The notes under the pieces were generated by a model. The model saw only the letters and a program-made list of their open reading frames with translations. It made no database searches and had not been told where the DNA came from. The translations under genes were made by a program, and so were the position numbers. This document shows positions 1 through 64,000 of a stretch of DNA of 64,000 bases, piece after piece. Source of the stretch: an uncultured Roseibium sp. (lineage in GTDB: Bacteria; Pseudomonadota; Alphaproteobacteria; Rhizobiales; Stappiaceae); the NCBI RefSeq assembly GCF_947494555.1, contig NZ_CANLVF010000003.1, positions 310,001-374,000 on the forward strand, written 5' to 3'. The first letter of the stretch is position 1. Each line of letters starts with the position of its first letter.

Positions 1-236
1 TCGAAATGATCCACTCGACTTTCCAGCCCGGGTCGCGGCGCACATCGCCCATTTCGCGGCCAACGCAGGAAGTTGCCTACATGATCTCCGGCAAACTGGA
101 CATCTGGCTGGATGAGGACGCCTTCACCGTTGAAACCGGTGACAGCTTCCGGATCCGCGATGCCTCCTACCGCTGGGCCAACCCCTATTCAGAACCCGCA
201 GTTGCCGTCTGGGTGATTTCCCCACCGGTCTACTGA
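1..236 (+). CDS. C-terminal part of a cupin-domain protein, probably an XRE-type regulator (5' truncated)
   Basis: The reading frame is open from the window edge and ends at a TGA at 234-236, so only the last ~78 residues are visible. They form the second half of a small cupin barrel: a glutamine/glutamate-rich strand (QEVAYMISGKLDIWL), then GDSFRIRD and a YRWANP turn. This pattern is typical of the C-terminal sensor domain of HTH-XRE/cupin regulators, but the HTH is outside the window, so a stand-alone cupin is equally possible. The gene lies 26 bp upstream of a dimethylglycine-dehydrogenase-like gene on the same strand, so it may regulate or be co-transcribed with the methylamine operon. 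Confidence 0.7.
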   Translation, partial: EMIHSTFQPGSRRTSPISRPTQEVAYMISGKLDIWLDEDAFTVETGDSFRIRDASYRWANPYSEPAVAVWVISPPVY

Positions 237-262
237 ACCTTTTCGAGAAGGAAAGCCGAACC

Positions 263-2704
263 ATGTCCGTTCCCTCAACAGCCCGCGTCGTCATCATCGG
301 TGGTGGCGTTGTCGGCGTGTCCACCCTCTATCACCTTGCCAAGAATGGCTGGTCAGACTGCGTCCTCCTGGAAAAGAACGAACTGACCGCCGGATCGACC
401 TGGCACGCCGCCGGCAACTGCCCGAATTTTGCCGGCAGCTACGGCATCATGAACATGCAGCGGTATGCCCTGGAACTCTACAGAGGCCTCGCGGATGAGG
501 TCGATTACCCGCTGAACTATCACGTAAGCGGCGCGGTGCGTCTCGCCCACAGCCATGAACGGATGATGGAATTCGAGTATGTCGCCGGTATGGCCCGTCA
601 CATGGCTCTGGAGATGGAGATGTGCACGCCGCAGCAGCTGCAGGAGCACCATCCCTTCATGGAACTGCACGACCTGGAAGGCGGCCTTTGGGATCCGCTG
701 GACGGGGACATCGATCCGGCCCAGGTCACGCAGGCGCTCGCGAAGGGTGCACGTACACACGGTGGCAAGATTTTACGGTTCACACCGGCGACCGGCGTCA
801 GCCGCCAGAACGGCGAGTGGATCGTGCACACGGAACAGGGCGACATTCGCTGCGAATATGTCGTGAACGCTGCCGGCTACTATGCCGAGCGTGTGGGTGA
901 GTGGTTCATTCCGTTTGGCGGCCGACAGGTTCCCATGGCTGTCATGAGCCACCAGTATTTCCTGACAGAACCGGTGCCGGAAGTTGCCGAATGGTCCGAG
1001 AAAAATGGCCGTAAACTGCCGCTGATACGCGATGTCGACACGTCCTATTACCTGCGCCAGGAAACCACCGGTTTCAATCTCGGCCCTTACGAGCGGAACT
1101 GCCAGACCGCCTGGACGCGGCCCGACGATCCGATGCCTGACGATTTCAGCTTCCAGCTCTATCCCGATGATCTCGACCGGCTGGAATGGTACATCGAGGA
1201 CGCCATGGCGCGCGTTCCACTGCTGGGCACACAAGGGGTGAGCCGGAACATAAACGGGCCGATCCCGTACGCGCCGGACGGATTGCCGATGATCGGCCCG
1301 ATGCCCGGCGTTCCGAACGCCTTTGAAGCACACACATTCACCTTCGGCATTGCGCAGGGCGGCGGCGCCGGCAAGGTCGCGGCCGAGTGGATCATGCACG
1401 GTGCGACCGAGTGGGATATGTGGTGTGTCGACCCGCGCCGCTACACCGACTACACGGACAAACAGTACTGCATCGACAAGGCCAAGGAAGTTTATGGCTA
1501 CGAATATGCAATGCACTTTCCGCATCACGCATGGCCTACAGGCCGTGACCGGAAAAAGTCGCCCAACCATGAGAAAATTCTGGAACTTGGCGGCCAGATG
1601 GGATCGTTCAACGGTTGGGAGCGTGCCAACTGGTTTGCGAAACCGGGTGATGACACCTCCGAAGACGCGACGCAGACGTGGTCGAGATCAGGCCCGTGGG
1701 AACCGCGGGTGCGTGAAGAATGTGAATCGGTCCGTGATGCCGTCGGCGTGCTCGACCTGTGCGGCTTCTCGCGCTTCAGCCTCCGCGGCGAAGGCGCTGC
1801 GGAATGGCTGCGCGGCAAAATCGCCGGCGGGTTGCCAAAGGCCGGCCGCCTGAATCTCGGATACTTCCCCGACCATCGTGGCCGGGTGCTGACCGAAATG
1901 TCGCTTGTCCGTCATGGCGAGGATGACTTCACACTGATCACGGCCGCGGTTGCGCAATGGCACGACTTCGAGGTTCTCAAGTCGGATCTGCCGGAAGGTG
2001 TGACGCTCACCGATCGCACCAGGGAGATGACAACGCTGATTGTGGCGGGTCCGAAATCCCGCGACCTCTTTGAAAAGATCACGGATGCCGACCTTTCCAT
2101 CGGCTGGCTGACGCACCAGCAGACAACCGTTGCCGGCAAGCCTGCGATGCTCGTTCGTGTGTCCTTTGCAGGTGAACTCGGCTGGGAAGTCCATGCTGCC
2201 ATGGACGACATGTCGGCGATCTACGACGCCATCCTGGAGTGTGGTGCAAAACCGTTCGGCATGTTTGCCCTGAACGCCTTGCGCATCGAGAAAGGCTACC
2301 GCACCTGGAAGACCGATCTATCCACCGACTATTCCCTTTTCGAAAGCGGTCTGGGCCGTTTCGTGAAACTCGACAAGCCGCAGGACTTCCCCGGCAAGCA
2401 GGCACTTCAGATCGAAAAGCAGCACGGTTCGGCCAAGGGTTTCGTTACGCTGACGATCGAGGCAGGTGACTACGACGCGCCTTACATGTCGAACATCTGG
2501 CAAGGCGACGAGATGGTCGGAGAAGTCACCTCGTCCGCGTGGGGTTACCGCGTCAATTCCTGCATTGCTCTCGGCGTTGTCCGCAAAGGACTCGATGCCG
2601 CGGGCACTGAGCTTGAGGTCGAAATCTACGGACGCAGATACAAGGCAACCGTTCAGCCGGATCAACCATTGTGGGATCCGGAAAACGAACGCCTGCGAGC
2701 CTGA
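263..2704 (+). CDS. FAD-dependent dimethylglycine/sarcosine dehydrogenase-like protein with GcvT domain
   Basis: An 813-residue flavoprotein of the DMGDH/SarDH family, which oxidatively N-demethylates methylated glycines and passes the one-carbon unit to tetrahydrofolate. The N-terminal FAD fold starts with GGGVVG at residues 13-18. STWHAAG places His48 at the position where family members link FAD covalently. A central FAO_M-type domain follows, and the last ~370 residues form a GcvT/aminomethyltransferase domain (for example FAGELGWEVH and NALRIEKGYR). The ATG at 263 follows an AAGGAAAG ribosome-binding site. It is the first gene of a three-gene set with the MttB homolog and a second 813-residue paralog. 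The substrate cannot be read from sequence; dimethylglycine, sarcosine or another methylamine is likely. Confidence 0.88.
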   Translation: MSVPSTARVVIIGGGVVGVSTLYHLAKNGWSDCVLLEKNELTAGSTWHAAGNCPNFAGSYGIMNMQRYALELYRGLADEVDYPLNYHVSGAVRLAHSHERMMEFEYVAGMARHMALEMEMCTPQQLQEHHPFMELHDLEGGLWDPLDGDIDPAQVTQALAKGARTHGGKILRFTPATGVSRQNGEWIVHTEQGDIRCEYVVNAAGYYAERVGEWFIPFGGRQVPMAVMSHQYFLTEPVPEVAEWSEKNGRKLPLIRDVDTSYYLRQETTGFNLGPYERNCQTAWTRPDDPMPDDFSFQLYPDDLDRLEWYIEDAMARVPLLGTQGVSRNINGPIPYAPDGLPMIGPMPGVPNAFEAHTFTFGIAQGGGAGKVAAEWIMHGATEWDMWCVDPRRYTDYTDKQYCIDKAKEVYGYEYAMHFPHHAWPTGRDRKKSPNHEKILELGGQMGSFNGWERANWFAKPGDDTSEDATQTWSRSGPWEPRVREECESVRDAVGVLDLCGFSRFSLRGEGAAEWLRGKIAGGLPKAGRLNLGYFPDHRGRVLTEMSLVRHGEDDFTLITAAVAQWHDFEVLKSDLPEGVTLTDRTREMTTLIVAGPKSRDLFEKITDADLSIGWLTHQQTTVAGKPAMLVRVSFAGELGWEVHAAMDDMSAIYDAILECGAKPFGMFALNALRIEKGYRTWKTDLSTDYSLFESGLGRFVKLDKPQDFPGKQALQIEKQHGSAKGFVTLTIEAGDYDAPYMSNIWQGDEMVGEVTSSAWGYRVNSCIALGVVRKGLDAAGTELEVEIYGRRYKATVQPDQPLWDPENERLRA

Positions 2705-2752
2705 TCCTAAACAGAAAACGCAGCCTTTGCGCATGATTTTGGAGGAGTGTGC

Positions 2753-4303
2753 ATGACCGGGAGTGAAGTGAAACAACGCCGCCGTTCCGGTGGCCGCTCG
2801 GCCCGAACGGCTGCGCGCGCCCGCCCTCTGGACGATGCAGTCCGCCCGGTCTGGCCGGGCATGCCCGGGGGGCGCTACCGGCCACTGAAGGAAGCAGACG
2901 TCAAGCGCATCCACGAGGCTGCTCTACAGGCGCTGGAGGTCATTGGCTTCGGATCAGCCCCGGCCTCCGGACGGGCCTATCTCAAGGCTGCCGGAGCGAT
3001 CGAGGGAGAGGACGGTCGCATCCGGTTTCCGCGCGCGCTTGTGGAGGACATGCTCGCCAAGGCTGCCCGCGACATCACGCTGAATGGCAGAGACCCGAAA
3101 TTCGATCTGCATCTGACAGGGACGAACGTTCACTTTGGAACGGCCGGTGCGGCCGTTCACATCGTCGACCCGACAACGGGGGATTATCGCAACCCCAACG
3201 TCCAGGATCTCTACAACACGGCTCGGCTTGTTCAACAACTCGACAACGTGCATTTCTTTCAACGGCCGCTCGTCTGCCGTGAATTCGAGTCCCCGCGAGA
3301 CCTCGACATCAACACAGCCTATGCGGCCTGTGCCGGCACCACCAAACACATCGGCCTCTCGTTCACCGAAGCTGCGAACGTCGCACCGGCGTTGGAGTTG
3401 CTGCACCTGATGGTGGGCGGCGAAGACGCCTGGCGGCAACGGCCTTTCGTTTCCAACACCAATTGTTTCGTGGTGCCGCCCCTCACCTTCGCTGAAGAAA
3501 GCTGCGAAGTGATGGAAGCATGCATTCTGGCCGGAATGCCGGTTCTTCTGCTATCGGCTGGACAGGCCGGAGCCACCGCCCCAGCACCCATCGCGACCGC
3601 CGTCGTGCAGGCGGTCGCCGAGTGCCTTGCCGGCGTCGTTTATGTCAATGCCGTGAAACCCGGACACCCGGCCGTGTTCGGCACCTGGCCGTTTGTGAGC
3701 GATCTGCGCACAGGCGCCATGTCGGGTGGCAGTGGTGAGCAGGCACTGTTGAGTGCGGCCTGCGCGCAGATGCACCAGTTCTATGGCTTGCCAGGTGGGG
3801 CTGCGGCCGGTATCGCCGACAGCAAGCTCCCTGACATGCAGGCTGGCTGGGAACAGGGGATCAGCAACGTCATGGCGGGCCTTTCTGGCCTCAACATGGT
3901 GTATGAGGCCGCCGGTATGCACGCCTCTCTGCTCGGCTTCTGCCTGGAGTCGCTCGTTCTTGGAAACGACATGCTGGGTCAGGTTCTGCGCTGCGTGCGC
4001 GGCGTCGAGGTCAAAGACGAATTTGTCGACATCGAGGTCATTCGCTCGGTCGTACTCGACGGTCCCGGCCACTATCTCGGTCACGACCAGACGCTGAAGC
4101 TGATGCAGAGCGAGTACATCTATCCGGACCTTGCCGACCGGACCAGCCCGAAGGAATGGGAAGAACGCGGCAGGCCAAGATTGCTCGACAGTGCGCAAGA
4201 AAAAATGCGCAGCATCCTGTCCCAGGACGGGCACACATTCGATCAAGCAACTGAGGACGCCCTGCGCGCAGCCCAGCCGCTCGCTGAGCTGGTCAGGCCC
4301 TGA
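2753..4303 (+). CDS. trimethylamine methyltransferase (MttB) family protein, non-pyrrolysine
   Basis: A 516-residue member of the MttB superfamily (TIM-barrel corrinoid-dependent methyltransferases). The ATG at 2753 is preferred because GGAGGAG (2741-2747) is correctly spaced; the GTG at 2747 lies inside that site. The frame is open throughout with no in-frame amber codon, so it belongs to the pyrrolysine-free branch, which includes glycine-betaine methyltransferase MtgB. The first ~25 residues are Arg-rich and poorly conserved-looking. No corrinoid protein (MttC/MtgC type) is encoded nearby, so the methyl acceptor is unknown. It sits between two DMGDH-like flavoproteins, suggesting a role in quaternary or tertiary amine catabolism linked to folate one-carbon metabolism. 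Confidence 0.85.
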   Translation: MTGSEVKQRRRSGGRSARTAARARPLDDAVRPVWPGMPGGRYRPLKEADVKRIHEAALQALEVIGFGSAPASGRAYLKAAGAIEGEDGRIRFPRALVEDMLAKAARDITLNGRDPKFDLHLTGTNVHFGTAGAAVHIVDPTTGDYRNPNVQDLYNTARLVQQLDNVHFFQRPLVCREFESPRDLDINTAYAACAGTTKHIGLSFTEAANVAPALELLHLMVGGEDAWRQRPFVSNTNCFVVPPLTFAEESCEVMEACILAGMPVLLLSAGQAGATAPAPIATAVVQAVAECLAGVVYVNAVKPGHPAVFGTWPFVSDLRTGAMSGGSGEQALLSAACAQMHQFYGLPGGAAAGIADSKLPDMQAGWEQGISNVMAGLSGLNMVYEAAGMHASLLGFCLESLVLGNDMLGQVLRCVRGVEVKDEFVDIEVIRSVVLDGPGHYLGHDQTLKLMQSEYIYPDLADRTSPKEWEERGRPRLLDSAQEKMRSILSQDGHTFDQATEDALRAAQPLAELVRP

Positions 4304-4345
4304 CGTCCTCCATTTTCAGTCAATCACCAACGGAAAGAGTTTAAC

Positions 4346-6787
4346 GTGACACCTCCATCCAAAGCCCGCGTCGTCATTATTGGCGGTGGTGTTGTCGGTT
4401 GTTCGGTCGCCTATCACCTGACCAAAAAAGGTTGGACCGATGTCGTGCTATTGGAACGCAAACAGCTGACGTCAGGAACAACCTGGCATGCCGCGGGCCT
4501 GATTGCGCAATTGCGCGCAACAGAAAACATGACGCGGCTGGCAAAATACAGCCAGGAGCTTTATGGCAATCTCGAAGCGGAAACGGAAGTTGCCACCGGT
4601 TTCCGGCGCTGCGGCTCCATTACGGTTGCATTGACGGAAGAACGTAAGGAAGAGATTTTCCGCCAGGCGTCCATGGCGCGTTCCTTCGGGGTGCAAGTCG
4701 AAGAAATCACCCCTCAGGAAGTGAAAGCGCGCTACGAGCACCTGAATACGGATGGCGTTGTTGCCGGCGTTTATCTGCCGCTTGACGGTCAGGGCGACCC
4801 GGCCAACATCGCGCTCGCACTCGCCAAGGGTGCGCGTATGGGTGGTGCAAAGGTGATGGAACGGGTCAAGGTCACCAACCTGCAGAAGACAGGCCGGCGC
4901 ATCACCGGTGTCGAATGGAGTTCCGCAGAAGGCACCGGCGTTATTGAATGCGACCACGTGGTCAATTGCGGCGGCATGTGGGGCCACGAACTCGGACGTA
5001 TGGCCGGTGTCAATGTTCCCCTGCATGCCTGCGAACATTTTTACATCGTCACGGACAGCGTTCCAGGTCTCACACATATGCCGGTCCTGCGCGTTCCCGA
5101 CGAATGCGCCTACTACAAGGAAGATGCCGGCAAGATGCTGTTGGGGGCCTTCGAGCCTAACGCGAAGCCCTGGGGCATGAACGGAATTCCGGATGATTTC
5201 GAATTCGACCAGTTGCCGGAAGATTTCGATCACTTCGAACCGATCCTGGAAGCCGCGGTCAACAGGCTGCCTCTTCTCGCGGAAGTCGGCATTCACACCT
5301 TCTTCAACGGGCCGGAGAGCTTCACGCCCGACGATGCCTACCATCTTGGCCTCGCTCCGGAAATGGACAATGTCTGGGTTGCGGCGGGCTTCAATTCCAT
5401 CGGCATTCAGTCCGCCGGCGGTGCCGGCATGGCACTTTCGGAGTGGATGGACACGGGCGAAAAGCCATTCGATCTCGGCGATGTCGACATTTCCCGCATG
5501 CAGCCCTTCCAGGGCAATCGCCAATACCTGTTCGAACGTTCGAAAGAAACGCTCGGACTGCTTTATGCCGATCACTTTCCCTATCGCCAGAAGGCGACGG
5601 CAAGAGGTATTCGAAGAACGCCGCTGCATGAGCATCTGAAGTCGCATGGAGCCGTCTTTGGAGAATTCGCCGGTTGGGAACGTGCGAACTGGTTTGCGGA
5701 TGAAGGTCAGGAACGCGAATACCGCTATACCTGGAAACGGCAGAACTGGTTCGAAAACGCGGCGCGCGAACATGCGGCAATTCGCGAAAATGTCGGCATT
5801 TACGACATGTCGTCTTTCGGCAAGATCCGCATTGAAGGGCCCGATGCCGAAGCCTTCCTGAACTATGTCGCAGGCGGTGACTACTCCGTACCGACGGGCA
5901 AGATCGTCTATACGCAGCTCTTGAACAATCGCGGCGGCATTGAAGCCGATGTCACCGTTACCCGGCTGTCGGAAACCGCCTATCTGGTGGTCACGCCGGC
6001 CGCGACCCGTCTCGCCGATGAAACGTGGCTGCGCCGCCATGTCGGCGACTATCGGGTCGTGATTACGGATGTCACGGCGGGCGAAGCCGTCCTGGCCGTG
6101 ATGGGTCCGAATTCTCGCGCACTGCTGCAGAAAGTGTCGCCGAACGACTTTACCAACGCAACAAATCCGTTCGGAACCGCACAGGACATCGAAATCGGCA
6201 TGGGCCTCGCGCGCGCGCACCGTGTCACCTATGTCGGTGAACTCGGATGGGAGCTCTACGTGTCCTCGGACATGGCCGGTCATGTGTTTGAAACGCTTCA
6301 TGAAGCGGGACAGCAAATGGGAGCAAAACTGTGCGGCATGCACATGATGGATTCCTGCCGTATCGAAAAAGGCTTCCGCCACTTCGGACACGACATCACC
6401 TGTGAGGACCATGTTCTGGAGGCGGGCCTCGGATTTGCAGTCAAACGCGACAAGCCGGACTTCATCGGACGCGAGGCTGTCTTGAAGAAGCGAGAAGCCG
6501 GGCTCGACAGGAGGCTGGTGCAGTTTCGCCTGAAAGATCCGGAGCCGCTGCTCTACCACGCCGAGCCGATCATTCGAGATGGCGAGGTCGTCGGGTTCCT
6601 GAGCAGCGGCAACTATGGCCACACCCTGGGTGGTGCGATGGGCCTTGGATACGTCCCGTGCAAAGGCGAAAAGGCAGATGAGGTTCTGGGCTCGTCCTAT
6701 GAAATCGAAGTTGCCGGTGTTCGTGTGTCTGCGGAAGCCTCGCTCAAGCCTCTTTACGACCCGAAATCTGAAAGAGTGAAGGTCTGA
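4346..6787 (+). CDS. second FAD-dependent dimethylglycine dehydrogenase-like protein with GcvT domain
   Basis: An 813-residue paralog of the flavoprotein encoded at 263, with the same architecture: GGGVVG at residues 13-18, a TTWHAAG motif putting His48 at the covalent-FAD position, and a C-terminal GcvT folate-binding domain. It starts at GTG 4346, preceded by GGAAAG. The FAD region differs after the His motif (GLIAQLRATENM rather than GNCPNFAGSY). This second protein is closer to the usual DMGDH pattern, so the two probably act on different substrates or at successive demethylation steps. It is the last gene of the operon; an inverted repeat with a T-run follows at 6863. Confidence 0.88.
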   Translation: MTPPSKARVVIIGGGVVGCSVAYHLTKKGWTDVVLLERKQLTSGTTWHAAGLIAQLRATENMTRLAKYSQELYGNLEAETEVATGFRRCGSITVALTEERKEEIFRQASMARSFGVQVEEITPQEVKARYEHLNTDGVVAGVYLPLDGQGDPANIALALAKGARMGGAKVMERVKVTNLQKTGRRITGVEWSSAEGTGVIECDHVVNCGGMWGHELGRMAGVNVPLHACEHFYIVTDSVPGLTHMPVLRVPDECAYYKEDAGKMLLGAFEPNAKPWGMNGIPDDFEFDQLPEDFDHFEPILEAAVNRLPLLAEVGIHTFFNGPESFTPDDAYHLGLAPEMDNVWVAAGFNSIGIQSAGGAGMALSEWMDTGEKPFDLGDVDISRMQPFQGNRQYLFERSKETLGLLYADHFPYRQKATARGIRRTPLHEHLKSHGAVFGEFAGWERANWFADEGQEREYRYTWKRQNWFENAAREHAAIRENVGIYDMSSFGKIRIEGPDAEAFLNYVAGGDYSVPTGKIVYTQLLNNRGGIEADVTVTRLSETAYLVVTPAATRLADETWLRRHVGDYRVVITDVTAGEAVLAVMGPNSRALLQKVSPNDFTNATNPFGTAQDIEIGMGLARAHRVTYVGELGWELYVSSDMAGHVFETLHEAGQQMGAKLCGMHMMDSCRIEKGFRHFGHDITCEDHVLEAGLGFAVKRDKPDFIGREAVLKKREAGLDRRLVQFRLKDPEPLLYHAEPIIRDGEVVGFLSSGNYGHTLGGAMGLGYVPCKGEKADEVLGSSYEIEVAGVRVSAEASLKPLYDPKSERVKV

Positions 6788-6862
6788 TCGCGCCGGTTTA
6801 TCTGTCTACGCCGATTAGACAAGGCAAAAAAACGGACGCAAGATGCATCAGGATTTTATTTT

Positions 6863-6887
6863 TTGAGACCTATTGTCTCAATTTTTT
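6863..6887 (+). terminator. probable intrinsic terminator or palindromic operator after the methylamine operon
   Basis: TTGAGAC (6863-6869) and GTCTCAA (6875-6881) form a perfect 7-bp stem with a 5-nt loop, followed directly by TTTTTT (6882-6887). The T-run and position 76 bp after the stop codon fit a rho-independent terminator. The stem is short and AT-rich, and it lies in the promoter-side region of xsc, so an operator role is an alternative. Confidence 0.55.
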
Positions 6888-6938
6888 AAATCCTTTAACA
6901 CTAGTGCCGTGGTGATGTTGAACCGGAAACGACCCGAT

Positions 6939-6971
6939 CTGGCTTTATGCTGCACCATAAACTGGCCCTAA
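6939..6971 (+). promoter_or_regulatory. candidate TauR-type direct repeats upstream of xsc
   Basis: Two CTGG-starting decamers occur in direct orientation, CTGGCTTTAT at 6939 and CTGGCCCTAA at 6962, 23 bp apart, 85-118 bp upstream of the xsc start. From memory, TauR of Rhodobacter capsulatus binds direct repeats of CTGGACYTAA in front of taurine genes. The downstream copy differs at one base, the upstream copy at three. No tauR gene is in the window, so this is inferred from motif and position only. Confidence 0.35.
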
Positions 6972-7056
6972 GAGCGCGGTGGCAAGTCGAGTTAAATCTC
7001 GCCTCAACGCAGCATTTGCGGGAAGAGATTTCCTTGAATTCACGGGAGTATTCGCT

Positions 7057-8835
7057 ATGAAAATGACGACCGAGGAAGCCTTTGTAAAAGTGCTTCAGGC
7101 GCACGGAATTGAACACGCATTTGGTATTATCGGCTCTGCCTTCATGCCAATTTCTGATCTGTTCCCGCGTGCAGGCATTAAGTTCTGGGACTGTGCGCAT
7201 GAGGGCTCCGGCGGCATGATGGCGGACGGGTACACCCGTGCGACCGGAAAAGTCAGCATGATGATCGCGCAGAACGGACCGGGTATCACCAACTTCGTGA
7301 CTGCCGTCAAAACCGCTTACTGGAACCATACGCCGCTTCTTCTGGTCACTCCTCAGGCTGCGAACAAGACCTTGGGCCAGGGCGGCTTCCAGGAAGTCGA
7401 ACAGATGGCTCTGTTCGAGGATATGGTCGCTTACCAGGAAGAAGTCCGCGATCCGTCACGCGTCGCTGAAGTTCTGAACCGGGTCATCCTGCAGGCAAAA
7501 CGCGCCAGCGCTCCGGCACAGATCAACATGCCGCGCGATTTCTGGACCCAGGTCATCGACATCAATCTGCCGCCGATCGTCGACTTCGAACGTCCGGGCG
7601 GCGGCGATGCCGCGCTTCAAGAAGCTGCGGAACTCCTGAGCACTGCCAAGTTCCCGGTTATTCTGAACGGCGCAGGTGTGGTTATCGGCGGCGCGATCGA
7701 ATCTTCCATGGCACTTGCCGAACGTCTCGATGCACCGGTTTGCTGCGGCTATCAGCACAACGACGCCTTTCCGGGATCGCACCGCCTGTTTGCCGGTCCG
7801 CTCGGCTATAACGGCTCCAAGGCCGGGATGGAACTGATCTCGAAAGCCGATGTGGTGCTTGCGCTCGGAACACGGCTCAACCCGTTCTCGACCCTGCCGG
7901 GCTACGGCATCGATTACTGGCCGAAGGATGCCAAGATAATCCAGGTAGATATCAATCCGGACCGCATCGGCCTCACCAAGCCCGTCTCAGTCGGAATTGT
8001 CGGCGATGCCCGCAAGGTGGCCGATTCTCTCCTTGAAAAGCTGTCGCCGACCGCTGGCAACACAGGCCGCGACGACCGGACCCACACGATTGCGCAGACC
8101 AAATCACGTTGGGCTCAGCAGCTGTCCTCCATGGATCACGAAAACGACGATCCAGGCACGACCTGGAACGAGCGTGCACGTGCTGCCAAGCCGGACTGGC
8201 TCAGCCCGCGCATGGCATGGCGCGCCATTCAGGCCGCGCTGCCGAAAGAAGCAATCATCAGCTCGGACATCGGCAACAACTGCGCCATCGGCAACGCCTA
8301 TCCGAGTTTCGAAACCGGGCGGAAGTATCTCGCCCCCGGCCTGTTCGGACCTTGCGGATACGGTCTGCCTGCAATTATCGGCGCGAAGATCGGCTGCCCG
8401 GACACACCGGTCGTCGGCTTTGCAGGTGACGGTGCCTTCGGCATCGCTGTGACCGAACTGACCGCCATCGGACGCAAAGAATGGCCGGCAATCACGATGA
8501 TCGTCTTCCGCAACTATCAGTGGGGCGCTGAGAAGCGCAATTCCACTCTCTGGTATGAAGACAACTTCGTCGGCACGGAGCTGGACGAGCAGGTGAGCTA
8601 TGCGGGTATCGCGAAGGCCTGCGGATTGGAAGGCGTTCAGGCTCGGACAATGGACGAACTGACCCAGGCTCTCGACAAGGCCATCGACGACCAGATGAAG
8701 CATGGCAAAACGACCCTGATCGAAGCCTTGCTCAATCAGGAGCTCGGGGACCCGTTCAGACGTGATGCGATGAAGAAGCCTGTCGAAGTTGCCGGCATTT
8801 CCGTATCCGACATGCGTCCGCAGGCAGGCGTCTAA
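7057..8835 (+). CDS. xsc: sulfoacetaldehyde acetyltransferase
   Basis: This 592-residue thiamine-diphosphate enzyme converts sulfoacetaldehyde and phosphate to acetyl phosphate and sulfite, the key desulfonation step in taurine and related sulfonate catabolism. It has the three-domain acetolactate-synthase-like fold: an N-terminal PYR domain beginning TTEEAFVKVLQAHGIEHAFG, a central Rossmann domain, and a C-terminal PP domain with the ThDP/Mg motif starting GDGAFG and continuing to NYQWGAEKRN. The ATG at 7057 follows CGGGAG (7043-7048); a longer upstream frame from 6979 adds no family-like sequence. It is followed by pta and soeABC, which consume both products. Confidence 0.95.
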   Translation: MKMTTEEAFVKVLQAHGIEHAFGIIGSAFMPISDLFPRAGIKFWDCAHEGSGGMMADGYTRATGKVSMMIAQNGPGITNFVTAVKTAYWNHTPLLLVTPQAANKTLGQGGFQEVEQMALFEDMVAYQEEVRDPSRVAEVLNRVILQAKRASAPAQINMPRDFWTQVIDINLPPIVDFERPGGGDAALQEAAELLSTAKFPVILNGAGVVIGGAIESSMALAERLDAPVCCGYQHNDAFPGSHRLFAGPLGYNGSKAGMELISKADVVLALGTRLNPFSTLPGYGIDYWPKDAKIIQVDINPDRIGLTKPVSVGIVGDARKVADSLLEKLSPTAGNTGRDDRTHTIAQTKSRWAQQLSSMDHENDDPGTTWNERARAAKPDWLSPRMAWRAIQAALPKEAIISSDIGNNCAIGNAYPSFETGRKYLAPGLFGPCGYGLPAIIGAKIGCPDTPVVGFAGDGAFGIAVTELTAIGRKEWPAITMIVFRNYQWGAEKRNSTLWYEDNFVGTELDEQVSYAGIAKACGLEGVQARTMDELTQALDKAIDDQMKHGKTTLIEALLNQELGDPFRRDAMKKPVEVAGISVSDMRPQAGV

Positions 8836-8869
8836 GACCCTGCGCTGATGCGCCATTTGCCTCCAAAGA

Positions 8870-8908
8870 CGTCTTCTCCAGGGTGAACAGTTCTCTCCGG
8901 GGAAGACG
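8870..8908 (+). other. intercistronic hairpin between xsc and pta
   Basis: CGTCTTCTCC (8870-8879) can pair with GGGGAAGACG (8899-8908) over 10 bp including one G-U, leaving a 19-nt loop. No T-run follows, so it is not a classical terminator. It may set different stabilities or levels for the xsc and pta-soe parts of the transcript; this role is inference. Confidence 0.4.
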
Positions 8909-9082
8909 ATCAGTAGACGGGATAACGGCGCACTTCAAATACCGGCACCGCCGCTGACAAGGTCAACCGTGATCCTCCAGCGGCGGCGCCAGCCCACCGG
9001 TTCGCTGCCATGCCCGAATGCCGGCACAAAGGGAACAACCAGCGGTCAGACCGGTCAGCCAATGCCAGGAGAGCAAGGTCGC

Positions 9083-10114
9083 ATGAAACCTTTGGAAAAC
9101 ATCCTGCAGAATGCCGCCAGCGCGCAAAAGACAATCGTGCTGAGCGAAGGTACGGACCCAAGGGTAATCCAGGCGGCAATCGATGCGCGCAAACTGGATG
9201 TCGCCAGGATCATTCTCGTTCTGGACAAGGGATCTGAAGGCACGCGGCCTGCCGCTCTCGACGAAGAGATTGAAGGCCTGGAGGTACACGATCCCTCCAG
9301 CTCGCCTGTGACCCAGGAACTTGCCGACCTTTACTATTCCATGCGCAAGCACAAAGGCATTTCGCCTGAGCAGGCTCTGGAGCAGGCAAAAATTGCGCAT
9401 GTCTACGCAGCGCTGCTCGTCAAGGCAGGGCACGCGGACGGCTGCATCGGCGGCGCGGTGCTGTCCTCTGCCGAAGTCATCAAGACGGCGATACAGGTGA
9501 TCGGAGTTGCAGAAGGCACAAAGCTCGTTTCGAGTTTCTTCCTGTTTCTCTTTTGTGAAGACCACCACACGCGCAAAGGCGCCTGCATATTTTCAGACGC
9601 GGGCCTTGTCGTTGATCCCTCAGCGGAAGAGCTGTGTGAAATCGCGATAGCATCGGCGCACTCGTTTCAGGACCTCACGAACGAGACGGCCCGCATCGCG
9701 ATGCTGTCATTTTCAACGCGGGGCAGCGCGAAACACCACGCCGTTTCGAAAGTTCAAAAGGCGACAGATCTCGCGCGTGAGGCAGCGCCCGATCTCCTGA
9801 TCGACGGTGAGTTGCAATTCGATGCGGCATTCGTACCTGAAGTTGCTCAATCGAAGGCGGCGGATTCGCCGATCGCAGGCAACGCGAACGTTTTCATATT
9901 TCCAAATCTTGACGCAGGGAATATCGGTTACAAGATCGCACAAAGAATCGGCGGCGCAACAGCGATCGGTCCGATCCTGCAAGGTCTATCGCATCCGGCA
10001 AACGACTTGTCGCGCGGGTGCAGCTCGGAGGATATTCTTCACATGATCGCAGTCACTACCGCGCAGTCGCTTCACAAGGACAAGACGACCTCCAGCGTGG
10101 AGCAGCAGGTATGA
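9083..10114 (+). CDS. pta: phosphate acetyltransferase
   Basis: A 343-residue short-form Pta (PTA_PTB fold) that turns acetyl phosphate from Xsc into acetyl-CoA. Typical segments are TIVLSEGTDPRVIQAA near the N-terminus and, near the C-terminus, NVFIFPNLDAGNIGYKIAQR with IGPILQGL. It lacks the N-terminal DRTGG/P-loop regions of long enterobacterial Pta, as usual for Xsc-linked enzymes. The start at 9083 is chosen because the family sequence begins at MKPLENIL; ATG 9062 is possible but less well spaced from the AGGAGAG site. Its TGA overlaps the soeA ATG (ATGA at 10111), so the two are translationally coupled. Confidence 0.93.
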   Translation: MKPLENILQNAASAQKTIVLSEGTDPRVIQAAIDARKLDVARIILVLDKGSEGTRPAALDEEIEGLEVHDPSSSPVTQELADLYYSMRKHKGISPEQALEQAKIAHVYAALLVKAGHADGCIGGAVLSSAEVIKTAIQVIGVAEGTKLVSSFFLFLFCEDHHTRKGACIFSDAGLVVDPSAEELCEIAIASAHSFQDLTNETARIAMLSFSTRGSAKHHAVSKVQKATDLAREAAPDLLIDGELQFDAAFVPEVAQSKAADSPIAGNANVFIFPNLDAGNIGYKIAQRIGGATAIGPILQGLSHPANDLSRGCSSEDILHMIAVTTAQSLHKDKTTSSVEQQV

Positions 10115-12927
10115 CCGATCCCGTCCTCGATACCTCGCCGAAAGTGTCGGACGAAGTCCGTAAAACCACCTGCTACATGTGCGCTTGCCGGTGCGGCATC
10201 AACGTCCATATGAAGGATGGAAAGGTCGCCTATATCGAAGGCAATCGCGATCATCCCGTGAACAAGGGTGTGCTGTGTGCCAAGGGATCGTCCGGCATCA
10301 TGCAGGTCAACGCTCCGTCTCGTCTGAGGGCGCCGCTCAAGCGCACCGGGCCGCGCGGATCGGGCGAGTTTGAAGAAATCTCCTGGGACGAAGCCCTGGA
10401 ACTCGCCCGCTCGTGGCTGGATCCGATCCGCAAGTCCAGTCCCGAAAAATTGGCCTTCTTTACCGGACGCGATCAATCCCAGAGCTTCACGAGCTTCTGG
10501 GCCCAGAATTTCGGAACACCGAACTACGCCGCTCATGGCGGGTTCTGTTCCGTCAACATGGCAACCGCCGGTATCTACACGATGGGCGGCGCTTTCTGGG
10601 AATTCGGTCAGCCGGACTGGGACCATACCAAACTCTTCATGATCTTCGGCGTTGCGGAAGATCACGATTCCAACCCTATCAAAATGGGGCTTGGCAAGCT
10701 GAAGGCGCGCGGAGGCAAGGTGATCGGCGTCAATCCGATCCGTTCCGGCTACAACGCCATTGCCGACGAATGGGTCGGCATCACGCCGGGCACGGATGGG
10801 TTGTTTATTTCCGCCTTGATCCACGTTCTGCTGAAAGCGGGCAGGATCGACCTCTCCTACCTCTCCCAGTTCACCAACGCGCCCTGCCTTTTGAACGCAA
10901 CATCGGGTTCGCCGGAAGAAGGCCTTCTTCTGCGCGACGGCGACGGCAAGCCGCTCGTCGTTGACCGGGCCAACGGTACGCTTCAACCCTTCGACAAACA
11001 AGGGGTAAACCCGGATCTGGCTGCCAGTGTCGACATGGACGGCGTAACCCACAAGACCGTGTTCCAACATCTGGCGGATCGTTTTCTGTCAAACGAATAC
11101 AGCCCGGAAGCCGTATCGGAGCGCTGCGGTGTCAGTGCGGGACGGATCAAGGCTATTGCCGGCGAACTTGCGCGCGTTGCTTTTGAAGAAGCCTTTGAAC
11201 TCGACCAGCCCTGGACGGATTTTCGCGGCAACAAGCACGAAAAGATGCTCGGCCGGCCGGTCAGCTTCCATGCCATGCGCGGCATCTCGGCCCATTCCAA
11301 CGGGTTCCAGACGTGCCGCACGCTCCATATCCTTCAGATCCTGCTCGGAACAGTGGAGGTCCCCGGCGGTTTCCGCTTCAAGCCGCCCTATCCGAAACCG
11401 GTCGAGGCCCACCCGACGCCGCACTGCCACTCCAAGCCGGATTGTCCGCTCGACGGCCCCCATCTCGGGTTCGTGCGCGGACCGGACGATCTCGCCCTGA
11501 AGGAAGACGGCACGCCGGCGCGCATCGACAAGGCGTTTACCTGGGAAAATCCGCTGTCGGCCCACGGGTTGATGCACATGGTCATTTCCAATGCCCATGC
11601 CGGTGATCCCTACAAGATCGACACGTTGTTCTTCTACATGGCCAACATGGCCTGGAACTCGTCCATGAACACGCGCGGCGTCATGGACATGCTCACCGAC
11701 AAGGACGAGAACGGCGATTATGTCATTCCGCGCATCATCTATTCCGATGCATATTCCTCGGAAATGGTTGCCTATGCCGACCTGATCCTTCCCGATGCGA
11801 CCTATCTGGAACGGCATGACTGTATTTCACTGCTTGACCGGCCGATCTGTGAGGCCGATGCAGCCGCCGATGCCATCCGCTGGCCGGTGATTGAACCGGA
11901 TCGAGACGTTCGTGGTTTTCAATCGGTCCTGATCGACCTCGGCGCGCGTCTCAAACTGCCCGGCTTTGTCGACGAAAACGGCGAGGCGCTTTATGCCGAC
12001 TATGCCGACTACATGGTCAACCACCAGCGGCGGCCCGGTATCGGCCCGCTCGCAGGCTTCCGTGGAAACGGCACCGAGACCGGCCGGGGCGGCGTGAACC
12101 CGAACCAGCTCGAGCGTTACATCGAAAACGGCAGCTTCTTCGTCGAGCACGTTCCAGCGGAAGCGTCCTACTACAAGCCCTGGAACACCGCCTACCAGGA
12201 CTGGGCGGTCAAGCTCGGGTTCTACGACAAACCGCAGCCCTACCTGTTTCAGCTCTATGCCGAACCGCTGCGCCGGATGCAGCTTGCCGCAGAGGGTCAC
12301 GGAGATCGTCAGCCGCCGGATCATCTCAGGCAACAGATCATCGATCACCTTGATCCGATACCGGCCTGGTATGCACCTCTTGAGGAGGCATCCGTCGATA
12401 CGGACAGCTACCCGATCCACGCGCTTACCCAGCGGCCAATGGCCATGTACCACTCCTGGGGCAGCCAAAATGCCTGGCTCCGGCAGATACACGGACACAA
12501 CCCGCTCTACGTGCCGACAAAACTCTGGAAGGAACACGGGTTCAAGGACGGCGACTGGGCGAAGGTCACGTCGGTTCATGGCGAGATTACCGTTCCGGTC
12601 GCGCACATGGCGGGTCTCAACGAGAACACTGTCTGGACCTGGAATGCGATCGGTAAGCGCAAGGGTGCCTGGGCACTGGACGAGGATGCACCCGAAGCAA
12701 CGCGCGGGTTCCTTTTGAACCACCTCATTCACGAGCTCCTGCCACCAAAGGGCGACGGGCTCAGGTGGTCGAATTCAGATCCGGTAACCGGTCAGGCGGC
12801 CTGGTTCGATCTGAGGGTGCGCATTGAAAAAGCTGCTCCCGTTGAAGAAAGCCTGCCTGTTTTCGGCGCATTGAAATCGCCGGTCGGCAAGGGCCCAGCC
12901 ATCGTTCGACAGAAAGTGACGTCATGA
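10111..12927 (+). CDS. soeA: sulfite dehydrogenase SoeABC, molybdopterin catalytic subunit
   Basis: A 938-residue molybdopterin oxidoreductase of the DMSO-reductase/polysulfide-reductase family. An N-terminal [4Fe-4S] site is formed by Cys21, Cys24, Cys28 and Cys56. The segment HGGFCSVNMA places Cys146 as the likely molybdenum ligand. The C-terminal dinucleotide-binding domain includes HALTQRPMAMYHSWGSQNAW. There is no twin-arginine signal, consistent with a cytoplasm-facing SoeA. Located directly after xsc-pta and followed by four-cluster and membrane subunits, it most likely oxidises the sulfite released by Xsc to sulfate, feeding electrons to quinone. Related reductases look similar, but context decides the role. 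Confidence 0.88.
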   Translation: MTDPVLDTSPKVSDEVRKTTCYMCACRCGINVHMKDGKVAYIEGNRDHPVNKGVLCAKGSSGIMQVNAPSRLRAPLKRTGPRGSGEFEEISWDEALELARSWLDPIRKSSPEKLAFFTGRDQSQSFTSFWAQNFGTPNYAAHGGFCSVNMATAGIYTMGGAFWEFGQPDWDHTKLFMIFGVAEDHDSNPIKMGLGKLKARGGKVIGVNPIRSGYNAIADEWVGITPGTDGLFISALIHVLLKAGRIDLSYLSQFTNAPCLLNATSGSPEEGLLLRDGDGKPLVVDRANGTLQPFDKQGVNPDLAASVDMDGVTHKTVFQHLADRFLSNEYSPEAVSERCGVSAGRIKAIAGELARVAFEEAFELDQPWTDFRGNKHEKMLGRPVSFHAMRGISAHSNGFQTCRTLHILQILLGTVEVPGGFRFKPPYPKPVEAHPTPHCHSKPDCPLDGPHLGFVRGPDDLALKEDGTPARIDKAFTWENPLSAHGLMHMVISNAHAGDPYKIDTLFFYMANMAWNSSMNTRGVMDMLTDKDENGDYVIPRIIYSDAYSSEMVAYADLILPDATYLERHDCISLLDRPICEADAAADAIRWPVIEPDRDVRGFQSVLIDLGARLKLPGFVDENGEALYADYADYMVNHQRRPGIGPLAGFRGNGTETGRGGVNPNQLERYIENGSFFVEHVPAEASYYKPWNTAYQDWAVKLGFYDKPQPYLFQLYAEPLRRMQLAAEGHGDRQPPDHLRQQIIDHLDPIPAWYAPLEEASVDTDSYPIHALTQRPMAMYHSWGSQNAWLRQIHGHNPLYVPTKLWKEHGFKDGDWAKVTSVHGEITVPVAHMAGLNENTVWTWNAIGKRKGAWALDEDAPEATRGFLLNHLIHELLPPKGDGLRWSNSDPVTGQAAWFDLRVRIEKAAPVEESLPVFGALKSPVGKGPAIVRQKVTS

Positions 12928-13673
12928 CCCTGTTGCCGGAAACGACTGAAAAGAAGCTTGGCCTGGTCATTGACCTGGATACCTGCGTCGGTTGCCATGC
13001 ATGTGTAACCGCTTGCAAGGGCTGGAACACCGAAAACTACGGCGCTCCGCTCAGTGATACGGACGCTTACGGTGGCGATCCTGTCGGAACCTTCCTGAAC
13101 CGGATCCACAGCTACGAAGTCGAGCCGAAAGGCGGCGGCTGTAGCCAGACCGTGCACTTCCCGAAATCATGCCTGCATTGTGAAGATGCGCCCTGCGTGA
13201 CCGTATGCCCGACCGGCGCCAGCTACAAACGGACCGAAGACGGCATTGTGCTTGTCAACGAGGACGCCTGTATCGGCTGCGGATTGTGCGCCTGGGCCTG
13301 CCCTTATGGCGCGCGCGAAATGGATCCGACGGCCGGCGTCATGAAGAAATGTACGCTGTGCGTTGACCGGATCTACAATGACAATCTTCCGGAAGAGGAT
13401 CGCGTACCTGCATGCGTCCGGACCTGCCCGGCGGGTGCACGCCATTTCGGGGACTTCGCCGACCCGGACAGCAATGTTTCCAAGCTGGTCGCAGAGCGCG
13501 GCGGCATCGACCTGATGCCGGAACAGGGAACCAAGCCGGTCAACAAGTATTTGCCTCCCCGGCCCAAGGACCAGTTGCAGGACATGGACGTCCTCACGCC
13601 TCTCCTTGAGCCCGTTGCCGAAGAACCGAAGGGTTTTCTCGCCTGGCTCGACAAAAGACTGGAGGCGCTCTGA
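12924..13673 (+). CDS. soeB: sulfite dehydrogenase SoeABC, iron-sulfur subunit
   Basis: This 249-residue electron-transfer subunit carries four cysteine groups for four Fe-S clusters: CVGCHACVTAC near residue 17, CLHCEDAPCVTVCP near 85, CIGCGLCAWACP near 115, and CTLC with a later CVRTCP near 145-175. It passes electrons from SoeA to the membrane subunit. It starts with an ATGA overlap on soeA and ends in a TGATG overlap with soeC, so the three subunits are made in stoichiometric fashion. Confidence 0.92.
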   Translation: MTLLPETTEKKLGLVIDLDTCVGCHACVTACKGWNTENYGAPLSDTDAYGGDPVGTFLNRIHSYEVEPKGGGCSQTVHFPKSCLHCEDAPCVTVCPTGASYKRTEDGIVLVNEDACIGCGLCAWACPYGAREMDPTAGVMKKCTLCVDRIYNDNLPEEDRVPACVRTCPAGARHFGDFADPDSNVSKLVAERGGIDLMPEQGTKPVNKYLPPRPKDQLQDMDVLTPLLEPVAEEPKGFLAWLDKRLEAL

Positions 13674-14584
13674 TGCATCCGGCTCCCTCAGTCATCATCT
13701 TTACCGTTCTGTCCGGCCTCGGCTTCGGGCTTCTGACGTTTCTCGGCCTTGGCATGCCGAAGGTCACCGGCTGGGAAGCGTTCTTCTATTTTGCGATTGC
13801 CTACGCGCTGGCTGTCGGCGGACTGGTGTCCTCCACATTCCACCTCGGTAATCCGCAAAGGGCGCTCAAGGCTTTTACCCAGTGGAGGTCCAGCTGGCTG
13901 TCCAGAGAAGCCTGGCTTTCAACCTTTGCGCTTATCGTTCTTGCGGTTTTCGGTGCTGCGGCCGTATTTGTCGGGGTCACGATTGCACCGCTCGGTCTGC
14001 TCGGAACGCTTCTGTCTCTTGCCACCGTGCTGGCAACGGCGATGATCTATGCCCAGTTGAAGACAGTTCCGCGCTGGAACCACTGGCTGACGCCCCTGCA
14101 TATGCTGACCGTCTCCCTTGCGGGCGGTGCCATTATTGCTCAGCAGACCACTGCTGCAATCGTGCTGCTCCTCGCCGCAGGCGGTGTACAGATACTGCAC
14201 TGGGTCCTTGGCGATCGGCGCTTTGGCGAACGCGGTCACACAATCGAAACGGCGACAGGTCTCGGCGATCGCGGCAAGGCCCGGCTGTTCGAACCTCCGC
14301 ATACCGGATCGAACTATCTCCTGAAGGAAATGGCGCATGTCGTGGGCCGCAAGCACGCGCAGAAACTCAGGATCATTTCATTCGTCGCAATGATTTTGAT
14401 CCCGCTGATCATTGTCGCGCTCCTGCCGGTCAACCCGTTCACCGCTGCACTTGCCACCCTGTTCTACCTCGTCGGTGCATTTGCATCCCGGTGGCTGTTT
14501 TTTGCCGAAGCCGAACATGTTGTCAGGCTTTACTATGGAGCTTCCGGCTCAGAGCCGCCCTATCAGCCTAGCTTCTCAAGCTGA
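13673..14584 (+). CDS. soeC: sulfite dehydrogenase SoeABC, membrane anchor subunit (DmsC family)
   Basis: A 303-residue hydrophobic protein of the DmsC/YnfH type with about eight transmembrane segments, which anchors SoeAB and exchanges electrons with quinone. Segments include VIIFTVLSGLGFGLLTFLGL at the N-terminus and a FHLGNPQRALKAF loop typical of DmsC proteins. The last gene of the xsc-pta-soeABC operon; its ATG overlaps the soeB stop codon. Confidence 0.88.
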   Translation: MHPAPSVIIFTVLSGLGFGLLTFLGLGMPKVTGWEAFFYFAIAYALAVGGLVSSTFHLGNPQRALKAFTQWRSSWLSREAWLSTFALIVLAVFGAAAVFVGVTIAPLGLLGTLLSLATVLATAMIYAQLKTVPRWNHWLTPLHMLTVSLAGGAIIAQQTTAAIVLLLAAGGVQILHWVLGDRRFGERGHTIETATGLGDRGKARLFEPPHTGSNYLLKEMAHVVGRKHAQKLRIISFVAMILIPLIIVALLPVNPFTAALATLFYLVGAFASRWLFFAEAEHVVRLYYGASGSEPPYQPSFSS

Positions 14585-14658
14585 GTTTGCTTCGAGCTTG
14601 AGACGAGCAATCCGGTCAAAAGGTTCATGTTGCACGCATCATGCTCTAAGGTATTGGA

Positions 14659-15690
14659 ATGAAAAGCGAGACCAGACGCCGCAAAATAGGATTTCTGTTA
14701 ATCGACGGATACGCATTGATGTCGGTCGCCTCCGCGATCGAACCGCTGCGTGCGGCCAATCTGCTGGGTGAATCGAAACATTTCACCCTGTCTTACTATT
14801 CGCAAAATGCCGGCAAGGTGCGTGCTTCGTGCGGCGCATATTTCGAAACGGAACCTCTCGGGATCCTGAGCAACCAGGTCGATCTTCTTTTTGTCGTCGC
14901 GGGAAGCAATCTCGGCGACGCCGAAAATGCCGCCTTCTACGCCCAACTGCGGCGACTGGCAGCCCATGGCGTAGAGCTTGGCGGGATTTCGGGGGGCGGA
15001 TCGCTGCTGGCAAAAGCCGGTCTCATGGACGACCGCAGGCTCACCGTCCACTGGGAGCATTTTGAAGAGCTGAACGCCCTCTCAGATGCCTATTTTCTGG
15101 AACGCCGCATCTTCGTGATCGACCGCAACCGCTACACCTGCGCCGGCGGTGTCGCTTCGCTCGACATGATGCTCGCGCTGGTAAAGTCGGAGCTTGGCGC
15201 CGAGCTTGCGACAACGGTCAGCGACTGGCTCGTGCACAGCGGCATGCGCAGCGCGGACGAACCGCTGCGCTCGCGCTATCTTGGCAGCAACACCAGTTTG
15301 AACAGCTGTGTCACTGCGGCGGTGGAACTCATGGAAAGCCATGTCACGGATCTATTGACACTCGACCAGATCGCGATGCTGGCCGGTGTAAGTTCGCGCA
15401 AGCTGCAACGAAACTTCAAATCCGATCTCGGTATCAGCGTCATGCGCTGCTACATGGATATCCGCCTTCACAAGGCTGACGAACTGCTGCGCAAGACCAG
15501 AATGGCCGTTGCCCAGGTCGCCTTTTCGACCGGCTTTGTCGACCAGGCACATTTTGCAAGCGTCTACCGGGAGAAATTCGGATTTTCGCCGACAGAACGG
15601 CGGAAGAAAACGCGCGTGGCACCATCTGCAGTTCGCGCGCATACACCGAGCGACGTCATGGAACCAAACGGCGTACTGGAACACCATTAA
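14659..15690 (+). CDS. GlxA-family AraC transcriptional regulator (GbdR/CdhR-like)
   Basis: A 343-residue regulator with an N-terminal DJ-1/PfpI-like domain (residues ~10-180, IGFLLIDGYALMSVASAIEPLRAAN) and a C-terminal AraC-type double HTH (residues ~220-320, ending in FVDQAHFASVYREKFGFSPTERR). The usual catalytic Cys of the amidase fold is absent; the nucleophile-elbow region reads ISGGGS, so the domain is a ligand sensor. Relatives such as GbdR and CdhR respond to glycine betaine/dimethylglycine or carnitine. Given the DMGDH-like and MttB genes in this window, a methylated-amine effector is plausible, but it could equally control the adjacent soe genes. Confidence 0.82.
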   Translation: MKSETRRRKIGFLLIDGYALMSVASAIEPLRAANLLGESKHFTLSYYSQNAGKVRASCGAYFETEPLGILSNQVDLLFVVAGSNLGDAENAAFYAQLRRLAAHGVELGGISGGGSLLAKAGLMDDRRLTVHWEHFEELNALSDAYFLERRIFVIDRNRYTCAGGVASLDMMLALVKSELGAELATTVSDWLVHSGMRSADEPLRSRYLGSNTSLNSCVTAAVELMESHVTDLLTLDQIAMLAGVSSRKLQRNFKSDLGISVMRCYMDIRLHKADELLRKTRMAVAQVAFSTGFVDQAHFASVYREKFGFSPTERRKKTRVAPSAVRAHTPSDVMEPNGVLEHH

Positions 15691-15937
15691 GGGTGCCTGT
15701 TTCAGGGTTGCGGGTTCCAGATTTTTGGCGTCCGGGCTTGCCTTTTCCAGCGTTTGACCGTATTCAGCCCGCCCACTCCAGACTATAAACGCGAACCGCC
15801 AGCAAGATCAGCATCCTTCGGGTTGCACCTGCCGTGCACCTTTGACCTGATCGATACGACGTGGCCGGATCTTCCGGTCGCTCGCGTGCTGTTTCCTGCG
15901 GACTGTGGTTGGCGTGCTGCAAACGAGGTCGGCTGAG

Positions 15938-17230
15938 ATGATTGAGACAATCGGACTTGATTTCGGAACGTCCAACACAGTGGCTGTCACTGCCGCCGGG
16001 CAAGGAGGGACGCAGCCGGTCACTTTCAGCGATGATGCGGCGGATTTCACGTCGCTTCCGACGGTTCTGAGCTTTCTCGACCGCGGTGCCGCGCGCGCAC
16101 TTCATCCGGAAGTCGGGCCCTGGGCGATCCGGCAATTCCTGGAAAGCTTCGGCGATGTCCGATTTATCCAGTCACTGAAGACCTTCGCGGCAAGCCGTGT
16201 GTTCAAAGGAACGGGTGTTTATGGCGTGCGCTTCGAATTCGAAGACCTGATGGCCACGTTCCTACGCTGCGCCTTCGAGCGCGCGGGCACAGCGTTCGAT
16301 CCGGCGAGAACACGGCTTGTCGTTGGACGGCCGGTCGAGTTCGCCGGTCACAATCCGGATGAGACACTTGCCATGGAGCGCTACAGAAGGGCGTTTCGCA
16401 AGGTCGGCTTTGAAGACATCTTGTTTGTGATGGAACCGGTTGGCGCTGCGTTTTCCTATGCGCAATCGCTCGAAAGGGATACGACCATTCTTGTCGCGGA
16501 CCTTGGCGGCGGCACCACGGACTATTCCATCATGCGGTTCGAGACCCGGTCGGGGCACCTTGCGGCAACTCCGCTCGGGCGCGGAGGCATTGGTATTGCC
16601 GGGGATACGTTCGACTACCGCATCATCGACAATGTCGTCCTGCCGAAACTCGGCAAGGGATCGTCCTATAAGAGCATGGGCAAGATCCTCGAAATCCCGC
16701 CGAACCTTTTTTCCAATTTCGCCCGCTGGCACATGCTTTCAATCTTCAAGACGTCAGACGATTTCAAGGAGATGAAGAAACTGCTGCGCTGGTGCCTTGA
16801 GCCGGACAAGATCGAGCTATTCATCGAACTGGTCGAAGAGGATCAGGGATATCCGCTCTACAAGTCTGTTTCCGAAACCAAAGCACGCCTGTCCTCGGAA
16901 GACGACGCGGAGTTTTCTTTCTCGCCTCTCGGTTCGGATTTCCGCGCATCGGTCTCCCGCCGCGACTTCGAAGGCTGGATCGCCTCTGACCTTGCCAAAA
17001 TGGACAAGGCTCTCGATGCCACCCTGCAGAAGGCGGGGCTATCGGAAACCGACATCGATCGTGTGTTCATGACGGGGGGAACGTCCTTCGTGCCCGCTGT
17101 ACGCCGCCAGTTTGCGAACCGATTCGGCGCGGAGAAAATCTCCGGCGGGAACGAATTGACCTCCGTCGCCAACGGCCTCGCCCTCATCGGTGCGCGCGAA
17201 GATGCCGGAGACTGGGCGATCGCGGCTTAA
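15938..17230 (+). CDS. yegD: truncated Hsp70-family ATPase, YegD type
   Basis: A 430-residue protein containing only the actin/Hsp70 nucleotide-binding domain. Phosphate-1 motif IGLDFGTSNTVAV is at residues 4-16, phosphate-2 LVADLGGGTTDYSI is near 185, and the adenosine motif MTGGTSFVPAVRRQF is near 380. The DnaK substrate-binding domain is missing, as in YegD. The ATG at 15938 is used because the Hsp70 fold begins there; an upstream GTG at 15905 adds only 11 unlikely residues. Its client and role are unknown. It stands alone between a regulator gene and a signalling phosphatase. Confidence 0.82.
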   Translation: MIETIGLDFGTSNTVAVTAAGQGGTQPVTFSDDAADFTSLPTVLSFLDRGAARALHPEVGPWAIRQFLESFGDVRFIQSLKTFAASRVFKGTGVYGVRFEFEDLMATFLRCAFERAGTAFDPARTRLVVGRPVEFAGHNPDETLAMERYRRAFRKVGFEDILFVMEPVGAAFSYAQSLERDTTILVADLGGGTTDYSIMRFETRSGHLAATPLGRGGIGIAGDTFDYRIIDNVVLPKLGKGSSYKSMGKILEIPPNLFSNFARWHMLSIFKTSDDFKEMKKLLRWCLEPDKIELFIELVEEDQGYPLYKSVSETKARLSSEDDAEFSFSPLGSDFRASVSRRDFEGWIASDLAKMDKALDATLQKAGLSETDIDRVFMTGGTSFVPAVRRQFANRFGAEKISGGNELTSVANGLALIGAREDAGDWAIAA

Positions 17231-17448
17231 AACGAGCAAATAGATTTCTTACGTCCCGTGTTCCATTCCACCTTCGTATCGCCACCTTCACCCAATAACC
17301 GATCGTTCATAACAGCATTGAAATTTTCCCGCGGGGATGTAGCAAGGGCTGCAATCGGATACCATAATGGAGACAACGTGAGGGTAATCCAGTATGGCGC
17401 CCCACAACCTATAGGTTTGTCCGACAGCAAGTCGATTCAGGAAAAATA

Positions 17449-19011
17449 ATGCAGCAAATCGAACATCGCCGCGTCGACAGGTTCTGGCTCAAGCTGATTG
17501 AACGCCCGCTTGTGTTTCTGATGCTTATTTTGCTCGGGCTTGCCTTGTTGCCCGTCGCGGTCTGGTTGGATCTGAGATCGATCTCGGACACGTCGCTGAA
17601 ATCCCAGGCGATCGATCTGGACGACGCAATCAGCGAGATCAGGACATATTATGCGCAGAACGTTGTAGGGCGCGTTCTGGGGGCGACCGGGGATATCGTC
17701 CCGACACACGAATATCACGAAACATCAGGCGGAATTCCGATCCCCGCCACGCTGTCTATCGAACTCGGGCAGGTCATCGGCGGTGACGGGCGCAATCTGA
17801 AATACCGGTTCGTATCCGACTTGCCGTTTGAAGACAGGCCCTCTCACGAACTCAACGACTTTGAAAAGAAAGCGCTCGCCGATTTCCGCGCAAACCGCGA
17901 TCCCGCGGATCTGGAAATCGGCTATGAAGGGTCGATCTTCAATCGCAGCATACAGATCGCCTCGCCTGTTTTTCTCGCCGAGTCCTGTGTTCCCTGCCAC
18001 AACTCGCATCCTGAAAGCCCCAAGACCGACTGGGAAGTGGGCGATGTACGCGGCATCCAGGCGATTACCATCAGCCAGCCGATTGCCGCGAACCTTTGGT
18101 CCTTCAAGTTTTTGCTGATCTATTTTGCCGGAGCCGGTGCGATTGGCGCAGCCGTTACCGGGCTTCAGTGGCATCAGGCGACCCGGTTCCACCGGATGAA
18201 CGGCGATTTGGAGCATGCCAATTCCGAAATTGCGCAACTGAACGATCAGCTCACGTCCGAGAACCTTCGGCTCGGCGCTGAGATTGAGGTCGCGCGCCAG
18301 ATCCAGATGATGGTTTTGCCGACCAAGGACGAGCTCGGCGGCATTCGCGAACTGGAAATTGCCGCCTTCATGGAGCCGGCAGACGAAGTCGGCGGCGACT
18401 ATTACGACGTGTTGCAACTCGACGGCCGCGTCAAGATCGGTATCGGCGACGTGACGGGGCACGGCCTTGAAAGCGGTGTGCTCATGCTGATGGTGCAATC
18501 GGTCGCCGTCGCGCTTCAGGAACGCGGTCCCTCGGACCCGCGGCAATTCCTCGTGTCATTGAACAGCGCGATCTGCCGGAATATCAGGCGTACCAAGACG
18601 GACAAGCACCTGACGCTTTCCTTCCTCGACTTCCATCATGACAAGGTGACGCTTTCCGGCCAGCATGAAGAGCTGATCATTTTGCGCGAGGATGGCCGCT
18701 GCGACGTCATCGATACGGTGGACCTCGGCTTCCCGATCGGCCTCGATGAGGACATCGCCTCCTATATCGAAACCAAGGACGTGCCCTTCGGCACCGGGGA
18801 TATGATTGTGCTTTACACAGATGGGGTGACCGAAGCGGAAAGCCCGGAAGGCGAACTCTTCGGCATGGAGCGGCTGCTGGAAAGCGCGCAGAGGCATGCG
18901 GCACCGCAGGCGTCCCAGGTCCTCAAGGGCATCATTGGTGACGTCAAGGCGCATATCGGGACCCAGACCGTCTTTGACGACATCACCTTGCTGGTCATCC
19001 GGCACACCTGA
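17449..19011 (+). CDS. membrane SpoIIE-type (PP2C) serine phosphatase with DUF3365/Tll0287-like CXXCH sensor domain
   Basis: A 520-residue signalling phosphatase. An N-terminal membrane segment (residues ~19-40, PLVFLMLILLGLALLPVAVW) is followed by a periplasmic DUF3365/Tll0287-like domain. This holds CVPCH at residues 180-184, a c-type haem attachment motif. A second membrane helix (~217-240) and a short coiled coil (~245-280) lead to the cytoplasmic SpoIIE domain (~285-520) with metal-binding acidic motifs DEVGGDYYD, GDVTGHG and YTDGVTEAE. It probably dephosphorylates an anti-sigma-factor antagonist or similar partner in response to a redox or gas signal. No partner gene is adjacent. ATG 17449 follows AGGAAAA. 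Confidence 0.85.
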   Translation: MQQIEHRRVDRFWLKLIERPLVFLMLILLGLALLPVAVWLDLRSISDTSLKSQAIDLDDAISEIRTYYAQNVVGRVLGATGDIVPTHEYHETSGGIPIPATLSIELGQVIGGDGRNLKYRFVSDLPFEDRPSHELNDFEKKALADFRANRDPADLEIGYEGSIFNRSIQIASPVFLAESCVPCHNSHPESPKTDWEVGDVRGIQAITISQPIAANLWSFKFLLIYFAGAGAIGAAVTGLQWHQATRFHRMNGDLEHANSEIAQLNDQLTSENLRLGAEIEVARQIQMMVLPTKDELGGIRELEIAAFMEPADEVGGDYYDVLQLDGRVKIGIGDVTGHGLESGVLMLMVQSVAVALQERGPSDPRQFLVSLNSAICRNIRRTKTDKHLTLSFLDFHHDKVTLSGQHEELIILREDGRCDVIDTVDLGFPIGLDEDIASYIETKDVPFGTGDMIVLYTDGVTEAESPEGELFGMERLLESAQRHAAPQASQVLKGIIGDVKAHIGTQTVFDDITLLVIRHT

Positions 19012-19023
19012 ACACCAATGAAA

Positions 19024-19050
19024 CCGGGCGCTGAAGCGATCAACGCCCGG
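19024..19050. terminator. inverted repeat between convergent genes, possible terminator
   Basis: CCGGGCG (19024-19030) and CGCCCGG (19044-19050) form a perfect GC-rich 7-bp stem with a 13-nt loop in the 46-bp gap between two convergent genes. No T-run follows on either strand, so terminator function is uncertain. Confidence 0.4.
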
Positions 19051-19057
19051 CTTGGAA

Positions 19058-20464
19058 CTAGCCGAACGCCCTTCGAAGCACAGGCACACGCTTGACGATC
19101 AGATAGTCAAGCGCGAGCACGCTGAGCAACGTTACGCCCGCCAGCGGAAAGGCGAGTGACAAGGCAAGCATCAGGATCATGGCGCCGCGCCAATGCGGCA
19201 GATCTTCGGGTGTTTTGGGCGCGAAGACCCGCAAAGCCAGTCCCTTGGGCCGCCGCAGCCACCACATGACGGCACCGCTGATGCTCAAGAAGATCACGGA
19301 CAGGCACACAGCCGTGTTCAGGATCAGGTTCCATAGCCCCATCAGACCCATGTGGAACGGGATACCGACCGCCATTGCCTTGCCGGCTGCCGAGTAATCG
19401 GCAAACGAGACATTCGCCAGAACCCTGCCTGTGTACTGATCCACGTGCACGGTCCTGTCAGCGAACGGATCTTCCGCGTCCGAACTCATAGTGTCCTGGT
19501 TGATCGTCCAGACACCGGTCTCGCTGCGCGGAAAGGCAACACGGTATCTGGCGCTGAACCCGGTCTTCTCGGCGAGCGCCGCGACGCTGTCGATATCGAC
19601 GGGGACACCCGGCGCCGTGCCTTCTACACCTTCTGTCGAACCGGATGCCGGCATGGGAGTTTGCTCCAACGCCCAGGGAACATCGGATACCGCGCCGTGG
19701 TTCATGGACGCGTGCGTTTCATCCGACAGGGGAACGTTGTCCCACTTTTCTGCGGGAAATGTGCTCCAGGCCTGAACAATCTTGCCGCCCCAGATGCCTG
19801 TCCACGACATGCCGGTCACAAGAAAAAGCAGCAGCAGCACTGAGACATAGATCCCCACATTCACGTGCAGCGTTTTCCAGAGCGCCCGGCCTTTCTGACG
19901 CAGATCGGGAACAAGTGCGCGAGCGAGAGAGACATCCCGCGGCCACCAGAGATAAATTCCGGTCACGACCAGAACGATGGCAAGACCTGCCGCGATCTCG
20001 AGAAGCCGGTCACCCGGAGTACCAAGAAGGAGATCGCTGTGAATGCCGTCGGCGAAATCATACCAGCCCTGGCGGCGGTTCCAGCTGTCCACGATGTCGC
20101 CGGTATAAGGATTAACGGCGACCATCATCTGCTCGTCGTCTTTCGCGATCCGGAAGACCGAAACGCTATTGTCCGACCGGCCTTTCAACCATTCGGCAAG
20201 CGTACTTCCGGGCAAGGACGCCAATGCCGCCTCGGCTTGCGTGGATACGTTGAGAGCCACGCTGTTCTCCGGAACCGGAACCGTGATTTTCTCGCCGTCC
20301 CGGCCATCGAAATAACCGATATACATCATCATCATGCCGGTGACCGCGAGGATCGTCAGGAAGGGTAGTACGAATAGACCGGCATAAAAGTGCCAGCGCC
20401 AGGCCGCCAGGTAGAAGCGGCTGGGTGTGGACGCGCCTGCGGCGTCCAGGGAAATGTTGCTCAT
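19058..20464 (-). CDS. PepSY-associated transmembrane protein (PiuB-like)
   Basis: A 468-residue inner-membrane protein. The first helix (WRWHFYAGLFVLPFLTILAVTGMMMMYIG) with conserved His, the periplasmic PepSY-like region, and later helices ending in LALDYLIVKRV match the PepSY_TM family. Members occur in metal or siderophore-uptake loci and are thought to move electrons across the membrane for metal reduction; the function here is inferred. The start at 20464 is preferred over the upstream 20515 codon because TGGAGCACCC gives a proper ribosome-binding site. It lies 84 bp after the DUF2946 gene on the same strand and probably shares its transcript. Confidence 0.78.
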   Translation of the reverse strand: MSNISLDAAGASTPSRFYLAAWRWHFYAGLFVLPFLTILAVTGMMMMYIGYFDGRDGEKITVPVPENSVALNVSTQAEAALASLPGSTLAEWLKGRSDNSVSVFRIAKDDEQMMVAVNPYTGDIVDSWNRRQGWYDFADGIHSDLLLGTPGDRLLEIAAGLAIVLVVTGIYLWWPRDVSLARALVPDLRQKGRALWKTLHVNVGIYVSVLLLLFLVTGMSWTGIWGGKIVQAWSTFPAEKWDNVPLSDETHASMNHGAVSDVPWALEQTPMPASGSTEGVEGTAPGVPVDIDSVAALAEKTGFSARYRVAFPRSETGVWTINQDTMSSDAEDPFADRTVHVDQYTGRVLANVSFADYSAAGKAMAVGIPFHMGLMGLWNLILNTAVCLSVIFLSISGAVMWWLRRPKGLALRVFAPKTPEDLPHWRGAMILMLALSLAFPLAGVTLLSVLALDYLIVKRVPVLRRAFG

Positions 20465-20548
20465 GGGTGCTCCATTGCGGGACCACTGCCCGATCAGGCG
20501 ATCGGCAGGGTTCACATCTCAATCGGGGTCTAGAGGTTTATGCTGGGT

Positions 20549-20950
20549 TCAGACCTGGCGCGGTGGAGCCCGCGCACCCAGAGTGCCGGCAATGGCTGCC
20601 TTGACCAGAGCAATGTCGCGGAGCGGGAGGGCCGTCTTGTGTTCATCGGGATGAGGCCCGACCCCATACGCTTGCTGAGAAGCCAGAAAGACGCCAACTC
20701 CGGCAAAGACGCAATGGTCGAAGGCAGCCGGTTCATCGTCGTCAGACGGTGCGGGAATTTCGACACCGTTGGCATCAAGCGTGACGGTTCTGAACCCTTC
20801 GGGCGTACAGATCGTGACCGTGAAACTGCCGTCGGCCTGAACGGCCGGCATGTACCCCTGCGGAACCAGCGCAGACATGAAAAACGGAAGCATCAGCAGC
20901 ATCAAAGCTGCCGCTCTCAAGGCCGGAAATTGTTGCCGGAAGTGCTTCAC
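20549..20950 (-). CDS. DUF2946-family small secreted or membrane protein
   Basis: A 133-residue protein starting at GTG 20950. The N-terminus (FPALRAAALMLLMLPFFMSALVPQGYMP) is a signal or anchor helix. It is followed by a short strand region with TICTPEGFRTV and a later DHCVF, the Cys/His pattern of DUF2946. A second hydrophobic stretch lies near the C-terminus. DUF2946 proteins are often found beside PepSY_TM or TonB-linked copper genes, as here. A metal-related role is likely but unproven. Confidence 0.65.
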   Translation of the reverse strand: MKHFRQQFPALRAAALMLLMLPFFMSALVPQGYMPAVQADGSFTVTICTPEGFRTVTLDANGVEIPAPSDDDEPAAFDHCVFAGVGVFLASQQAYGVGPHPDEHKTALPLRDIALVKAAIAGTLGARAPPRQV

Positions 20951-21288
20951 GCTCAGGTATCCATGGTGGCGACGTTTCGATCATTAGGCGAAACAACGGT
21001 GAAAGACAAACCCGTTTTGCATCGGTTCCTGTTTCGACCAAATGATGTCGCTTTCGCGCTTGATCCTCCTTCTTCACTCCCCTAGATTGCCGCGACCTGA
21101 CGGCGTCCTATCAGGGACTGAAAGCGATTCTGGATGCGGTTGACCCAATCAGGGGACCAACGCCGGAGCTGTCACTGCCAATTGCATTCCGGCCAACCCG
21201 TGCCGGACCGCTTGGCGTGCTTGCTTTCATCTTCCATTGCCGCCGCCATTCATCAGCCTGCCCGGGCGCCTGTCATTGGGAGAGAAAC
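20951..21288. other. 338-bp divergent intergenic region upstream of the cobalamin operon
   Basis: No gene is supported here. It must contain the promoters for the DUF2946-PepSY pair and, on the other strand, for the cbiX-cob operon. I looked for cobalamin riboswitch landmarks (a B12 box resembling AGYCAGGAGACCTGCC and the GCCACTG core) and found no convincing match, only an isolated GTCACTGCC at about 21172. Confidence 0.6.
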
Positions 21289-21531
21289 ATGATCCGCCGG
21301 CTTTCGCTTACCCTTGTTGTTGCGTGTCTTGCGCCGACAACCGCCTTTGCCCATGGCGGCCATCTGGGCGAACTTGCCGGCCACGCCCATTGGATCGGCG
21401 TTGCCGCGCTTGCCGGTGCTGCTCTCGTTGCGGGCGTGGTCGCGCTGAAAGACAGAAAGAAAAAAGACGCCGACGAAGCGCCCGAAGTAGAAAGCCAGGA
21501 CGACGAGACTGCCGGCGAGGCTGCTCAATGA
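21289..21531 (+). CDS. small His-containing signal/transmembrane protein ahead of cbiX
   Basis: An 80-residue protein. A signal peptide (MIRRLSLTLVVACLAPTTAFA) is followed by HGGHLGELAGHAHW, where several His residues could bind metal. Then come a transmembrane helix (~residues 38-56, ending LVAGVVAL) and an acidic tail. The family resembles small proteins (I believe DUF6732) linked to cobalt/cobalamin genes in alphaproteobacteria. Start ATG 21289 follows GGGAGAG. It ends in an ATGA overlap with cbiX, so it is translationally coupled and may help supply cobalt to the chelatase. Confidence 0.7.
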   Translation: MIRRLSLTLVVACLAPTTAFAHGGHLGELAGHAHWIGVAALAGAALVAGVVALKDRKKKDADEAPEVESQDDETAGEAAQ

Positions 21532-22637
21532 GTGAGAAACTCGGTCTGATGATCTGCGGCCATGGCAGCCGCAACAAGGGCGCTGTCAAACAATTCGCGC
21601 AGCTGGCCGAAGGCCTGACGGCGCGGTTTCCGGACTGGCCGGTCGAATACGGATATCTGGAATTTGCCAATCCGGTCATTCATGACGGCCTGAACAAGCT
21701 GCGCGAAAAGGGCTGTACGCGCGTTTTGGCCGTCCCCGGGATGCTGTTTGCTGCCGGTCATGCCAAAAACGACATTCCCTCCGTCCTGAACACATATCAG
21801 GCCATGCATCCGGAGATGAAAATCTCCTACGGGCGCGAGCTGGCCGTCGATACACGAATGGTGAAGGCCGCCGCCGCGCGCATTCAAACGGCGATTGACG
21901 AGGCTGAGAGCGACGTCCCCCTGCACGAGACGCTGCTTATGGTGGTCGGCCGGGGCGCTTCGGATCCCGATGCCAATTCGAATGTTACCAAAATCACGCG
22001 TCTTCTTTGGGAAGGCTTCGGTTTCGGATGGGCCGAGACCTGCTATTCCGGCGTCACCTTTCCGTTGGTTGGCCCAGGCCTGGAGCACGCCGCCAAGCTT
22101 GGCTACAAGCGCGTCATCGTCTTCCCTTATTTCCTTTTCACCGGCGTATTGGTGCAGCGGATCTACAACACGACAGACGAGATTGCGGCCAATCACCCGG
22201 ATATTGAGTTCCTGAAGGCCGGCTACCTCAACGATCATCCCCAGGTGATCGATACGATGGCCGACCGGGTCCAGGAAATTCTTCAGGGTGCCAACCTGAT
22301 GAACTGCCAGATGTGCAAGTACCGCGAACAGGTGCTCGGGTTCGAAGCCGAGGTTGGGCTCGCGCAGGAAAGCCACCACCACCATGTGGAAGGGCTGGGA
22401 GCGGAAGCCGAGTGCCAGCTGTGCGACGAGATCTGCACCGGCGCCTGCGAAAAACAGGTGCAAGCGGCCGGGCATCATCACCACCATGACCACGATCATG
22501 GTCACGGGCATTCGCATGGTCACGGGCATTCGCACGAGCATAGCCATGATCATGATCACGGGCATGACCATCATCATCACCCTTATCCGCATGCCGACCA
22601 TCCGCATGGTCCGAAGTCGTTGAACCGAGACGGATAA
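21528..22637 (+). CDS. cbiX: sirohydrochlorin cobaltochelatase CbiX with His-rich tail
   Basis: A 369-residue long-form CbiX, which inserts cobalt into sirohydrochlorin (or factor II) early in corrin synthesis. Two tandem chelatase-like halves are visible: MICGHGSRNKGAVKQF at the N-terminus, and MVVGRGASDPDANSN starting the second half near residue 140. The C-terminal ~110 residues carry Cys pairs (NCQMCKYR, CQLCDEIC) typical of the Fe-S/metal region. A very long His/Asp/Gly run follows, presumably a cobalt or nickel store. It overlaps the preceding gene by ATGA and heads the cob operon. Confidence 0.9.
   Translation: MSEKLGLMICGHGSRNKGAVKQFAQLAEGLTARFPDWPVEYGYLEFANPVIHDGLNKLREKGCTRVLAVPGMLFAAGHAKNDIPSVLNTYQAMHPEMKISYGRELAVDTRMVKAAAARIQTAIDEAESDVPLHETLLMVVGRGASDPDANSNVTKITRLLWEGFGFGWAETCYSGVTFPLVGPGLEHAAKLGYKRVIVFPYFLFTGVLVQRIYNTTDEIAANHPDIEFLKAGYLNDHPQVIDTMADRVQEILQGANLMNCQMCKYREQVLGFEAEVGLAQESHHHHVEGLGAEAECQLCDEICTGACEKQVQAAGHHHHHDHDHGHGHSHGHGHSHEHSHDHDHGHDHHHHPYPHADHPHGPKSLNRDG
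22497..22532 (+). repeat. perfect 18-bp tandem repeat inside the CbiX His-rich tail
   Basis: CATGGTCACGGGCATTCG occurs twice head to tail (22497-22514 and 22515-22532), encoding a repeated HGHGHS unit. The surrounding codons are further degenerate copies, suggesting the metal-binding tail grew by slippage. Confidence 0.85.
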
Positions 22638-22644
22638 GACGCAG

Positions 22645-23301
22645 GTGACACGGCCTTCCATCCCGGCTTACAGCTATGAAAAGGACCCGGCGGAAATCTA
22701 CCGGCAGTCCTTTTCCATCGTGCGTGCGGAAGCTGATCTTGCGCACGTGCCGGAAGACTTGCGGCCGGTCGCAATACGCCTCATCCATGCCTGCGGCATG
22801 ACAGACCTGCCTCGGGATCTGGCCTGGTCCGGCAATGCAAGCGAAGCCGCCCAGGCAGCTTTCATGAACAACGCCCCAGTTCTTTGCGATGTCGAGATGG
22901 TTGTTCACGGCATCATTCGTTCGCGCCTGCCGTCGGGATGCGATGTCATCTGTACGCTGAATGATGCCGGTGTCCCGGATCTTTCCAAGCGCCTGAAGAC
23001 AACGCGATCCGCAGCTGCAGTCGACTTGTGGCACGACCGTCTTCAGGGGGCAATCGTCGCAGTTGGAAACGCTCCCACGACGCTGTTCCGTCTTCTGGAA
23101 ATCATCGCAAACGGTGGGCCCCGACCCGCACTTGTGCTTGGGTTTCCGGTCGGTTTTGTTGGAGCTTCCGAATCCAAGGACGCTCTGATTTCCAACCCGT
23201 TCGATCTGCCGTTTCTTGCCCTCAAGGGACGCAGGGGCGGTTCGGCGATGGCCGCAGCCGCCGTAAACGCACTCGCCGCAGGCCTGCCGGAGGAAGCGTG
23301 A
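22645..23301 (+). CDS. cobH: precorrin-8X methylmutase
   Basis: A 218-residue CobH/CbiC protein that moves the methyl group from C-11 to C-12 to give hydrogenobyrinate or its cobalt form. Hallmarks are YEKDPAEIYRQSF near the N-terminus, the active-site helix RLIHACGMTD with the conserved His, DVEMVVHGI, and the C-terminal VGFVGASESKDAL. It starts at GTG 22645, seven bases after the cbiX stop. The stop codon is followed after one base by the next ATG, so translation is coupled. Confidence 0.93.
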   Translation: MTRPSIPAYSYEKDPAEIYRQSFSIVRAEADLAHVPEDLRPVAIRLIHACGMTDLPRDLAWSGNASEAAQAAFMNNAPVLCDVEMVVHGIIRSRLPSGCDVICTLNDAGVPDLSKRLKTTRSAAAVDLWHDRLQGAIVAVGNAPTTLFRLLEIIANGGPRPALVLGFPVGFVGASESKDALISNPFDLPFLALKGRRGGSAMAAAAVNALAAGLPEEA

Positions 23302-23302
23302 C

Positions 23303-23545
23303 ATGGCGGATCATAAAGAGGGTAAAAAACTGAGATCGCGCGGTGCCGGCAAACCTTTGCGTTCACGCGGGTTCTTGTCGCATTCCGGCGCTCAATCCAC
23401 CGGCGCGGATATTGGAGAAGGCTCCAAAGACGAACCCGCACAAAGATCGCGTGGCATGCGGCAAGCATCCGTGCATGCCAACGGAAAGCCGAAGGACCTG
23501 TCTCCGAAAGCCACCGTCAAACCGTATCGGCTGGAGGAAGAATGA
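23303..23545 (+). CDS. 80-residue basic protein of unknown function inside the cob operon
   Basis: I do not recognise this gene. It encodes a hydrophilic, Arg/Lys/Ser-rich, probably disordered protein (short repeats such as KLRSRGAGKPLRSRG) with no membrane segment or Cys. Its ATG lies one base after the cobH stop, and its TGA overlaps the cobL ATG (ATGA at 23542), so it is embedded in the translational chain of the operon. That placement argues for a real gene, or at least for a translated coupling element. An alternative is a chance frame kept because it carries ribosomes to cobL. Confidence 0.55.
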   Translation: MADHKEGKKLRSRGAGKPLRSRGFLSHSGAQSTGADIGEGSKDEPAQRSRGMRQASVHANGKPKDLSPKATVKPYRLEEE

Positions 23546-24741
23546 AATCTCCTTGGCTGACGCTGATCGGTATTGGCGAAGATGGCGGTCTTGCTAAAGG
23601 AGGCCGGGATGCACTGGCAGATGCGGACGTGGTTTATGGCGGCCAGCGGCATCTGGCTCTGGCCGGCGAAATCCGGGCTGAAAAGCGGACATGGCCGTCA
23701 CCCTTTGACACGGTCTTCGCTGAACTGGCGCAGTTGAAAGACCGGAAGGTAGCGGTCATTGCCACCGGCGACCCGATGTGGTTCGGCATGGGATCGTCGC
23801 TTGCAAGGCGCTTCGATGACGCCGAGATGACCGTTCTTCCAGCGCTGTCTGCGTTTCAGCTCGCCGCGAGCCGCATGGGTTGGCCTGTGCAGGATTGCGA
23901 ATGCCTGTCGGTCCATGGCCGCCCAGTCGATCTGTTGCGGTGCGCGCTTTATCCAGGTGCACGGCTTTTGGTCCTGACAAGCGGCGCGCAGACCCCGCGC
24001 ATGGTGGCGGACCTATTGGCCGATGAAGGGTTCGGGCGAACCAGAATGACCGTCCTTGAGCACCTTGGCGGCGAAAAAGAGCGCGCCGTGAGCGGGACGG
24101 CGGAGGACTGGTCTGCCGACGTGGCGGCGTTCCATACGCTGGCACTGGAAGTTGTTGCTGATCCTGCAACCCGCTTTCGCTCGCGCGTGCCGGGCCTTTC
24201 GGACGACGCATTCAGGCACGACGGCAAAATGACCAAACAGGACATACGCGCGATAACACTTGCTGAGTTGAAACCCTATCCGGGCGCTCTCCTTTGGGAC
24301 ATCGGTTCCGGGTGCGGGTCTGTTGCCATTGAATGGCTGCGCGCCGCCGACAGGACACGGGCAATCGGGCTGGAACCGGAGGCGGAACGCCGGAAAATGG
24401 CAGCAGAAAACGCAGTCGCACTCGGCGTTCCGCACCTGGAATTACGCGATGCGCTTGCGCCGGAGGGTCTAGAGGACTTGCCGGCACCCGATGCGATCTT
24501 CATTGGCGGCGGAGTGACGACGCCGGGCGTTGTCGACAAGGCATTGGCAGCGCTTGCCTCCGGTGGTCGGCTTGTCGCCAATGCCGTGACGCTTGAGAGT
24601 GAGGCCATCTTGCTCGCCAACTATCAGCATCACGGAGGCAGTTTGAAGAAACTCTCGGTGCATCGCGCCAGTGCAGTCGGCGGGCTCACCGGTTGGCGTC
24701 CGCTCATGCCTGTGACCCAGTGGAGCCTGACAAAGTCATGA
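23542..24741 (+). CDS. cobL: precorrin-6Y C5,15-methyltransferase (decarboxylating), CbiE-CbiT fusion
   Basis: A 399-residue bifunctional enzyme. Residues ~5-200 form the CbiE tetrapyrrole methylase (LTLIGIGEDG, and ATGDPMWFG near residue 74). Residues ~215-399 form the CbiT SAM methyltransferase (LLWDIGSGCGSVAIEW). It methylates C-5 and C-15 and decarboxylates the C-12 acetate. Start and end both overlap neighbouring genes by ATGA. Confidence 0.94.
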   Translation: MKSPWLTLIGIGEDGGLAKGGRDALADADVVYGGQRHLALAGEIRAEKRTWPSPFDTVFAELAQLKDRKVAVIATGDPMWFGMGSSLARRFDDAEMTVLPALSAFQLAASRMGWPVQDCECLSVHGRPVDLLRCALYPGARLLVLTSGAQTPRMVADLLADEGFGRTRMTVLEHLGGEKERAVSGTAEDWSADVAAFHTLALEVVADPATRFRSRVPGLSDDAFRHDGKMTKQDIRAITLAELKPYPGALLWDIGSGCGSVAIEWLRAADRTRAIGLEPEAERRKMAAENAVALGVPHLELRDALAPEGLEDLPAPDAIFIGGGVTTPGVVDKALAALASGGRLVANAVTLESEAILLANYQHHGGSLKKLSVHRASAVGGLTGWRPLMPVTQWSLTKS

Positions 24742-25463
24742 CTGGAAAGCTCTATGGCATCGGTCTCGGCCCCGGCGATCCGGAGCTGATGACCCTGAAA
24801 GCGCACCGGCTGATTTCCTCGGCGAAGGTTGTCGCTTACCCGGCTCCTGACACCGGCGAGAGTTTCGCCCGCTCGATCGCATCCGGCGTCATTCCAGCTG
24901 AAGCAAGAGAAATTCCGATCATCGTGCCCATGCGGGTCGAGAGATTTCCGGCAAAGGAAATCTACGACAAGGCAGCCGAAGAGATTGCCTCAGTACTGTC
25001 CTCCGGCGAAGACGTGGTGACACTGTGCGAGGGCGACCCCTTCTTCTACGGCTCGTTCATGTATCTCTTTGAGCGGCTGTCTGAACGTTTTTCGATCGAG
25101 ATCGTGCCGGGCGTCACGTCACTCACCGCCTGTGCCGCGCAGCTGCAACGTCCGCTGACGTCCAGAAACGATGTCCTGACCGTCATTCCCGGTCCCATCC
25201 CCGATGCTGAAATCGAACACAAAGTCGCAAACGCGCAGGCCGTTGCAATCATGAAAGTCGGCCGGCATCTGGCGCGTCTCAAGGCCTTGCTCGCACGCAT
25301 GGGTCTTCTGGAGAAAGCCGGTTACGTGGAGCGCGCCAGTCTGGCTGAGCAGAAGGTCCACAGGCTTGTTGACCTTGACGCGGATTCAGCCCCCTATTTT
25401 TCAATGATCCTCATCTACAAGGGAGACGAAGCGTGGACGCTTCCCCCATCCTTTTCGTCCTGA
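24738..25463 (+). CDS. cobI: precorrin-2 C20-methyltransferase
   Basis: A 241-residue SAM-dependent tetrapyrrole methylase. GKLYGIGLGPGDPELMTLKA opens the fold, CEGDPFFYGSFMYL forms the conserved GDP loop, and EIVPGVTSLTACAA is the second substrate loop. It methylates C-20 of precorrin-2 (or its cobalt complex). The ATG overlaps the cobL stop. Its last 31 bp overlap the start of the next gene. Confidence 0.94.
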   Translation: MTGKLYGIGLGPGDPELMTLKAHRLISSAKVVAYPAPDTGESFARSIASGVIPAEAREIPIIVPMRVERFPAKEIYDKAAEEIASVLSSGEDVVTLCEGDPFFYGSFMYLFERLSERFSIEIVPGVTSLTACAAQLQRPLTSRNDVLTVIPGPIPDAEIEHKVANAQAVAIMKVGRHLARLKALLARMGLLEKAGYVERASLAEQKVHRLVDLDADSAPYFSMILIYKGDEAWTLPPSFSS

Positions 25464-27304
25464 ACCAGGCCGGCCTCGACACGGCTGAAGATGTCGCCAA
25501 ACGCTTTTCGACCGCGCGTATCCACGGACTGGCAGGGCGCGTGCCGACGGCGGACACCCAGTTCAACGAGACCGTCGAACATCTGCAACTGCTCTTCAAG
25601 GCTGGACACCCGATCGTCGGCTTTTGCGCAAGCGGCATCCTGATCCGCGCACTCGCACCGATCCTTGAAGACAAGCGCACCGAGCCACCGGTCATCGCCG
25701 TGTCCGAAGACGGCTCAAGCATTGTACCGCTCCTTGGCGGGCATCGCGGTGCAAATGAGCTTGCCAGAATTCTGGCCAAATCCCTGCGCGGACACGCTGC
25801 GATCACCACTGCGGGAGACACAAAACTCGGGCTTGCCCTCGATGTACCGCCCAAGGGCTGGCATCTGGCCAATCCGGAAGATGCAAAGCCCGTCATGGCG
25901 GAACTCCTGTCCGGCGCAACGGTCAAGATCGAGGGGCATGCGGAGTGGCTCGCGCAAGCGAATCTCAATCAGTCCGACGATGCCGCCATATCACTCACCG
26001 CAACCGAAAAGCCTGTTGAGGGCAGCCCCACCAGGCTGGTCTACCATCCCCAAAAATATGCAGTCGGCGTCGGGTGCGCCCGTTATTGCGAACCGAAAGA
26101 GCTGATTGATCTCGTCGAGAGCCAGCTCGCCGAAGGAGGAATTGCCAAGGGCGCCGTCGCCTGTGTCACGACGATCGACCTGAAGGCGGACGAAACAGCC
26201 GTTGGCGACCTTGCAGCCCACCTTGGCGTTCCGCTTCGCGTCTTCTCCGCCGTCGAATTGCAGCGTGAGACACCAAGGCTCAAGAACCCCTCCAACGTAG
26301 TCTTCAAGGAAGTCGGTTGTCACGGCGTATCGGAAGGCGCGTCGCTGGCCGCGTCCGGGTCGTTCGGATCGCTCGTTGTGGAGAAACAGAAAACCGAGAA
26401 CGCGACCTGTGCGATTGCGCGCGCGCCGCAACCGATTGAGCCGGACAGTGTTGGCCGAGCCCGCGGCCACCTTTCGGTGATCGGGATCGGCCCGGGCAAG
26501 GATGACTGGCGCACGCCCGAGGCAACCAGGCTTCTATCCGAGGCGAGCGATGTAGTCGGTTACTCGCTCTATCTCGATATTGTCGAACAGCATATTACCG
26601 GCAAAAAGCATCACAACTTTCCCCTCGGCGCGGAGGAAGACCGCGTGCGGTTTGCGCTTGAAGAAGCCGGCAAAGGCAAGAATGTCGCCCTGATTTCATC
26701 CGGCGATGCCGGGATCTACGCCATGGGCGCGCTGGTCTATGAACTGCTTCACCGGAACGAGGAATTCGGCGGTGTGTCGGACTCGGCAAAGCGCGTCAGT
26801 GTTACCAACGCGCCGGGCATATCAGCGCTGCAGGCCTGCTCCGCGCGGATCGGAGCACCGCTCGGTCATGACTTTTGCGCGATTTCACTCTCCGACCTGC
26901 TGACGCCCTGGGAAGCGATCGAAGCAAGGTTGAAGGCCGCAGCCGAAGGCGATTTTGTCATCGCCTTTTACAATCCCGTTTCAAAGCGGCGCAGGACGCA
27001 ACTGGCCGCTGCCCGTGACATCCTCCTGGAGCACAGACCGCCAACAACCCCGGTCGTTCTGGGTGTGAACCTCGGACGACCGGAAGAAACCCTGCGGGTA
27101 ACAACACTCGAAGCGCTGACGGTCGATGAAGTCGACATGCTTACGACCGTCTTAGTGGGCTCTTCAAATACGCGCGCGATCATGAAGGGCGATGGCAGCA
27201 TTTTCGTCTATACGCCGCGTGGCTATGCCAAACGCATCGATGCACCGAAACAAGCCGATACTGAAGAATTACCGGAACCCGAAGAGGCGGAAGAAAATCA
27301 ATGA
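25433..27304 (+). CDS. cobJ: CbiG-precorrin-3B C17-methyltransferase fusion
   Basis: A 623-residue fusion starting at GTG 25433 behind GGGAGAC. Residues ~1-125 match CbiG_N (GFCASGILIRALAP, and LLGGHRGANELA). Residues ~205-310 match the CbiG_C/CobE domain (VGVGCARYCEPKELIDLV, VGCHGVSEGASL). Residues ~345-600 are the CobJ/CbiH methylase (LSVIGIGPGKDDWRTPEA, SSGDAGIYAMGALVYE). CobJ methylates C-17 and contracts the ring. CbiG opens the delta-lactone in the cobalt-early route. The C-terminal ~20 residues are an acidic tail ending in an ATGA overlap with cobM. Confidence 0.9.
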   Translation: MDASPILFVLNQAGLDTAEDVAKRFSTARIHGLAGRVPTADTQFNETVEHLQLLFKAGHPIVGFCASGILIRALAPILEDKRTEPPVIAVSEDGSSIVPLLGGHRGANELARILAKSLRGHAAITTAGDTKLGLALDVPPKGWHLANPEDAKPVMAELLSGATVKIEGHAEWLAQANLNQSDDAAISLTATEKPVEGSPTRLVYHPQKYAVGVGCARYCEPKELIDLVESQLAEGGIAKGAVACVTTIDLKADETAVGDLAAHLGVPLRVFSAVELQRETPRLKNPSNVVFKEVGCHGVSEGASLAASGSFGSLVVEKQKTENATCAIARAPQPIEPDSVGRARGHLSVIGIGPGKDDWRTPEATRLLSEASDVVGYSLYLDIVEQHITGKKHHNFPLGAEEDRVRFALEEAGKGKNVALISSGDAGIYAMGALVYELLHRNEEFGGVSDSAKRVSVTNAPGISALQACSARIGAPLGHDFCAISLSDLLTPWEAIEARLKAAAEGDFVIAFYNPVSKRRRTQLAAARDILLEHRPPTTPVVLGVNLGRPEETLRVTTLEALTVDEVDMLTTVLVGSSNTRAIMKGDGSIFVYTPRGYAKRIDAPKQADTEELPEPEEAEENQ

Positions 27305-28077
27305 CCGTTCATTTCATCGGTGCTGGGCCCGGCGATCCCGACCTGATCACTGTTCGTGGATTGCGGCTGATCCAGTCCTCTCCCGTGTGCCTTTATGCCG
27401 GGTCCCTAGTGCCGGAACAGATTGTTGCCGCCGCACCGGAAGGCGCGCGCGTCATCGATACGGCACCCATGACGCTTGATGAAATCATCGCCGAGATCCA
27501 GGACGCCCACGACAAGGGTCTGAATGTCGCTCGGGTTCATTCAGGCGACCCTTCGATCTACGGCGCAACGGCTGAACAGATGCGCCGTTTGGAAGCGCTC
27601 GGGATCGACTATGACGTCACGCCAGGCGTGCCGGCTTTTGCAGCTGCGGCCGCTGCACTCAAAACCGAGTTGACGATCCCCGAGGTGGCCCAGACGGTTA
27701 TCGTGACCCGCACGGCCATGCAGTCGTCCGCAATGCCGAACAACGAGGATCTCGACACGCTCGGCAAGAGCGGCGCGACACTCGCCATTCACCTTTCCAT
27801 CCGGAACCTTCGTGAAATCGAGCGTCAACTCGCCCCTCACTACGGTCCGGATTGCCCGGTCATCGTCGCCTACCGCGTCGGCTGGCCGGACGAGACCTTC
27901 CTCCACGGCACGCTTTCGACCATCGCCAAAAAGGTGCGCGCTTCCAAGATCACCCGGACCGCGCTGATCTTCGTCGGTCACGCTCTCAATCCGGGGGAAG
28001 ACTTCCGTGACAGCGCGCTCTACGACGCGGACCATGTGCATGTCCTGCGGCCCAAGAAGAAATCGAAGGCCTCCTGA
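27301..28077 (+). CDS. cobM: precorrin-4 C11-methyltransferase
   Basis: A 258-residue tetrapyrrole methylase. It has HFIGAGPGDPDLITVRG at the N-terminus, VARVHSGDPSIYGATAEQM as the GDP loop, and YDVTPGVPAFAAAAAAL. It methylates C-11 of precorrin-4 (CbiF activity in the cobalt-early pathway). Last corrin gene of the + strand operon; an 89-bp gap separates it from an unrelated transporter. Confidence 0.94.
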   Translation: MTVHFIGAGPGDPDLITVRGLRLIQSSPVCLYAGSLVPEQIVAAAPEGARVIDTAPMTLDEIIAEIQDAHDKGLNVARVHSGDPSIYGATAEQMRRLEALGIDYDVTPGVPAFAAAAAALKTELTIPEVAQTVIVTRTAMQSSAMPNNEDLDTLGKSGATLAIHLSIRNLREIERQLAPHYGPDCPVIVAYRVGWPDETFLHGTLSTIAKKVRASKITRTALIFVGHALNPGEDFRDSALYDADHVHVLRPKKKSKAS

Positions 28078-28166
28078 ACCTCTGCTTGTGTCCGGCGCAG
28101 TTCTAAGCCTACGCTTAAACCGGCAGCGGAGCGTTGATCGTCCGCATACCGGTCGAGGGGGACGTC

Positions 28167-29525
28167 ATGGCTGTGATTACGGAAGACAATCGCAAGTGGT
28201 GGCTGCTGGTTGCCGTGAGCTGCGTACTCGGGCTGGTGCTTCTCGATGAGACGGTCGTCGGGGTTGCTTTGCCTACCATCGAGGAAGAGCTCGGTCTCAG
28301 CGTCAACCAGTCCCATTGGGTGGTGAATTCCTACCTCCTGGTCTTTGCCTGTTTTGTCGCCGTTGGCGGAAAACTGGGCGATCAGTTCGGCATGCTGCCG
28401 ATGTTCCTGATCGGTCTTCTGGTTTTCGGCCTGTGTTCGGTCATCGGCGGCTTTGCGCCATCCGGACACGTTCTGATCACCGCGCGCTCGGTACAGGGTA
28501 TTGGCGCCGCGATCATTTTTCCGCTCTTCGTTGCCATGATAACGATGACGTTTCCGAAAGAACAACGCGGATTTGCGCTTGGTGTCGGCGGTGCCATCGG
28601 AACGATCTTCCTGTCGCTCGGCCCACTTGCCGGAGGTCTCTTGACCGATCTCCTGTCCTGGCGCTGGATCTTCTGGATCAACCCGCCGATCGTGGTCCTG
28701 ATCGGCCTGATCGCGTTCCTGACCTGGCGCGATGTCGACCGGCCCAAGGCTCCACCGATTGACTGGACCGGCCTTGCCCTGATCGCGTCGGGCATGTTCT
28801 GCACAATTTTTTCCCTGATGCAGTCTGAGGTGTGGGGATGGACGTCCCCGCTTGTTTACGGTCTCTTCGCGGCCGGGATCGGGCTGCTCATGGTCTTCGT
28901 CTGGTACGAGTTGCGCGTCGCGGCGCCCCTGATCGAGGTCGATCTTTTCGTCAATCCGGCGTTCCTTGCTTCCAACCTGACGATCTTCATGGCGCAATAT
29001 TCCAAGATGCCGATCTTCATCTTCGCGGCCATGTACGCCCAGGAAGTGCTTGGGCTGTCACCGCTCGGCGCCGGGCTGCTGGTCATGCTCGCGGCCATCA
29101 CCCAGCCTTTTGTCGCCCCCTATTGCGGTAAGCTTACGGACAGCCATGAGCCGGGCCTTCTGGCGACAGGCGGCATGGTCGGCCTCGGCATTGCCATGGC
29201 ACTGATGGCGATCACGGCACCACTCGACACCATATGGCTGTTTGCCATCGGAGTTATCATTACAGGCCTCGCGATGCCGTTTGTCTTCGTGCCCACGCAA
29301 ACCGCGATCATGGCCTCGCTTCCCGAACACAAACACGGTCAGGGCGGCGGCATTTCCATGACGTCGCAAATGATCGGCGGCACGGTCGGGCTTGCGATTT
29401 CCGGTACGCTGTTCGCATTCCACAAGGATTACGCGCTTGTCTTTGCTTCGACGGCTGTTCTTCTGTTTGTCCTTGCGGTCATCTGCTTCATTTTGTTCCG
29501 CAAATCGGTTACGCAATCGGCCTGA
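28167..29525 (+). CDS. MFS transporter, DHA2-type multidrug exporter
   Basis: A 452-residue inner-membrane protein with about 14 hydrophobic segments. The first helix, LLVAVSCVLGLVLLDETVVG, is followed by VALPTIEEELGLS and a GGKLGDQFG loop. These match the drug:H+ antiporter-2 branch of the major facilitator superfamily. The ATG at 28167 follows GAGGGGGAC. The substrate is unknown. It stands 29 bp before a methyltransferase gene, with which it may be co-transcribed. Confidence 0.82.
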   Translation: MAVITEDNRKWWLLVAVSCVLGLVLLDETVVGVALPTIEEELGLSVNQSHWVVNSYLLVFACFVAVGGKLGDQFGMLPMFLIGLLVFGLCSVIGGFAPSGHVLITARSVQGIGAAIIFPLFVAMITMTFPKEQRGFALGVGGAIGTIFLSLGPLAGGLLTDLLSWRWIFWINPPIVVLIGLIAFLTWRDVDRPKAPPIDWTGLALIASGMFCTIFSLMQSEVWGWTSPLVYGLFAAGIGLLMVFVWYELRVAAPLIEVDLFVNPAFLASNLTIFMAQYSKMPIFIFAAMYAQEVLGLSPLGAGLLVMLAAITQPFVAPYCGKLTDSHEPGLLATGGMVGLGIAMALMAITAPLDTIWLFAIGVIITGLAMPFVFVPTQTAIMASLPEHKHGQGGGISMTSQMIGGTVGLAISGTLFAFHKDYALVFASTAVLLFVLAVICFILFRKSVTQSA

Positions 29526-29554
29526 GATGCGAACCCTATCCAAGTGAGGCAATC

Positions 29555-30187
29555 ATGATCGAGACCGAATACGTGATCCTGAAGGAAGCCTATTCGCTTG
29601 GAACCGATGTTCAGGCGATCAAGGATTTCTACACCGAGTGGGCAGACACCTATGACACCGATCTCCTTCTTGCGATCGGTTATGCAGGCGCGGAAATTGC
29701 CGCAGAAGCGCTTTGCAAACATGTCTCCGACACGGCACTGATCCTGGATGCCGGATGCGGAACCGGTCTCGTCGGCATCGAGCTGATCAAGCGGAAATTC
29801 GACCTCACGATCGACGGCATCGACCTCACGCCGGTCATGCTCGAACACTCCCGGAAAAAAGGCGCTTACAGAAAGCTGAACGAAGCCGACCTCTTCGAGC
29901 CCTTGAGGGAACATGAGGACGATATTTATGAAGGCATCGCCTGTGTCGGTGTCTTTTCCAAAGGCCACGTGGGTCCGCATGGGCTGGACGAGCTTGTCCG
30001 CATTGCCAAGCCGGGCGCGCCAATTGTTCTGACGGTTCTCGAAACCGCCTTTGAGGACGGTGGCTTCAAGGAAAAAATCGAGCAGCTGGAGGCCGAAGGC
30101 ATGGCCAAACTGCTCGAGGTCACCTTGAGCCCCTACTATCCCAAGCAGGAAATCTCGTGTCAGCTCGTGGTGCTGGAAGTGGCCTGA
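29555..30187 (+). CDS. class I SAM-dependent methyltransferase
   Basis: A 210-residue Rossmann-fold methyltransferase. Motif I, LILDAGCGTGLVGIEL, is near residue 63, with acidic IDGIDLTPVML after it. A short N-terminal helix contains DFYTEWADTYD, the pattern seen in UbiE/WBSCR27-like small-molecule methylases. The substrate is unknown. It could modify a compound exported by the preceding MFS protein, which is inference from adjacency. Confidence 0.78.
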   Translation: MIETEYVILKEAYSLGTDVQAIKDFYTEWADTYDTDLLLAIGYAGAEIAAEALCKHVSDTALILDAGCGTGLVGIELIKRKFDLTIDGIDLTPVMLEHSRKKGAYRKLNEADLFEPLREHEDDIYEGIACVGVFSKGHVGPHGLDELVRIAKPGAPIVLTVLETAFEDGGFKEKIEQLEAEGMAKLLEVTLSPYYPKQEISCQLVVLEVA

Positions 30188-30258
30188 AGCAACGGCGCCG
30201 CTGCCGCATGCGTCTTCGACGCTGAATTTTGAACCGTACCGACCGCCAAAAGTTCCGT

Positions 30259-30801
30259 TTACGAGGCTCTACGCCATCCAGCGAACCCGAGGAGTGCCAG
30301 ACCAGCCATCAGGAGCGGCAGCGCAGCCGGAACGGGCACAACGGCCATAACTTCTTCAAATTCGATCTGTCCCCCTAGCGTCTGGACAGGACCACAACAA
30401 TTGACTTCAGTACCGAACTTGAATTCCAGGTTCAGCAAACCGTCCGCAATCAGACCTGCCATCACCGCTTGCGCAATTGTTGCAGAACCTGAAAACACCC
30501 CTCCATCAGCGCCTTGGTCGTTGGTAAAGTTAAACGCATCATTGGTTGGATCGTTATCAAACACCCGGCCGAGGCTAAAGCCATCAATAGAAACATCAAT
30601 ATGTTCAGTGGCAGCGCTTAAGTCACCACCCACCGAGAATGTAAAAATGGCATCGCCGGTTATGCTTGTCGGTGTCGCAAGATTTAGGAAACTAATGGTC
30701 GGGTTATCGATGTTGGAGGACGTTGGCCCGAAGGAAATACTTGCAGCGTTTGCAGACGTTGCAACCATAAGCATTGCCGCTGCCAGTACAGAACGAAACA
30801 T
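30259..30801 (-). CDS. secreted protein with VPLPA-CTERM sorting signal
   Basis: A 180-residue exported protein. The signal peptide MFRSVLAAAMLMVATSANA is followed by a beta-rich, Asn/Asp-rich body. The C-terminus reads VPVPAALPLLMAGLALLGF then WRR, which is the VPxPA motif, membrane helix and basic cluster of the PEP-CTERM-like VPLPA class handled by an exosortase (XrtD type). A strong GGGAGG ribosome-binding site precedes the ATG. No exosortase gene is in the window. Such proteins are typically surface or matrix proteins. Base composition is lower in GC than its neighbours, which may reflect acquisition. Confidence 0.75.
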   Translation of the reverse strand: MFRSVLAAAMLMVATSANAASISFGPTSSNIDNPTISFLNLATPTSITGDAIFTFSVGGDLSAATEHIDVSIDGFSLGRVFDNDPTNDAFNFTNDQGADGGVFSGSATIAQAVMAGLIADGLLNLEFKFGTEVNCCGPVQTLGGQIEFEEVMAVVPVPAALPLLMAGLALLGFAGWRRAS

Positions 30802-31026
30802 GATAGCCTCCCAAGTGCCCCCTGAAGAACACTGCCTTTATTCACAATGTAATTTTAACCATAAATTAATACGAAGTACCAGCCAAAACCGCAACTCTCA
30901 ATTGATCGCGTACTTGGTCTAACACCCTCACAGCTCATGCGGTGCACACTTGAGCATAAAAGCATCTCGCCGATTACTTTATTTCCTTTGTTCCATCCGT
31001 ACCCGTCCGGCACATTTCAGCTGACC

Positions 31027-32616
31027 TCAGTTCAAATTCAGAGTTTGCGCATCAGAGGATACTCGAGTGTCCCCGCGGTGATTTCGTGATGGTTGACTTT
31101 GAATAGGCCGGTTAGCTTTTTGCACACCGCCAACGGCCATGGAATTCTCACTTTCAAGACTGTCGCCCCAGAATTCGGCAACCGTCGGGCCGTTCTTGAT
31201 CCTCCTGTCGCGGAACAGAAAGCCGAAGACTTCGTGAAACCAGACACGCTTGCCCATCTGGTAATACCATTTCTGGGCATGCCGCAACTTGGGGTTCGGA
31301 AGGGTCAGGAGCCGCAATAGAGCCTTCGGCCGTGACTGGACGATGAATTCGATCACCTTGACCCACAAGAAAACCCGCCATGGCGGCACGTGCCGCGTTG
31401 CCAGGACCTGGTGTTTGTAATCCCATTTGCGCTGGTCGAGCTGGATAACCTTCCTGTGGCTGATATCGCGAAAGAGCGGCGTCCAGCGATGGGGCGTCAC
31501 ATAGAGCGATTGGATCTGATCCGGATCATAGGAGAGCAGAAGACGCAGGACGCGCCAGTAGTCGCGGTCCCGTTCTTCCTCGAACCCGACCACCCATGTT
31601 GCCATCGACAGCATGCCGTGCTGGCGCATCAGCTGGATTGCCTGCCGGTCGATACTCGTCGAACCGCCTTTCCTGACCTTTTTGAGAATGTCTTCGTCGG
31701 TGTGTTCCATGCCCATCAAAAAACGTTCAACACCGGCCTGCCGGTAAAGATGAAGATGGTCGCGGTCGCGCACGATGTCGTCCGCCCGTGTCGATCCGAC
31801 CAGCGTCACATCTATGTCTTCGGCAATGATTGCTTCCAGAAACCGCTTCCACATCTTCTTTGACGAGGTCGGATTCTCATCGGCGAAATTGAACACCTCC
31901 ACCCCGTGAACGCGGTGAAGCCAGGCGATTTCGGCGGCGAATTTTTCCGGATTGCGATGCCGCCACTTTGTCCAGAAACCACGTTGGCCGCAATAAGTAC
32001 AAGGGTGCGGACATCCTCTGGAGAACTGCACCACGACAGCGCGCTTGCGCCCCCAGTAGGAGTAGTTTCTGAAGTCGATCAGCTCCCACGCAATGCGATA
32101 GGCGTCCAAGTCCCGGATCACCGGCTGCGGTGAAGTCGAAACCACCTCTCCACGTCGTCTGAAAGCCAGACCGTTTACCCTGTCGAGCGGCGTTCCGACG
32201 GTCATTGCGTGGACGAGTTGCCGGCAGGTTTCTTCGCCTTCGCCGCGCACGATGACGTCGAACTGCGGCGCGTCGCGCATAACCTCGCACCAGTGATAGG
32301 TCGGAAAAACACCACCATAGACGATCCGGATTTCCGGCTTCGCATTCCTGACCAGTCTTGCAATCTCGGCGGCGGTCGGATGCGCAGAGGTCGAGCCCGA
32401 ATGACCAATCAGAAGCAGGTCGCAGTCTGACGCGATGACCGACGCTGAAATCTCCTGCGGCGTCATCGGCCCGAATTCTCCGTCCAGTAGTTCCACCCGG
32501 TGGCCGTCGTCGATCAGAGGGCCAGCGATGGACAAAAGACCCAAGGGCGGCAGATGGTCATCCGGGATCCGGCTGCCGATTGCCGTGTGCGGCGGGTTCA
32601 CGATCAGGATATCCAT
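31027..32616 (-). CDS. B12-binding-domain radical SAM protein (BchE-like superfamily)
   Basis: A 529-residue protein. Residues ~1-140 form a cobalamin-binding-like Rossmann domain (MDILIVNPPH, LLLIGHSGSTSAHPTAAEI), without the classical DxHxxG motif. The radical SAM core follows, with Cys202, Cys206 and Cys209 in GCPHPCTYCG for the [4Fe-4S]/SAM site. A ~130-residue C-terminal domain with YYQMGKRVW and FLFRDRR follows. Family members (BchE, HpnJ, methylases) use cobalamin, and this one lies 117 bp downstream of cobB on the same strand. The reaction is unknown; anaerobic cyclase or C-methylation are options. ATG 32616 has an AAGAGAG site. Confidence 0.75.
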   Translation of the reverse strand: MDILIVNPPHTAIGSRIPDDHLPPLGLLSIAGPLIDDGHRVELLDGEFGPMTPQEISASVIASDCDLLLIGHSGSTSAHPTAAEIARLVRNAKPEIRIVYGGVFPTYHWCEVMRDAPQFDVIVRGEGEETCRQLVHAMTVGTPLDRVNGLAFRRRGEVVSTSPQPVIRDLDAYRIAWELIDFRNYSYWGRKRAVVVQFSRGCPHPCTYCGQRGFWTKWRHRNPEKFAAEIAWLHRVHGVEVFNFADENPTSSKKMWKRFLEAIIAEDIDVTLVGSTRADDIVRDRDHLHLYRQAGVERFLMGMEHTDEDILKKVRKGGSTSIDRQAIQLMRQHGMLSMATWVVGFEEERDRDYWRVLRLLLSYDPDQIQSLYVTPHRWTPLFRDISHRKVIQLDQRKWDYKHQVLATRHVPPWRVFLWVKVIEFIVQSRPKALLRLLTLPNPKLRHAQKWYYQMGKRVWFHEVFGFLFRDRRIKNGPTVAEFWGDSLESENSMAVGGVQKANRPIQSQPSRNHRGDTRVSSDAQTLNLN

Positions 32617-32732
32617 GGGGCTCTCTTTGCTGCCGTTTCCATGCGGCAAAAAAGCACCGGGTAGCTTGCAGAATGTGAGGAGGCGTTGTGCGGAATTGCC
32701 TCAAATGTGCGGCTTGAGCAGGATCACATTGC

Positions 32733-34055
32733 CTATGTCTGAACGGCAATCACGTGGGCGAACGAGCCCATGACATTTTGAACTCGCAAACCCATGTCCG
32801 GCAGTTTGTTCTCATCAGCATCGCTTGTAGAAAAGAGCCGCTCCGCGTTTCCTTCAGCAACAATGGAAGCGTAGTGAAACTCATGCGCCGACAGGGACAT
32901 TGTCCAGGGCAAGCCGCCGAGTGCGTTGATGCTGCGATAGCCGAGATGGCGTTTGCGGTCCTTGAACGACGTTTCCAGCGGCAAAAGCCCCAGCATCCCG
33001 TGCGCTGTTCCCGCCCCATCGACGAGCCCCTCGCCCAGAACCATGTATCCACCGCATTCGCCGTAGATCAGCGCGCCTGACACAGCCGCCTGACGCATGC
33101 CGGCCTTGAAATTTTCGGCTGCGAACAGACTGGCCGCATGGAGTTCCGGATAGCCGCCGGGCAAAAAGACAGCATCAGCATTGATCGCAGGACTTTCGTC
33201 GGCAAGGGGAGAAAAAAAACTGATTTCCGCACCCTGCCGCTGCCAGAAATCCAACAGATGCGGATAGGAGAACGCGAAAGCCACGTCCCGAGCAACGGCT
33301 ATCCGTTGACCCAAGGGCGCTGGAAGTCTGGCAGTGTGTGCGCCTGCCGGTGCCAACACAGCTGACGCAGCTTCAATGGCTGTAAGATCGACGTTTTCCC
33401 GGCAGATTTCCGACGCCCGAGCCAGAAACTCCTCCAGATCGGCATGCTCCCCTGCCTGGACAAGACCAAGATGCCTTTCTGGAAGACTGAGATCCCCGGA
33501 TCGTGGGATCGAGCCGAAAACCGCAACGTCCTGAGTGCATAGTGCCGTGCGCAGCATTTTCTCGTGCCGCGCGCTGCCCACACGATTAAGAATCACACCG
33601 GCAATGCGAATATCCGACCTGTAGCTCCGGAATCCGTGCACAAGCGCTGCAACGGACTGCGCCTGCTTTGCGCAATCAATGACGAGAATGACCGGCAAGC
33701 CAAGGGTCGCAGCAAGATCGGCTGCAGATCCGCGTCCATTCGCAGCGCCGTCAAACAGACCCATCGCCCCCTCAAGCAGCAACAGCTCGTGCCCGGCAAG
33801 ATGCGCCCCGGCCATCGACCGCAGCGTGCCCGGGTCCATCGCCCAGGCATCGAGATTGATGCAAATTTTCCCGCTGGCTGCTTCGTGAAATTTCGGATCG
33901 ATGTAGTCGGGACCGGATTTTGCCGAAACGACAGAGCGGCCGAGGTCTCTGAAAGCTCTCAGCATTGCGAGCGTGAGTGTCGTTTTGCCGGCGCCCGACG
34001 AAGGCGCGGCAATCAGAATGCCGCCGGCACCGGATCTGTTATTGCTATCCGGCAT
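32733..34055 (-). CDS. cobB: cobyrinic/hydrogenobyrinic acid a,c-diamide synthase
   Basis: A 440-residue glutamine-dependent amidotransferase. An N-terminal P-loop, APSSGAGKTTLTLAML at residues ~17-32, and SGPDYIDPKFH mark the ATP-binding dethiobiotin-synthetase-like domain. The C-terminal type I glutamine amidotransferase domain has the nucleophile Cys in YGECGGYMVLG. It amidates the a and c acetate side chains. The start overlaps the end of cobA by 11 bp. In a cobalt-early organism the same protein would be CbiA; sequence alone does not separate them. Confidence 0.92.
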   Translation of the reverse strand: MPDSNNRSGAGGILIAAPSSGAGKTTLTLAMLRAFRDLGRSVVSAKSGPDYIDPKFHEAASGKICINLDAWAMDPGTLRSMAGAHLAGHELLLLEGAMGLFDGAANGRGSAADLAATLGLPVILVIDCAKQAQSVAALVHGFRSYRSDIRIAGVILNRVGSARHEKMLRTALCTQDVAVFGSIPRSGDLSLPERHLGLVQAGEHADLEEFLARASEICRENVDLTAIEAASAVLAPAGAHTARLPAPLGQRIAVARDVAFAFSYPHLLDFWQRQGAEISFFSPLADESPAINADAVFLPGGYPELHAASLFAAENFKAGMRQAAVSGALIYGECGGYMVLGEGLVDGAGTAHGMLGLLPLETSFKDRKRHLGYRSINALGGLPWTMSLSAHEFHYASIVAEGNAERLFSTSDADENKLPDMGLRVQNVMGSFAHVIAVQT

Positions 34056-34911
34056 CTGCCGCGCGGCTTTCGGCGCGAAGACCCAGCGGGTCGGACGTCA
34101 GCACCTTGCCGGACATGGCCCCCAGCCAGTCGAGACCATTGCGCAGGCGTACGACTTCGCCGACGCACACAATTGCCGGAGGCTGGATCCCGGCTGCCTT
34201 GGCATCGACCGCGCACCGGCCGAGCGTCGTCTCGAGAACTTCTTGTCCGGCTAACGAAGCGTTGCACACGATGCCCACAGGTTCGTCCACCGACCGTCCA
34301 CCGCTTATGAGTTTGCCGGCTATCGTTTCCAGATGCTTTATCGCCATGTACATGACGATGACGGGAGACCCCTTTGCAATGCCGTCCCAATTGATCGCGT
34401 CCGGCGTCAGACCGGTCTGATCATGGCCGGTCAAAAATGTGACGGCCTGGTTGCAGTCGCGATGTGTTGCCGGGATGCCCGCATAGGCAAGCCCACCGAT
34501 ACCGGCCGTGACGCCCGGGATGATGCGAAACGGAACACGTGCCTCGACCAGGCCAAGCGCTTCCTCACCGCCGCGGCCAAAGACAAACGGATCCCCGCCC
34601 TTCAGGCGCAGAACCCGTTTTCCTGCACGTGCGTAGTCGATGAGTTTCAGCGTGATGTCCCGCTGTTTCGGGCTGGGCTTGCCGCCACGCTTGCCCGCAT
34701 AGTCGGTGATTGCGCCCGGTTTGACCCAATCCAGAATGCTCTTGTCGACAAGCGCGTCATAGACCACCACATCCGCCTGGCGCAGGCCGTTGACCGCGTG
34801 AAGCGTCAACAGTCCCGGATCGCCCGGGCCCGCACCGGCCAGCCACACCCAGCCCGCATCGAAATCGGGCAGGCCTTGCGGGAAAGTATCTTTATGTTCA
34901 GCGCCTTTCAT
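34045..34911 (-). CDS. cobA: uroporphyrinogen-III C-methyltransferase
   Basis: A 288-residue SUMT enzyme making precorrin-2, entry point to corrins and sirohaem. Signatures are VWLAGAGPGDPGLLTLHAV, LRLKGGDPFVFGRGGEE near residue 103, and IIPGVTAGIGGLAYAGIP. ATG 34911 follows AGGACTC. It is not fused to a CysG-type dehydrogenase/ferrochelatase domain. Divergent from cbiD with 118 bp between them; overlaps cobB downstream. Confidence 0.95.
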   Translation of the reverse strand: MKGAEHKDTFPQGLPDFDAGWVWLAGAGPGDPGLLTLHAVNGLRQADVVVYDALVDKSILDWVKPGAITDYAGKRGGKPSPKQRDITLKLIDYARAGKRVLRLKGGDPFVFGRGGEEALGLVEARVPFRIIPGVTAGIGGLAYAGIPATHRDCNQAVTFLTGHDQTGLTPDAINWDGIAKGSPVIVMYMAIKHLETIAGKLISGGRSVDEPVGIVCNASLAGQEVLETTLGRCAVDAKAAGIQPPAIVCVGEVVRLRNGLDWLGAMSGKVLTSDPLGLRAESRAADAG

Positions 34912-35029
34912 GAGTCCTGTTTATCCGGCAAACACAAGAACGCCAAGCGCTTCCGCGATGGAAAACGACAGGAATGCGACATTTCGGATCTTTGATGTCC
35001 CAGAGCAAAACATCGGCTATAGAGGGTCG

Positions 35030-36127
35030 ATGTCTGAAAACGAGCGGAAAGAACTGAGACGCGGCTGGACGACGGGCGCCTGTGCGACAGCGGCGGCCAA
35101 GGCGTCCTATGCTGCGCTCTTGTCCGGCGCGTTTCCAGATCCTGTGGAAATTTCCCTGCCCAGGGGCGGAACCACCGATTTTGTTCTGACGAGCCACGGT
35201 GTTTCAAATGGAATGGCCCATGCCACGATCACCAAGGACGCGGGCGATGACCCTGACGTGACCCACGGTGCGCTCATCACGTCGCGCGTTCGTGTTCTGG
35301 CACCAGGTGAAGGCGTCTGTTTCAAAGCAGGCGACGGCGTCGGCACAGTTACTCGCCCAGGATTGCCGATCCCCCCGGGCGAACCGGCCATCAATCCGGT
35401 TCCCAGAGAAATGATGCGAACAGCGATTAAAGAGATCGCCGAACTGCATGGCGGCTCTGGAGACGTGGAAATCGAGGTTTCCATTGACGGTGGGGCGGAG
35501 CTGGCGCTCAAGACTATGAACCCGCGCCTTGGCATTGTCGGTGGCCTGTCCGTTCTGGGAACAACAGGCATTGTCCGTCCGTTTTCCTGTGCGGCCTGGA
35601 TCGCCTCCATTCATCGGGGTGTCGATGTCGCGCGCGCCATCGGCCTAACTCATGTTGTCGGTGCAACCGGGTCCTCGTCTGAAGATGCCGTGCGTGCGCG
35701 CTACGAGCTCGACGAAACCGCTTATCTGGACATGGGCGACTTTGCCGGTGGCCTGCTCAAGTACCTGCGCCACCATCCTGTTGACAGGCTGACGCTTGCG
35801 GGCGGCTTCGCCAAGTTTTCAAAGCTCGCACAGGGCGCGCTCGACCTGCATTCGGCGCGAAGTTCCGTAAATTTCGGCTTCCTGCAGGACCTTCTTGCCG
35901 AGACGGGTGCATCGCCTTCTCTTATCGCGCATGCCGTCGAAGCGAATACCGCCAAGGAAGTGCTCGACCGGTCGCTGGAAGAAAACCTTGATCTGAGCGT
36001 TGTGCTGGCTAAGCGCACAAAGAAGCAGGTGCGGCACATCCTCAAGGATGCGCCGGTTGCGTTGGAGGTGCTGATTACCGACCGTCAGGGAAAGATCCTG
36101 GGAGAGAGCGGATTTGAAGACGAGTGA
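35030..36127 (+). CDS. cbiD: cobalt-precorrin-5B C1-methyltransferase
   Basis: A 365-residue CbiD protein. The diagnostic N-terminal motif RRGWTTGACATAAAKASY is present, followed by GDGVGTVTRPGLPIPPGEPAINP. It methylates C-1 in the anaerobic pathway, replacing CobF. ATG 35030 is preceded by AGAGGG; the upstream open frame from 34910 has no family similarity. It overlaps cobK by 14 bp. Confidence 0.93.
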   Translation: MSENERKELRRGWTTGACATAAAKASYAALLSGAFPDPVEISLPRGGTTDFVLTSHGVSNGMAHATITKDAGDDPDVTHGALITSRVRVLAPGEGVCFKAGDGVGTVTRPGLPIPPGEPAINPVPREMMRTAIKEIAELHGGSGDVEIEVSIDGGAELALKTMNPRLGIVGGLSVLGTTGIVRPFSCAAWIASIHRGVDVARAIGLTHVVGATGSSSEDAVRARYELDETAYLDMGDFAGGLLKYLRHHPVDRLTLAGGFAKFSKLAQGALDLHSARSSVNFGFLQDLLAETGASPSLIAHAVEANTAKEVLDRSLEENLDLSVVLAKRTKKQVRHILKDAPVALEVLITDRQGKILGESGFEDE

Positions 36128-36863
36128 CCATATCCTTCTCCTTGGAGGAACTTACGAAGCGCGCCTGATCGCAGAGAAACTCACCGCCTCCATTCCAGGC
36201 GCCAGGCTGACAGTCTCGTTTGCAGGTGTCGTCAAGGACTTGCCGGACCTCGGCGTCCCCACACGGGTTGGTGGTTTTGGCGGTGCCGACGGTCTCGCCG
36301 ATTTTCTGAAATCCGAACAGGTCACGCATGTCGTTGACGCGACCCATCCGTTCGCTGCGCAGATCAGTGGCCATGCCGCAATGGTTTGCACTGCATTGCA
36401 GGTGCCCCTGATCCGACTGGAGCGACCGGCCTGGGATGCCGTTGCCGGCGACGACTGGGTCCGTGTCGGCTCCATAGAGGCGGCGGAACGCGCATTGCCC
36501 GTCGCTTCCAGGGTCTTTCTCGCCCTTGGCCGCAAAGAGATTTCAAAGTTCTACGGCCGCGAAGACATTTACGGCCTGGCGCGCATGATAGAGCCGCCTG
36601 AGCGGCCACTGCCGGCACACTGGGATCTGGTGCTGTCGCATCCGGCACAGTCAGCGGACGAAGAAATCGCTCTGTTTCGAGCGCACGGAATTTCGCATGT
36701 CGTGTCAAAAAACAGTGGCGGCGAACGAGCTTACGCGAAGATCGAGGCAGCGCGCCGTTTGCACTTGCCCGTTATCATGATCGATCGTCCCGAATTGCCG
36801 AAATCCGAGACTTCGGCAGATGTCACAGAATTGATCGAAAAACTTAAGGCCTATTCAGCGTAA
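36114..36863 (+). CDS. cobK: precorrin-6A reductase
   Basis: A 249-residue CobK/CbiJ protein that reduces precorrin-6A (or its cobalt form) at C18-C19 with NAD(P)H. Typical segments are ILLLGGTYEARLIAEKL, VVDATHPFAAQIS near residue 72, FLALGRKEISKF and VVSKNSGGERAYAKIEAAR. The start codon is TTG 36114, supported by GGGAGAG at 36100-36106. The 14-bp overlap with cbiD implies coupling. Confidence 0.93.
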   Translation: MKTSDHILLLGGTYEARLIAEKLTASIPGARLTVSFAGVVKDLPDLGVPTRVGGFGGADGLADFLKSEQVTHVVDATHPFAAQISGHAAMVCTALQVPLIRLERPAWDAVAGDDWVRVGSIEAAERALPVASRVFLALGRKEISKFYGREDIYGLARMIEPPERPLPAHWDLVLSHPAQSADEEIALFRAHGISHVVSKNSGGERAYAKIEAARRLHLPVIMIDRPELPKSETSADVTELIEKLKAYSA

Positions 36864-36884
36864 CCGCGTTCATGATCTGCCTCT

Positions 36885-37658
36885 TCAGGCGTCTCTCCCG
36901 GCACGCTTAAGTTTCACCAGAGCGGCGAAAAACCGAGGGATTCCGACCACATAGCGATGGAACAGGCGGCGCGGTTCCTGTAACAGGCGGAACAACCACT
37001 CCAGTCCAACGGCCTGAACCGCCTTTGGAGCGCGGATCACCGAGCCGGACATGAAATCAAACAAAGCGCCAACTCCGATTGCCACTGTGGCGTCGAGTTC
37101 CGGCCTGTTTTGAACGATAAAGTCTTCCTGCCGGGGATTGCCCATGCCAACGAGAAGAAGGTCCGGCCGCGTTCTGTTGATTTCATCGCAAATCGCTGCG
37201 CTCTGATCCATGTCGAAGTAGCCGTTTCGGTATCCGACAACCTCATGCAGCGGGTAGGTGGCTTCGATATGTTCACTTGCTAGCTTTACACGATGCTCGG
37301 TCGCGCCCAAGAGAAATATCCGGAGCGGAATTCCGACATTCGCGAGGATATCAGGGATCAGATCAGTCCCGTTCAGATTGTCCGGAAAGTCCTTGCCGTT
37401 CAAAAAACGGCTCGCGAGGTCAATCCCGATACCGTCGTTTAGCAATGTCATCTGCTGCAAGGTCTTGGCAAACGCCGGATCATCAATAGCTGTCAGCGTC
37501 GTATGTGCATTGCAAATGGCAATCTCAAGCGGATAGCGCAACTGAACGGAAGTACGAACAAGCTGCACCGCCTCTTCGCTCTTCATCCGTAAAATCGATA
37601 AGGGTCCGATTACCGTCGTGCCGGCCCTGATCGGAAGATTCAGATCAACCTTATTCAT
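36885..37658 (-). CDS. WecG/TagA/CpsF (GT26) glycosyltransferase, GumM-like
   Basis: A 257-residue membrane-associated glycosyltransferase. Family motifs include NAHTTLTAIDDPAFA (substrate-binding Thr/Asp region), NGTDLIPDIL, FLLGATEHRV and LLVGMGNPRQEDFI. GumM of xanthan synthesis, which adds the second glucose, belongs to this family. Together with GumH- and GumK-like genes in this locus, that role is the best guess. ATG 37658 is chosen; a GTG at 37688 would add ten residues and neither has a good ribosome-binding site. It is convergent with cobK and divergent from the GumC-like gene. Confidence 0.8.
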   Translation of the reverse strand: MNKVDLNLPIRAGTTVIGPLSILRMKSEEAVQLVRTSVQLRYPLEIAICNAHTTLTAIDDPAFAKTLQQMTLLNDGIGIDLASRFLNGKDFPDNLNGTDLIPDILANVGIPLRIFLLGATEHRVKLASEHIEATYPLHEVVGYRNGYFDMDQSAAICDEINRTRPDLLLVGMGNPRQEDFIVQNRPELDATVAIGVGALFDFMSGSVIRAPKAVQAVGLEWLFRLLQEPRRLFHRYVVGIPRFFAALVKLKRAGRDA

Positions 37659-38002
37659 CAAAGGAGCGCCACATTGAACAGATTGCACTTTGTTTGTCTT
37701 GCCTGTGATTAAGCTTGAATTGTTCTATCTCGAATACAATTAAAATAACTTAATTCGATCATCACTGCGGTGTTTATTATTAATACTTGGTTTCTGGAAA
37801 ATCTAAATTTAGAAACAAACCAATACTGCAGCAAAATACGCACCGACCGCATCCCTTGAGACGTCGCGATATTTGCGATGCGTTAATCATGTTTGTTTAC
37901 CAATGAAGCTGATGACCCGTCTCCAGGCCAACAGGTCCTGACGGATTGCGGTCTGGGACAAAGTGTGCAGCAGAGACGGCCAAACTGAAGACCAATGGCT
38001 CA
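37659..38002. promoter_or_regulatory. 344-bp AT-rich divergent control region of the exopolysaccharide locus
   Basis: This gap between the GumM-like (minus) and GumC-like (plus) genes is much richer in A+T than its surroundings and holds no credible gene. A perfect 12-bp palindrome TCTAAATTTAGA lies at 37802-37813, and ACTTAATTCGATCATC and TTATTATTAATACTT stretches lie nearby. It likely carries both promoters and possible nucleoid-protein or regulator sites; no consensus promoter was assigned. Confidence 0.5.
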
Positions 38003-40057
38003 ATGATTGATCTGTCCGAGATACCGGCGATACTTCGACGCCATGTCGTCTGGCTTATCTTGTGCCCGATTATGTTCGCGGCTCTTGCGCTCACCTATGC
38101 CTATCTCAAGACCCCGATCTACCAGACCAGCGCAGAGTTGCTGATCCAGCCGGAAGGCGTCCAGATAATCAGTTCAGAACCCGCCGGCGGGCGCGGCAGT
38201 CAGGCTTTCCAGGGCATGGATCTGGACAGCCAGGCCTTCGTGATACTCTCCGCAGTCGTCCTCAACGAGGTCGCCAACAACCTCAAGCTCGACAGCGATC
38301 CGGACTTCCATCAGCCAGGGCTGAAGAGAAAACTTTTCACGATGCTTTTTGGCGGCATCACGGGTGGTTCGCGCTCCTCTGCCACGGTCCGTAGTTCGAC
38401 ACTAGACGTTTTGAGGGACGTCATTCGCGTTTACCGGCTGGATCAGAGCTTCGTGTTCTCCATCACGGTCAGTCATCCCGATCCGGAGCTTGCGGCTGCG
38501 ATCGCGAACGAGACGGCCGCAGCCTATATCCGCCAGACGCGCAGCAGCCGGACCGAGGCGCTCGCCCGGGCGGGTACGACACTGGGCAATCAGGCGAAAC
38601 AACTTCGCGCCCGCGTCGAACAGGCGGAAGCTGCCGTTGAAACCTACAAGGCCCGGCAGGGGTTGATCAGCACATCCGGCGGTTCCGTCGTTGACCAGCA
38701 GATCGAAGCGCTCAATACGCAAATTACGGATGCGCGCGTCGACCTTGAACGCAGCAAGTCGCTCTACGATCAGATGGCGCCCCTGACGCTTTCCGATGTG
38801 GAAGCCGGAGTCGTGCCGGCAGGAACCGAAAATTCCGTCTTGAATTCGCTGCGCGTGCAATATGCCGGCATTACGCAGCAGGTTGCCGAGGCATCAACAA
38901 CGCTCGGTGCCAACCATCCGACGCTGCTTGAGCTTCGTTCGCAGCTGTCGAACATCAAGCGCGAAATTCAGAGCGAGCTGCAACGCATCAAACGGTCGGT
39001 TCGCAGTCAGTTCGAACAGGCGCAATCGACGGTAAATGCCCTTGAGCTGCAATCAAAAAACCTCCAGTCACAGAACTCGGTTCAAGGCAAGGCGCTGATC
39101 GAACTCAGGCAGCTGCAGAGCGAAGCCGATGCAAGCCGCGCCGTCTATGAAGCCTTCCTGAAGCGGTCCCGAGAGCTTGAGGAACTGCCTGACGTCGACA
39201 CGAACACGACACGGATACTCTCAGAAGCAACCATTCCTACCGACGCGAACGGTCCGCGAAAAATCATCGTCCTTGGCGCCGCCCTGGTATTTGGCTTTGC
39301 CGTCGCAGCATCAGGAGCAATCGGGTTTACCGTCTTGAGGGGACCCATGATCTCCGAACGGCAGCTCGTGTTGCAGACCGGCGCACCGATCCTGGCCAAT
39401 CTGGGCCGTTCGGCAAGGAATGGGAGACTTTTGGCCGGCGTGGCCGGCTCACAGCAGGAAAACATGGCCGACATCGCGCGTGTCAGAGTGGCATATGCCC
39501 TTCGGCACGCCATTGCTCATAACCGTCCTGCAAATGTTCTCGCCGTATCGGTCGGGGGAACCGGAGACACCTCGAACTTTGTCCGGAGCGTTGCGGAGGA
39601 ACTCTACGAAATGGGAGAGGAGATCCTGTTCGCACACACAACCGCCGGACATGCGAGAGGCAGCCTGGTCAACAGACCCCAGCGATCGGACAATCCGCGT
39701 ATCGGAACCATCGGCCAGATCGCGGCAAACCTTTCGGCAGCACGCGGCGTGCGGAACGCGGTACCACAGACATATTCAACGGGGCTTGCCAGCTATCTGA
39801 GTGTTGAACATATCGATCCGCGCAAGAAATACGCCTCCGGCGGCGACCTCGGGTCCTCCGACGAAGACATTCTCCTCGTCGATGCCGGAAACATCGACGA
39901 GAGCCCGATGCTGCCGGTTCTCCTGCGTCATTGCGACGGGATCATCCTGATCACGGCGGTTGGAAAAACCAACTCGGCCGAGTTCGACCACGCCGCTGCC
40001 TTCCTGGAACCCTGGTGCGACCGGATCATCGGAAATGTCGTACTCAACGCTGTCTGA
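38003..40057 (+). CDS. polysaccharide co-polymerase (GumC/Wzc/ExoP-like) with degraded kinase P-loop
   Basis: A 684-residue inner-membrane protein. Transmembrane helices at residues ~14-34 (VVWLILCPIMFAALALTYAYL) and ~420-445 flank a periplasmic Wzz domain with long coiled coils (residues ~60-410). The C-terminal ~190 residues keep the bacterial tyrosine kinase shape (LAVSVGG then later ILLVDAGN). However, the Walker A position reads VGGTGDTSN with no GKT/GKS, and the Tyr-rich tail is missing. It should control chain length and export, probably without autokinase activity. Preferred start ATG 38003; a longer frame from 37946 is less likely. Confidence 0.85.
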   Translation: MIDLSEIPAILRRHVVWLILCPIMFAALALTYAYLKTPIYQTSAELLIQPEGVQIISSEPAGGRGSQAFQGMDLDSQAFVILSAVVLNEVANNLKLDSDPDFHQPGLKRKLFTMLFGGITGGSRSSATVRSSTLDVLRDVIRVYRLDQSFVFSITVSHPDPELAAAIANETAAAYIRQTRSSRTEALARAGTTLGNQAKQLRARVEQAEAAVETYKARQGLISTSGGSVVDQQIEALNTQITDARVDLERSKSLYDQMAPLTLSDVEAGVVPAGTENSVLNSLRVQYAGITQQVAEASTTLGANHPTLLELRSQLSNIKREIQSELQRIKRSVRSQFEQAQSTVNALELQSKNLQSQNSVQGKALIELRQLQSEADASRAVYEAFLKRSRELEELPDVDTNTTRILSEATIPTDANGPRKIIVLGAALVFGFAVAASGAIGFTVLRGPMISERQLVLQTGAPILANLGRSARNGRLLAGVAGSQQENMADIARVRVAYALRHAIAHNRPANVLAVSVGGTGDTSNFVRSVAEELYEMGEEILFAHTTAGHARGSLVNRPQRSDNPRIGTIGQIAANLSAARGVRNAVPQTYSTGLASYLSVEHIDPRKKYASGGDLGSSDEDILLVDAGNIDESPMLPVLLRHCDGIILITAVGKTNSAEFDHAAAFLEPWCDRIIGNVVLNAV

Positions 40058-41315
40058 CCGTCAGGTACCGCTTCGAACCGCTCTGGACCACGATCAGGCC
40101 CAGTACCGGCTCTGGCTCATGTGCGTTTATGCCGTTGTGGTCGGTACGCTCACGTTCAACTTCGCACTTGCATTCGCAAACACCAATGCTTTTCGCATTT
40201 CAGAGAGCTACGTCATTCTATCGGAAATGGGGCTGCTTTCAGCGGCGTTGTTCCTGATTATCCTCAGCCGGAACAGCATGTTGTTCCTGCTTCTGTTTCT
40301 CTATTTCAGCTACGTGGCCCTCGTTCTCGCCCTACGGCCCGAACTCGATCTCAAGGCCATTCGCGATTTTCTGATCCCGATCGTCTTCTACTTCATCGGC
40401 AAGCGGTTCAAACGGATCGAAGATGCGGACAGGCTTGTCTGGATCTCGACAGTGATCGTGCTCTCCGTCGCCTTTTTCGAGTATTTCTTTCTCGATCTCT
40501 ATACGAGGATGGTGAGTATTTTCGACTACTACGTTGCCCGGGGAACGCTGACCGCCGATGCCAATTTTGTCGAGGGGTCGAACCTGTTCGTTTCCAGTAC
40601 GCGTATCGGCGGCCGGAATTTCCTGGCCTTCCTCGGCGACGTGCGCGCGTCCTCGGTCTTTCTCGAGCCCGTAACCATGGGCAACTTCGGTGCGTTCTTG
40701 TGTCTTTGGGCCCTTTTCCGGTCCGGTATGAAGCACCGCGCCCTGATGTTCCTTGCCGCCTTTACCGCTGTGATCCTGCCTGACGCGCGCTTTGGCATGT
40801 TCGTATGCATTGCATTGATCGCGGCAGCTGCCGCCGGACTTTTCCTGCCGAGAATAACCTGGTGGAGCCTGCCGGTGCTTATTCTGTTTGCGCTCGGCAT
40901 CTATGGAGGCTGGAACACAGAACTCAACTGGACGGACGATCTCGGAGGGCGCCTGCTGCACGCAAGCCAGCTGTTGCAGGAGGTTACGCCTGAGATTTTG
41001 TTTGGCGTCGCAGCCAACGTACCATTCCTGGCGGACAACGGTTTTGCCTATTCGCTTGCACAGATCGGCGTTGTCGGTCTGCTGGGCCTTTGGACATGCT
41101 ATGTGTTCGCGCCCTACGAGGACCAGCGCGCAATCCAGTTCAAGGCGCTGGCAGCGACTTACATTGCGCTTTTGATGACGATCTCGAATTCCTTCTACTC
41201 GATCAAACTTGCCGCCCTGTTCTGGATCGCTGCGGGCGCCGCAGACGCGATGAGGTCGCGGCGACCGGCTAGCCGCGGTCTAAACCAGATCTATCGCGGC
41301 AAAAGTCCCGCCTGA
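40035..41315 (+). CDS. O-antigen ligase/Wzy-type polysaccharide polymerase (GumE-like position)
   Basis: A 426-residue polytopic protein with roughly ten to eleven hydrophobic helices and one larger periplasmic loop (around TADANFVEGSNLFVSSTRIGG to LEPVTMGNFGAFL). The Wzy/O-antigen-ligase-like topology suggests it joins repeat units. Start ATG 40035 overlaps the co-polymerase gene by 23 bp, as often seen for gumC-gumE type pairs. Sequence identity in this family is always low, so assignment relies on topology and context. Confidence 0.7.
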   Translation: MSYSTLSDRQVPLRTALDHDQAQYRLWLMCVYAVVVGTLTFNFALAFANTNAFRISESYVILSEMGLLSAALFLIILSRNSMLFLLLFLYFSYVALVLALRPELDLKAIRDFLIPIVFYFIGKRFKRIEDADRLVWISTVIVLSVAFFEYFFLDLYTRMVSIFDYYVARGTLTADANFVEGSNLFVSSTRIGGRNFLAFLGDVRASSVFLEPVTMGNFGAFLCLWALFRSGMKHRALMFLAAFTAVILPDARFGMFVCIALIAAAAAGLFLPRITWWSLPVLILFALGIYGGWNTELNWTDDLGGRLLHASQLLQEVTPEILFGVAANVPFLADNGFAYSLAQIGVVGLLGLWTCYVFAPYEDQRAIQFKALAATYIALLMTISNSFYSIKLAALFWIAAGAADAMRSRRPASRGLNQIYRGKSPA

Positions 41316-41332
41316 AGCGCCGCATCACAAGA

Positions 41333-42505
41333 TCACGATCGGCCCGGAAGAATATCCCGGTAAAAAGTCTCATACTGGCGCGCTTTGGCTGCCCAGCCAT
41401 ATTCCTGCGCTGAATTGATTGCTTCAGCGCGCAATCCGGGGTTCCGTTCCAGGTCTTCAAAACTTGCCTGAACTCTTTCCGCCGCCAAACGACTGTCCGA
41501 AAAATCCACCGTATGAACTAATGGGTGCTTCCACGCTATGGCCCTGAAAGCGTCATTTGCCTCAACGACGGGCACAAGACCAGCACTCATGGCTTCGATC
41601 AGAACCAGCCCGAAACCTTCATATTCCGATGCACTGACAAAGAGGCTGCATTGTCCGATCAGCTTGCGCAACTCGTCATTTGACAAACCAACGTGAACGT
41701 CAATGTGATCGGCAAGACCGCGCGCGGTAGCCTCCCCGATCAGCTGATCGGCCGTCAATTCTGATTCCATGCCCGCAATGTCCAGATGCCACGCGGGATC
41801 CTTTTTTGTGAGCACGCTCATCAGGTCAACAAGGCGATCGATCCGTTTGTTGGAGGAAAACCGGCCAAGTGTTAGAAGCCTTTTGCGAGGCCGGAGCGCG
41901 CTGGCCGCCATGAATTTTTCAACATCGGCTCCGTTTTCTATAAGGACGGTGTTGCGAGACGCAATTTTTTGAAAAAGGTCCAGATCGCTGGTGCTGCAGC
42001 ATACGAGCCCGGCATACCGGCTTGCCGAAAAACGGGTCAGCGTATTGAACCATACGGACTTTAAGCGCGCGAACTTGCGTGTGTGAAAGAACCCGCCATG
42101 CGTGGTGGCCACGAGCTTGCGGCGATGGACGAGCCTGGTAAGTGCGAGAAAATCGAAAAAGAAATCTATCGCATGGACGTGAACCAGATCGGCTTCCGAT
42201 ATCTTCGAGAGGACAGATGGCGCGATCGGGTAGCGCGAACTGCCCGAATAAGGGATGCGCAACACCTCGATCCCGTCGATGGTCTCCCGCTTGGAAAGAG
42301 GCTTGTCCGGATCGGTGAACAGCCGGTCGAGCGTAACAACCTTTACGTCTTCGAACCGATCGCGCTGCTGACTGGCCAGGTTCCGGACAACGTCCTCCAG
42401 TCCTCCGATGCTGGGCGCATACTGACGGACGACGTGAACAATCCGCCTCGTTGCAAAAGGCGAGATGGCTTCTTCCTTACTGCCGGGCTGATTGGTTGCG
42501 TCCAT
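41333..42505 (-). CDS. gumH: GT4 glycosyltransferase, close relative of xanthan GumH (alpha-mannosyltransferase)
   Basis: A 390-residue GT-B enzyme. Segments such as IVHVVRQYAPSIGGLEDVV, TLDRLFTDP, GSSRYPIAPSVL, HAIDFFFDFLALT and THGGFFHT align almost continuously, from memory, with GumH of Xanthomonas, including the E-x7-E region in EYEGFGLVLIEA. GumH transfers mannose from GDP-mannose to the cellobiosyl lipid carrier, and this protein likely does the same. The gene is convergent with the polymerase gene and divergent from the GH5 gene. Confidence 0.88.
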   Translation of the reverse strand: MDATNQPGSKEEAISPFATRRIVHVVRQYAPSIGGLEDVVRNLASQQRDRFEDVKVVTLDRLFTDPDKPLSKRETIDGIEVLRIPYSGSSRYPIAPSVLSKISEADLVHVHAIDFFFDFLALTRLVHRRKLVATTHGGFFHTRKFARLKSVWFNTLTRFSASRYAGLVCCSTSDLDLFQKIASRNTVLIENGADVEKFMAASALRPRKRLLTLGRFSSNKRIDRLVDLMSVLTKKDPAWHLDIAGMESELTADQLIGEATARGLADHIDVHVGLSNDELRKLIGQCSLFVSASEYEGFGLVLIEAMSAGLVPVVEANDAFRAIAWKHPLVHTVDFSDSRLAAERVQASFEDLERNPGLRAEAINSAQEYGWAAKARQYETFYRDILPGRS

Positions 42506-42615
42506 TTAGGATATCCGAGGATACTCGTTGAATGCTGTGCTTCGGGATGAGACTATCACCCGCCCATCAACAAGACCTTTATCTGAAGGCCCATCAGAAC
42601 AGATCCGGCTGATAC

Positions 42616-43710
42616 GTGCACACACACAAGTTTCCCAGGCATTGCCAAACGTTCCAACGCCCGACTTTTCGCGGAAAGCGCCTCGCATCCGCAGTCTTCC
42701 TGATGCTCGCGGTCACGTCTATGACCGTACCGGTTCACGCGACAAGTTGCCTGCGAGGTGTCAACATCGCCGGCGCTGAATTCGGCGGTCCGAATGCGGT
42801 TTACGGTCAGGGCTACACCTATCCCTCAGACGAAACCCTGGATTGGGCGCGCGCACAGAACATGACCGCAATACGGCTCCCGTTCCGCTGGGAACGCCTT
42901 CAGCCGGAGCTTTATGGGGATTTCGATCCGGCCGAACTCGCGCGTCTTCAGGTCACTGTGCAAGCGGCGAACAGCCGCGGCCTGACTGTCATACTGGACC
43001 TTCACAATTATGCGGAATACAGGGGCGACAGGATCGGCGCGGGCAGGGTCACAGCGGATGCACTCGGGGATTTCTGGCGGCGGCTCACGCCCTATTTCCT
43101 CGGGAATGACAAGATTGTGCTTGGCCTGATGAATGAGCCTGCTGACATCACTGCCAAGGTCTGGTTCGATGCCGCGCAAGCCGGACTGAACGCGATCCGC
43201 GAAGCCGGGTCAGATCAGCTTGTTCTTGTGCCCGGGACAATTTGGACAGGTGCCTCTCACTGGTTCGACCCACAGGACGGAGGCTCGAACGCTGACCTCT
43301 TTCAACATATCGAAGATCCTGTCGACAACTTTGCATTCGAGGTACACCAGTATCTCGACGAGGACTATTCAGGGACGCACCGCACATGTCCGCGCGCAGA
43401 CGATGCCGTCGACGCCCTTAAGGCCATGGCGGACTGGCTGAAGACACACGGCTTCACCGGCTTTGTGGGGGAATTTGGCGGAACGGCTTCCGCCGACTGC
43501 CTTGAGGGCCTCGATTACATGACGGGCTATCTCAACGAAAACAGTGACGTCTGGATCGGCTGGACGGCCTGGGCTGCAGGGGACTGGTGGGGGAACTACC
43601 CACTATCGCTGCAACCGGTTGATGGTGAAGACCGCCCGCAGATGAGGGTTCTCGCGCCGTATTTTTCTACGGCCGGCGGTGCCGGGCAATGTGGGCCGGC
43701 ACCTGGCTGA
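42616..43710 (+). CDS. secreted GH5 family glycoside hydrolase (endoglucanase-like)
   Basis: A 364-residue exported enzyme. The start is GTG 42616; an N-terminal basic region and hydrophobic core (LASAVFLMLAVTSMTVPVHA) form a signal peptide. The catalytic domain follows with RLPFRWERLQP, the acid/base in LMNEP (Glu174) and the nucleophile in VGEFGG (Glu286). GH5 endoglucanases in exopolysaccharide loci trim or edit beta-1,4-glucan-type backbones, which suits a GumH/GumK-type polymer. The alternative start at the ATG inside the hydrophobic segment would spoil the signal peptide. Confidence 0.88.
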   Translation: MHTHKFPRHCQTFQRPTFRGKRLASAVFLMLAVTSMTVPVHATSCLRGVNIAGAEFGGPNAVYGQGYTYPSDETLDWARAQNMTAIRLPFRWERLQPELYGDFDPAELARLQVTVQAANSRGLTVILDLHNYAEYRGDRIGAGRVTADALGDFWRRLTPYFLGNDKIVLGLMNEPADITAKVWFDAAQAGLNAIREAGSDQLVLVPGTIWTGASHWFDPQDGGSNADLFQHIEDPVDNFAFEVHQYLDEDYSGTHRTCPRADDAVDALKAMADWLKTHGFTGFVGEFGGTASADCLEGLDYMTGYLNENSDVWIGWTAWAAGDWWGNYPLSLQPVDGEDRPQMRVLAPYFSTAGGAGQCGPAPG

Positions 43711-43734
43711 GGCATCTATCGGGCTGCGCCGCTG

Positions 43735-45054
43735 TCAGGCAGACGCAGCCTTTCTTGCCCCTGTGCCATCCAAAGCAAATTGCCCGTCCAACACTTCACA
43801 GACGTCTGTGAGGATCTCGAATCCGCGATCGATTTCCTTCAGCGAGCTGGTGAGAGGTGCCAGGAACTTCAAAACCTGATCGCCGCGTCCGCATGTTTCA
43901 ATGATCAAACCGCGTTCGAAACTCATCTTCTGTATCATACCCGCAATCGCGGGTTCACGTCTGCTTTCCAGTCCCCAGACGAAGCCCTTGCCGCGATACG
44001 ACAGGTCAAGCGCGCGGTGGTCAGACGCAAGACCTTGCAGTCGCTCTTCAATGTGTTCTGCTTTCGCCCTGATCTCATCGGCGAAATCGGAGTCTTGCCA
44101 GTACTGGGTCAAAGCTTTTGTTGCGGCAACAAAGGCAAGGTTGTTGCCGCGGAAGGTACCGTTGTGCTGACCGGGCTTCCAGACGTCGTGCTGCGGCTTC
44201 AGAAGAACCAGCGCCATGGGCAGGCCGTAGCCGCCGATGGATTTCGACAACGTGATAATGTCCGGGTCAATACCGGCTTTTTCGAAGCTGAAAAAGTCGC
44301 CAGTCCGGCCGCATCCCATCTGGATATCGTCGATGATCAGCAGCACGCCAAACTGCTTGCACAGGCTGTCCAACGCCCGGAGCCAGGTCATGGGAGCGAT
44401 GTTGATGCCACCTTCGCCCTGGATGGGCTCAACGATTATTGCAGCCGGAAGGGTGTCGCTCTGTGCCCGCCTTTGCAGAATATCGGCGATGGACGAAATC
44501 GATTGCTCGAGCGTGCTTTCATCCGAACAGAACGGCAGCGGTCCCTGGACGCGCTGGTCGAAGCCCGGAAGTCCCTCCTTGTAGTAGGGATTGTCCGTCA
44601 GCTCCAGCGAACCGGTCGTCATACCGTGAAAGCCCTGCGTAAAGCTGAAAACGTCTCGGTTGCCTGTCACCTTGCGTGCGATCTTGATAGCCGCTTCAAC
44701 AGCGTTCGTTCCTGTCGGACCGCAAAACTGAAAACGGTAGTCCATCCCTCTTGGCTTCAGGACCACTGTGTCGAAGGTCTCGATAAAGTCATCTTTTGCG
44801 ATCGTCGCAAAATCAAGGCTGTGCGCGATGCCGTCACCGGATACATACTCAAGCAGCGCCTGTTGGATGGCCGGGTTGTTATGGCCGTAGTTCAGCGCTC
44901 CGGCGCCGGCGAGAAAATCGATGTATTCGACCCCATCTGCGGATGTGATCGTGCTGCCGGATGCGGTTTTGGCAACAAACGGAAAACTGCGAACGTAACT
45001 TCTTACATTCGATTCCAGTCTGTGTGCCGGATCTTTTGCCTTGAGTTCCTGCAT
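43735..45054 (-). CDS. class III aminotransferase, EctB-like (diaminobutyrate--2-oxoglutarate transaminase family)
   Basis: A 439-residue PLP enzyme resembling ectoine EctB. It has DFLAGAGALNYGHNNP near the N-terminus, FCGPTGTNAVEAAIKIAR for the cofactor phosphate, IIDDIQMGCGRTGDFF, and the Schiff-base Lys in TLSKSIGGYGLP. EctB makes L-2,4-diaminobutyrate from aspartate semialdehyde. No ectA or ectC is nearby; instead the neighbours are exopolysaccharide genes and an ATP-grasp ligase. A product used to decorate the polymer is possible. Start 45054 is chosen for its AGGGAACGAC site; ATG 45069 is an alternative. Confidence 0.8.
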   Translation of the reverse strand: MQELKAKDPAHRLESNVRSYVRSFPFVAKTASGSTITSADGVEYIDFLAGAGALNYGHNNPAIQQALLEYVSGDGIAHSLDFATIAKDDFIETFDTVVLKPRGMDYRFQFCGPTGTNAVEAAIKIARKVTGNRDVFSFTQGFHGMTTGSLELTDNPYYKEGLPGFDQRVQGPLPFCSDESTLEQSISSIADILQRRAQSDTLPAAIIVEPIQGEGGINIAPMTWLRALDSLCKQFGVLLIIDDIQMGCGRTGDFFSFEKAGIDPDIITLSKSIGGYGLPMALVLLKPQHDVWKPGQHNGTFRGNNLAFVAATKALTQYWQDSDFADEIRAKAEHIEERLQGLASDHRALDLSYRGKGFVWGLESRREPAIAGMIQKMSFERGLIIETCGRGDQVLKFLAPLTSSLKEIDRGFEILTDVCEVLDGQFALDGTGARKAASA

Positions 45055-45236
45055 GTCGTTCCCTGTCATCGCCACCGGTCAAGCATTGACGTTGCACTTG
45101 ACTCTCAAGCATTCAGGGCACTATGCCGCGCCGAACCTTAAAATTCGAACAAACTTCAAAGTAAAGAAACTCAAAATCCTACAACTTGATTTTCAAGTAA
45201 CCCGATTACTTTGGGTTCATATTTGGACCCGGGAAG
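45055..45236. promoter_or_regulatory. 182-bp AT-rich gap with small inverted repeat upstream of the EctB-like gene
   Basis: The gap between two minus-strand genes contains ACTTGA-TTT-TCAAGT (45184-45200 region: 45184-45189 and 45193-45198), a 6-bp-arm hairpin or operator. An AT-rich stretch lies next to it and fits a promoter for the EctB-like gene. No consensus boxes were assigned. Confidence 0.35.
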
Positions 45237-46145
45237 TCACTGCTGAACAACGAACTCTTTCCAGTATTTCGCCAGCTGGAAATCATAGCTGTCAGGGACA
45301 AACGTTTCGAAACCTCCGCTTGGATAGAGCGTGATTTCGCCAACAAAAATTCCCTGCGAGGTGTTGTAGAGATCAATCCTCGCAAAACCCAGCCCGGGAC
45401 CGAGCGTTCGCGCTATTTCCAGCATCTTGTCATAGCCGTCAGGACGTGGAAGTTGTTTTTCGAGCAACGGATAATAATCCATATGGATTGGCAGCAGTTC
45501 CCAATCCGGAGAATAAACGCTCTCATGCATGACGCCCTCGAGCGGCGACCTGACTTCAATATGCACAAGATTGCCGTTGAAACTGTAAAAGCGGTAATCG
45601 CTCAAGATCTCGTCGCGCTCTCCGATCAGCTTCTCAATGATGATGCGTGGCGGAACATTCGAATAAGCCCATTCCCTGTTGACGCGCGAATGGTCGGAAG
45701 CGAGCCACTCGGCTTCCGGACTCTGTCGCATCAGTTCGTCGATATCCGTCTTCTCCCAAAGGAAAAAACCGGCGCCGCTGGCGTGGGTCGGCTTGACCAC
45801 GGCCGGGAGCGGAATTGAGTGCCAGTCAACCTCGGAAAGGTCGGTCCCCACCCAATAGGTCGGGATCAGACAGTCATCGCCGATGCGTTCGCGGATGAAG
45901 TCTTTCGCCGCGGCCTTGTCGACAACAGTCGCATAGAGGGGGTTTTGATCCTGCAGTTTCCGGATCTGTTGATACTCGGAAAACCGGGTTGGTGTTTTCC
46001 AGTTCGGGAATCTGCCGAAGATCGAGAAATACTTCAGGGTAAGGTAGATCTTGTCTGGAAATATAGAAATCAGACGCCAGAAAATACGACGCACTCTATG
46101 CTCGATAGTCGCATGTTTTTCTGTACCTGCTGCAATACTATCCAT
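45237..46145 (-). CDS. ATP-grasp family protein (TupA-like)
   Basis: A 302-residue predicted ATP-grasp ligase. PAVVKPTHASGAGFFLW resembles the ATP-binding strand-loop, RIIIEKLIG and the EITLYPSGGFETF segment near the C-terminus supply metal and adenine contacts (Glu and Asp in LGFARIDLYN). TupA-like proteins sit in capsule and teichuronopeptide loci and are thought to join amino acids to sugar acids. ATG 46145 is preferred with AGGTAGAAAA upstream; the frame continues to 46322 but without family-like sequence. Probably acts with the neighbouring EctB-like enzyme, by inference. Confidence 0.72.
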   Translation of the reverse strand: MDSIAAGTEKHATIEHRVRRIFWRLISIFPDKIYLTLKYFSIFGRFPNWKTPTRFSEYQQIRKLQDQNPLYATVVDKAAAKDFIRERIGDDCLIPTYWVGTDLSEVDWHSIPLPAVVKPTHASGAGFFLWEKTDIDELMRQSPEAEWLASDHSRVNREWAYSNVPPRIIIEKLIGERDEILSDYRFYSFNGNLVHIEVRSPLEGVMHESVYSPDWELLPIHMDYYPLLEKQLPRPDGYDKMLEIARTLGPGLGFARIDLYNTSQGIFVGEITLYPSGGFETFVPDSYDFQLAKYWKEFVVQQ

Positions 46146-46353
46146 TTTTCTACCTGAAGCCTCTTTTCTTAAGCCATTTTCAACGTGAACAGAGGAAAAG
46201 GTTTCACCTAGAGCGCTCACATCAGAAGAACGACCGCATGTTTCTAGCGGAAAAACCGTTAAAATCTGGCTTACTGCGGAAGGACCGTTGCGCGACTTCG
46301 AGGCGGTCGCTTCGTATGTCACACGGTCAAGGAGCCGGTCACTGGAGATCGAG

Positions 46354-47472
46354 GTGAGCAGTAAGAAAATCCTTCTTGTTTCAAGACACGACTACAGGAC
46401 CGGTTGGCGCGCCGGGCGGCACTTCCTTGCTGACGCGTTTCGCGACCGGGGCCAATCGGTCCAGTTTTTCTCGGTCGGTTTCAGTCCGCTTTCGCTCCTG
46501 AGCAACGACCATCGTAAAAATCTTTTTGGCGCGTCGAACACCTGGCAGGAGGTTGATGGCATCGGCTGCTATCTCTGGCGCTCGCCTGTTCACCCTTTTG
46601 GCAGAGGGCTTGGAAACAACACGTCTCTGACCAACGGGATGTTCCGTTGGTGGATCGCCTCGAAATGTATTGCGCTTGATGAAGCCTCCCGGCAGGCGGA
46701 CCTGATAATCGTGGAGTCCGGTATTGCAGCAGCACTGATCGGCCGCATCCGAAAAACGGCCCCGAACGCGCAAATCATCTACTTCGTCGCGGATCTGCTG
46801 GAAACGATCGGCGCGCATTCCTTTATTGCGGAGCAGCTTTTCCGGGACCGGAGCGCAATCTCCGACATCGTCGTTGTTGCCCGGGCCATGGCTCCACATT
46901 TTGACGGTTTCGGGTGCCCTGTCCACTTCGTCCCGCACGGCGTATCCAAATCGGATTTTGATAATATCGGGCCCAGTCCGTATGAGACCTCCGGGAACAT
47001 CGCAACAGTCGGATCCATGCTGTTTGACCCGGTCTTTTTCGATATCGCCGCGCCCGCATTTCCCGACGTGCATTTTCACCTCATCGGAACACCCGAGTTT
47101 GGCAAGAGTTTCGACAATGTGACCGAGTATGGACGCATGCCGTTCAAAGACACGCTCCCTTATCTCAAGCACGCCGAAGCAGGCGTAGCGCCCTACGCAG
47201 ACCGGGACGGTGCCGGCTATCTCGCGGATTCCAGCCTGAAGCTGATGCAGTATGAATTTCTACGGCTTCCCGCTGTCTGTCCACAATACGCCGTCGGTGA
47301 CAAAGTGAACCGGCATGGCTACCAGCCAGGCGATCCGGCCTCGATCAAAAACGCCGTCACGCGCGCATTGGAAACACCATTTGCTGACGAAGCCAGCGAG
47401 GTACTCGACTGGAAGGACGTAGCCGACCGATTGATGACGCTCGACCGGGCGGCGGCACTCATTAAATCTTAA
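46354..47472 (+). CDS. gumK: GT70 glucuronosyltransferase, close relative of xanthan GumK
   Basis: A 372-residue GT-B enzyme. From memory it follows Xanthomonas GumK along its length: LVSRHDYRTGWRAGRHFL, FFSVGFSPLSLL, CYLWRSPVHPFGR, VESGIAAALI, VGSMLFDPVFFDIA and YLADSSLKLMQYEFLRLPAVCP. GumK transfers glucuronic acid from UDP-GlcA to the alpha-mannose of the growing xanthan unit. The GTG at 46354 is used because GGAGATCGAG gives correct spacing and family similarity begins there; the frame is open from 46288. Divergent from the ATP-grasp gene. Confidence 0.9.
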   Translation: MSSKKILLVSRHDYRTGWRAGRHFLADAFRDRGQSVQFFSVGFSPLSLLSNDHRKNLFGASNTWQEVDGIGCYLWRSPVHPFGRGLGNNTSLTNGMFRWWIASKCIALDEASRQADLIIVESGIAAALIGRIRKTAPNAQIIYFVADLLETIGAHSFIAEQLFRDRSAISDIVVVARAMAPHFDGFGCPVHFVPHGVSKSDFDNIGPSPYETSGNIATVGSMLFDPVFFDIAAPAFPDVHFHLIGTPEFGKSFDNVTEYGRMPFKDTLPYLKHAEAGVAPYADRDGAGYLADSSLKLMQYEFLRLPAVCPQYAVGDKVNRHGYQPGDPASIKNAVTRALETPFADEASEVLDWKDVADRLMTLDRAAALIKS

Positions 47473-47612
47473 AGCGTTTCAGCTATTAGAACCGGGGAGA
47501 TAACAGTGCCGGGTGCTCGGTGCTGTGCTACCTGCCGACGCGGTCTGGATGACATTGTTTTGGCGGGGCATGTCCAATTCGACCGCGGTAGAGGAACGGC
47601 AGGCGTAATCCG

Positions 47613-49070
47613 ATGGCATCGATGGTGCGAATGTCTGTGATCAACACGTCAGCCGGCGTGCTGTCCATGTTCATGGGCTTCGTCTGCAGCGTCATTGTCG
47701 CCAGAACACTCGGTGTCGAGGGCACTGGGGTTGTTGCCTATGCTCTCTGGTTCATGTCGGTGGCAACGGTCGTCTCAGATTTCGGCATGCCGCAGGCAAC
47801 CTTGCGCTTCATTGCCCGCGACACCGGTTCGGACACCGGGCCCGACGCGCTGTTCCGCATATTGTTGCGCCGTTTTGTCATTACGACCGGACTGATGGCA
47901 GGCGCCATAGGCATCTATGCGCTCTGGCAACATGGTCAGGACAACACGCAAGGCGCGCTGGTCTGGTCCGCGACGATCCTCCTGTTTCTGGCCTATGCCT
48001 ATGCCACAATGGTTATCGGTGCCGCCCAGGGGCTCGGTCAATTCGACAGGACGGCTTCCATGACGCTGATCGGCTGCTTGCTTCAGCCCTTCTGCGTCCT
48101 TGCAGGTGCACTAATGCTCGGCCCCGTCGGGGCGATCGTGGGTCACGCGACACGGCACCTGCCACAGGCTCTTGACCTGAAGCGCTACCTGGGCAAGGCG
48201 GCCGCCAAAACGGCCAAGATCCCCAAAGACGTCGGTCTTTATGCCCGCAACAACTGGTTCTCCGGCAGCATTTTTGCGCTTTTCGGCGCTCGAATTGAAC
48301 TCGCCGTCATCGGATTCTTCTTCTCGCTTTCCCAGGTCGGCTACTATTCGATCGGGTTGACCATGTCCGGGATGATCGCTCAATTCGCAGTTTTCAGTCT
48401 CGCGTTTGTTGTTCCTCAATTCGGCGTCCTGCACGATCAGAAGGACGATGCGGCTCTGTCGGTTGCCTTTGAAGGAACCATTCGATGGCTTGGGATCGTC
48501 ATTGCTCCTGTTGCAATTGGAGGTGCGGCAATTGCACCGGACCTGATCCCGCTTGTGTTTGGTGAAGACTTTGAACCTGCCGTAGGACCGGCAGTCATTC
48601 TGTTGGCGTTCGCGCTCGCGCAAGCATTGTCGTCTGTCATTTCCAGAGCCATTCTGGCGAAAAACCGAAGCACTGACGAGTTGTGGATGACGATCGCCTG
48701 GTGCGCGATCACCAGTGTCTCGCTGCTGGTCATTGTTCCCTCCTTCGGACAGATGGGCGCCGCCTATGTGCGGGCAGCAGCAAGCGTTCTTCTTCTCCTG
48801 ATCCTTGGCGTTTACTGCCGGCGCGTCCTTAACCTCCGGCTCCCCATGCTGGCCTTGCTGAAATGCACTGTGTCGGCGCTATTGTGTGCGGGGGTAGCCG
48901 TTTTCGTGCTTTCCAAAGCAAGTGGAATATTGGGTTTGCTGGCCGCCGTTGCAGCTGCCGGTGTCGTTTATCTGGTGGCGCTTACCTTCTTGAAAACTGT
49001 TCCGAAATCCGAACTCGAACCGGTTCTGAACGAGGTCAGAGGCAGACTGCGCGGCCTGAAGGCAACCTGA
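47613..49070 (+). CDS. lipopolysaccharide/polysaccharide flippase (Wzx/GumJ-like, MOP superfamily)
   Basis: A 485-residue membrane protein with about 12-14 helices. The N-terminus (SVINTSAGVLSMFMGFVCSVIVARTLGVEGTGVVAY) is characteristic of Wzx-type flippases that move lipid-linked repeat units across the inner membrane. It follows gumK by 140 bp and completes a Wzx/Wzy-type set with the polymerase and co-polymerase. ATG 47613 is used; in-frame ATGs at 47622 and 47631 are possible. Confidence 0.82.
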   Translation: MASMVRMSVINTSAGVLSMFMGFVCSVIVARTLGVEGTGVVAYALWFMSVATVVSDFGMPQATLRFIARDTGSDTGPDALFRILLRRFVITTGLMAGAIGIYALWQHGQDNTQGALVWSATILLFLAYAYATMVIGAAQGLGQFDRTASMTLIGCLLQPFCVLAGALMLGPVGAIVGHATRHLPQALDLKRYLGKAAAKTAKIPKDVGLYARNNWFSGSIFALFGARIELAVIGFFFSLSQVGYYSIGLTMSGMIAQFAVFSLAFVVPQFGVLHDQKDDAALSVAFEGTIRWLGIVIAPVAIGGAAIAPDLIPLVFGEDFEPAVGPAVILLAFALAQALSSVISRAILAKNRSTDELWMTIAWCAITSVSLLVIVPSFGQMGAAYVRAAASVLLLLILGVYCRRVLNLRLPMLALLKCTVSALLCAGVAVFVLSKASGILGLLAAVAAAGVVYLVALTFLKTVPKSELEPVLNEVRGRLRGLKAT

Positions 49071-49275
49071 ACCGTCTCCAGGGCACGCTGGAGAACCGCT
49101 GAATTCAGCGGTTAAGGCGTTATTAGCTTGATGACCTTAAGTTTAGCGGCAACAACACGGCCACAACTGGGCGGTGCAATTTGCGTTTGAAGGCACACAG
49201 ACCGGCCGGGCGCTCTGGTCTGACTATTCCGCCTAGCGTCAATTGCCGCAACAAACCGGAAAGACCTATACGCAC

Positions 49276-50451
49276 ATGTCCCTTACCAACACCTTCGGTG
49301 ATCGTTTAGGTACTGCTTTGCTTGCGTCGGGCAGACTGCTTTCAAAAGATGTTGTGAACGCAGTGTCCGTTGGGCTCTTTTCGCTGATCGTGCTCGGCAC
49401 GCTCGCGCTGGCCTATTTCAATCCGGTCTACAACTGGGACATCCTGGCCTATGTCGGCATCGCCGCCGAAGACCAGTTGGACAGCGCGGAAGAAATTCAC
49501 GCGCTTGCCTATGGCGAGGTCAAGGAAGCCGCATCCGAACTTCAGTTCTACAAGGTCACGGCGAGCATCCCCTATCGGGTCAACCAGTACGAACAACCCG
49601 ATCACTTCGTCTCCCTGTTTCCGATGTTCAGGGTCAAGGTTGCCTATATCGAGACCATCAAGCATCTCGGTGCCCTTACCGGGCGCGTCCATGCGACGAC
49701 CATCATTTCAACTTTGTCGGCTGCCATGATCGGGCTGTTCATCCTCTTCTGGAGTGCGCGGCAATCCTTTGTCCAGGGACTGTTGATCATCGGTCCCACG
49801 ATCATTCTCATCGGCTATACGTTCTCTGCAAGGGAAGCGACGCCGGACCTGATGATGGCAGCCTTTGCGCTTCCCGCGCTCTATTTTGTTTGCCGCGAAA
49901 AACCGGTGTTTGCTGCGCCTTTCCTTTTCATGATGTTTCTCGTGAGACCTGACGGGCTGCTGTTCTTCTTCGCGCTGCTGCTTGCCGCGATTGCGGTGGG
50001 AAGAGACCGGTTGATCTATCTCGCTCTCTTTGCCGGGGCCCTTTTCCTGTATTTTCCGATCGTCGGTTCAGCCGACCACCCCGGCTGGTGGCCGCATTTC
50101 TATTTCTCGAACGTTGAATACCAGGACGATATGCGCGGCTTCGACCCGGCCTTCGATGTTCTTCTTTATGTCAAGGCACTGGTCGTAAACGTCGCCAGGA
50201 CAGTTCAGGACTTCAACTGGCTTATGCTTCTCGCCATTTTCCTGCTCGGCTTCGCCCTGCTCGTTCGCAGCGGAAAGGACATTTCACAAGGACAATGGAT
50301 TGCAGTCGTCGCACTCACGCTGTGTATCGGCGGCAAGTTCGTCACGTTCCCGCTGCCGGACGACCGGATCTACCTGCCCTATCTGCTGCCGTTGCTGATT
50401 GTGCTGCTTGAGATCTGGAAGCCGATGTTTTCCTTGCCGGTCGACGACTAA
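49276..50451 (+). CDS. GT-C-like polytopic membrane glycosyltransferase (unassigned)
   Basis: A 391-residue protein with about nine to ten hydrophobic segments. After the first helix (VGLFSLIVLGTLALAYF) comes a long periplasmic loop opening with NWDILAYVG, containing the acidic residue expected of GT-C enzymes that use polyprenyl-phosphate sugars. Another periplasmic turn (FSNVEYQDDMRGFDP) follows later. I cannot assign a sugar. Its position between the EPS cluster and the DprE1/UbiA-like genes makes it a candidate acceptor-side transferase for their lipid-linked sugar. ATG 49276 is preferred over TTG 49243. Confidence 0.62.
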   Translation: MSLTNTFGDRLGTALLASGRLLSKDVVNAVSVGLFSLIVLGTLALAYFNPVYNWDILAYVGIAAEDQLDSAEEIHALAYGEVKEAASELQFYKVTASIPYRVNQYEQPDHFVSLFPMFRVKVAYIETIKHLGALTGRVHATTIISTLSAAMIGLFILFWSARQSFVQGLLIIGPTIILIGYTFSAREATPDLMMAAFALPALYFVCREKPVFAAPFLFMMFLVRPDGLLFFFALLLAAIAVGRDRLIYLALFAGALFLYFPIVGSADHPGWWPHFYFSNVEYQDDMRGFDPAFDVLLYVKALVVNVARTVQDFNWLMLLAIFLLGFALLVRSGKDISQGQWIAVVALTLCIGGKFVTFPLPDDRIYLPYLLPLLIVLLEIWKPMFSLPVDD

Positions 50452-50504
50452 CGCGCCAACCCTAAAACGCGGTAAGGCACCTTTCCCGCAAGGATCAGAA
50501 TGAA

Positions 50505-50534
50505 AAAGCCCGCGCAATTCGCGCGGGCTTTCTT
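50505..50534. terminator. bidirectional intrinsic terminator
   Basis: AAAGCCCGCGC (50505-50515) and GCGCGGGCTTT (50521-50531) form a perfect 11-bp stem with a 5-nt loop, flanked by A-rich sequence on the left and TTTCTT on the right. It lies between the convergent GT-C and aminotransferase genes and can serve both strands. Confidence 0.92.
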
Positions 50535-50590
50535 AGTGTCTCGATGAACGATGCGGGTCGCTCCGCATCTTTGGAGAAGCTAAGCTTCCC

Positions 50591-52054
50591 TCAATTTGCC
50601 TGCGATTTGATGAAGCCGTTCACGATGCTGACGATGCCCTTGGACAACAGATCGTCCAACGCGTCGCAGAAGGTGTCGACATTCTCCATCGTGCACACAA
50701 GCGGTGGCTCAAGGCGGATGACGTTGCGGTTGTATTCGGTGAATGCCACAAGAATGTCGTAGTCTCTGAGAAGCTGCGCCCCGATGAAGCCGGACAGCGA
50801 TCCCTTCAGCTTGTCGTCAAGCAGAGACAGCATCGGGCGCAATACCACCGGCATCGTCTTAGAAAAATCCTGGAACTCCAGACCGACCATGAGACCCTGG
50901 CCGCGCACGTCCTTGATGATTTTCGGATACTTTTCCTGAAGCGTATTTAACCGCGAAATCAGATGCGCGCCGACACGCGCGGCATTTTCCATCAGGTCTT
51001 CGTCGTAAAGGACGTTCAGACCTTCAATCGCCGTGATGCTCGCCTCGCCGATACCGCCGAAGGTTGCCTGTGCGTGGATCATAGCGGTTTTTGGGGAGCC
51101 ATAGGCCTTCATGTAAACATCGCGCTTTGCGATCATCGCACCGACAGCGGCCTTGCCTGCCCCTAGGGATTTGGCAAGCGCCGTCACGTCCGGAACAACC
51201 CCATAGTGTTCGAACGCATAGAACTTGCCTGTCCGGCCATAACCGCACTGTACTTCGTCTGCGACCCACAGAACGTCGTGCTTGTCGCACAGAGCCCGCA
51301 CGCCCTTCCAGTAGCTTTCCGGCGCAGAAATGATCCCGCCGCCGCCCTGGATCGTTTCCAGAACCACAACGCCGATCTCGGGATCCGATTCAATCGCGTG
51401 AGTGAGGGCTTCCAGATCGCCGAATGGAACCTTTACATGATTGTCGACGAGCTTGAAGCTGCCCTGGTAGAGATCAGAGTCAGTCAGCGAAAGAACACCC
51501 TTGGTCTTGCCATGGAACGAGTTCCCCGCGTGTACGATCTTGCAGTTTTTGCGCCCGGATGCGCGCTCGGCAACCTTGACCGCCGCTTCCATCGCCTCCG
51601 AACCGGAAGACCCGAGGAACACCATGTCGAGGTCGCCCGGCGAACATGCCGCGAGGTTCTTCGCAAGGGCCGATGCGTATTGCGACAGGAAGGCGATCGC
51701 AATCTCGTGCCGGCCTTCCTCCTGAAATTTCTGGCGTGCAGCGATTACGCGCGGATGGTTATGGCCATGTGCCAGCGATCCGAAGCCACCGAAAAAGTCC
51801 AGGATCCGCCGGCCGTTCTGGTCGACATAGTACATGCCGTCTGCGGTCTCGATCTTGACCTTGTGAAACCCGAGCAGCTTCATGAAATGGAACTGTCCCG
51901 GATTGATGTGCTCCTTGAACAGATCGGCCATGGACTGAGGGTCAAGCGCTTTCGCGTCTTCGACCGTCAGGAGATCCGGCTTCGAGCTGTTCTCAGGAGC
52001 GGCTTCCAGCTCGGTCTCGGAGAAGTCGGCTTTTACTGCGGTGTTCTGCAACAT
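50591..52054 (-). CDS. class III (ornithine-type) PLP aminotransferase
   Basis: A 487-residue fold-type I aminotransferase with an N-terminal extension of about 60 residues. Marks include DFFGGFGSLAHGHNHP, FLGSSGSEAMEAAVKVAE, VADEVQCGYGRTGKFYAFE and the Lys in ALAKSLGAG. Substrate unknown: relatives act on omega-amino groups of amino acids, polyamines or hopanoid side chains. It is the last gene of an operon with a small DMT-type carrier and an SDR epimerase, hinting at an amino-modified lipid or sugar. ATG 52054 with AGGA is used; the codon before it is TTG. Confidence 0.82.
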   Translation of the reverse strand: MLQNTAVKADFSETELEAAPENSSKPDLLTVEDAKALDPQSMADLFKEHINPGQFHFMKLLGFHKVKIETADGMYYVDQNGRRILDFFGGFGSLAHGHNHPRVIAARQKFQEEGRHEIAIAFLSQYASALAKNLAACSPGDLDMVFLGSSGSEAMEAAVKVAERASGRKNCKIVHAGNSFHGKTKGVLSLTDSDLYQGSFKLVDNHVKVPFGDLEALTHAIESDPEIGVVVLETIQGGGGIISAPESYWKGVRALCDKHDVLWVADEVQCGYGRTGKFYAFEHYGVVPDVTALAKSLGAGKAAVGAMIAKRDVYMKAYGSPKTAMIHAQATFGGIGEASITAIEGLNVLYDEDLMENAARVGAHLISRLNTLQEKYPKIIKDVRGQGLMVGLEFQDFSKTMPVVLRPMLSLLDDKLKGSLSGFIGAQLLRDYDILVAFTEYNRNVIRLEPPLVCTMENVDTFCDALDDLLSKGIVSIVNGFIKSQAN

Positions 52055-52062
52055 CAAAATTC

Positions 52063-53076
52063 CTATTCTGCCGGCTGTGCCGAGCCTTGATCGACGCGGG
52101 TGCCGTCATTCTTTTGTGCGCGGTATTCGTCGTAAGCGGCGATCAGCATGTCTTCATCGCGATATGCGGGGACCCAACCAAGATCGCGTTCGCCTTTTGA
52201 AACATCCAGAACGCACATTTCATCAGCGATCAGATATTGCTCCGGATCCATGATCGGCATGTTGAGCGCATCGAACAGGTCGAGCGTGCGTTTGACCGCG
52301 AAGCCCCAGGTCGGGATCAGGATCGATTTCGAATGAGCGTGCTTGACCAAATCGCCAAGCAGCTTCCTGACGGGCGGCGGATTGATGGATCCCAGATTGT
52401 AGGCCTCGTTCGGAACACCGGCCTTCCAGGCCTTGTAAGCCGCATCCGCGCAGTCATAGACGGAAATGAACTGATACGGGTTCTTGCCCGACCCGATCAT
52501 GGGAACAGGCAGGTTCAAGTCGATCAGCTTGAACAGCTTGGTCAGGATGCCCAGACGGCCCGGCCCGATGATCAGCCGCGGGCGGAACAGCGTGATGTCC
52601 ATGCCGCGTGCGCGCCACTCGGCTGCCAGGATTTCCGTATCGAGTTTCGACTGCCCGTATTCCCCAAGGGGTGAAACAGGATGGTCTTCGGTCATCGGGT
52701 AGGTAACCGTGTGGCCGTACACCATATCGGTCGTGTAGTGGACCAATTTGCTCGCACCTGCGCGGTCCATCGCCTCGATGATGTTCTTCGTTCCGTCGTA
52801 ATTGACGGGATAGAAAAAATCATGCCGCTTTGCCCTCACCTGGATCGGCGAAAGCATTTTTGCAGACAGATTGTAGACCATATCCCCACTGGTCACCGGC
52901 ACGGCGGCAACAGCTTCGGGATCGGTCACGTCACAGTCAAGGATCGTCGCCTTTGCGTAAAGATGGCGATGAGTTTGCGCGATATCAGCAACGACGACGT
53001 CCTCGCCGTCTTCCAAAAGACGCTTGGCGAGCTGCCGTCCGACAAATCCGTCCCCACCGAAAAGGATGTGTTTCAC
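52063..53076 (-). CDS. NAD-dependent epimerase/dehydratase (extended SDR)
   Basis: A 337-residue extended short-chain dehydrogenase. NAD binding is at HILFGGDGFVGRQLAKRL (residues 3-20); the catalytic region is HYTTDMVYG with the YxxxK pair in EYGQSKLDTE. It probably acts on a nucleotide- or lipid-linked sugar, or on another hydroxy substrate. Start is GTG 53076, overlapping the stop of the upstream DMT-carrier gene (GTGA). Eight bases separate it from the aminotransferase gene. Confidence 0.85.
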   Translation of the reverse strand: MKHILFGGDGFVGRQLAKRLLEDGEDVVVADIAQTHRHLYAKATILDCDVTDPEAVAAVPVTSGDMVYNLSAKMLSPIQVRAKRHDFFYPVNYDGTKNIIEAMDRAGASKLVHYTTDMVYGHTVTYPMTEDHPVSPLGEYGQSKLDTEILAAEWRARGMDITLFRPRLIIGPGRLGILTKLFKLIDLNLPVPMIGSGKNPYQFISVYDCADAAYKAWKAGVPNEAYNLGSINPPPVRKLLGDLVKHAHSKSILIPTWGFAVKRTLDLFDALNMPIMDPEQYLIADEMCVLDVSKGERDLGWVPAYRDEDMLIAAYDEYRAQKNDGTRVDQGSAQPAE

Positions 53077-53510
53077 TTCGAGGTCTCCTTGAGAGCAACT
53101 TGTTGGACCTTGGCGTCCGTGTCAGCGCGATCCTGGTTCGAACCGCCTTGCGCAATAAAGGCGGTGCCAACACAAATCAGGGCGATGCCAAAAACCCGCA
53201 TCGCGTTCAGATCTTCGTGGAAGATGAAGAAGGCGTAGACGGCAACCACCACATAGGCGAGCGACAGGAATGGATAGGCGTAGGACAATTCCACCTTGGA
53301 CAGCACGTAGAGGTGTGACGCCATTGAAATCACGAAAGTGCACAGGCCGAGAAAGACGAAGGGTGTGAACACCACCTGCAGCAATTTTACGATCAGATTG
53401 CTGTGCAGTGTGCTGAAGTCGCCAATCTGCGTCATTCCGTATTTCAACATGATCTGTGCCGCTGCGTTTGTCAGGACGGTAAACAGAATGAAGGGAAGGT
53501 AAGTACTCAT
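53073..53510 (-). CDS. small four-helix DMT/EamA-SMR-type membrane carrier
   Basis: A 145-residue protein with four predicted helices: YLPFILFTVLTNAAAQIMLK, then FTPFVFLGLCTFVISMASHL, YAYPFLSLAYVVVAVYAFFI and VFGIALICVGTAFIAQGG. Size and order match single-domain EamA/ArnE-ArnF-like carriers, which flip undecaprenyl-phosphate-linked aminoarabinose or other lipid-linked sugars as dimers. Start ATG 53510 is preferred; the ribosome-binding site is weak. It leads the operon with the SDR and aminotransferase genes. Confidence 0.72.
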   Translation of the reverse strand: MSTYLPFILFTVLTNAAAQIMLKYGMTQIGDFSTLHSNLIVKLLQVVFTPFVFLGLCTFVISMASHLYVLSKVELSYAYPFLSLAYVVVAVYAFFIFHEDLNAMRVFGIALICVGTAFIAQGGSNQDRADTDAKVQQVALKETSK

Positions 53511-53681
53511 ACAGGCCGTCTCCGCACGGGCTTGATGCAACACCGGCAATATCCTTCGAATTCAATTAAATTATATTAATTTGAAATTCACTCGAGTTAC
53601 CGTTTTTGCTATGAATAACAAAACATTACTTGATTTCGATAATTTTTCTTTACACAAAAATATATCGTTTACTTATGCGAT
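53511..53681. promoter_or_regulatory. very AT-rich promoter region of the carrier-SDR-aminotransferase operon
   Basis: This 171-bp gap contains the AT-rich, partly palindromic block TTCAATTAAATTATATTAAT starting at 53561 and ending in TTGAA at 53585, and further A/T runs to 53680. It contrasts sharply with the GC-rich flanks. It probably holds the promoter for the minus-strand operon and possibly binds a silencer; no consensus boxes were assigned. Confidence 0.4.
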
Positions 53682-54983
53682 TCAGCTTAGAGCTGTTCTG
53701 CGCCAGAAGTCTGACAACAGCACGGGATCCCGTAACTCTTCGAGCCGTTGCCAGTGCGGGAACGAAGCCTTGAACGTGAACGAAGACATCCGCCGGTCCT
53801 TGTACGGGTTCACGGCACCGCCGGCGGCCAGGGTGATCTCGTCGAGTTGCTGCAGAAGCGCGAGGGTTGGCCCGCCTTTGTCAGGGAAGTCGAGCGTGAG
53901 TGTGTAGCCGGGGCGCGGAAAACTCATGAATCCAGGGCTTTTCATGGATCCGAAACGCTTCAGAACCGTCAGAAACGATCCATGCCTGCTCGCCTGCGTG
54001 CATTCCAGGAGCGACTTCACTGTCTCAAAGCCCTCGCTTTCCGGAATGACACTCTGATGCTGATGCAGCCCCCGCGGACCGTAGAGACGGTTCCAGCGCC
54101 CGATCCGGTCGAGCGGAAAGAAGAACTTGTCGGAGGCAACGTCCTTTATCGAACACCCCGCCGGCGCACTGCGAAAATAGGTTTCGTTGAAGAGACTGAG
54201 GAAGGGGCCCTGAAGCGGTGTGATGGGAGGCGTGAAGGGGATGGTCAGGCGCGGTCCGGAGGCTTTTTCCTGATATTCACCACTGGCCGCATGATCTCCC
54301 GCGATCAGATGACCGCGCCCGAAACGCTTTCCGATGCTGAGAGAGTCGATCCATGCGACCGCGTATTCGTGCTTTTCGTCGGCCGCTTCCGCGAGATCAA
54401 AATAGTCCTCGAGGCAATCGAAGCGCGTTGTTTCCTGCCGGATTGACGGCGAAGTTACCTGCATTAACCGAATGGTCGCCGAACGGATCAATCCGGTAAG
54501 GCCCAGTCCGCCGATCGTTGCCGCAAAGAGACCGGTTTCATCGCCCGGCCTGATCGAGAGGCTGCCTTTGTCGGTACGGTCAAGGCGGATCTCCTCGACA
54601 TGGCAGCCGAAGGTGCCCTTGCGATGATGGTTCTTGCCGTGAATATCGTTTGCAATCGCTCCGCCGAGCGTGACGAACTGCGTTCCGGGCAGGACTGCCG
54701 GAAACCAGCCATGAAGCGCAACGGCACTGATGATTTCCGACAGAAGAACACCGGCTTCCGCTTCCAGGAGACCTGTCGACTTGTCGAATGTCAGAATTCT
54801 GCCTGACGAACGTGTCGCTACGGCGGTTCCAGACGCATTCAGACAGCTGTCCCCGTAACTGCGCCCGTTGCCGTATGGTAGCAGACTCCCCGGTTTACGC
54901 GAGGCCGCCAAATAGGCATCGGGCTGCACCTGATCGGTTGCTTCGACCTTCAGACCGCCCCAGCTTTGAACATGCTTTGTCAC
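53682..54983 (-). CDS. FAD-binding oxidoreductase, DprE1-like (decaprenylphosphoryl-ribose oxidase family)
   Basis: A 433-residue VAO-type flavoprotein. It has PYGNGRSYGDSCLN at residues ~36-49 for the FAD pyrophosphate, and LPGTQFVTLGGAIANDIHGKNHH near residue 97, the hallmark of DprE1/sugar-1,4-lactone oxidases. The C-terminus FKASFPHWQRLEELRDP also fits. DprE1 oxidises the C2 hydroxyl of decaprenylphosphoryl-ribose en route to arabinofuranose. Start GTG 54983, six bases after the HAD-UbiA gene on the same strand, which would make its substrate precursor. Confidence 0.82.
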   Translation of the reverse strand: MTKHVQSWGGLKVEATDQVQPDAYLAASRKPGSLLPYGNGRSYGDSCLNASGTAVATRSSGRILTFDKSTGLLEAEAGVLLSEIISAVALHGWFPAVLPGTQFVTLGGAIANDIHGKNHHRKGTFGCHVEEIRLDRTDKGSLSIRPGDETGLFAATIGGLGLTGLIRSATIRLMQVTSPSIRQETTRFDCLEDYFDLAEAADEKHEYAVAWIDSLSIGKRFGRGHLIAGDHAASGEYQEKASGPRLTIPFTPPITPLQGPFLSLFNETYFRSAPAGCSIKDVASDKFFFPLDRIGRWNRLYGPRGLHQHQSVIPESEGFETVKSLLECTQASRHGSFLTVLKRFGSMKSPGFMSFPRPGYTLTLDFPDKGGPTLALLQQLDEITLAAGGAVNPYKDRRMSSFTFKASFPHWQRLEELRDPVLLSDFWRRTALS

Positions 54984-54989
54984 GCCGGA

Positions 54990-56426
54990 TCACCAGACCG
55001 CAGCAATGAGAAACAAAAACGCGCCACACCCGATCATAAACTGACTGCGCCAGTCCTTCAGGATGAACACGATCGGGTCCTCATGCATTTCGTCCCTGCG
55101 CGCCAGGATCCAGATACGCATGATGATGTAGAGGATCAGCGGACACAGGAGCCAGATCATCTGCGGAACCGCATAGGCCCGCTCGATTGCCGGACTTTGA
55201 ATATAAAGCGCGAGAACCAACACCGCCGCGAAGCCCGATGTCATCCCGGCCTGCGAAATCGTCTCAAGGTCCACATGCCGGTACCCGCGCCCGGTGACTG
55301 CGCGCGAAGCCGTCTCGCCGACCTGCTGCAGCTCGGTGAAGCGTTTCACGAGCGCGAGGGACAGGAAGAAAAAGACGGAGAACGCCAGCAACCAGAAGGA
55401 ATATTCGATACTTGCGGCCACACCGCCCGCAAGAACACGGATCGTATAAAGGCCGGCCAGAACAAAGACATCCAATAGCAGCATCCGTTTGACGGAGACG
55501 GAATAGGCGGTGGTGATGAAGAGATAGAGCAGCAGGATGCCCGCAAACTCGATCGGCAGAAGCGTTGAAATCGCGAAGGCCACCGCGATGGAAACAAATG
55601 CCAGTCCCAGACCGTTCGGAACACTCAATCGTCCGCTGGCAAAGGGGCGCTTCCGCTTTGTCTTGTGATTGCGGTCTGACTCAAGGTCCATCAGGTCATT
55701 CAGGATATAGATTGCCGAGGCAGAGAGAGAAAACGCGACAAAGGCCAGGATTGCGCTCAGGAGCACGGAGCCGACGAAGATTTCATGCGCCATGACGGCC
55801 GGCACGAAGATCAGCGTGTTTTTGAGCCATTGATGCGGGCGCATTGCCTGAACGGCGGCCTTTACCTGGCTTTCCGAGGCTTCGATCCGGTTGGCACCGG
55901 ATTGCTTCTGCCAACGATTGGCGGCGCGGTCCGGTGCGACGACTGTCGCCTCCGAGGCTGCCTCGAACAAGCAAACGTCCTGATGCGAGTTGCCGTAATA
56001 CTCAAAACCGAGGTCACCGGCTTCCGCTTCGATACGCTCAAGCTTGCGCCCTGATGTGAGATTGGTTTCCTCGTCCGAGGCGAGCACGCGATCAAAGAGA
56101 GCAAGATGGTCGGCAACGGCGTGGGCGAGTTTCTCGTTCGAGCCCGTTGCCAGGACAAGCTGCCGTCCCAGCGCTTTTTGTGCGCCCAATTGCTCCACGA
56201 CCTCGGCCCGGTAAGGCAGAACCGTCACATCGATCCCGGCTGCTTCCGCCAGCCGCGCCTTCGTATAGGCGATGCCTCTCAAGACCCATCCGAACAGCGC
56301 GAACACGATCAGGGGATTACGACGCAAGGACTGAAACAGGCTCTCCCAGAGCAGATCGGTCCGGAGCAACGTTCCGTCCAGGTCCACATAGATTGTCCTG
56401 TTTGAAGTCTCTAGGCGCTGATCCAT
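54990..56426 (-). CDS. HAD phosphatase-UbiA prenyltransferase fusion (DPPR-synthase-like)
   Basis: A 478-residue two-domain protein. Residues ~10-190 form a HAD phosphatase (nucleophile Asp in IYVDLDGTLLRTDLL). Residues ~200-478 form a UbiA-type prenyltransferase with about nine helices, the Mg-binding motif NDLMDLESDRNHKTKRKRP and a second Asp motif in LLLDVFVLAGLYTIRVLAGG. Mycobacterial Rv3806c (UbiA) transfers phosphoribose to decaprenyl phosphate and a separate phosphatase removes the 5-phosphate; here both would be in one chain. The DprE1-like gene follows at 6 bp. ATG 56426 is preferred over the adjacent TTG. Confidence 0.83.
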   Translation of the reverse strand: MDQRLETSNRTIYVDLDGTLLRTDLLWESLFQSLRRNPLIVFALFGWVLRGIAYTKARLAEAAGIDVTVLPYRAEVVEQLGAQKALGRQLVLATGSNEKLAHAVADHLALFDRVLASDEETNLTSGRKLERIEAEAGDLGFEYYGNSHQDVCLFEAASEATVVAPDRAANRWQKQSGANRIEASESQVKAAVQAMRPHQWLKNTLIFVPAVMAHEIFVGSVLLSAILAFVAFSLSASAIYILNDLMDLESDRNHKTKRKRPFASGRLSVPNGLGLAFVSIAVAFAISTLLPIEFAGILLLYLFITTAYSVSVKRMLLLDVFVLAGLYTIRVLAGGVAASIEYSFWLLAFSVFFFLSLALVKRFTELQQVGETASRAVTGRGYRHVDLETISQAGMTSGFAAVLVLALYIQSPAIERAYAVPQMIWLLCPLILYIIMRIWILARRDEMHEDPIVFILKDWRSQFMIGCGAFLFLIAAVW

Positions 56427-56705
56427 CAAGCAGACGTCCCGAGCTCAAGCGCTGCCACAGCCCCCACTGGAGCTTCACGGCGCCAAACTCTTTCCCTGTT
56501 GGTCACTATCGATGCACACTATTCGTGCTTAATTTTCACCAGAACTAGCGCGAATTTCTTATCATGCGCTTTAGAGCGAAGTGAAAGAACACGATTTCGG
56601 CCGCATTTTACGCAAATTATGCAAATTTTTGACAAGCCGATGCCAATATACTTATCGAATGATGAATCCTAAAAAGAGAGTTTTACTTAGAAGCCGATTT
56701 GAAAA
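56427..56705. promoter_or_regulatory. 279-bp intergenic region upstream of the HAD-UbiA gene
   Basis: The left part (56427-56540) is GC-rich and the right part (56560-56705) is AT-rich (TTTACGCAAATTATGCAAAT region). No gene is supported. It should include the promoter for the minus-strand HAD-UbiA/DprE1-like pair and the 3' end of the operon to its right. Confidence 0.4.
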
Positions 56706-57512
56706 TTAATATTTGGACTTTGGAAAAGCTGCAAAGTCGATGTGACCGATCGTGACGCGAATATCACCGGACCGCATTTGCGTCAGATGTTGCGACCGCC
56801 ACTCTTCCAGAACCTCGTGCGACGTTCCGTTTTTCAGGCCGACTCCGGACCAGCCCGACAGGAACTCGTCCAAAAATGCCTCGTCGGCGGGCCCGACAAC
56901 CCAGTCGGATGTTCCCTTGACGACTTCGTAGCCCCTTGCCTTGAACAATTCGATTGCCCGCTCGGCTGCCAGAGGCCCTAGGGCGGGACCAAAGCCCTTG
57001 TCCAACCGCTGGTCGCTGTTCAGAGCATCCAGCATCGTTTGATCCAGCGATGCCGGCGGAGCAAAGGTTATGCGCCCGTCATAGGTCAAACTGGCCAGAA
57101 ACGGCTTTTGCACCCGGACGACACAGTCGACAAGGCGTACCAGAAAATCATCCGAAACGAGATCCAGGAAAGCCGAAGTCGTGATGGCATCCACATCTGG
57201 AAATGGAAGATCTTCGAATTTGGCGGCCAGATCGACCTGACGAAGCGAAAGCTCCCCCTGGAGTTGCTGCTGCCAACGTTCGTGCGCAACCGCAATAAGA
57301 TCAGAATCATGATCGGTCAGCGTCCACGTAGTGTCAGCCGGCAACTGGTCTTTCAGGGCAGCTACCGTCGACCCTGCGCCGCTGGCAAGATCCAGGAGAC
57401 GCGGAGAGCTTGCAGGCAATTGTTTCAGGAAGGCCGTTTCGACGTCCTGGTTCCTGGCGGCAAGATCCAGCGGCTCTCTCAAGGCCAGCCATTTAGAGGA
57501 AAATCCGCTCAT
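56706..57512 (-). CDS. class I SAM-dependent methyltransferase-like protein
   Basis: A 268-residue protein. Motif I appears as LLDLASGAGSTVAAL near residue 39, with WTLTDHDSDLI as motif II and DAITTSAFLDLV as motif IV, so SAM binding is plausible. The substrate is unknown. It is the last gene of a minus-strand operon with a GT4 transferase (ATGA overlap), a PTPS-fold protein and a BchC-like dehydrogenase, so it likely modifies the same small molecule. Confidence 0.78.
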   Translation of the reverse strand: MSGFSSKWLALREPLDLAARNQDVETAFLKQLPASSPRLLDLASGAGSTVAALKDQLPADTTWTLTDHDSDLIAVAHERWQQQLQGELSLRQVDLAAKFEDLPFPDVDAITTSAFLDLVSDDFLVRLVDCVVRVQKPFLASLTYDGRITFAPPASLDQTMLDALNSDQRLDKGFGPALGPLAAERAIELFKARGYEVVKGTSDWVVGPADEAFLDEFLSGWSGVGLKNGTSHEVLEEWRSQHLTQMRSGDIRVTIGHIDFAAFPKSKY

Positions 57513-58561
57513 TTCTCCGCACCCTCCAATGCCCCGGCAAACCTTGTCGCTGCGTCCCGCCAGTCAGGCAATGCAGCGGCAGCCATCTCGGCAGCCTGCG
57601 CCATGTCGCGCCTTGCATTTGGATCGCTCAAAAGCAGTTTGAGAGCGCTTCCAAGCCTTTCTGTATCCTCTATGCCGCAGTAAATCGCGGCGTCTTCCGG
57701 CAGCGTGTCTTCAACCGCACCGCCGCCACTGCCGATCACCGGCAACCCGTGCGCCAACGCTTCGGTATAGGCCATTCCGTATCCTTCATAACGACTGGCA
57801 AGAACGAACACGTCGGCACTGCGATAGAAGCCCGGAAGGTCGCAAGGGGCAACCGCGCCGTGAAACGTTACGCGTTCGGTCAGGCGGTGTTCCGGCAGGC
57901 TCGAAACCAATGCTGCATGGCACGCCGGATCCGCGTCAAGGCCGCCGACAATGTCGAGATGCCAATCGTATTCCTGCAGATTTGCCAGCGCAGAAAAAAG
58001 CAGATCGTACCCTTTTCGCGGCACCACGGTGCCAACGGAAAGCAGCCGCACTTGCTCCGACGCGCTTCTTTGGATCCGGCCGTGTTTTTCCGTTCCGGGC
58101 AGAATGACCGAAATGGATGCCTGCGCAATCCCGAACAGGTCCATGACCTGGTCGGCGGTCGCATGACTGGTCACGATGACATGGTTTGCATGGGACAGGG
58201 CCTTGCGCTCGCTATCGAGCAAAGCCTCCGACTGCTCAGGCGAAAGGCCGGTTTCCCGGCAGAGTGGATGATGCACCAGCGCCACGAGCTGCAAGCGGCC
58301 GGTCAAGGCAGACGCTATGTCCGCCATGGTACCGAATGCCAACCCGTCCACCACCAGCAGCGCCTCCTCAGGTAGCCGGGCAAGCATGTCGCGGCTTTTG
58401 GCAAGGGTCGATTGCGACGGGAAGGGAAACCCGTCTCCAAGCGAAATCAGTTCAACGGACCAGCCCAGATCACGAAGCCCGGCAATGATCTGGCGGTCGT
58501 ACCCATACCCGCCCGTCGGCGTGTCCAGGTTGCCCGGATAGGCGAAAAACAGCTTTTTCAT
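57509..58561 (-). CDS. GT4-family glycosyltransferase
   Basis: A 350-residue GT-B enzyme: N-terminal FAYPGNLDTPTGGYGYDRQI, inter-domain LLSVGTVVPRKGYDLLFSAL, and nucleotide-sugar site ASRYEGYGMAYTEALAHGLPVIG. Its acceptor is unknown. It overlaps the methyltransferase gene by ATGA and sits 6 bp after the PTPS-fold gene, so glycosylation of a pterin-like product is a reasonable guess, as in cyanobacterial pterin glycosides. A cell-surface polysaccharide role is the alternative given nearby EPS genes. Confidence 0.82.
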   Translation of the reverse strand: MKKLFFAYPGNLDTPTGGYGYDRQIIAGLRDLGWSVELISLGDGFPFPSQSTLAKSRDMLARLPEEALLVVDGLAFGTMADIASALTGRLQLVALVHHPLCRETGLSPEQSEALLDSERKALSHANHVIVTSHATADQVMDLFGIAQASISVILPGTEKHGRIQRSASEQVRLLSVGTVVPRKGYDLLFSALANLQEYDWHLDIVGGLDADPACHAALVSSLPEHRLTERVTFHGAVAPCDLPGFYRSADVFVLASRYEGYGMAYTEALAHGLPVIGSGGGAVEDTLPEDAAIYCGIEDTERLGSALKLLLSDPNARRDMAQAAEMAAAALPDWRDAATRFAGALEGAEK

Positions 58562-58567
58562 TGCCGA

Positions 58568-58966
58568 TCAGATTTTGGCTTCGTACCAGGCACGCGCAAC
58601 GTGAGATTCCGAAATGGTCACCCGGATCGCATCGAGTTCACTGCCGGACCTGCCGAGGCGATTGTCGCGGGCGGCCTTTGCGAGATGATCGTGGATGTGC
58701 TTGGTCAGGAATTCGGTGGTCGTATTCACGCCGGCAAACTCGGGCACGTCGTCGAGATTTTTGTAATTCAGGGGCCCCAGGACCTCCTTCAATGCTTCGT
58801 GCGCGCGGCCGATGTCGATCACCACGCCGTTGTCATCCAGTTTTTCGGACAGAAATGCAGCATCTATGACAAATGTCGCCCCGTGCAGGGCCTGCGCGGG
58901 ACCGAACAGCTCCCCCTTGAAGGAATGGGCAATCATGACATGGTCGCGAACTTCAACAGCAAACAT
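58568..58966 (-). CDS. 6-pyruvoyl-tetrahydropterin synthase/QueD-fold protein with altered active site
   Basis: A 132-residue T-fold protein. His14 (MIAHSF) and His28 (LHGATF) match two zinc ligands of PTPS/QueD. The third ligand of the usual HGH motif is Ala30, and the catalytic Cys four residues before His28 is Ala24. The TTTEF motif and the C-terminal ISESHVARAWYE, holding the pterin-anchoring Glu, remain. It may bind a pterin or similar ligand but should not work as ordinary PTPS or QueD. ATG 58966 is chosen at the family start; the frame extends to 59020. Confidence 0.8.
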   Translation of the reverse strand: MFAVEVRDHVMIAHSFKGELFGPAQALHGATFVIDAAFLSEKLDDNGVVIDIGRAHEALKEVLGPLNYKNLDDVPEFAGVNTTTEFLTKHIHDHLAKAARDNRLGRSGSELDAIRVTISESHVARAWYEAKI

Positions 58967-59023
58967 ATTTCGAGGTTCCTGAGACTTCTGGTCGAACTGG
59001 TTGGACGGGGCGGGGAGCACCTT

Positions 59024-60061
59024 CTAGCAGATCTGCTCCTCATAAACGACAAGAGCGGCCAGGACATCTGACGCCTTGTTCAACACTTCGGGAAGTTGCT
59101 CCGGCAGATTTTGAAATGCAATCCTGTGCGTGATCAGATGATCAAGTACCGGGTCCGCGAGGAGCGACATTGCCGTTTCCAGACGCCGCCGGTAGGTCCA
59201 TCTGGGCTGGCGCTCAAACGGGATCGTTCCGACCTGACTGGAGATAAGCTTAAGGCGCCGGCTGTGGAAGTCGGCGCCCAGGGAAACAGCAACGTTTCCA
59301 GCACCATACCAACTCATTTCAACGATGGACGTCCCATCTCCGGCGCATTCCAGTGCCGTCGCCAAGCCTGCCGCGCTGGCGCTTGTGTGAAACACGATGT
59401 CCTGATCTCGCGGCGCATTTTGCGGCAGTGCAAAATAAAGTCCGAGTGCGTTCGCAGATTCTGCACGCTCAGGGTTTGTATCAATGACGGTGACGGTTGA
59501 TCCGGGCAGTTTGCCTGCGACGTATGCGGTCAGGAGGCCGACAACGCCGCCTCCAACCACGCAGATGTGATCCCCAGGTGATGGTTTTCCGTCCCATATA
59601 GCGTTAAGCGCTGTTTCCATATTGGCTGCAAGAACAGCACGTTCTGGCGAAACACCATCAGGAACCGGCACGCAAGAGTTGGCAGGGAGAGTGTAGACGT
59701 TTTGATGTGGGTAGAGGGAAAAGACGGTTCGGCCGACCAGAGCTGTGTCTCCTTCCAGAACCGTGCCGACGCTGGAATATCCGTATTTAACCGGAAACGG
59801 GAAGTCTCCTTTCTGAAACGGCGCACGCATTCGCTGCCATTCGCTTTGCGGAACCTGCCCACGAAAAACGAGGCCTTCCGTGCCGCGACTTACGCCGCTA
59901 TAGAGTGCTTTCACGAAAACCTCTCCAGGTTGCGGCCGTTGAAGCGGAACCCGTTCAAGGCTGCATCGCTCACTTTCCTGATACCACAAAGCGCATGGCT
60001 CGGGTGTGCCGCGCGTCACCACCTCTTTTTCCGTCATTCCCGTACCGTTCCACTCACTCAA
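59024..60061 (-). CDS. zinc-type (MDR) alcohol dehydrogenase-like protein, BchC-like
   Basis: A 345-residue medium-chain dehydrogenase. The N-terminal GroES-like domain has ALYSGVSRGTEGLVFRG, where the catalytic zinc Cys of typical ADHs is Ser, as in BchC-like members. The NAD(P) fold begins HICVVGGGVVGLLTAYVA. It probably oxidises or reduces a hydroxyl/keto side chain, by analogy with sepiapterin-reductase-like steps on pterins, but this is inference. The TTG at 60061 has an AGGAG site at 4 bp; ATG 60037 is an alternative. First gene of the four-gene operon. Confidence 0.78.
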   Translation of the reverse strand: MSEWNGTGMTEKEVVTRGTPEPCALWYQESERCSLERVPLQRPQPGEVFVKALYSGVSRGTEGLVFRGQVPQSEWQRMRAPFQKGDFPFPVKYGYSSVGTVLEGDTALVGRTVFSLYPHQNVYTLPANSCVPVPDGVSPERAVLAANMETALNAIWDGKPSPGDHICVVGGGVVGLLTAYVAGKLPGSTVTVIDTNPERAESANALGLYFALPQNAPRDQDIVFHTSASAAGLATALECAGDGTSIVEMSWYGAGNVAVSLGADFHSRRLKLISSQVGTIPFERQPRWTYRRRLETAMSLLADPVLDHLITHRIAFQNLPEQLPEVLNKASDVLAALVVYEEQIC

Positions 60062-60135
60062 TTAGCTCCTGTCAATTTTAGGACATTTTGACATGTGCAC
60101 TATCGCCACGATTGCCCGGATTGGAAGTCAAAAAA

Positions 60136-61959
60136 ATGTTTCGAGTCTCTGACATCTCCCATTCAGACAAATCTGCGACACGCATGACTGTCAGGCGAGT
60201 GATCTTCGCGTCGCTGCTGGCAATCAGTTTCATCGGACTTACGGCATTGATGGCGGTGACGCTGTCACCGGGTGGTCTTCAGCCACTTGATCTGTTCATC
60301 CTGGTCTGTTTCATGGTGACCCTGCCATGGACAATAATCGGGTTTTGGAACGCCGTTATCGGCTTGCTGATCATGAGGCTGTCCCGCGATCCTGTGACGG
60401 CGGTATGCCCCATAAAACCAGGTGTTCCGGATGCGCAGCTTACAAGTTCGACAGCGCTTTTGTCCTGCGTGCGCGACGAGGACGTGGATAGCCTAGAAAC
60501 AAATCTGAGCGCGATGGTAACCAACCTTATCCGGTCCGGATATGCGCCGCATTTCACGCTCTACGTACTCAGTGACACGTCAATCGATGCCATTGCACTG
60601 CAAGAGCAGGAAATGAGCGCCCGCATGTCGGAACGCTTTCAGGGGCAAATGGACGTCATCTATCGGCGCCGCTCTCTGAATACGGGCTTCAAGGCCGGCA
60701 ACATCGAAGATTTCTGCGACCGTTGGGGCGATGAGCACGATTTCGCGCTGGTCCTTGATGCCGACAGCTACATGTCAGCCAATGCGATTGCCACGCTTGT
60801 TCGCCGCATGGAAGCAAATCCAAATCTGGGTATCCTGCAAAGCCTCGTTGTCGGCCTTCCTACCGACAGTGCCTTCGCACGGGTGTTCCAGTTCGGAATG
60901 CGGCTTGGTATGCGCTCCTATACGATCGGCAGTGCCTGGTGGCAGGGCGACTGCGGTCCCTATTGGGGACATAACGCCCTTCTGCGCCTGAAACCCTTCA
61001 AGGAGCATTGCCGGCTGCCGGTGCTGCCCGGCAAGGGACCGCTTGCGGGCACGATCCTGTCTCACGACCAGGTTGAAGCGGTTCTCATGCGCCGCGCAGG
61101 CTACCAGTGCCGCGTTTTGCCGCTTGAAACAGGCAGCTATGAAGACAATCCGCCCCATCTTCTGGAATTTATCCGAAGGGATCTGCGCTGGTGTCAGGGG
61201 AACCTTCAGTATCGCCGCCTGATCGGCATGAAAGGCCTCAAGCCGGTCAGCCGCGTGCAATTGTTCCTGGCAATCTTGATGTTCCTCGGCTCGCCGGCCT
61301 GGATCGGCTTCATGGTCGCAGCGGCGGTTCTGGGCATGACCACCGATTATGCACCCTATCGTGCAGACACCGGCGTGGTGATTTTCTTCACCGTCCTCGG
61401 AATGGTTTTTGCGCCGAAGATCGCGACGGTTGCCGACGTCCTGGCCCGCCGCGATCTGAGAAAAGCTTTCGGCGGTCCCGTCAGGGTGCTGATCAGTTTC
61501 GGTTCGGAAATCGTTTACTCGGCGATGCTGGCGCCAATTATGGCTGTCGCCCATACCCTGTTCATGGGTGGCCTCGCGGTCGGCAAAACCATCGGCTGGG
61601 GTGCACAGGCGCGCGGCGTCGCACGGCTTCCGATCCCGCTGGCAGCCGCCAAGCTCTGGCCGCAAACGCTTTTCGGTCTCGCAGGCCTTGTCTGGATTTC
61701 GTCACAGCCGATCGAACTTGTGTGGCCGATAATTCCGGTGGCCATCGGGCCGCTGCTGGCAATCGGGATTGCCGTATCGACGTCTACGAAGTTTCTTGGA
61801 AAGCTTGGCATCCGTTCGACACTCTGGCGCATCCCGGAAGAAACACGCCCACCAGCCGAACTGTCTGATCTGCACTTGCCTGCGCTCGCACAGCACACGG
61901 CACCAGCCGACGCACAGACCGGTCTGGTTCAGGGCGATCCGAAACCGGCAGAAATCTAA
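60136..61959 (+). CDS. opgH: glucan glucosyltransferase, OpgH/MdoH-like
   Basis: A 607-residue membrane GT2 enzyme. Two helices (residues ~18-80) precede the cytoplasmic catalytic domain with SCVRDED, TGFKAGNIEDF, VLDADSYM, LSHDQVEAVLM and RRDLRWCQGN (the R/QxxRW motif). Several C-terminal helices follow, including VQLFLAILMFLGSPAWIGFM. OpgH polymerises the beta-1,2-glucan backbone of osmoregulated periplasmic glucans. No opgG is adjacent, and it is shorter than enterobacterial OpgH (~850 residues), as in many alphaproteobacteria. ATG 60136 follows GGAAG. Confidence 0.9.
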   Translation: MFRVSDISHSDKSATRMTVRRVIFASLLAISFIGLTALMAVTLSPGGLQPLDLFILVCFMVTLPWTIIGFWNAVIGLLIMRLSRDPVTAVCPIKPGVPDAQLTSSTALLSCVRDEDVDSLETNLSAMVTNLIRSGYAPHFTLYVLSDTSIDAIALQEQEMSARMSERFQGQMDVIYRRRSLNTGFKAGNIEDFCDRWGDEHDFALVLDADSYMSANAIATLVRRMEANPNLGILQSLVVGLPTDSAFARVFQFGMRLGMRSYTIGSAWWQGDCGPYWGHNALLRLKPFKEHCRLPVLPGKGPLAGTILSHDQVEAVLMRRAGYQCRVLPLETGSYEDNPPHLLEFIRRDLRWCQGNLQYRRLIGMKGLKPVSRVQLFLAILMFLGSPAWIGFMVAAAVLGMTTDYAPYRADTGVVIFFTVLGMVFAPKIATVADVLARRDLRKAFGGPVRVLISFGSEIVYSAMLAPIMAVAHTLFMGGLAVGKTIGWGAQARGVARLPIPLAAAKLWPQTLFGLAGLVWISSQPIELVWPIIPVAIGPLLAIGIAVSTSTKFLGKLGIRSTLWRIPEETRPPAELSDLHLPALAQHTAPADAQTGLVQGDPKPAEI

Positions 61960-61962
61960 AAG

Positions 61963-61989
61963 AAAAGACCGGCGAGAGCCGGTCTTTTT
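61963..61989. terminator. bidirectional intrinsic terminator between opgH and ptsN
   Basis: AAAAGACCGGC (61963-61973) pairs perfectly with GCCGGTCTTTT (61978-61988) around a GAGA tetraloop, followed by T. A-rich sequence on the left provides a U-run on the minus strand, so it can end both opgH and ptsN transcripts. Confidence 0.93.
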
Positions 61990-62011
61990 CATGCCTGACC
62001 AGATAGATCGA

Positions 62012-62479
62012 TCAAGCTGCGTTTGAAGACGCCAGAGGCTGAATCAGAAAATCGTAGATTTCTTCTGCGTCGGCAGAACCACGAAGGCCCTGTGTCACGG
62101 TTGCATCCCGAAGCTGGCGTGCGATCCGGGCCAGTGCCTTCAAATGGTCCGCGCCAGCCCCTTCAGGCGCTAGCAAAAGGAACACAAGGTCGACGGGCTG
62201 ATCGTCCAGAGCATCAAAATCAACCGGCTTTTCCAACTTGGCAAAAAGGCCAACCAGACGGTCCAATCGCGTCAGTTTGCCGTGCGGGATCGCAATCCCA
62301 TGGCCGACACCGGTGGAGCCCAATCGCTCGCGCTGAAGCAGTGTGTCGAAAATTTCGCGTTCCGAAAGACCGGTCAGGCCCGCAGCGTGCGCGGACAGTT
62401 CCTGAATTGCCTGTTTCTTGCTTTTGGCCTTCAAGCCGGCAATCACCGCGTCTTTACCCAGAAGATCGCTAAGATCCAT
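62012..62479 (-). CDS. ptsN: nitrogen-regulatory PTS EIIA component
   Basis: A 155-residue EIIA-Ntr protein. The phosphorylated His66 lies in HGIAIPHGK; the family fold begins with DLLGKDAVIAGLKAKSKKQAIQEL. It is phosphorylated by the PtsP-NPr chain and regulates potassium transport, sigma-54-linked and stringent functions. It is the third gene of the conserved rpoN-hpf-ptsN arrangement on the minus strand, with only 61 bp between it and hpf. Confidence 0.95.
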   Translation of the reverse strand: MDLSDLLGKDAVIAGLKAKSKKQAIQELSAHAAGLTGLSEREIFDTLLQRERLGSTGVGHGIAIPHGKLTRLDRLVGLFAKLEKPVDFDALDDQPVDLVFLLLAPEGAGADHLKALARIARQLRDATVTQGLRGSADAEEIYDFLIQPLASSNAA

Positions 62480-62499
62480 TAGTAAGCCTACAAGTTTCG

Positions 62500-62529
62500 G
62501 AAGCCGGCCCCGGCATGGAAGCCGGCTTC
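62500..62529. terminator. GC-rich inverted repeat between hpf and ptsN
   Basis: GAAGCCGG (62500-62507) and CCGGCTTC (62522-62529) form an 8-bp stem with a 14-nt loop just after the hpf stop codon. No clear U-run follows on the minus strand, so partial attenuation or mRNA end protection is more likely than full termination. Confidence 0.45.
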
Positions 62530-62540
62530 TTCCGCATCAT

Positions 62541-63128
62541 CTATTCAGCAGCTTCACCAGCAACCAACGCTGGGTCTATCCACCCTATATTGCCATCCGG
62601 CCTGCGGTAGACAACATTAACACCGCCATTTGCCGCATTTTTGAACATAACAACCGGCGCTTCGGTTAGATCCAGCTCCATTACAGCCATGCCGACTGTC
62701 ATGGTTTTCACCTTGGCCGAGGTCTCCGCAATGACGAGCGGATTGAAATCCACGGGGACTTCCTCGTCATCCTCCGGCGAGGCCAGCACGTAAGAAGCCG
62801 CTTCAAACGCCTCGCGGCCATTACCGTTGTGGCTATGATGGTCCTTCAGCTTGCGCTTATACCGCCGCAACCGTTTTTCGATCTTGTCCGCTGCAGAATC
62901 AAAACTGTTGCGCGGATCCTGATCCTGAGCCGACACCTGTAACACGATTCCCGTGTCGAGGTGCAGGCTGCATTCAGACTTAAAGCCTGTGCCCTCCCTG
63001 CTGAGCGTAACGTGGCCAGTGAATCCGCCCGTGAAGTATTTCGACAGGGCATCTTCGATCCGGTCTGTGATGTGCTCGCGCAGTGCATCGCCCACATCCA
63101 CATTTTTACCCGAAATCCGCAAAGCCAT
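62541..63128 (-). CDS. hpf: long-form ribosome hibernation promoting factor
   Basis: A 195-residue HPF-long protein that dimerises ribosomes in stationary phase. The N-terminal S30AE domain (residues ~1-105, MALRISGKNVDVGDALREHI, KIEKRLRRYKRKLKDHH) and the C-terminal dimerisation domain (~135-190, PVVMFKNAANGGVNVVYRRPDGNIGWIDP) are both clear. ATG 63128 follows AGAGGTCCCC; longer in-frame starts to 63206 are unlikely. A near-consensus promoter lies ~130 bp upstream. Confidence 0.95.
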   Translation of the reverse strand: MALRISGKNVDVGDALREHITDRIEDALSKYFTGGFTGHVTLSREGTGFKSECSLHLDTGIVLQVSAQDQDPRNSFDSAADKIEKRLRRYKRKLKDHHSHNGNGREAFEAASYVLASPEDDEEVPVDFNPLVIAETSAKVKTMTVGMAVMELDLTEAPVVMFKNAANGGVNVVYRRPDGNIGWIDPALVAGEAAE

Positions 63129-63261
63129 GGGGACCTCTTCTTTTTCTATTGGCCGATAAATCATCAGCTTGCGCCGATGTCGAGACGCGAAACGTCTCAA
63201 GTCCACAGAATGGACCAGTCAGCGCTCAAGCGCCATCCCCTCATTACGTCATGAGGGCGGT

Positions 63262-63290
63262 GCTATAATTGCGCTAACGCAAAGTGTCAA
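63262..63290 (-). promoter_or_regulatory. sigma-70-type promoter for hpf-ptsN
   Basis: On the minus strand TTGACA (63285-63290) and TATAGC (63262-63267) are separated by exactly 17 bp: a perfect -35 and a -10 with four of six consensus bases. An inverted repeat TTGCG-n4-CGCAA (63269-63282 region) lies between the two boxes and could bind a regulator. It gives a leader of about 125 nt before hpf, so hpf-ptsN can be expressed separately from rpoN. Confidence 0.7.
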
Positions 63291-63333
63291 TTCTAAATAA
63301 ATAGGTCGCCGCACCCTCGGTGAAAATGGTGTG

Positions 63334-63355
63334 TTCCCGACAATTTGTTCGGGAA
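63334..63355 (-). terminator. weak hairpin downstream of rpoN
   Basis: TTCCCGA (63334-63340) and TCGGGAA (63349-63355) form a 7-bp stem with an 8-nt loop about 90 bp after the rpoN stop. On the minus strand it is followed by CACACCATTTTC rather than a pure T-run. The 315-bp rpoN-hpf gap (63129-63443) holds this, the hpf promoter, and no credible gene. Confidence 0.4.
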
Positions 63356-63443
63356 AACAATCCGGAAATCCGCTGGAAATTGCCGTCGTTTTATCCGGCG
63401 ACCGGACCTGACGGCATTCGGGCTGACAGTAGAAACCTGCGGG

Positions 63444-64000
63444 CTAGATTTTGGTGTTCTTTTCACGTCTGCGCTGTACCGACGACCCGATTTTCATGGC
63501 CTCTCGGTATTTTGCCACAGTCCTGCGCGCAATATCGATGCCGTCGTCCTTGAGAATTTTGACGATCGTGTCATCGGACAGGATAGCCTTTGGATCTTCG
63601 GCGTCGATCATCTGCTTAATGCGATGCCTTACAGCTTCTGCCGAATGCGAATCCCCGTCGGCGGTTCCGGAGATGGCCGAAGAGAAAAAATACTTGAGTT
63701 CGAAGATCCCGCGCGGTGTCGACATGAACTTGTTGGATGTCACGCGGCTGACGGTTGATTCATGCATGCTGATCGCTTCGGCAATCGTCTTCAAATTGAG
63801 TGGCCTGAGATGCGCAATGCCGTATGTCAGGAAACCGTCCTGCTGGCGCACAATTTCAGTGGATACCTTGAGGATGGTCTTGGCGCGCTGGTCAAGGCTC
63901 TTTGCAAGCCAGTTCGCGGTCTGAAGGGAGTCGGTTAGATATTCCTTCTCGGTTTCGTTGCGCGCCGTCTTGATGACTTTGGCAAAGTAGGTCTGGTTCA
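63444..64000 (-). CDS. rpoN: RNA polymerase sigma-54 factor, C-terminal part (cut by window edge)
   Basis: The minus-strand frame is open to the window end and shows the last ~185 residues of RpoN. These include part of the core-binding region (NWLAKSLDQRAKTILKV), the HTH segment TIAEAISMHESTVSRVTSNKF, and the RpoN box ARRTVAKYRE, which reads the -24 GG element. The short C-terminal tail is basic. It is first in the rpoN-hpf-ptsN order. The start codon lies outside the window. Confidence 0.96.
   Translation of the reverse strand, partial: NQTYFAKVIKTARNETEKEYLTDSLQTANWLAKSLDQRAKTILKVSTEIVRQQDGFLTYGIAHLRPLNLKTIAEAISMHESTVSRVTSNKFMSTPRGIFELKYFFSSAISGTADGDSHSAEAVRHRIKQMIDAEDPKAILSDDTIVKILKDDGIDIARRTVAKYREAMKIGSSVQRRREKNTKI

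Follow-up and report, generated by a model that had tools for sequence, protein, structure and literature searches.

A conserved four-gene operon around a PTPS-IV protein as a candidate route to a glycosylated, methylated pterin-like compound

The structure study of SCO6650 from Streptomyces coelicolor reportedly describes a hexameric T-fold with no zinc, no PTPS activity and no assigned function, so that the fold is known but the reaction is not. Spoonamore and others are said to have reported in 2006 that the SCO6655-type GTP cyclohydrolase II (GCH II), with Met in place of Tyr, makes a formylated pyrimidine, and we take this Met, which corresponds to Tyr105 of the E. coli enzyme, to be what switches SCO6655 to the formylated product. 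In the archaeal and fungal order of riboflavin synthesis, reduction comes before deamination (ArfB/ArfC, MJ0671 type). Cyanobacterial pterin glycosides derive from the FolE branch, in which FolE makes a compound of the dihydroneopterin phosphate type. Two of these glycosides, cyanopterin and biopterin glucoside, are named in a 2026 review (PMC13259868), and BrbF, a creatininase-family enzyme of Sinorhizobium, is described as stripping the formyl group from the formylated pyrimidine (PMC9478397). According to the AGeNNT paper, PTPS-IV is a subfamily of COG0720 with an FGPAQ signature (cluster 62, 561 sequences), and its neighborhood link to GCH II (PF00925) and RibD_C (PF01872) is already in print there (PMC5445326). 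The open-licence literature searched yielded no activity or product for any PTPS-IV member and no name for a metabolite of the gene set described here.

The window analyzed is a stretch of 64,000 nucleotides, and the four genes lie on one of its strands together with a divergent neighbor (Table 1). The dehydrogenase (DH) and PTPS genes are separated by 57 bp and the PTPS and GT4 genes by 6 bp, followed by a 4-bp ATGA overlap between the GT4 and methyltransferase genes. The tight packing described in the first-pass annotation was thus reproduced in its coordinates, gaps and overlap. The four genes are real, and their grouping goes beyond chance. The UbiA-DprE1 genes downstream were dropped as members of the unit because they adjoin just 5 of the 82 compared loci.

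Table 1. Positions within the window of the operon genes and the divergent gene
Feature	Position	Strand	Remarks
Dehydrogenase (DH)	59024-60061	minus	TTG start with AGGAG just before; alternative ATG at 60037
PTPS-fold protein	58568-58966	minus	132 aa; PTPS PF01242, PTPS-IV FGPAQ signature
GT4 glycosyltransferase	57509-58561	minus	Glycos_transf_1 PF00534; intact E-x7-E motif
Class I SAM methyltransferase	56706-57512	minus	Methyltransf_25 PF13649
Spacer between DH and MdoH-like gene (divergent)	60062-60087		Longer if a later MdoH start codon is used
MdoH-like membrane glucosyltransferase	60088-61959	plus	Divergent from the operon; likely operon-associated

The PTPS-fold protein matches its Pfam family at 78.6 bits (cut-off, 22.4), and its closest solved relative is SCO6650 (PDB 3d7j; E = 6.6e-44 across 130 residues). 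Alignment with the QueD of the same genome confirmed the earlier observation that the catalytic Cys is missing; judged by residue roles that we take to apply, the Asp-His pair and one of the three zinc His residues are lost as well. The FGPAQ signature is kept across the 94 aligned PTPS-IV rows (F21 in 93, G22 in 94, and P23, A24 and Q25 in 93 each), while the third zinc His position is Ala and the PTPS-III Glu position is Gln, each in 93/94 rows. Glu120, which is retained in all 94 rows, is thought to hold a 2-amino-pyrimidinone. Identity as QueD (PTPS-I) was rejected, since A24 and HGA replace CxxxHGH and the TIGR03367 score is 37.4 bits against a cut-off of 89.25. Neither CxxxxxHGH nor ExxHGH is present, which rejects PTPS-II (tetrahydrobiopterin) and PTPS-III (folate). 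A separate QueD that does carry CxxxHGH is encoded in a queC-queD-queE set elsewhere in the genome, and this set, together with the motif, led us to reject queuosine or folate synthesis as the task of the PTPS gene.

The DH is a medium-chain dehydrogenase for which the label "BchC-like" holds only as a weak likeness, as its BchC score, 57.9 bits, stays far under the cut-off of 291.25. It carries SRGTE (66/68) and KYGY (64/68) at the places that we presume, with no solved relative aligned across that part, to be those of two N-terminal zinc ligands. The catalytic Cys and His that zinc alcohol dehydrogenases have there are missing, and the DH apparently works without a catalytic zinc. The Pfam match of the GT4 protein reaches 95.9 bits (cut-off, 26.4), and its E-x7-E motif is found in 67/68 sequences at the aligned site. 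The Pfam match of the methyltransferase is closer to its threshold (33.9 bits; cut-off, 27). This protein has its own conserved stretch, DKGFGPALGP, and a predicted model with a pLDDT of 94.5, although a fold search with the model retrieves generic methyltransferases as the nearest solved folds and gives no clue to the substrate.

Of 398 Pseudomonadota genomes drawn evenly, 27 have the PTPS gene, our own genome included; leaving that genome out gives 26 evenly drawn loci for comparison. The first-pass annotation had named a lack of co-occurrence in other genomes as grounds against its proposal, but the four genes clearly do occur together, with the same order in 23 of these 26 loci, in 63 of 80 loci from a similarity scan (the best 80 of 183 confirmed relatives, many on short contigs) and in 7 of the 13 plasmid loci opened, out of 21 records matched. 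Sets were incomplete or reordered at three evenly drawn loci (L125, L127, and L133, the last of which begins at a contig end) and at six of the plasmid loci; another locus, L146, is truncated where its contig stops. The DH gene is upstream of the PTPS gene in 26/26 evenly drawn loci. The four-gene order also occurs in Streptomyces, Microbacterium and a gammaproteobacterium, and a haloarchaeon has a looser, related version. Pairwise divergence is correlated among the four proteins (r = 0.73 to 0.89 for 68 loci, computed without an outside control). Twenty-nine of the scan loci (L003 to L031) come from Roseibium, Labrenzia, Pannonibacter and similar bacteria and are referred to here as own-kind loci. 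Neighboring gene families were identified by BLAST with few query proteins, so that misses are possible in the counts that follow.

Among the evenly drawn loci, a RibD_C reductase gene adjoins 22/26, a GCH II gene 11/26 and a gene for a creatininase-family protein 6/26. Chance would place GCH II at most 9.2 kb away in 0.27 of 27 genomes, compared to the 11 seen, if shared ancestry is ignored. The earlier remark that no GTP cyclohydrolase or queuosine gene adjoins the operon thus describes this locus correctly, as none lies beside it in the window, but does not extend to its relatives. None of the eight cluster reductases scanned has a deaminase domain, and the one RibD_C scanned against NCBIfam matched the archaeal reductase TIGR01508 at 100.5 bits, under the cut-off of 186.45. 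The deaminase-less reductases and the invariant Glu120 each hint, independently of the other, that the 2-amino group is kept. The relatives' neighbors point to the opening of GTP by a route of the riboflavin type in which this group would be retained, and the precursor probably comes from the GCH II/riboflavin-type branch and not from the FolE branch.

Riboflavin-type enzymes in these clusters would also be expected if the unit, PTPS-IV included, were a route to a flavin- or deazaflavin-like (F420-type) cofactor. In a 2016 paper, PTPS-IV is said, as an unpublished result, to take part in the F420 synthesis of archaea (PMC5041015). Near one Streptomyces locus lies a gene with the annotation F420-dependent oxidoreductase. 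However, CofH was over its cut-off in none of the 27 PTPS-IV genomes (weak matches in 11, the strongest in G200 at 208 and 106 bits, with pieces in more than one frame), which makes an F420 role very unlikely. Furthermore, the eight scanned reductases lack the deaminase domain that flavin and F420 routes require, and we know of no step in the F420 route for a GT4 enzyme, a methyltransferase or the DH.

The supply genes are less evident close to home. Neither GCH II nor RibD_C is encoded beside the operon in the window, and among the own-kind loci (within the best 80 of 183 relatives), RibD_C adjoins 2/29 (L016 and L022, both Pannonibacter), and GCH II and creatininase adjoin 0/29. The only GCH II-family match in the genome is RibBA, whose GCH II half has no zinc cysteines, and the best match to the cluster reductases is an ordinary bifunctional RibD with at most 38% identity. 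This suggests that the precursor here comes from primary metabolism or is a different one. Two Streptomyces GCH II copies have Met at the Tyr105 position, and both adjoin a creatininase gene; among the 44 cluster copies examined, the other 42 carry Tyr and come without exception from Pseudomonadota. The idea that creatininase goes strictly with the Met type of GCH II was nevertheless rejected because 20 of the 42 Tyr-type copies also have creatininase nearby, which indicates that the formyl logic is not strict.

The divergent gene would connect the operon to the membrane. Its product is over the cut-off in two MdoH models (NF003958, 521.8 bits versus 419; NF003962, 485.1 versus 328) and under it in seven others; it is the single copy found in the genome, and the gene adjoins 27/29 own-kind loci (among the best 80 of 183 relatives). 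By manual reading of the 26 evenly drawn loci, the upstream slot holds an MdoH-like gene in 8 and a CDP-alcohol phosphatidyltransferase (CDP-OH) gene in 12 and never both, although three of the CDP-OH loci (L136, L145, and L148) have an MdoH-like match farther off. With shared ancestry ignored, chance would put CDP-OH nearby in 0.44 of 27 genomes versus 12 seen and cytochrome b561 in 0.49 versus 7 seen. Genes for cytochrome b561 adjoin 7/26 evenly drawn loci and 11/29 own-kind loci (the latter among the best 80 of 183), with none in the window. The relatives' loci also hold LPG-synthase-TM, FkbM methyltransferase and sulfatase-fold genes, and an ABC transporter adjoins the MdoH-like gene in seven loci, a count made without individual scanning. 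The flanking MdoH-like gene or CDP-OH plus LPG-synthase-TM genes make a membrane- or glycan-linked product likelier than a free signal.

The MdoH-like, CDP-OH, LPG-synthase-TM, FkbM methyltransferase, sulfatase-fold and ABC transporter genes would also fit an operon that makes only a surface glycan or glycolipid. In that case PTPS-IV and the DH would have been recruited to act on a sugar or polyol, and the riboflavin-type neighbors would be incidental or provide ribitol-like units. The top family model for GT4 is an exopolysaccharide transferase, albeit at 85 bits and well under the cut-off of 400. PF04349 (MdoG/OpgG) is found in 8 of 12 genomes tested, and five of these have the MdoH-like gene in the same slot beside the operon and MdoG elsewhere. 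However, our genome, G012 and G047 have the MdoH-like gene and no PF04349 match, so that ordinary periplasmic-glucan synthesis is no explanation there; as a general role for the MdoH-like gene it is weakened but keeps some probability, given the five genomes. The frequency of RibD_C and GCH II, the latter far over chance, and the invariance of Glu120 also argue against a purely glycan role, which we regard as unlikely. Action of the GT4 and methyltransferase in polysaccharide synthesis alone, the other ground that the first-pass annotation gave against its proposal, may still hold.

A soluble glycosylated, methylated pterin, secreted as a signal or light absorber in the manner of the cyanobacterial pterin glycosides and with the membrane genes serving for export only, is rather unlikely. 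The GT4 and methyltransferase genes are those that such a compound would call for, and periplasmic pterin signaling exists in bacteria, for which a pterin efflux system is described as not identified (PMC13259868). However, CDP-alcohol phosphatidyltransferase at 12/26 loci is hard to square with a soluble product, and the recurring supply genes are those of the GCH II branch (the families searched left out FolE).

The glycosylated and methylated pterin-like molecule proposed in the first-pass annotation is therefore partly upheld: the conserved unit, the noncanonical PTPS, the GT4 motif and the relatives' GCH II, RibD_C and creatininase genes speak for it, and the free signal is its less likely part. 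From the gene content, gene order, conservation and lost or kept residues, we infer the reactions and their order, a precursor and a product, and the four-gene set is best read as a route of its own to a pterin-like compound that is glycosylated, methylated and probably membrane-linked. In its full form, the preferred reading, to which we give an even chance, puts the four genes at the center of a conserved unit that turns a riboflavin-type precursor into a glycosylated, methylated, membrane- or glycan-linked pterin-like product.

Such a route would start from a ring-opened GTP intermediate that keeps its 2-amino group, 2,5-diamino-6-ribosyl- or ribitylamino-4(3H)-pyrimidinone phosphate, and convert this pyrimidinone to a pterin-like headgroup. 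The zinc-free DH would oxidize a side-chain alcohol. PTPS-IV might then grip the 2-amino-4-oxo-pyrimidine edge by Glu120 and, without zinc or thiol, bring about a closure or rearrangement to a pteridine-like ring. GT4 would add a sugar, and the SAM methyltransferase would methylate the molecule. A membrane enzyme, which is MdoH-like at our locus and elsewhere a CDP-alcohol phosphatidyltransferase with a flippase-like partner, may then elongate the product or attach it to a lipid or a glycan so that it can be exported. A variant in which the DH makes a 2'-keto-ribityl compound that leads to ordinary dihydroneopterin phosphate is not favored, since a compound of this kind is already a product of FolE. 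It is conceivable, if quite improbable, that the product is a redox-active, membrane-anchored, glycosylated and methylated "lipopterin," with a precursor from GCH II/RibD_C, attachment by CDP-OH or MdoH-like enzymes, transfer by LPG-synthase-TM or ABC proteins and electron exchange with b561.

A gene set whose order is fixed in Pseudomonadota and Actinomycetota, which has a haloarchaeal relative and whose PTPS gene is present in 27/398 Pseudomonadota genomes, suggests a metabolite worth having. If the preferred reading is true, this would be a second bacterial route from GTP to a pterin-like compound, one that begins at the riboflavin branch rather than at FolE and sends its product to the membrane, and it would offer a testable substrate for PTPS-IV, a solved fold for which no proven function was found. 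It also bears on the arrival of pterins in the periplasm, which the 2026 review calls unknown (PMC13259868).

Compared to the described systems, the locus agrees with the published PTPS-IV neighborhood in the FGPAQ signature of its protein and in the GCH II and RibD_C genes of its relatives, whereas the description in the available text of that paper is without the DH, GT4, methyltransferase and membrane genes and the fixed order, and our locus differs from it in having no supply genes beside the operon (PMC5445326). SCO6650 shares the FGPAQ, LHGAT, NLD and ESHVA stretches. The SCO6655 type is matched by the two Streptomyces clusters with Met-type GCH II beside creatininase but not by the Tyr-type majority (42/44) or by the family member of our own genome, with its missing zinc cysteines. 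The deaminase-less RibD_C and the creatininase-family protein resemble the archaeal and fungal riboflavin order, although riboflavin is not the expected product of these clusters. Cyanobacterial pterin glycosides are alike as an idea, a pterin that bears a sugar, but they are FolE derived, whereas the present clusters go together with GCH II/RibD_C and with membrane enzymes.

The operon and the divergent MdoH-like gene lie in a 7.0-Mb assembly and are separated by 26 bp if each is taken to begin at its most upstream start codon; within the operon, the genes are spaced by 57 bp and 6 bp and then overlap by 4 bp at an ATGA. The first-pass annotation was right to describe a packed four-gene operon, and the unit is real and widely conserved, its order being kept in most of the loci compared (L numbers; evenly drawn Pseudomonadota genomes have G numbers). 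A scan of species genomes yielded 183 relatives, the nearest named matches to the PTPS protein of the window being from Roseibium (95% identity), and 63 of the 80 loci retained as the best of these 183 have all four genes in order. PTPS-IV, the subfamily to which this protein belongs, is present in 27 of 398 evenly drawn Pseudomonadota genomes, representing 20 of 213 genera. With the window's own genome left out, the dehydrogenase gene is immediately upstream of PTPS-IV in all 26 loci, GT4 is next downstream in 23, the methyltransferase follows GT4 in 23, and the full order is found in 23, the exceptions being L125, L127, and L133. Pairwise divergence of the four proteins is correlated (r of 0.73 to 0.89 over 68 loci, with no outside control).

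Coordinates of the operon and of other genes discussed
Feature	Coordinates	Strand	Content
Four-gene operon	56706-60061	minus	medium-chain dehydrogenase, PTPS-fold protein, GT4 glycosyltransferase, class I SAM methyltransferase, in that order
MdoH-like membrane glucosyltransferase	60088-61959	plus	divergent from the operon
Run next to the operon	50591-56429	minus	HAD-UbiA phosphoribosyltransferase-like, DprE1-like oxidase, SDR, a small protein like EamA/ArnF, class III aminotransferase
RibBA of the window genome	L083:673-1992 (contig C5, outside the window)		sole GCH II-family match
Region with a CDP-OH gene, G016	C1:2534954-2537506		within ~2 kb of RibD_C or b561, distant from the PTPS-IV locus
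Region with a CDP-OH gene, G341	C44:101109-102410		within ~2 kb of RibD_C or b561, distant from the PTPS-IV locus
Haloarchaeal version, L098 (Natronorubrum bangense plasmid)	6054-11507		CDP-OH, dehydrogenase, divergent PTPS, GT4, methyltransferase, in that order

Among plasmids, 21 records matched and 13 loci were examined, of which 7 keep the complete order (Methylosinus, Rhizobium, Agrobacterium, Thiodictyon, two Streptomyces, and Microbacterium). The other six include L094, where the methyltransferase was not found, L096, where GT4 is absent, and L097, where GT4 is placed apart from the other genes. Two more, L092 and L093 from Streptomyces, have PTPS-IV alone, near MEKHLA and cupin-domain genes, with the rest of the operon absent. 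The sixth is the haloarchaeal L098.

The PTPS-fold protein has 132 residues, and its best match among solved structures is Streptomyces coelicolor SCO6650 (3d7j, E 6.6e-44). It contains FGPAQ, given in the AGeNNT paper as the signature of PTPS-IV (PMC5445326); another paper ties the role of PTPS-IV to archaeal F420 on unpublished data only (PMC5041015). We aligned 94 sequences, including the window's own copy and one divergent haloarchaeal copy. Taking the catalytic and zinc residue roles to carry over from PTPS and QueD, the catalytic Cys and third zinc His sites are each Ala in 93 of 94, the catalytic His site is Tyr in 93, and the catalytic Asp site is Asn in 87. Invariant over the 94 are two His residues of the zinc type, Glu85, and Glu120. 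The second PTPS-family gene of the genome encodes the QueD motif CxxxHGH and is located in queC-queD-queE.

The dehydrogenase scores far under the BchC cutoff. At what we take to be the ligand places of zinc enzymes it has SRGTE (66 of 68) and KYGY (64 of 68), so its usual “zinc-binding” label is doubtful. In 67 of 68 aligned GT4 proteins, the E-x7-E motif is preserved at the corresponding site. The methyltransferase has a conserved stretch of its own and a confident structure model (pLDDT 94.5), for which a fold search returned generic matches only.

In the wider neighborhood of the 26 evenly drawn loci, a RibD_C reductase gene is near PTPS-IV in 22 (open frames of 243 to 327 codons), a CDP-alcohol phosphatidyltransferase (CDP-OH) gene in 12, MdoH-like, GCH II, and LPG-synthase-TM genes in 11 each, FkbM methyltransferase in 8, cytochrome b561 in 7, creatininase in 6, and ABC and sulfatase-fold genes in 3 each; chance expectations, derived from gene frequencies over the 27 genomes with PTPS-IV and ignoring kinship, are 0.27 for GCH II, 0.44 for CDP-OH, and 0.49 for b561. 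Nine gene kinds occur in nearly the same order in L099 (Streptomyces) and in four loci of one Pseudomonadota family (L136, L139, L141, and L142). No deaminase domain was found in the eight cluster reductases scanned. Both Streptomyces copies of GCH II, each with an adjoining creatininase gene, have Met at the position of Escherichia coli Tyr105, which presumably halts the enzyme at the formylated pyrimidine. The other 42 cluster copies examined all have Tyr, with creatininase near 20 (16 of 31 in one set and 4 of 11 in another). In Sinorhizobium, the formyl group of that pyrimidine is removed by the creatininase-family BrbF, according to PMC9478397. After deformylation, a deaminase-less reductase would yield a pyrimidinone that still has its 2-amino group, the kind of compound that Glu120 of PTPS-IV would hold. 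We call the putative product pterin-like mainly because the reductase without deaminase, the 2-amino pyrimidinone it would leave, and the retained Glu120 agree.

Of the 29 loci that resemble the window's own (L003 to L031), none has GCH II or creatininase beside the operon, and two, both Pannonibacter, have RibD_C. The window genome's top match to the cluster reductases (≤38% identity) is a protein with deaminase motifs that, read from the sequence, we take to be those of ordinary RibD. Its RibBA lacks all three zinc cysteines in the GCH II half, and its two creatininase-family genes are both away from the operon. A GTP-opening enzyme is reported missing in Sinorhizobium (PMC9478397). With the supply genes absent beside the operon and no dedicated reductase obvious elsewhere in the genome, either primary riboflavin enzymes would feed the precursor or this species would use a different one. 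Judged by frame sizes and scores, no dedicated reductase was obvious in G392, G382, and G086.

By our reading of the neighborhoods, an MdoH-like gene occupies the upstream slot in 8 of the 26 loci and a CDP-alcohol gene in 12, never both in the slot; an MdoH-like match lies farther away in three of the CDP-alcohol loci. The pairing of CDP-OH with RibD_C or b561 off the PTPS-IV locus in G016 and G341 hints, independently, at linkage. The MdoH-like gene is the sole copy found in the window genome, where MdoG was not found, and its part in ordinary periplasmic-glucan synthesis there is doubtful for these reasons, though such genes may have that part in other genomes. MdoG was also not found in G012 and G047; it is present in G262, G191, G382, G095, and G091, all with an MdoH-like gene in the same slot. 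The minus-strand run next to the operon resembles what we take to be the decaprenylphosphoryl-arabinose route of mycobacteria, and UbiA and DprE1 adjoin the operon in 5 of 82 compared loci.

The earlier proposal of a pterin-like pathway holds in part, with the probable precursor shifted to the GCH II branch and the probable destination to the membrane. The association of PTPS-IV with GCH II and RibD_C is already in print; the literature searched yielded no description of the core of four genes in constant order, of how widely it occurs, or of the alternative membrane modules. In the haloarchaeal version, one opposite-strand gene separates the CDP-OH-dehydrogenase pair from the PTPS gene, whose product, unlike PTPS-IV, is without FGPAQ and has HSHH in place of HGAT.
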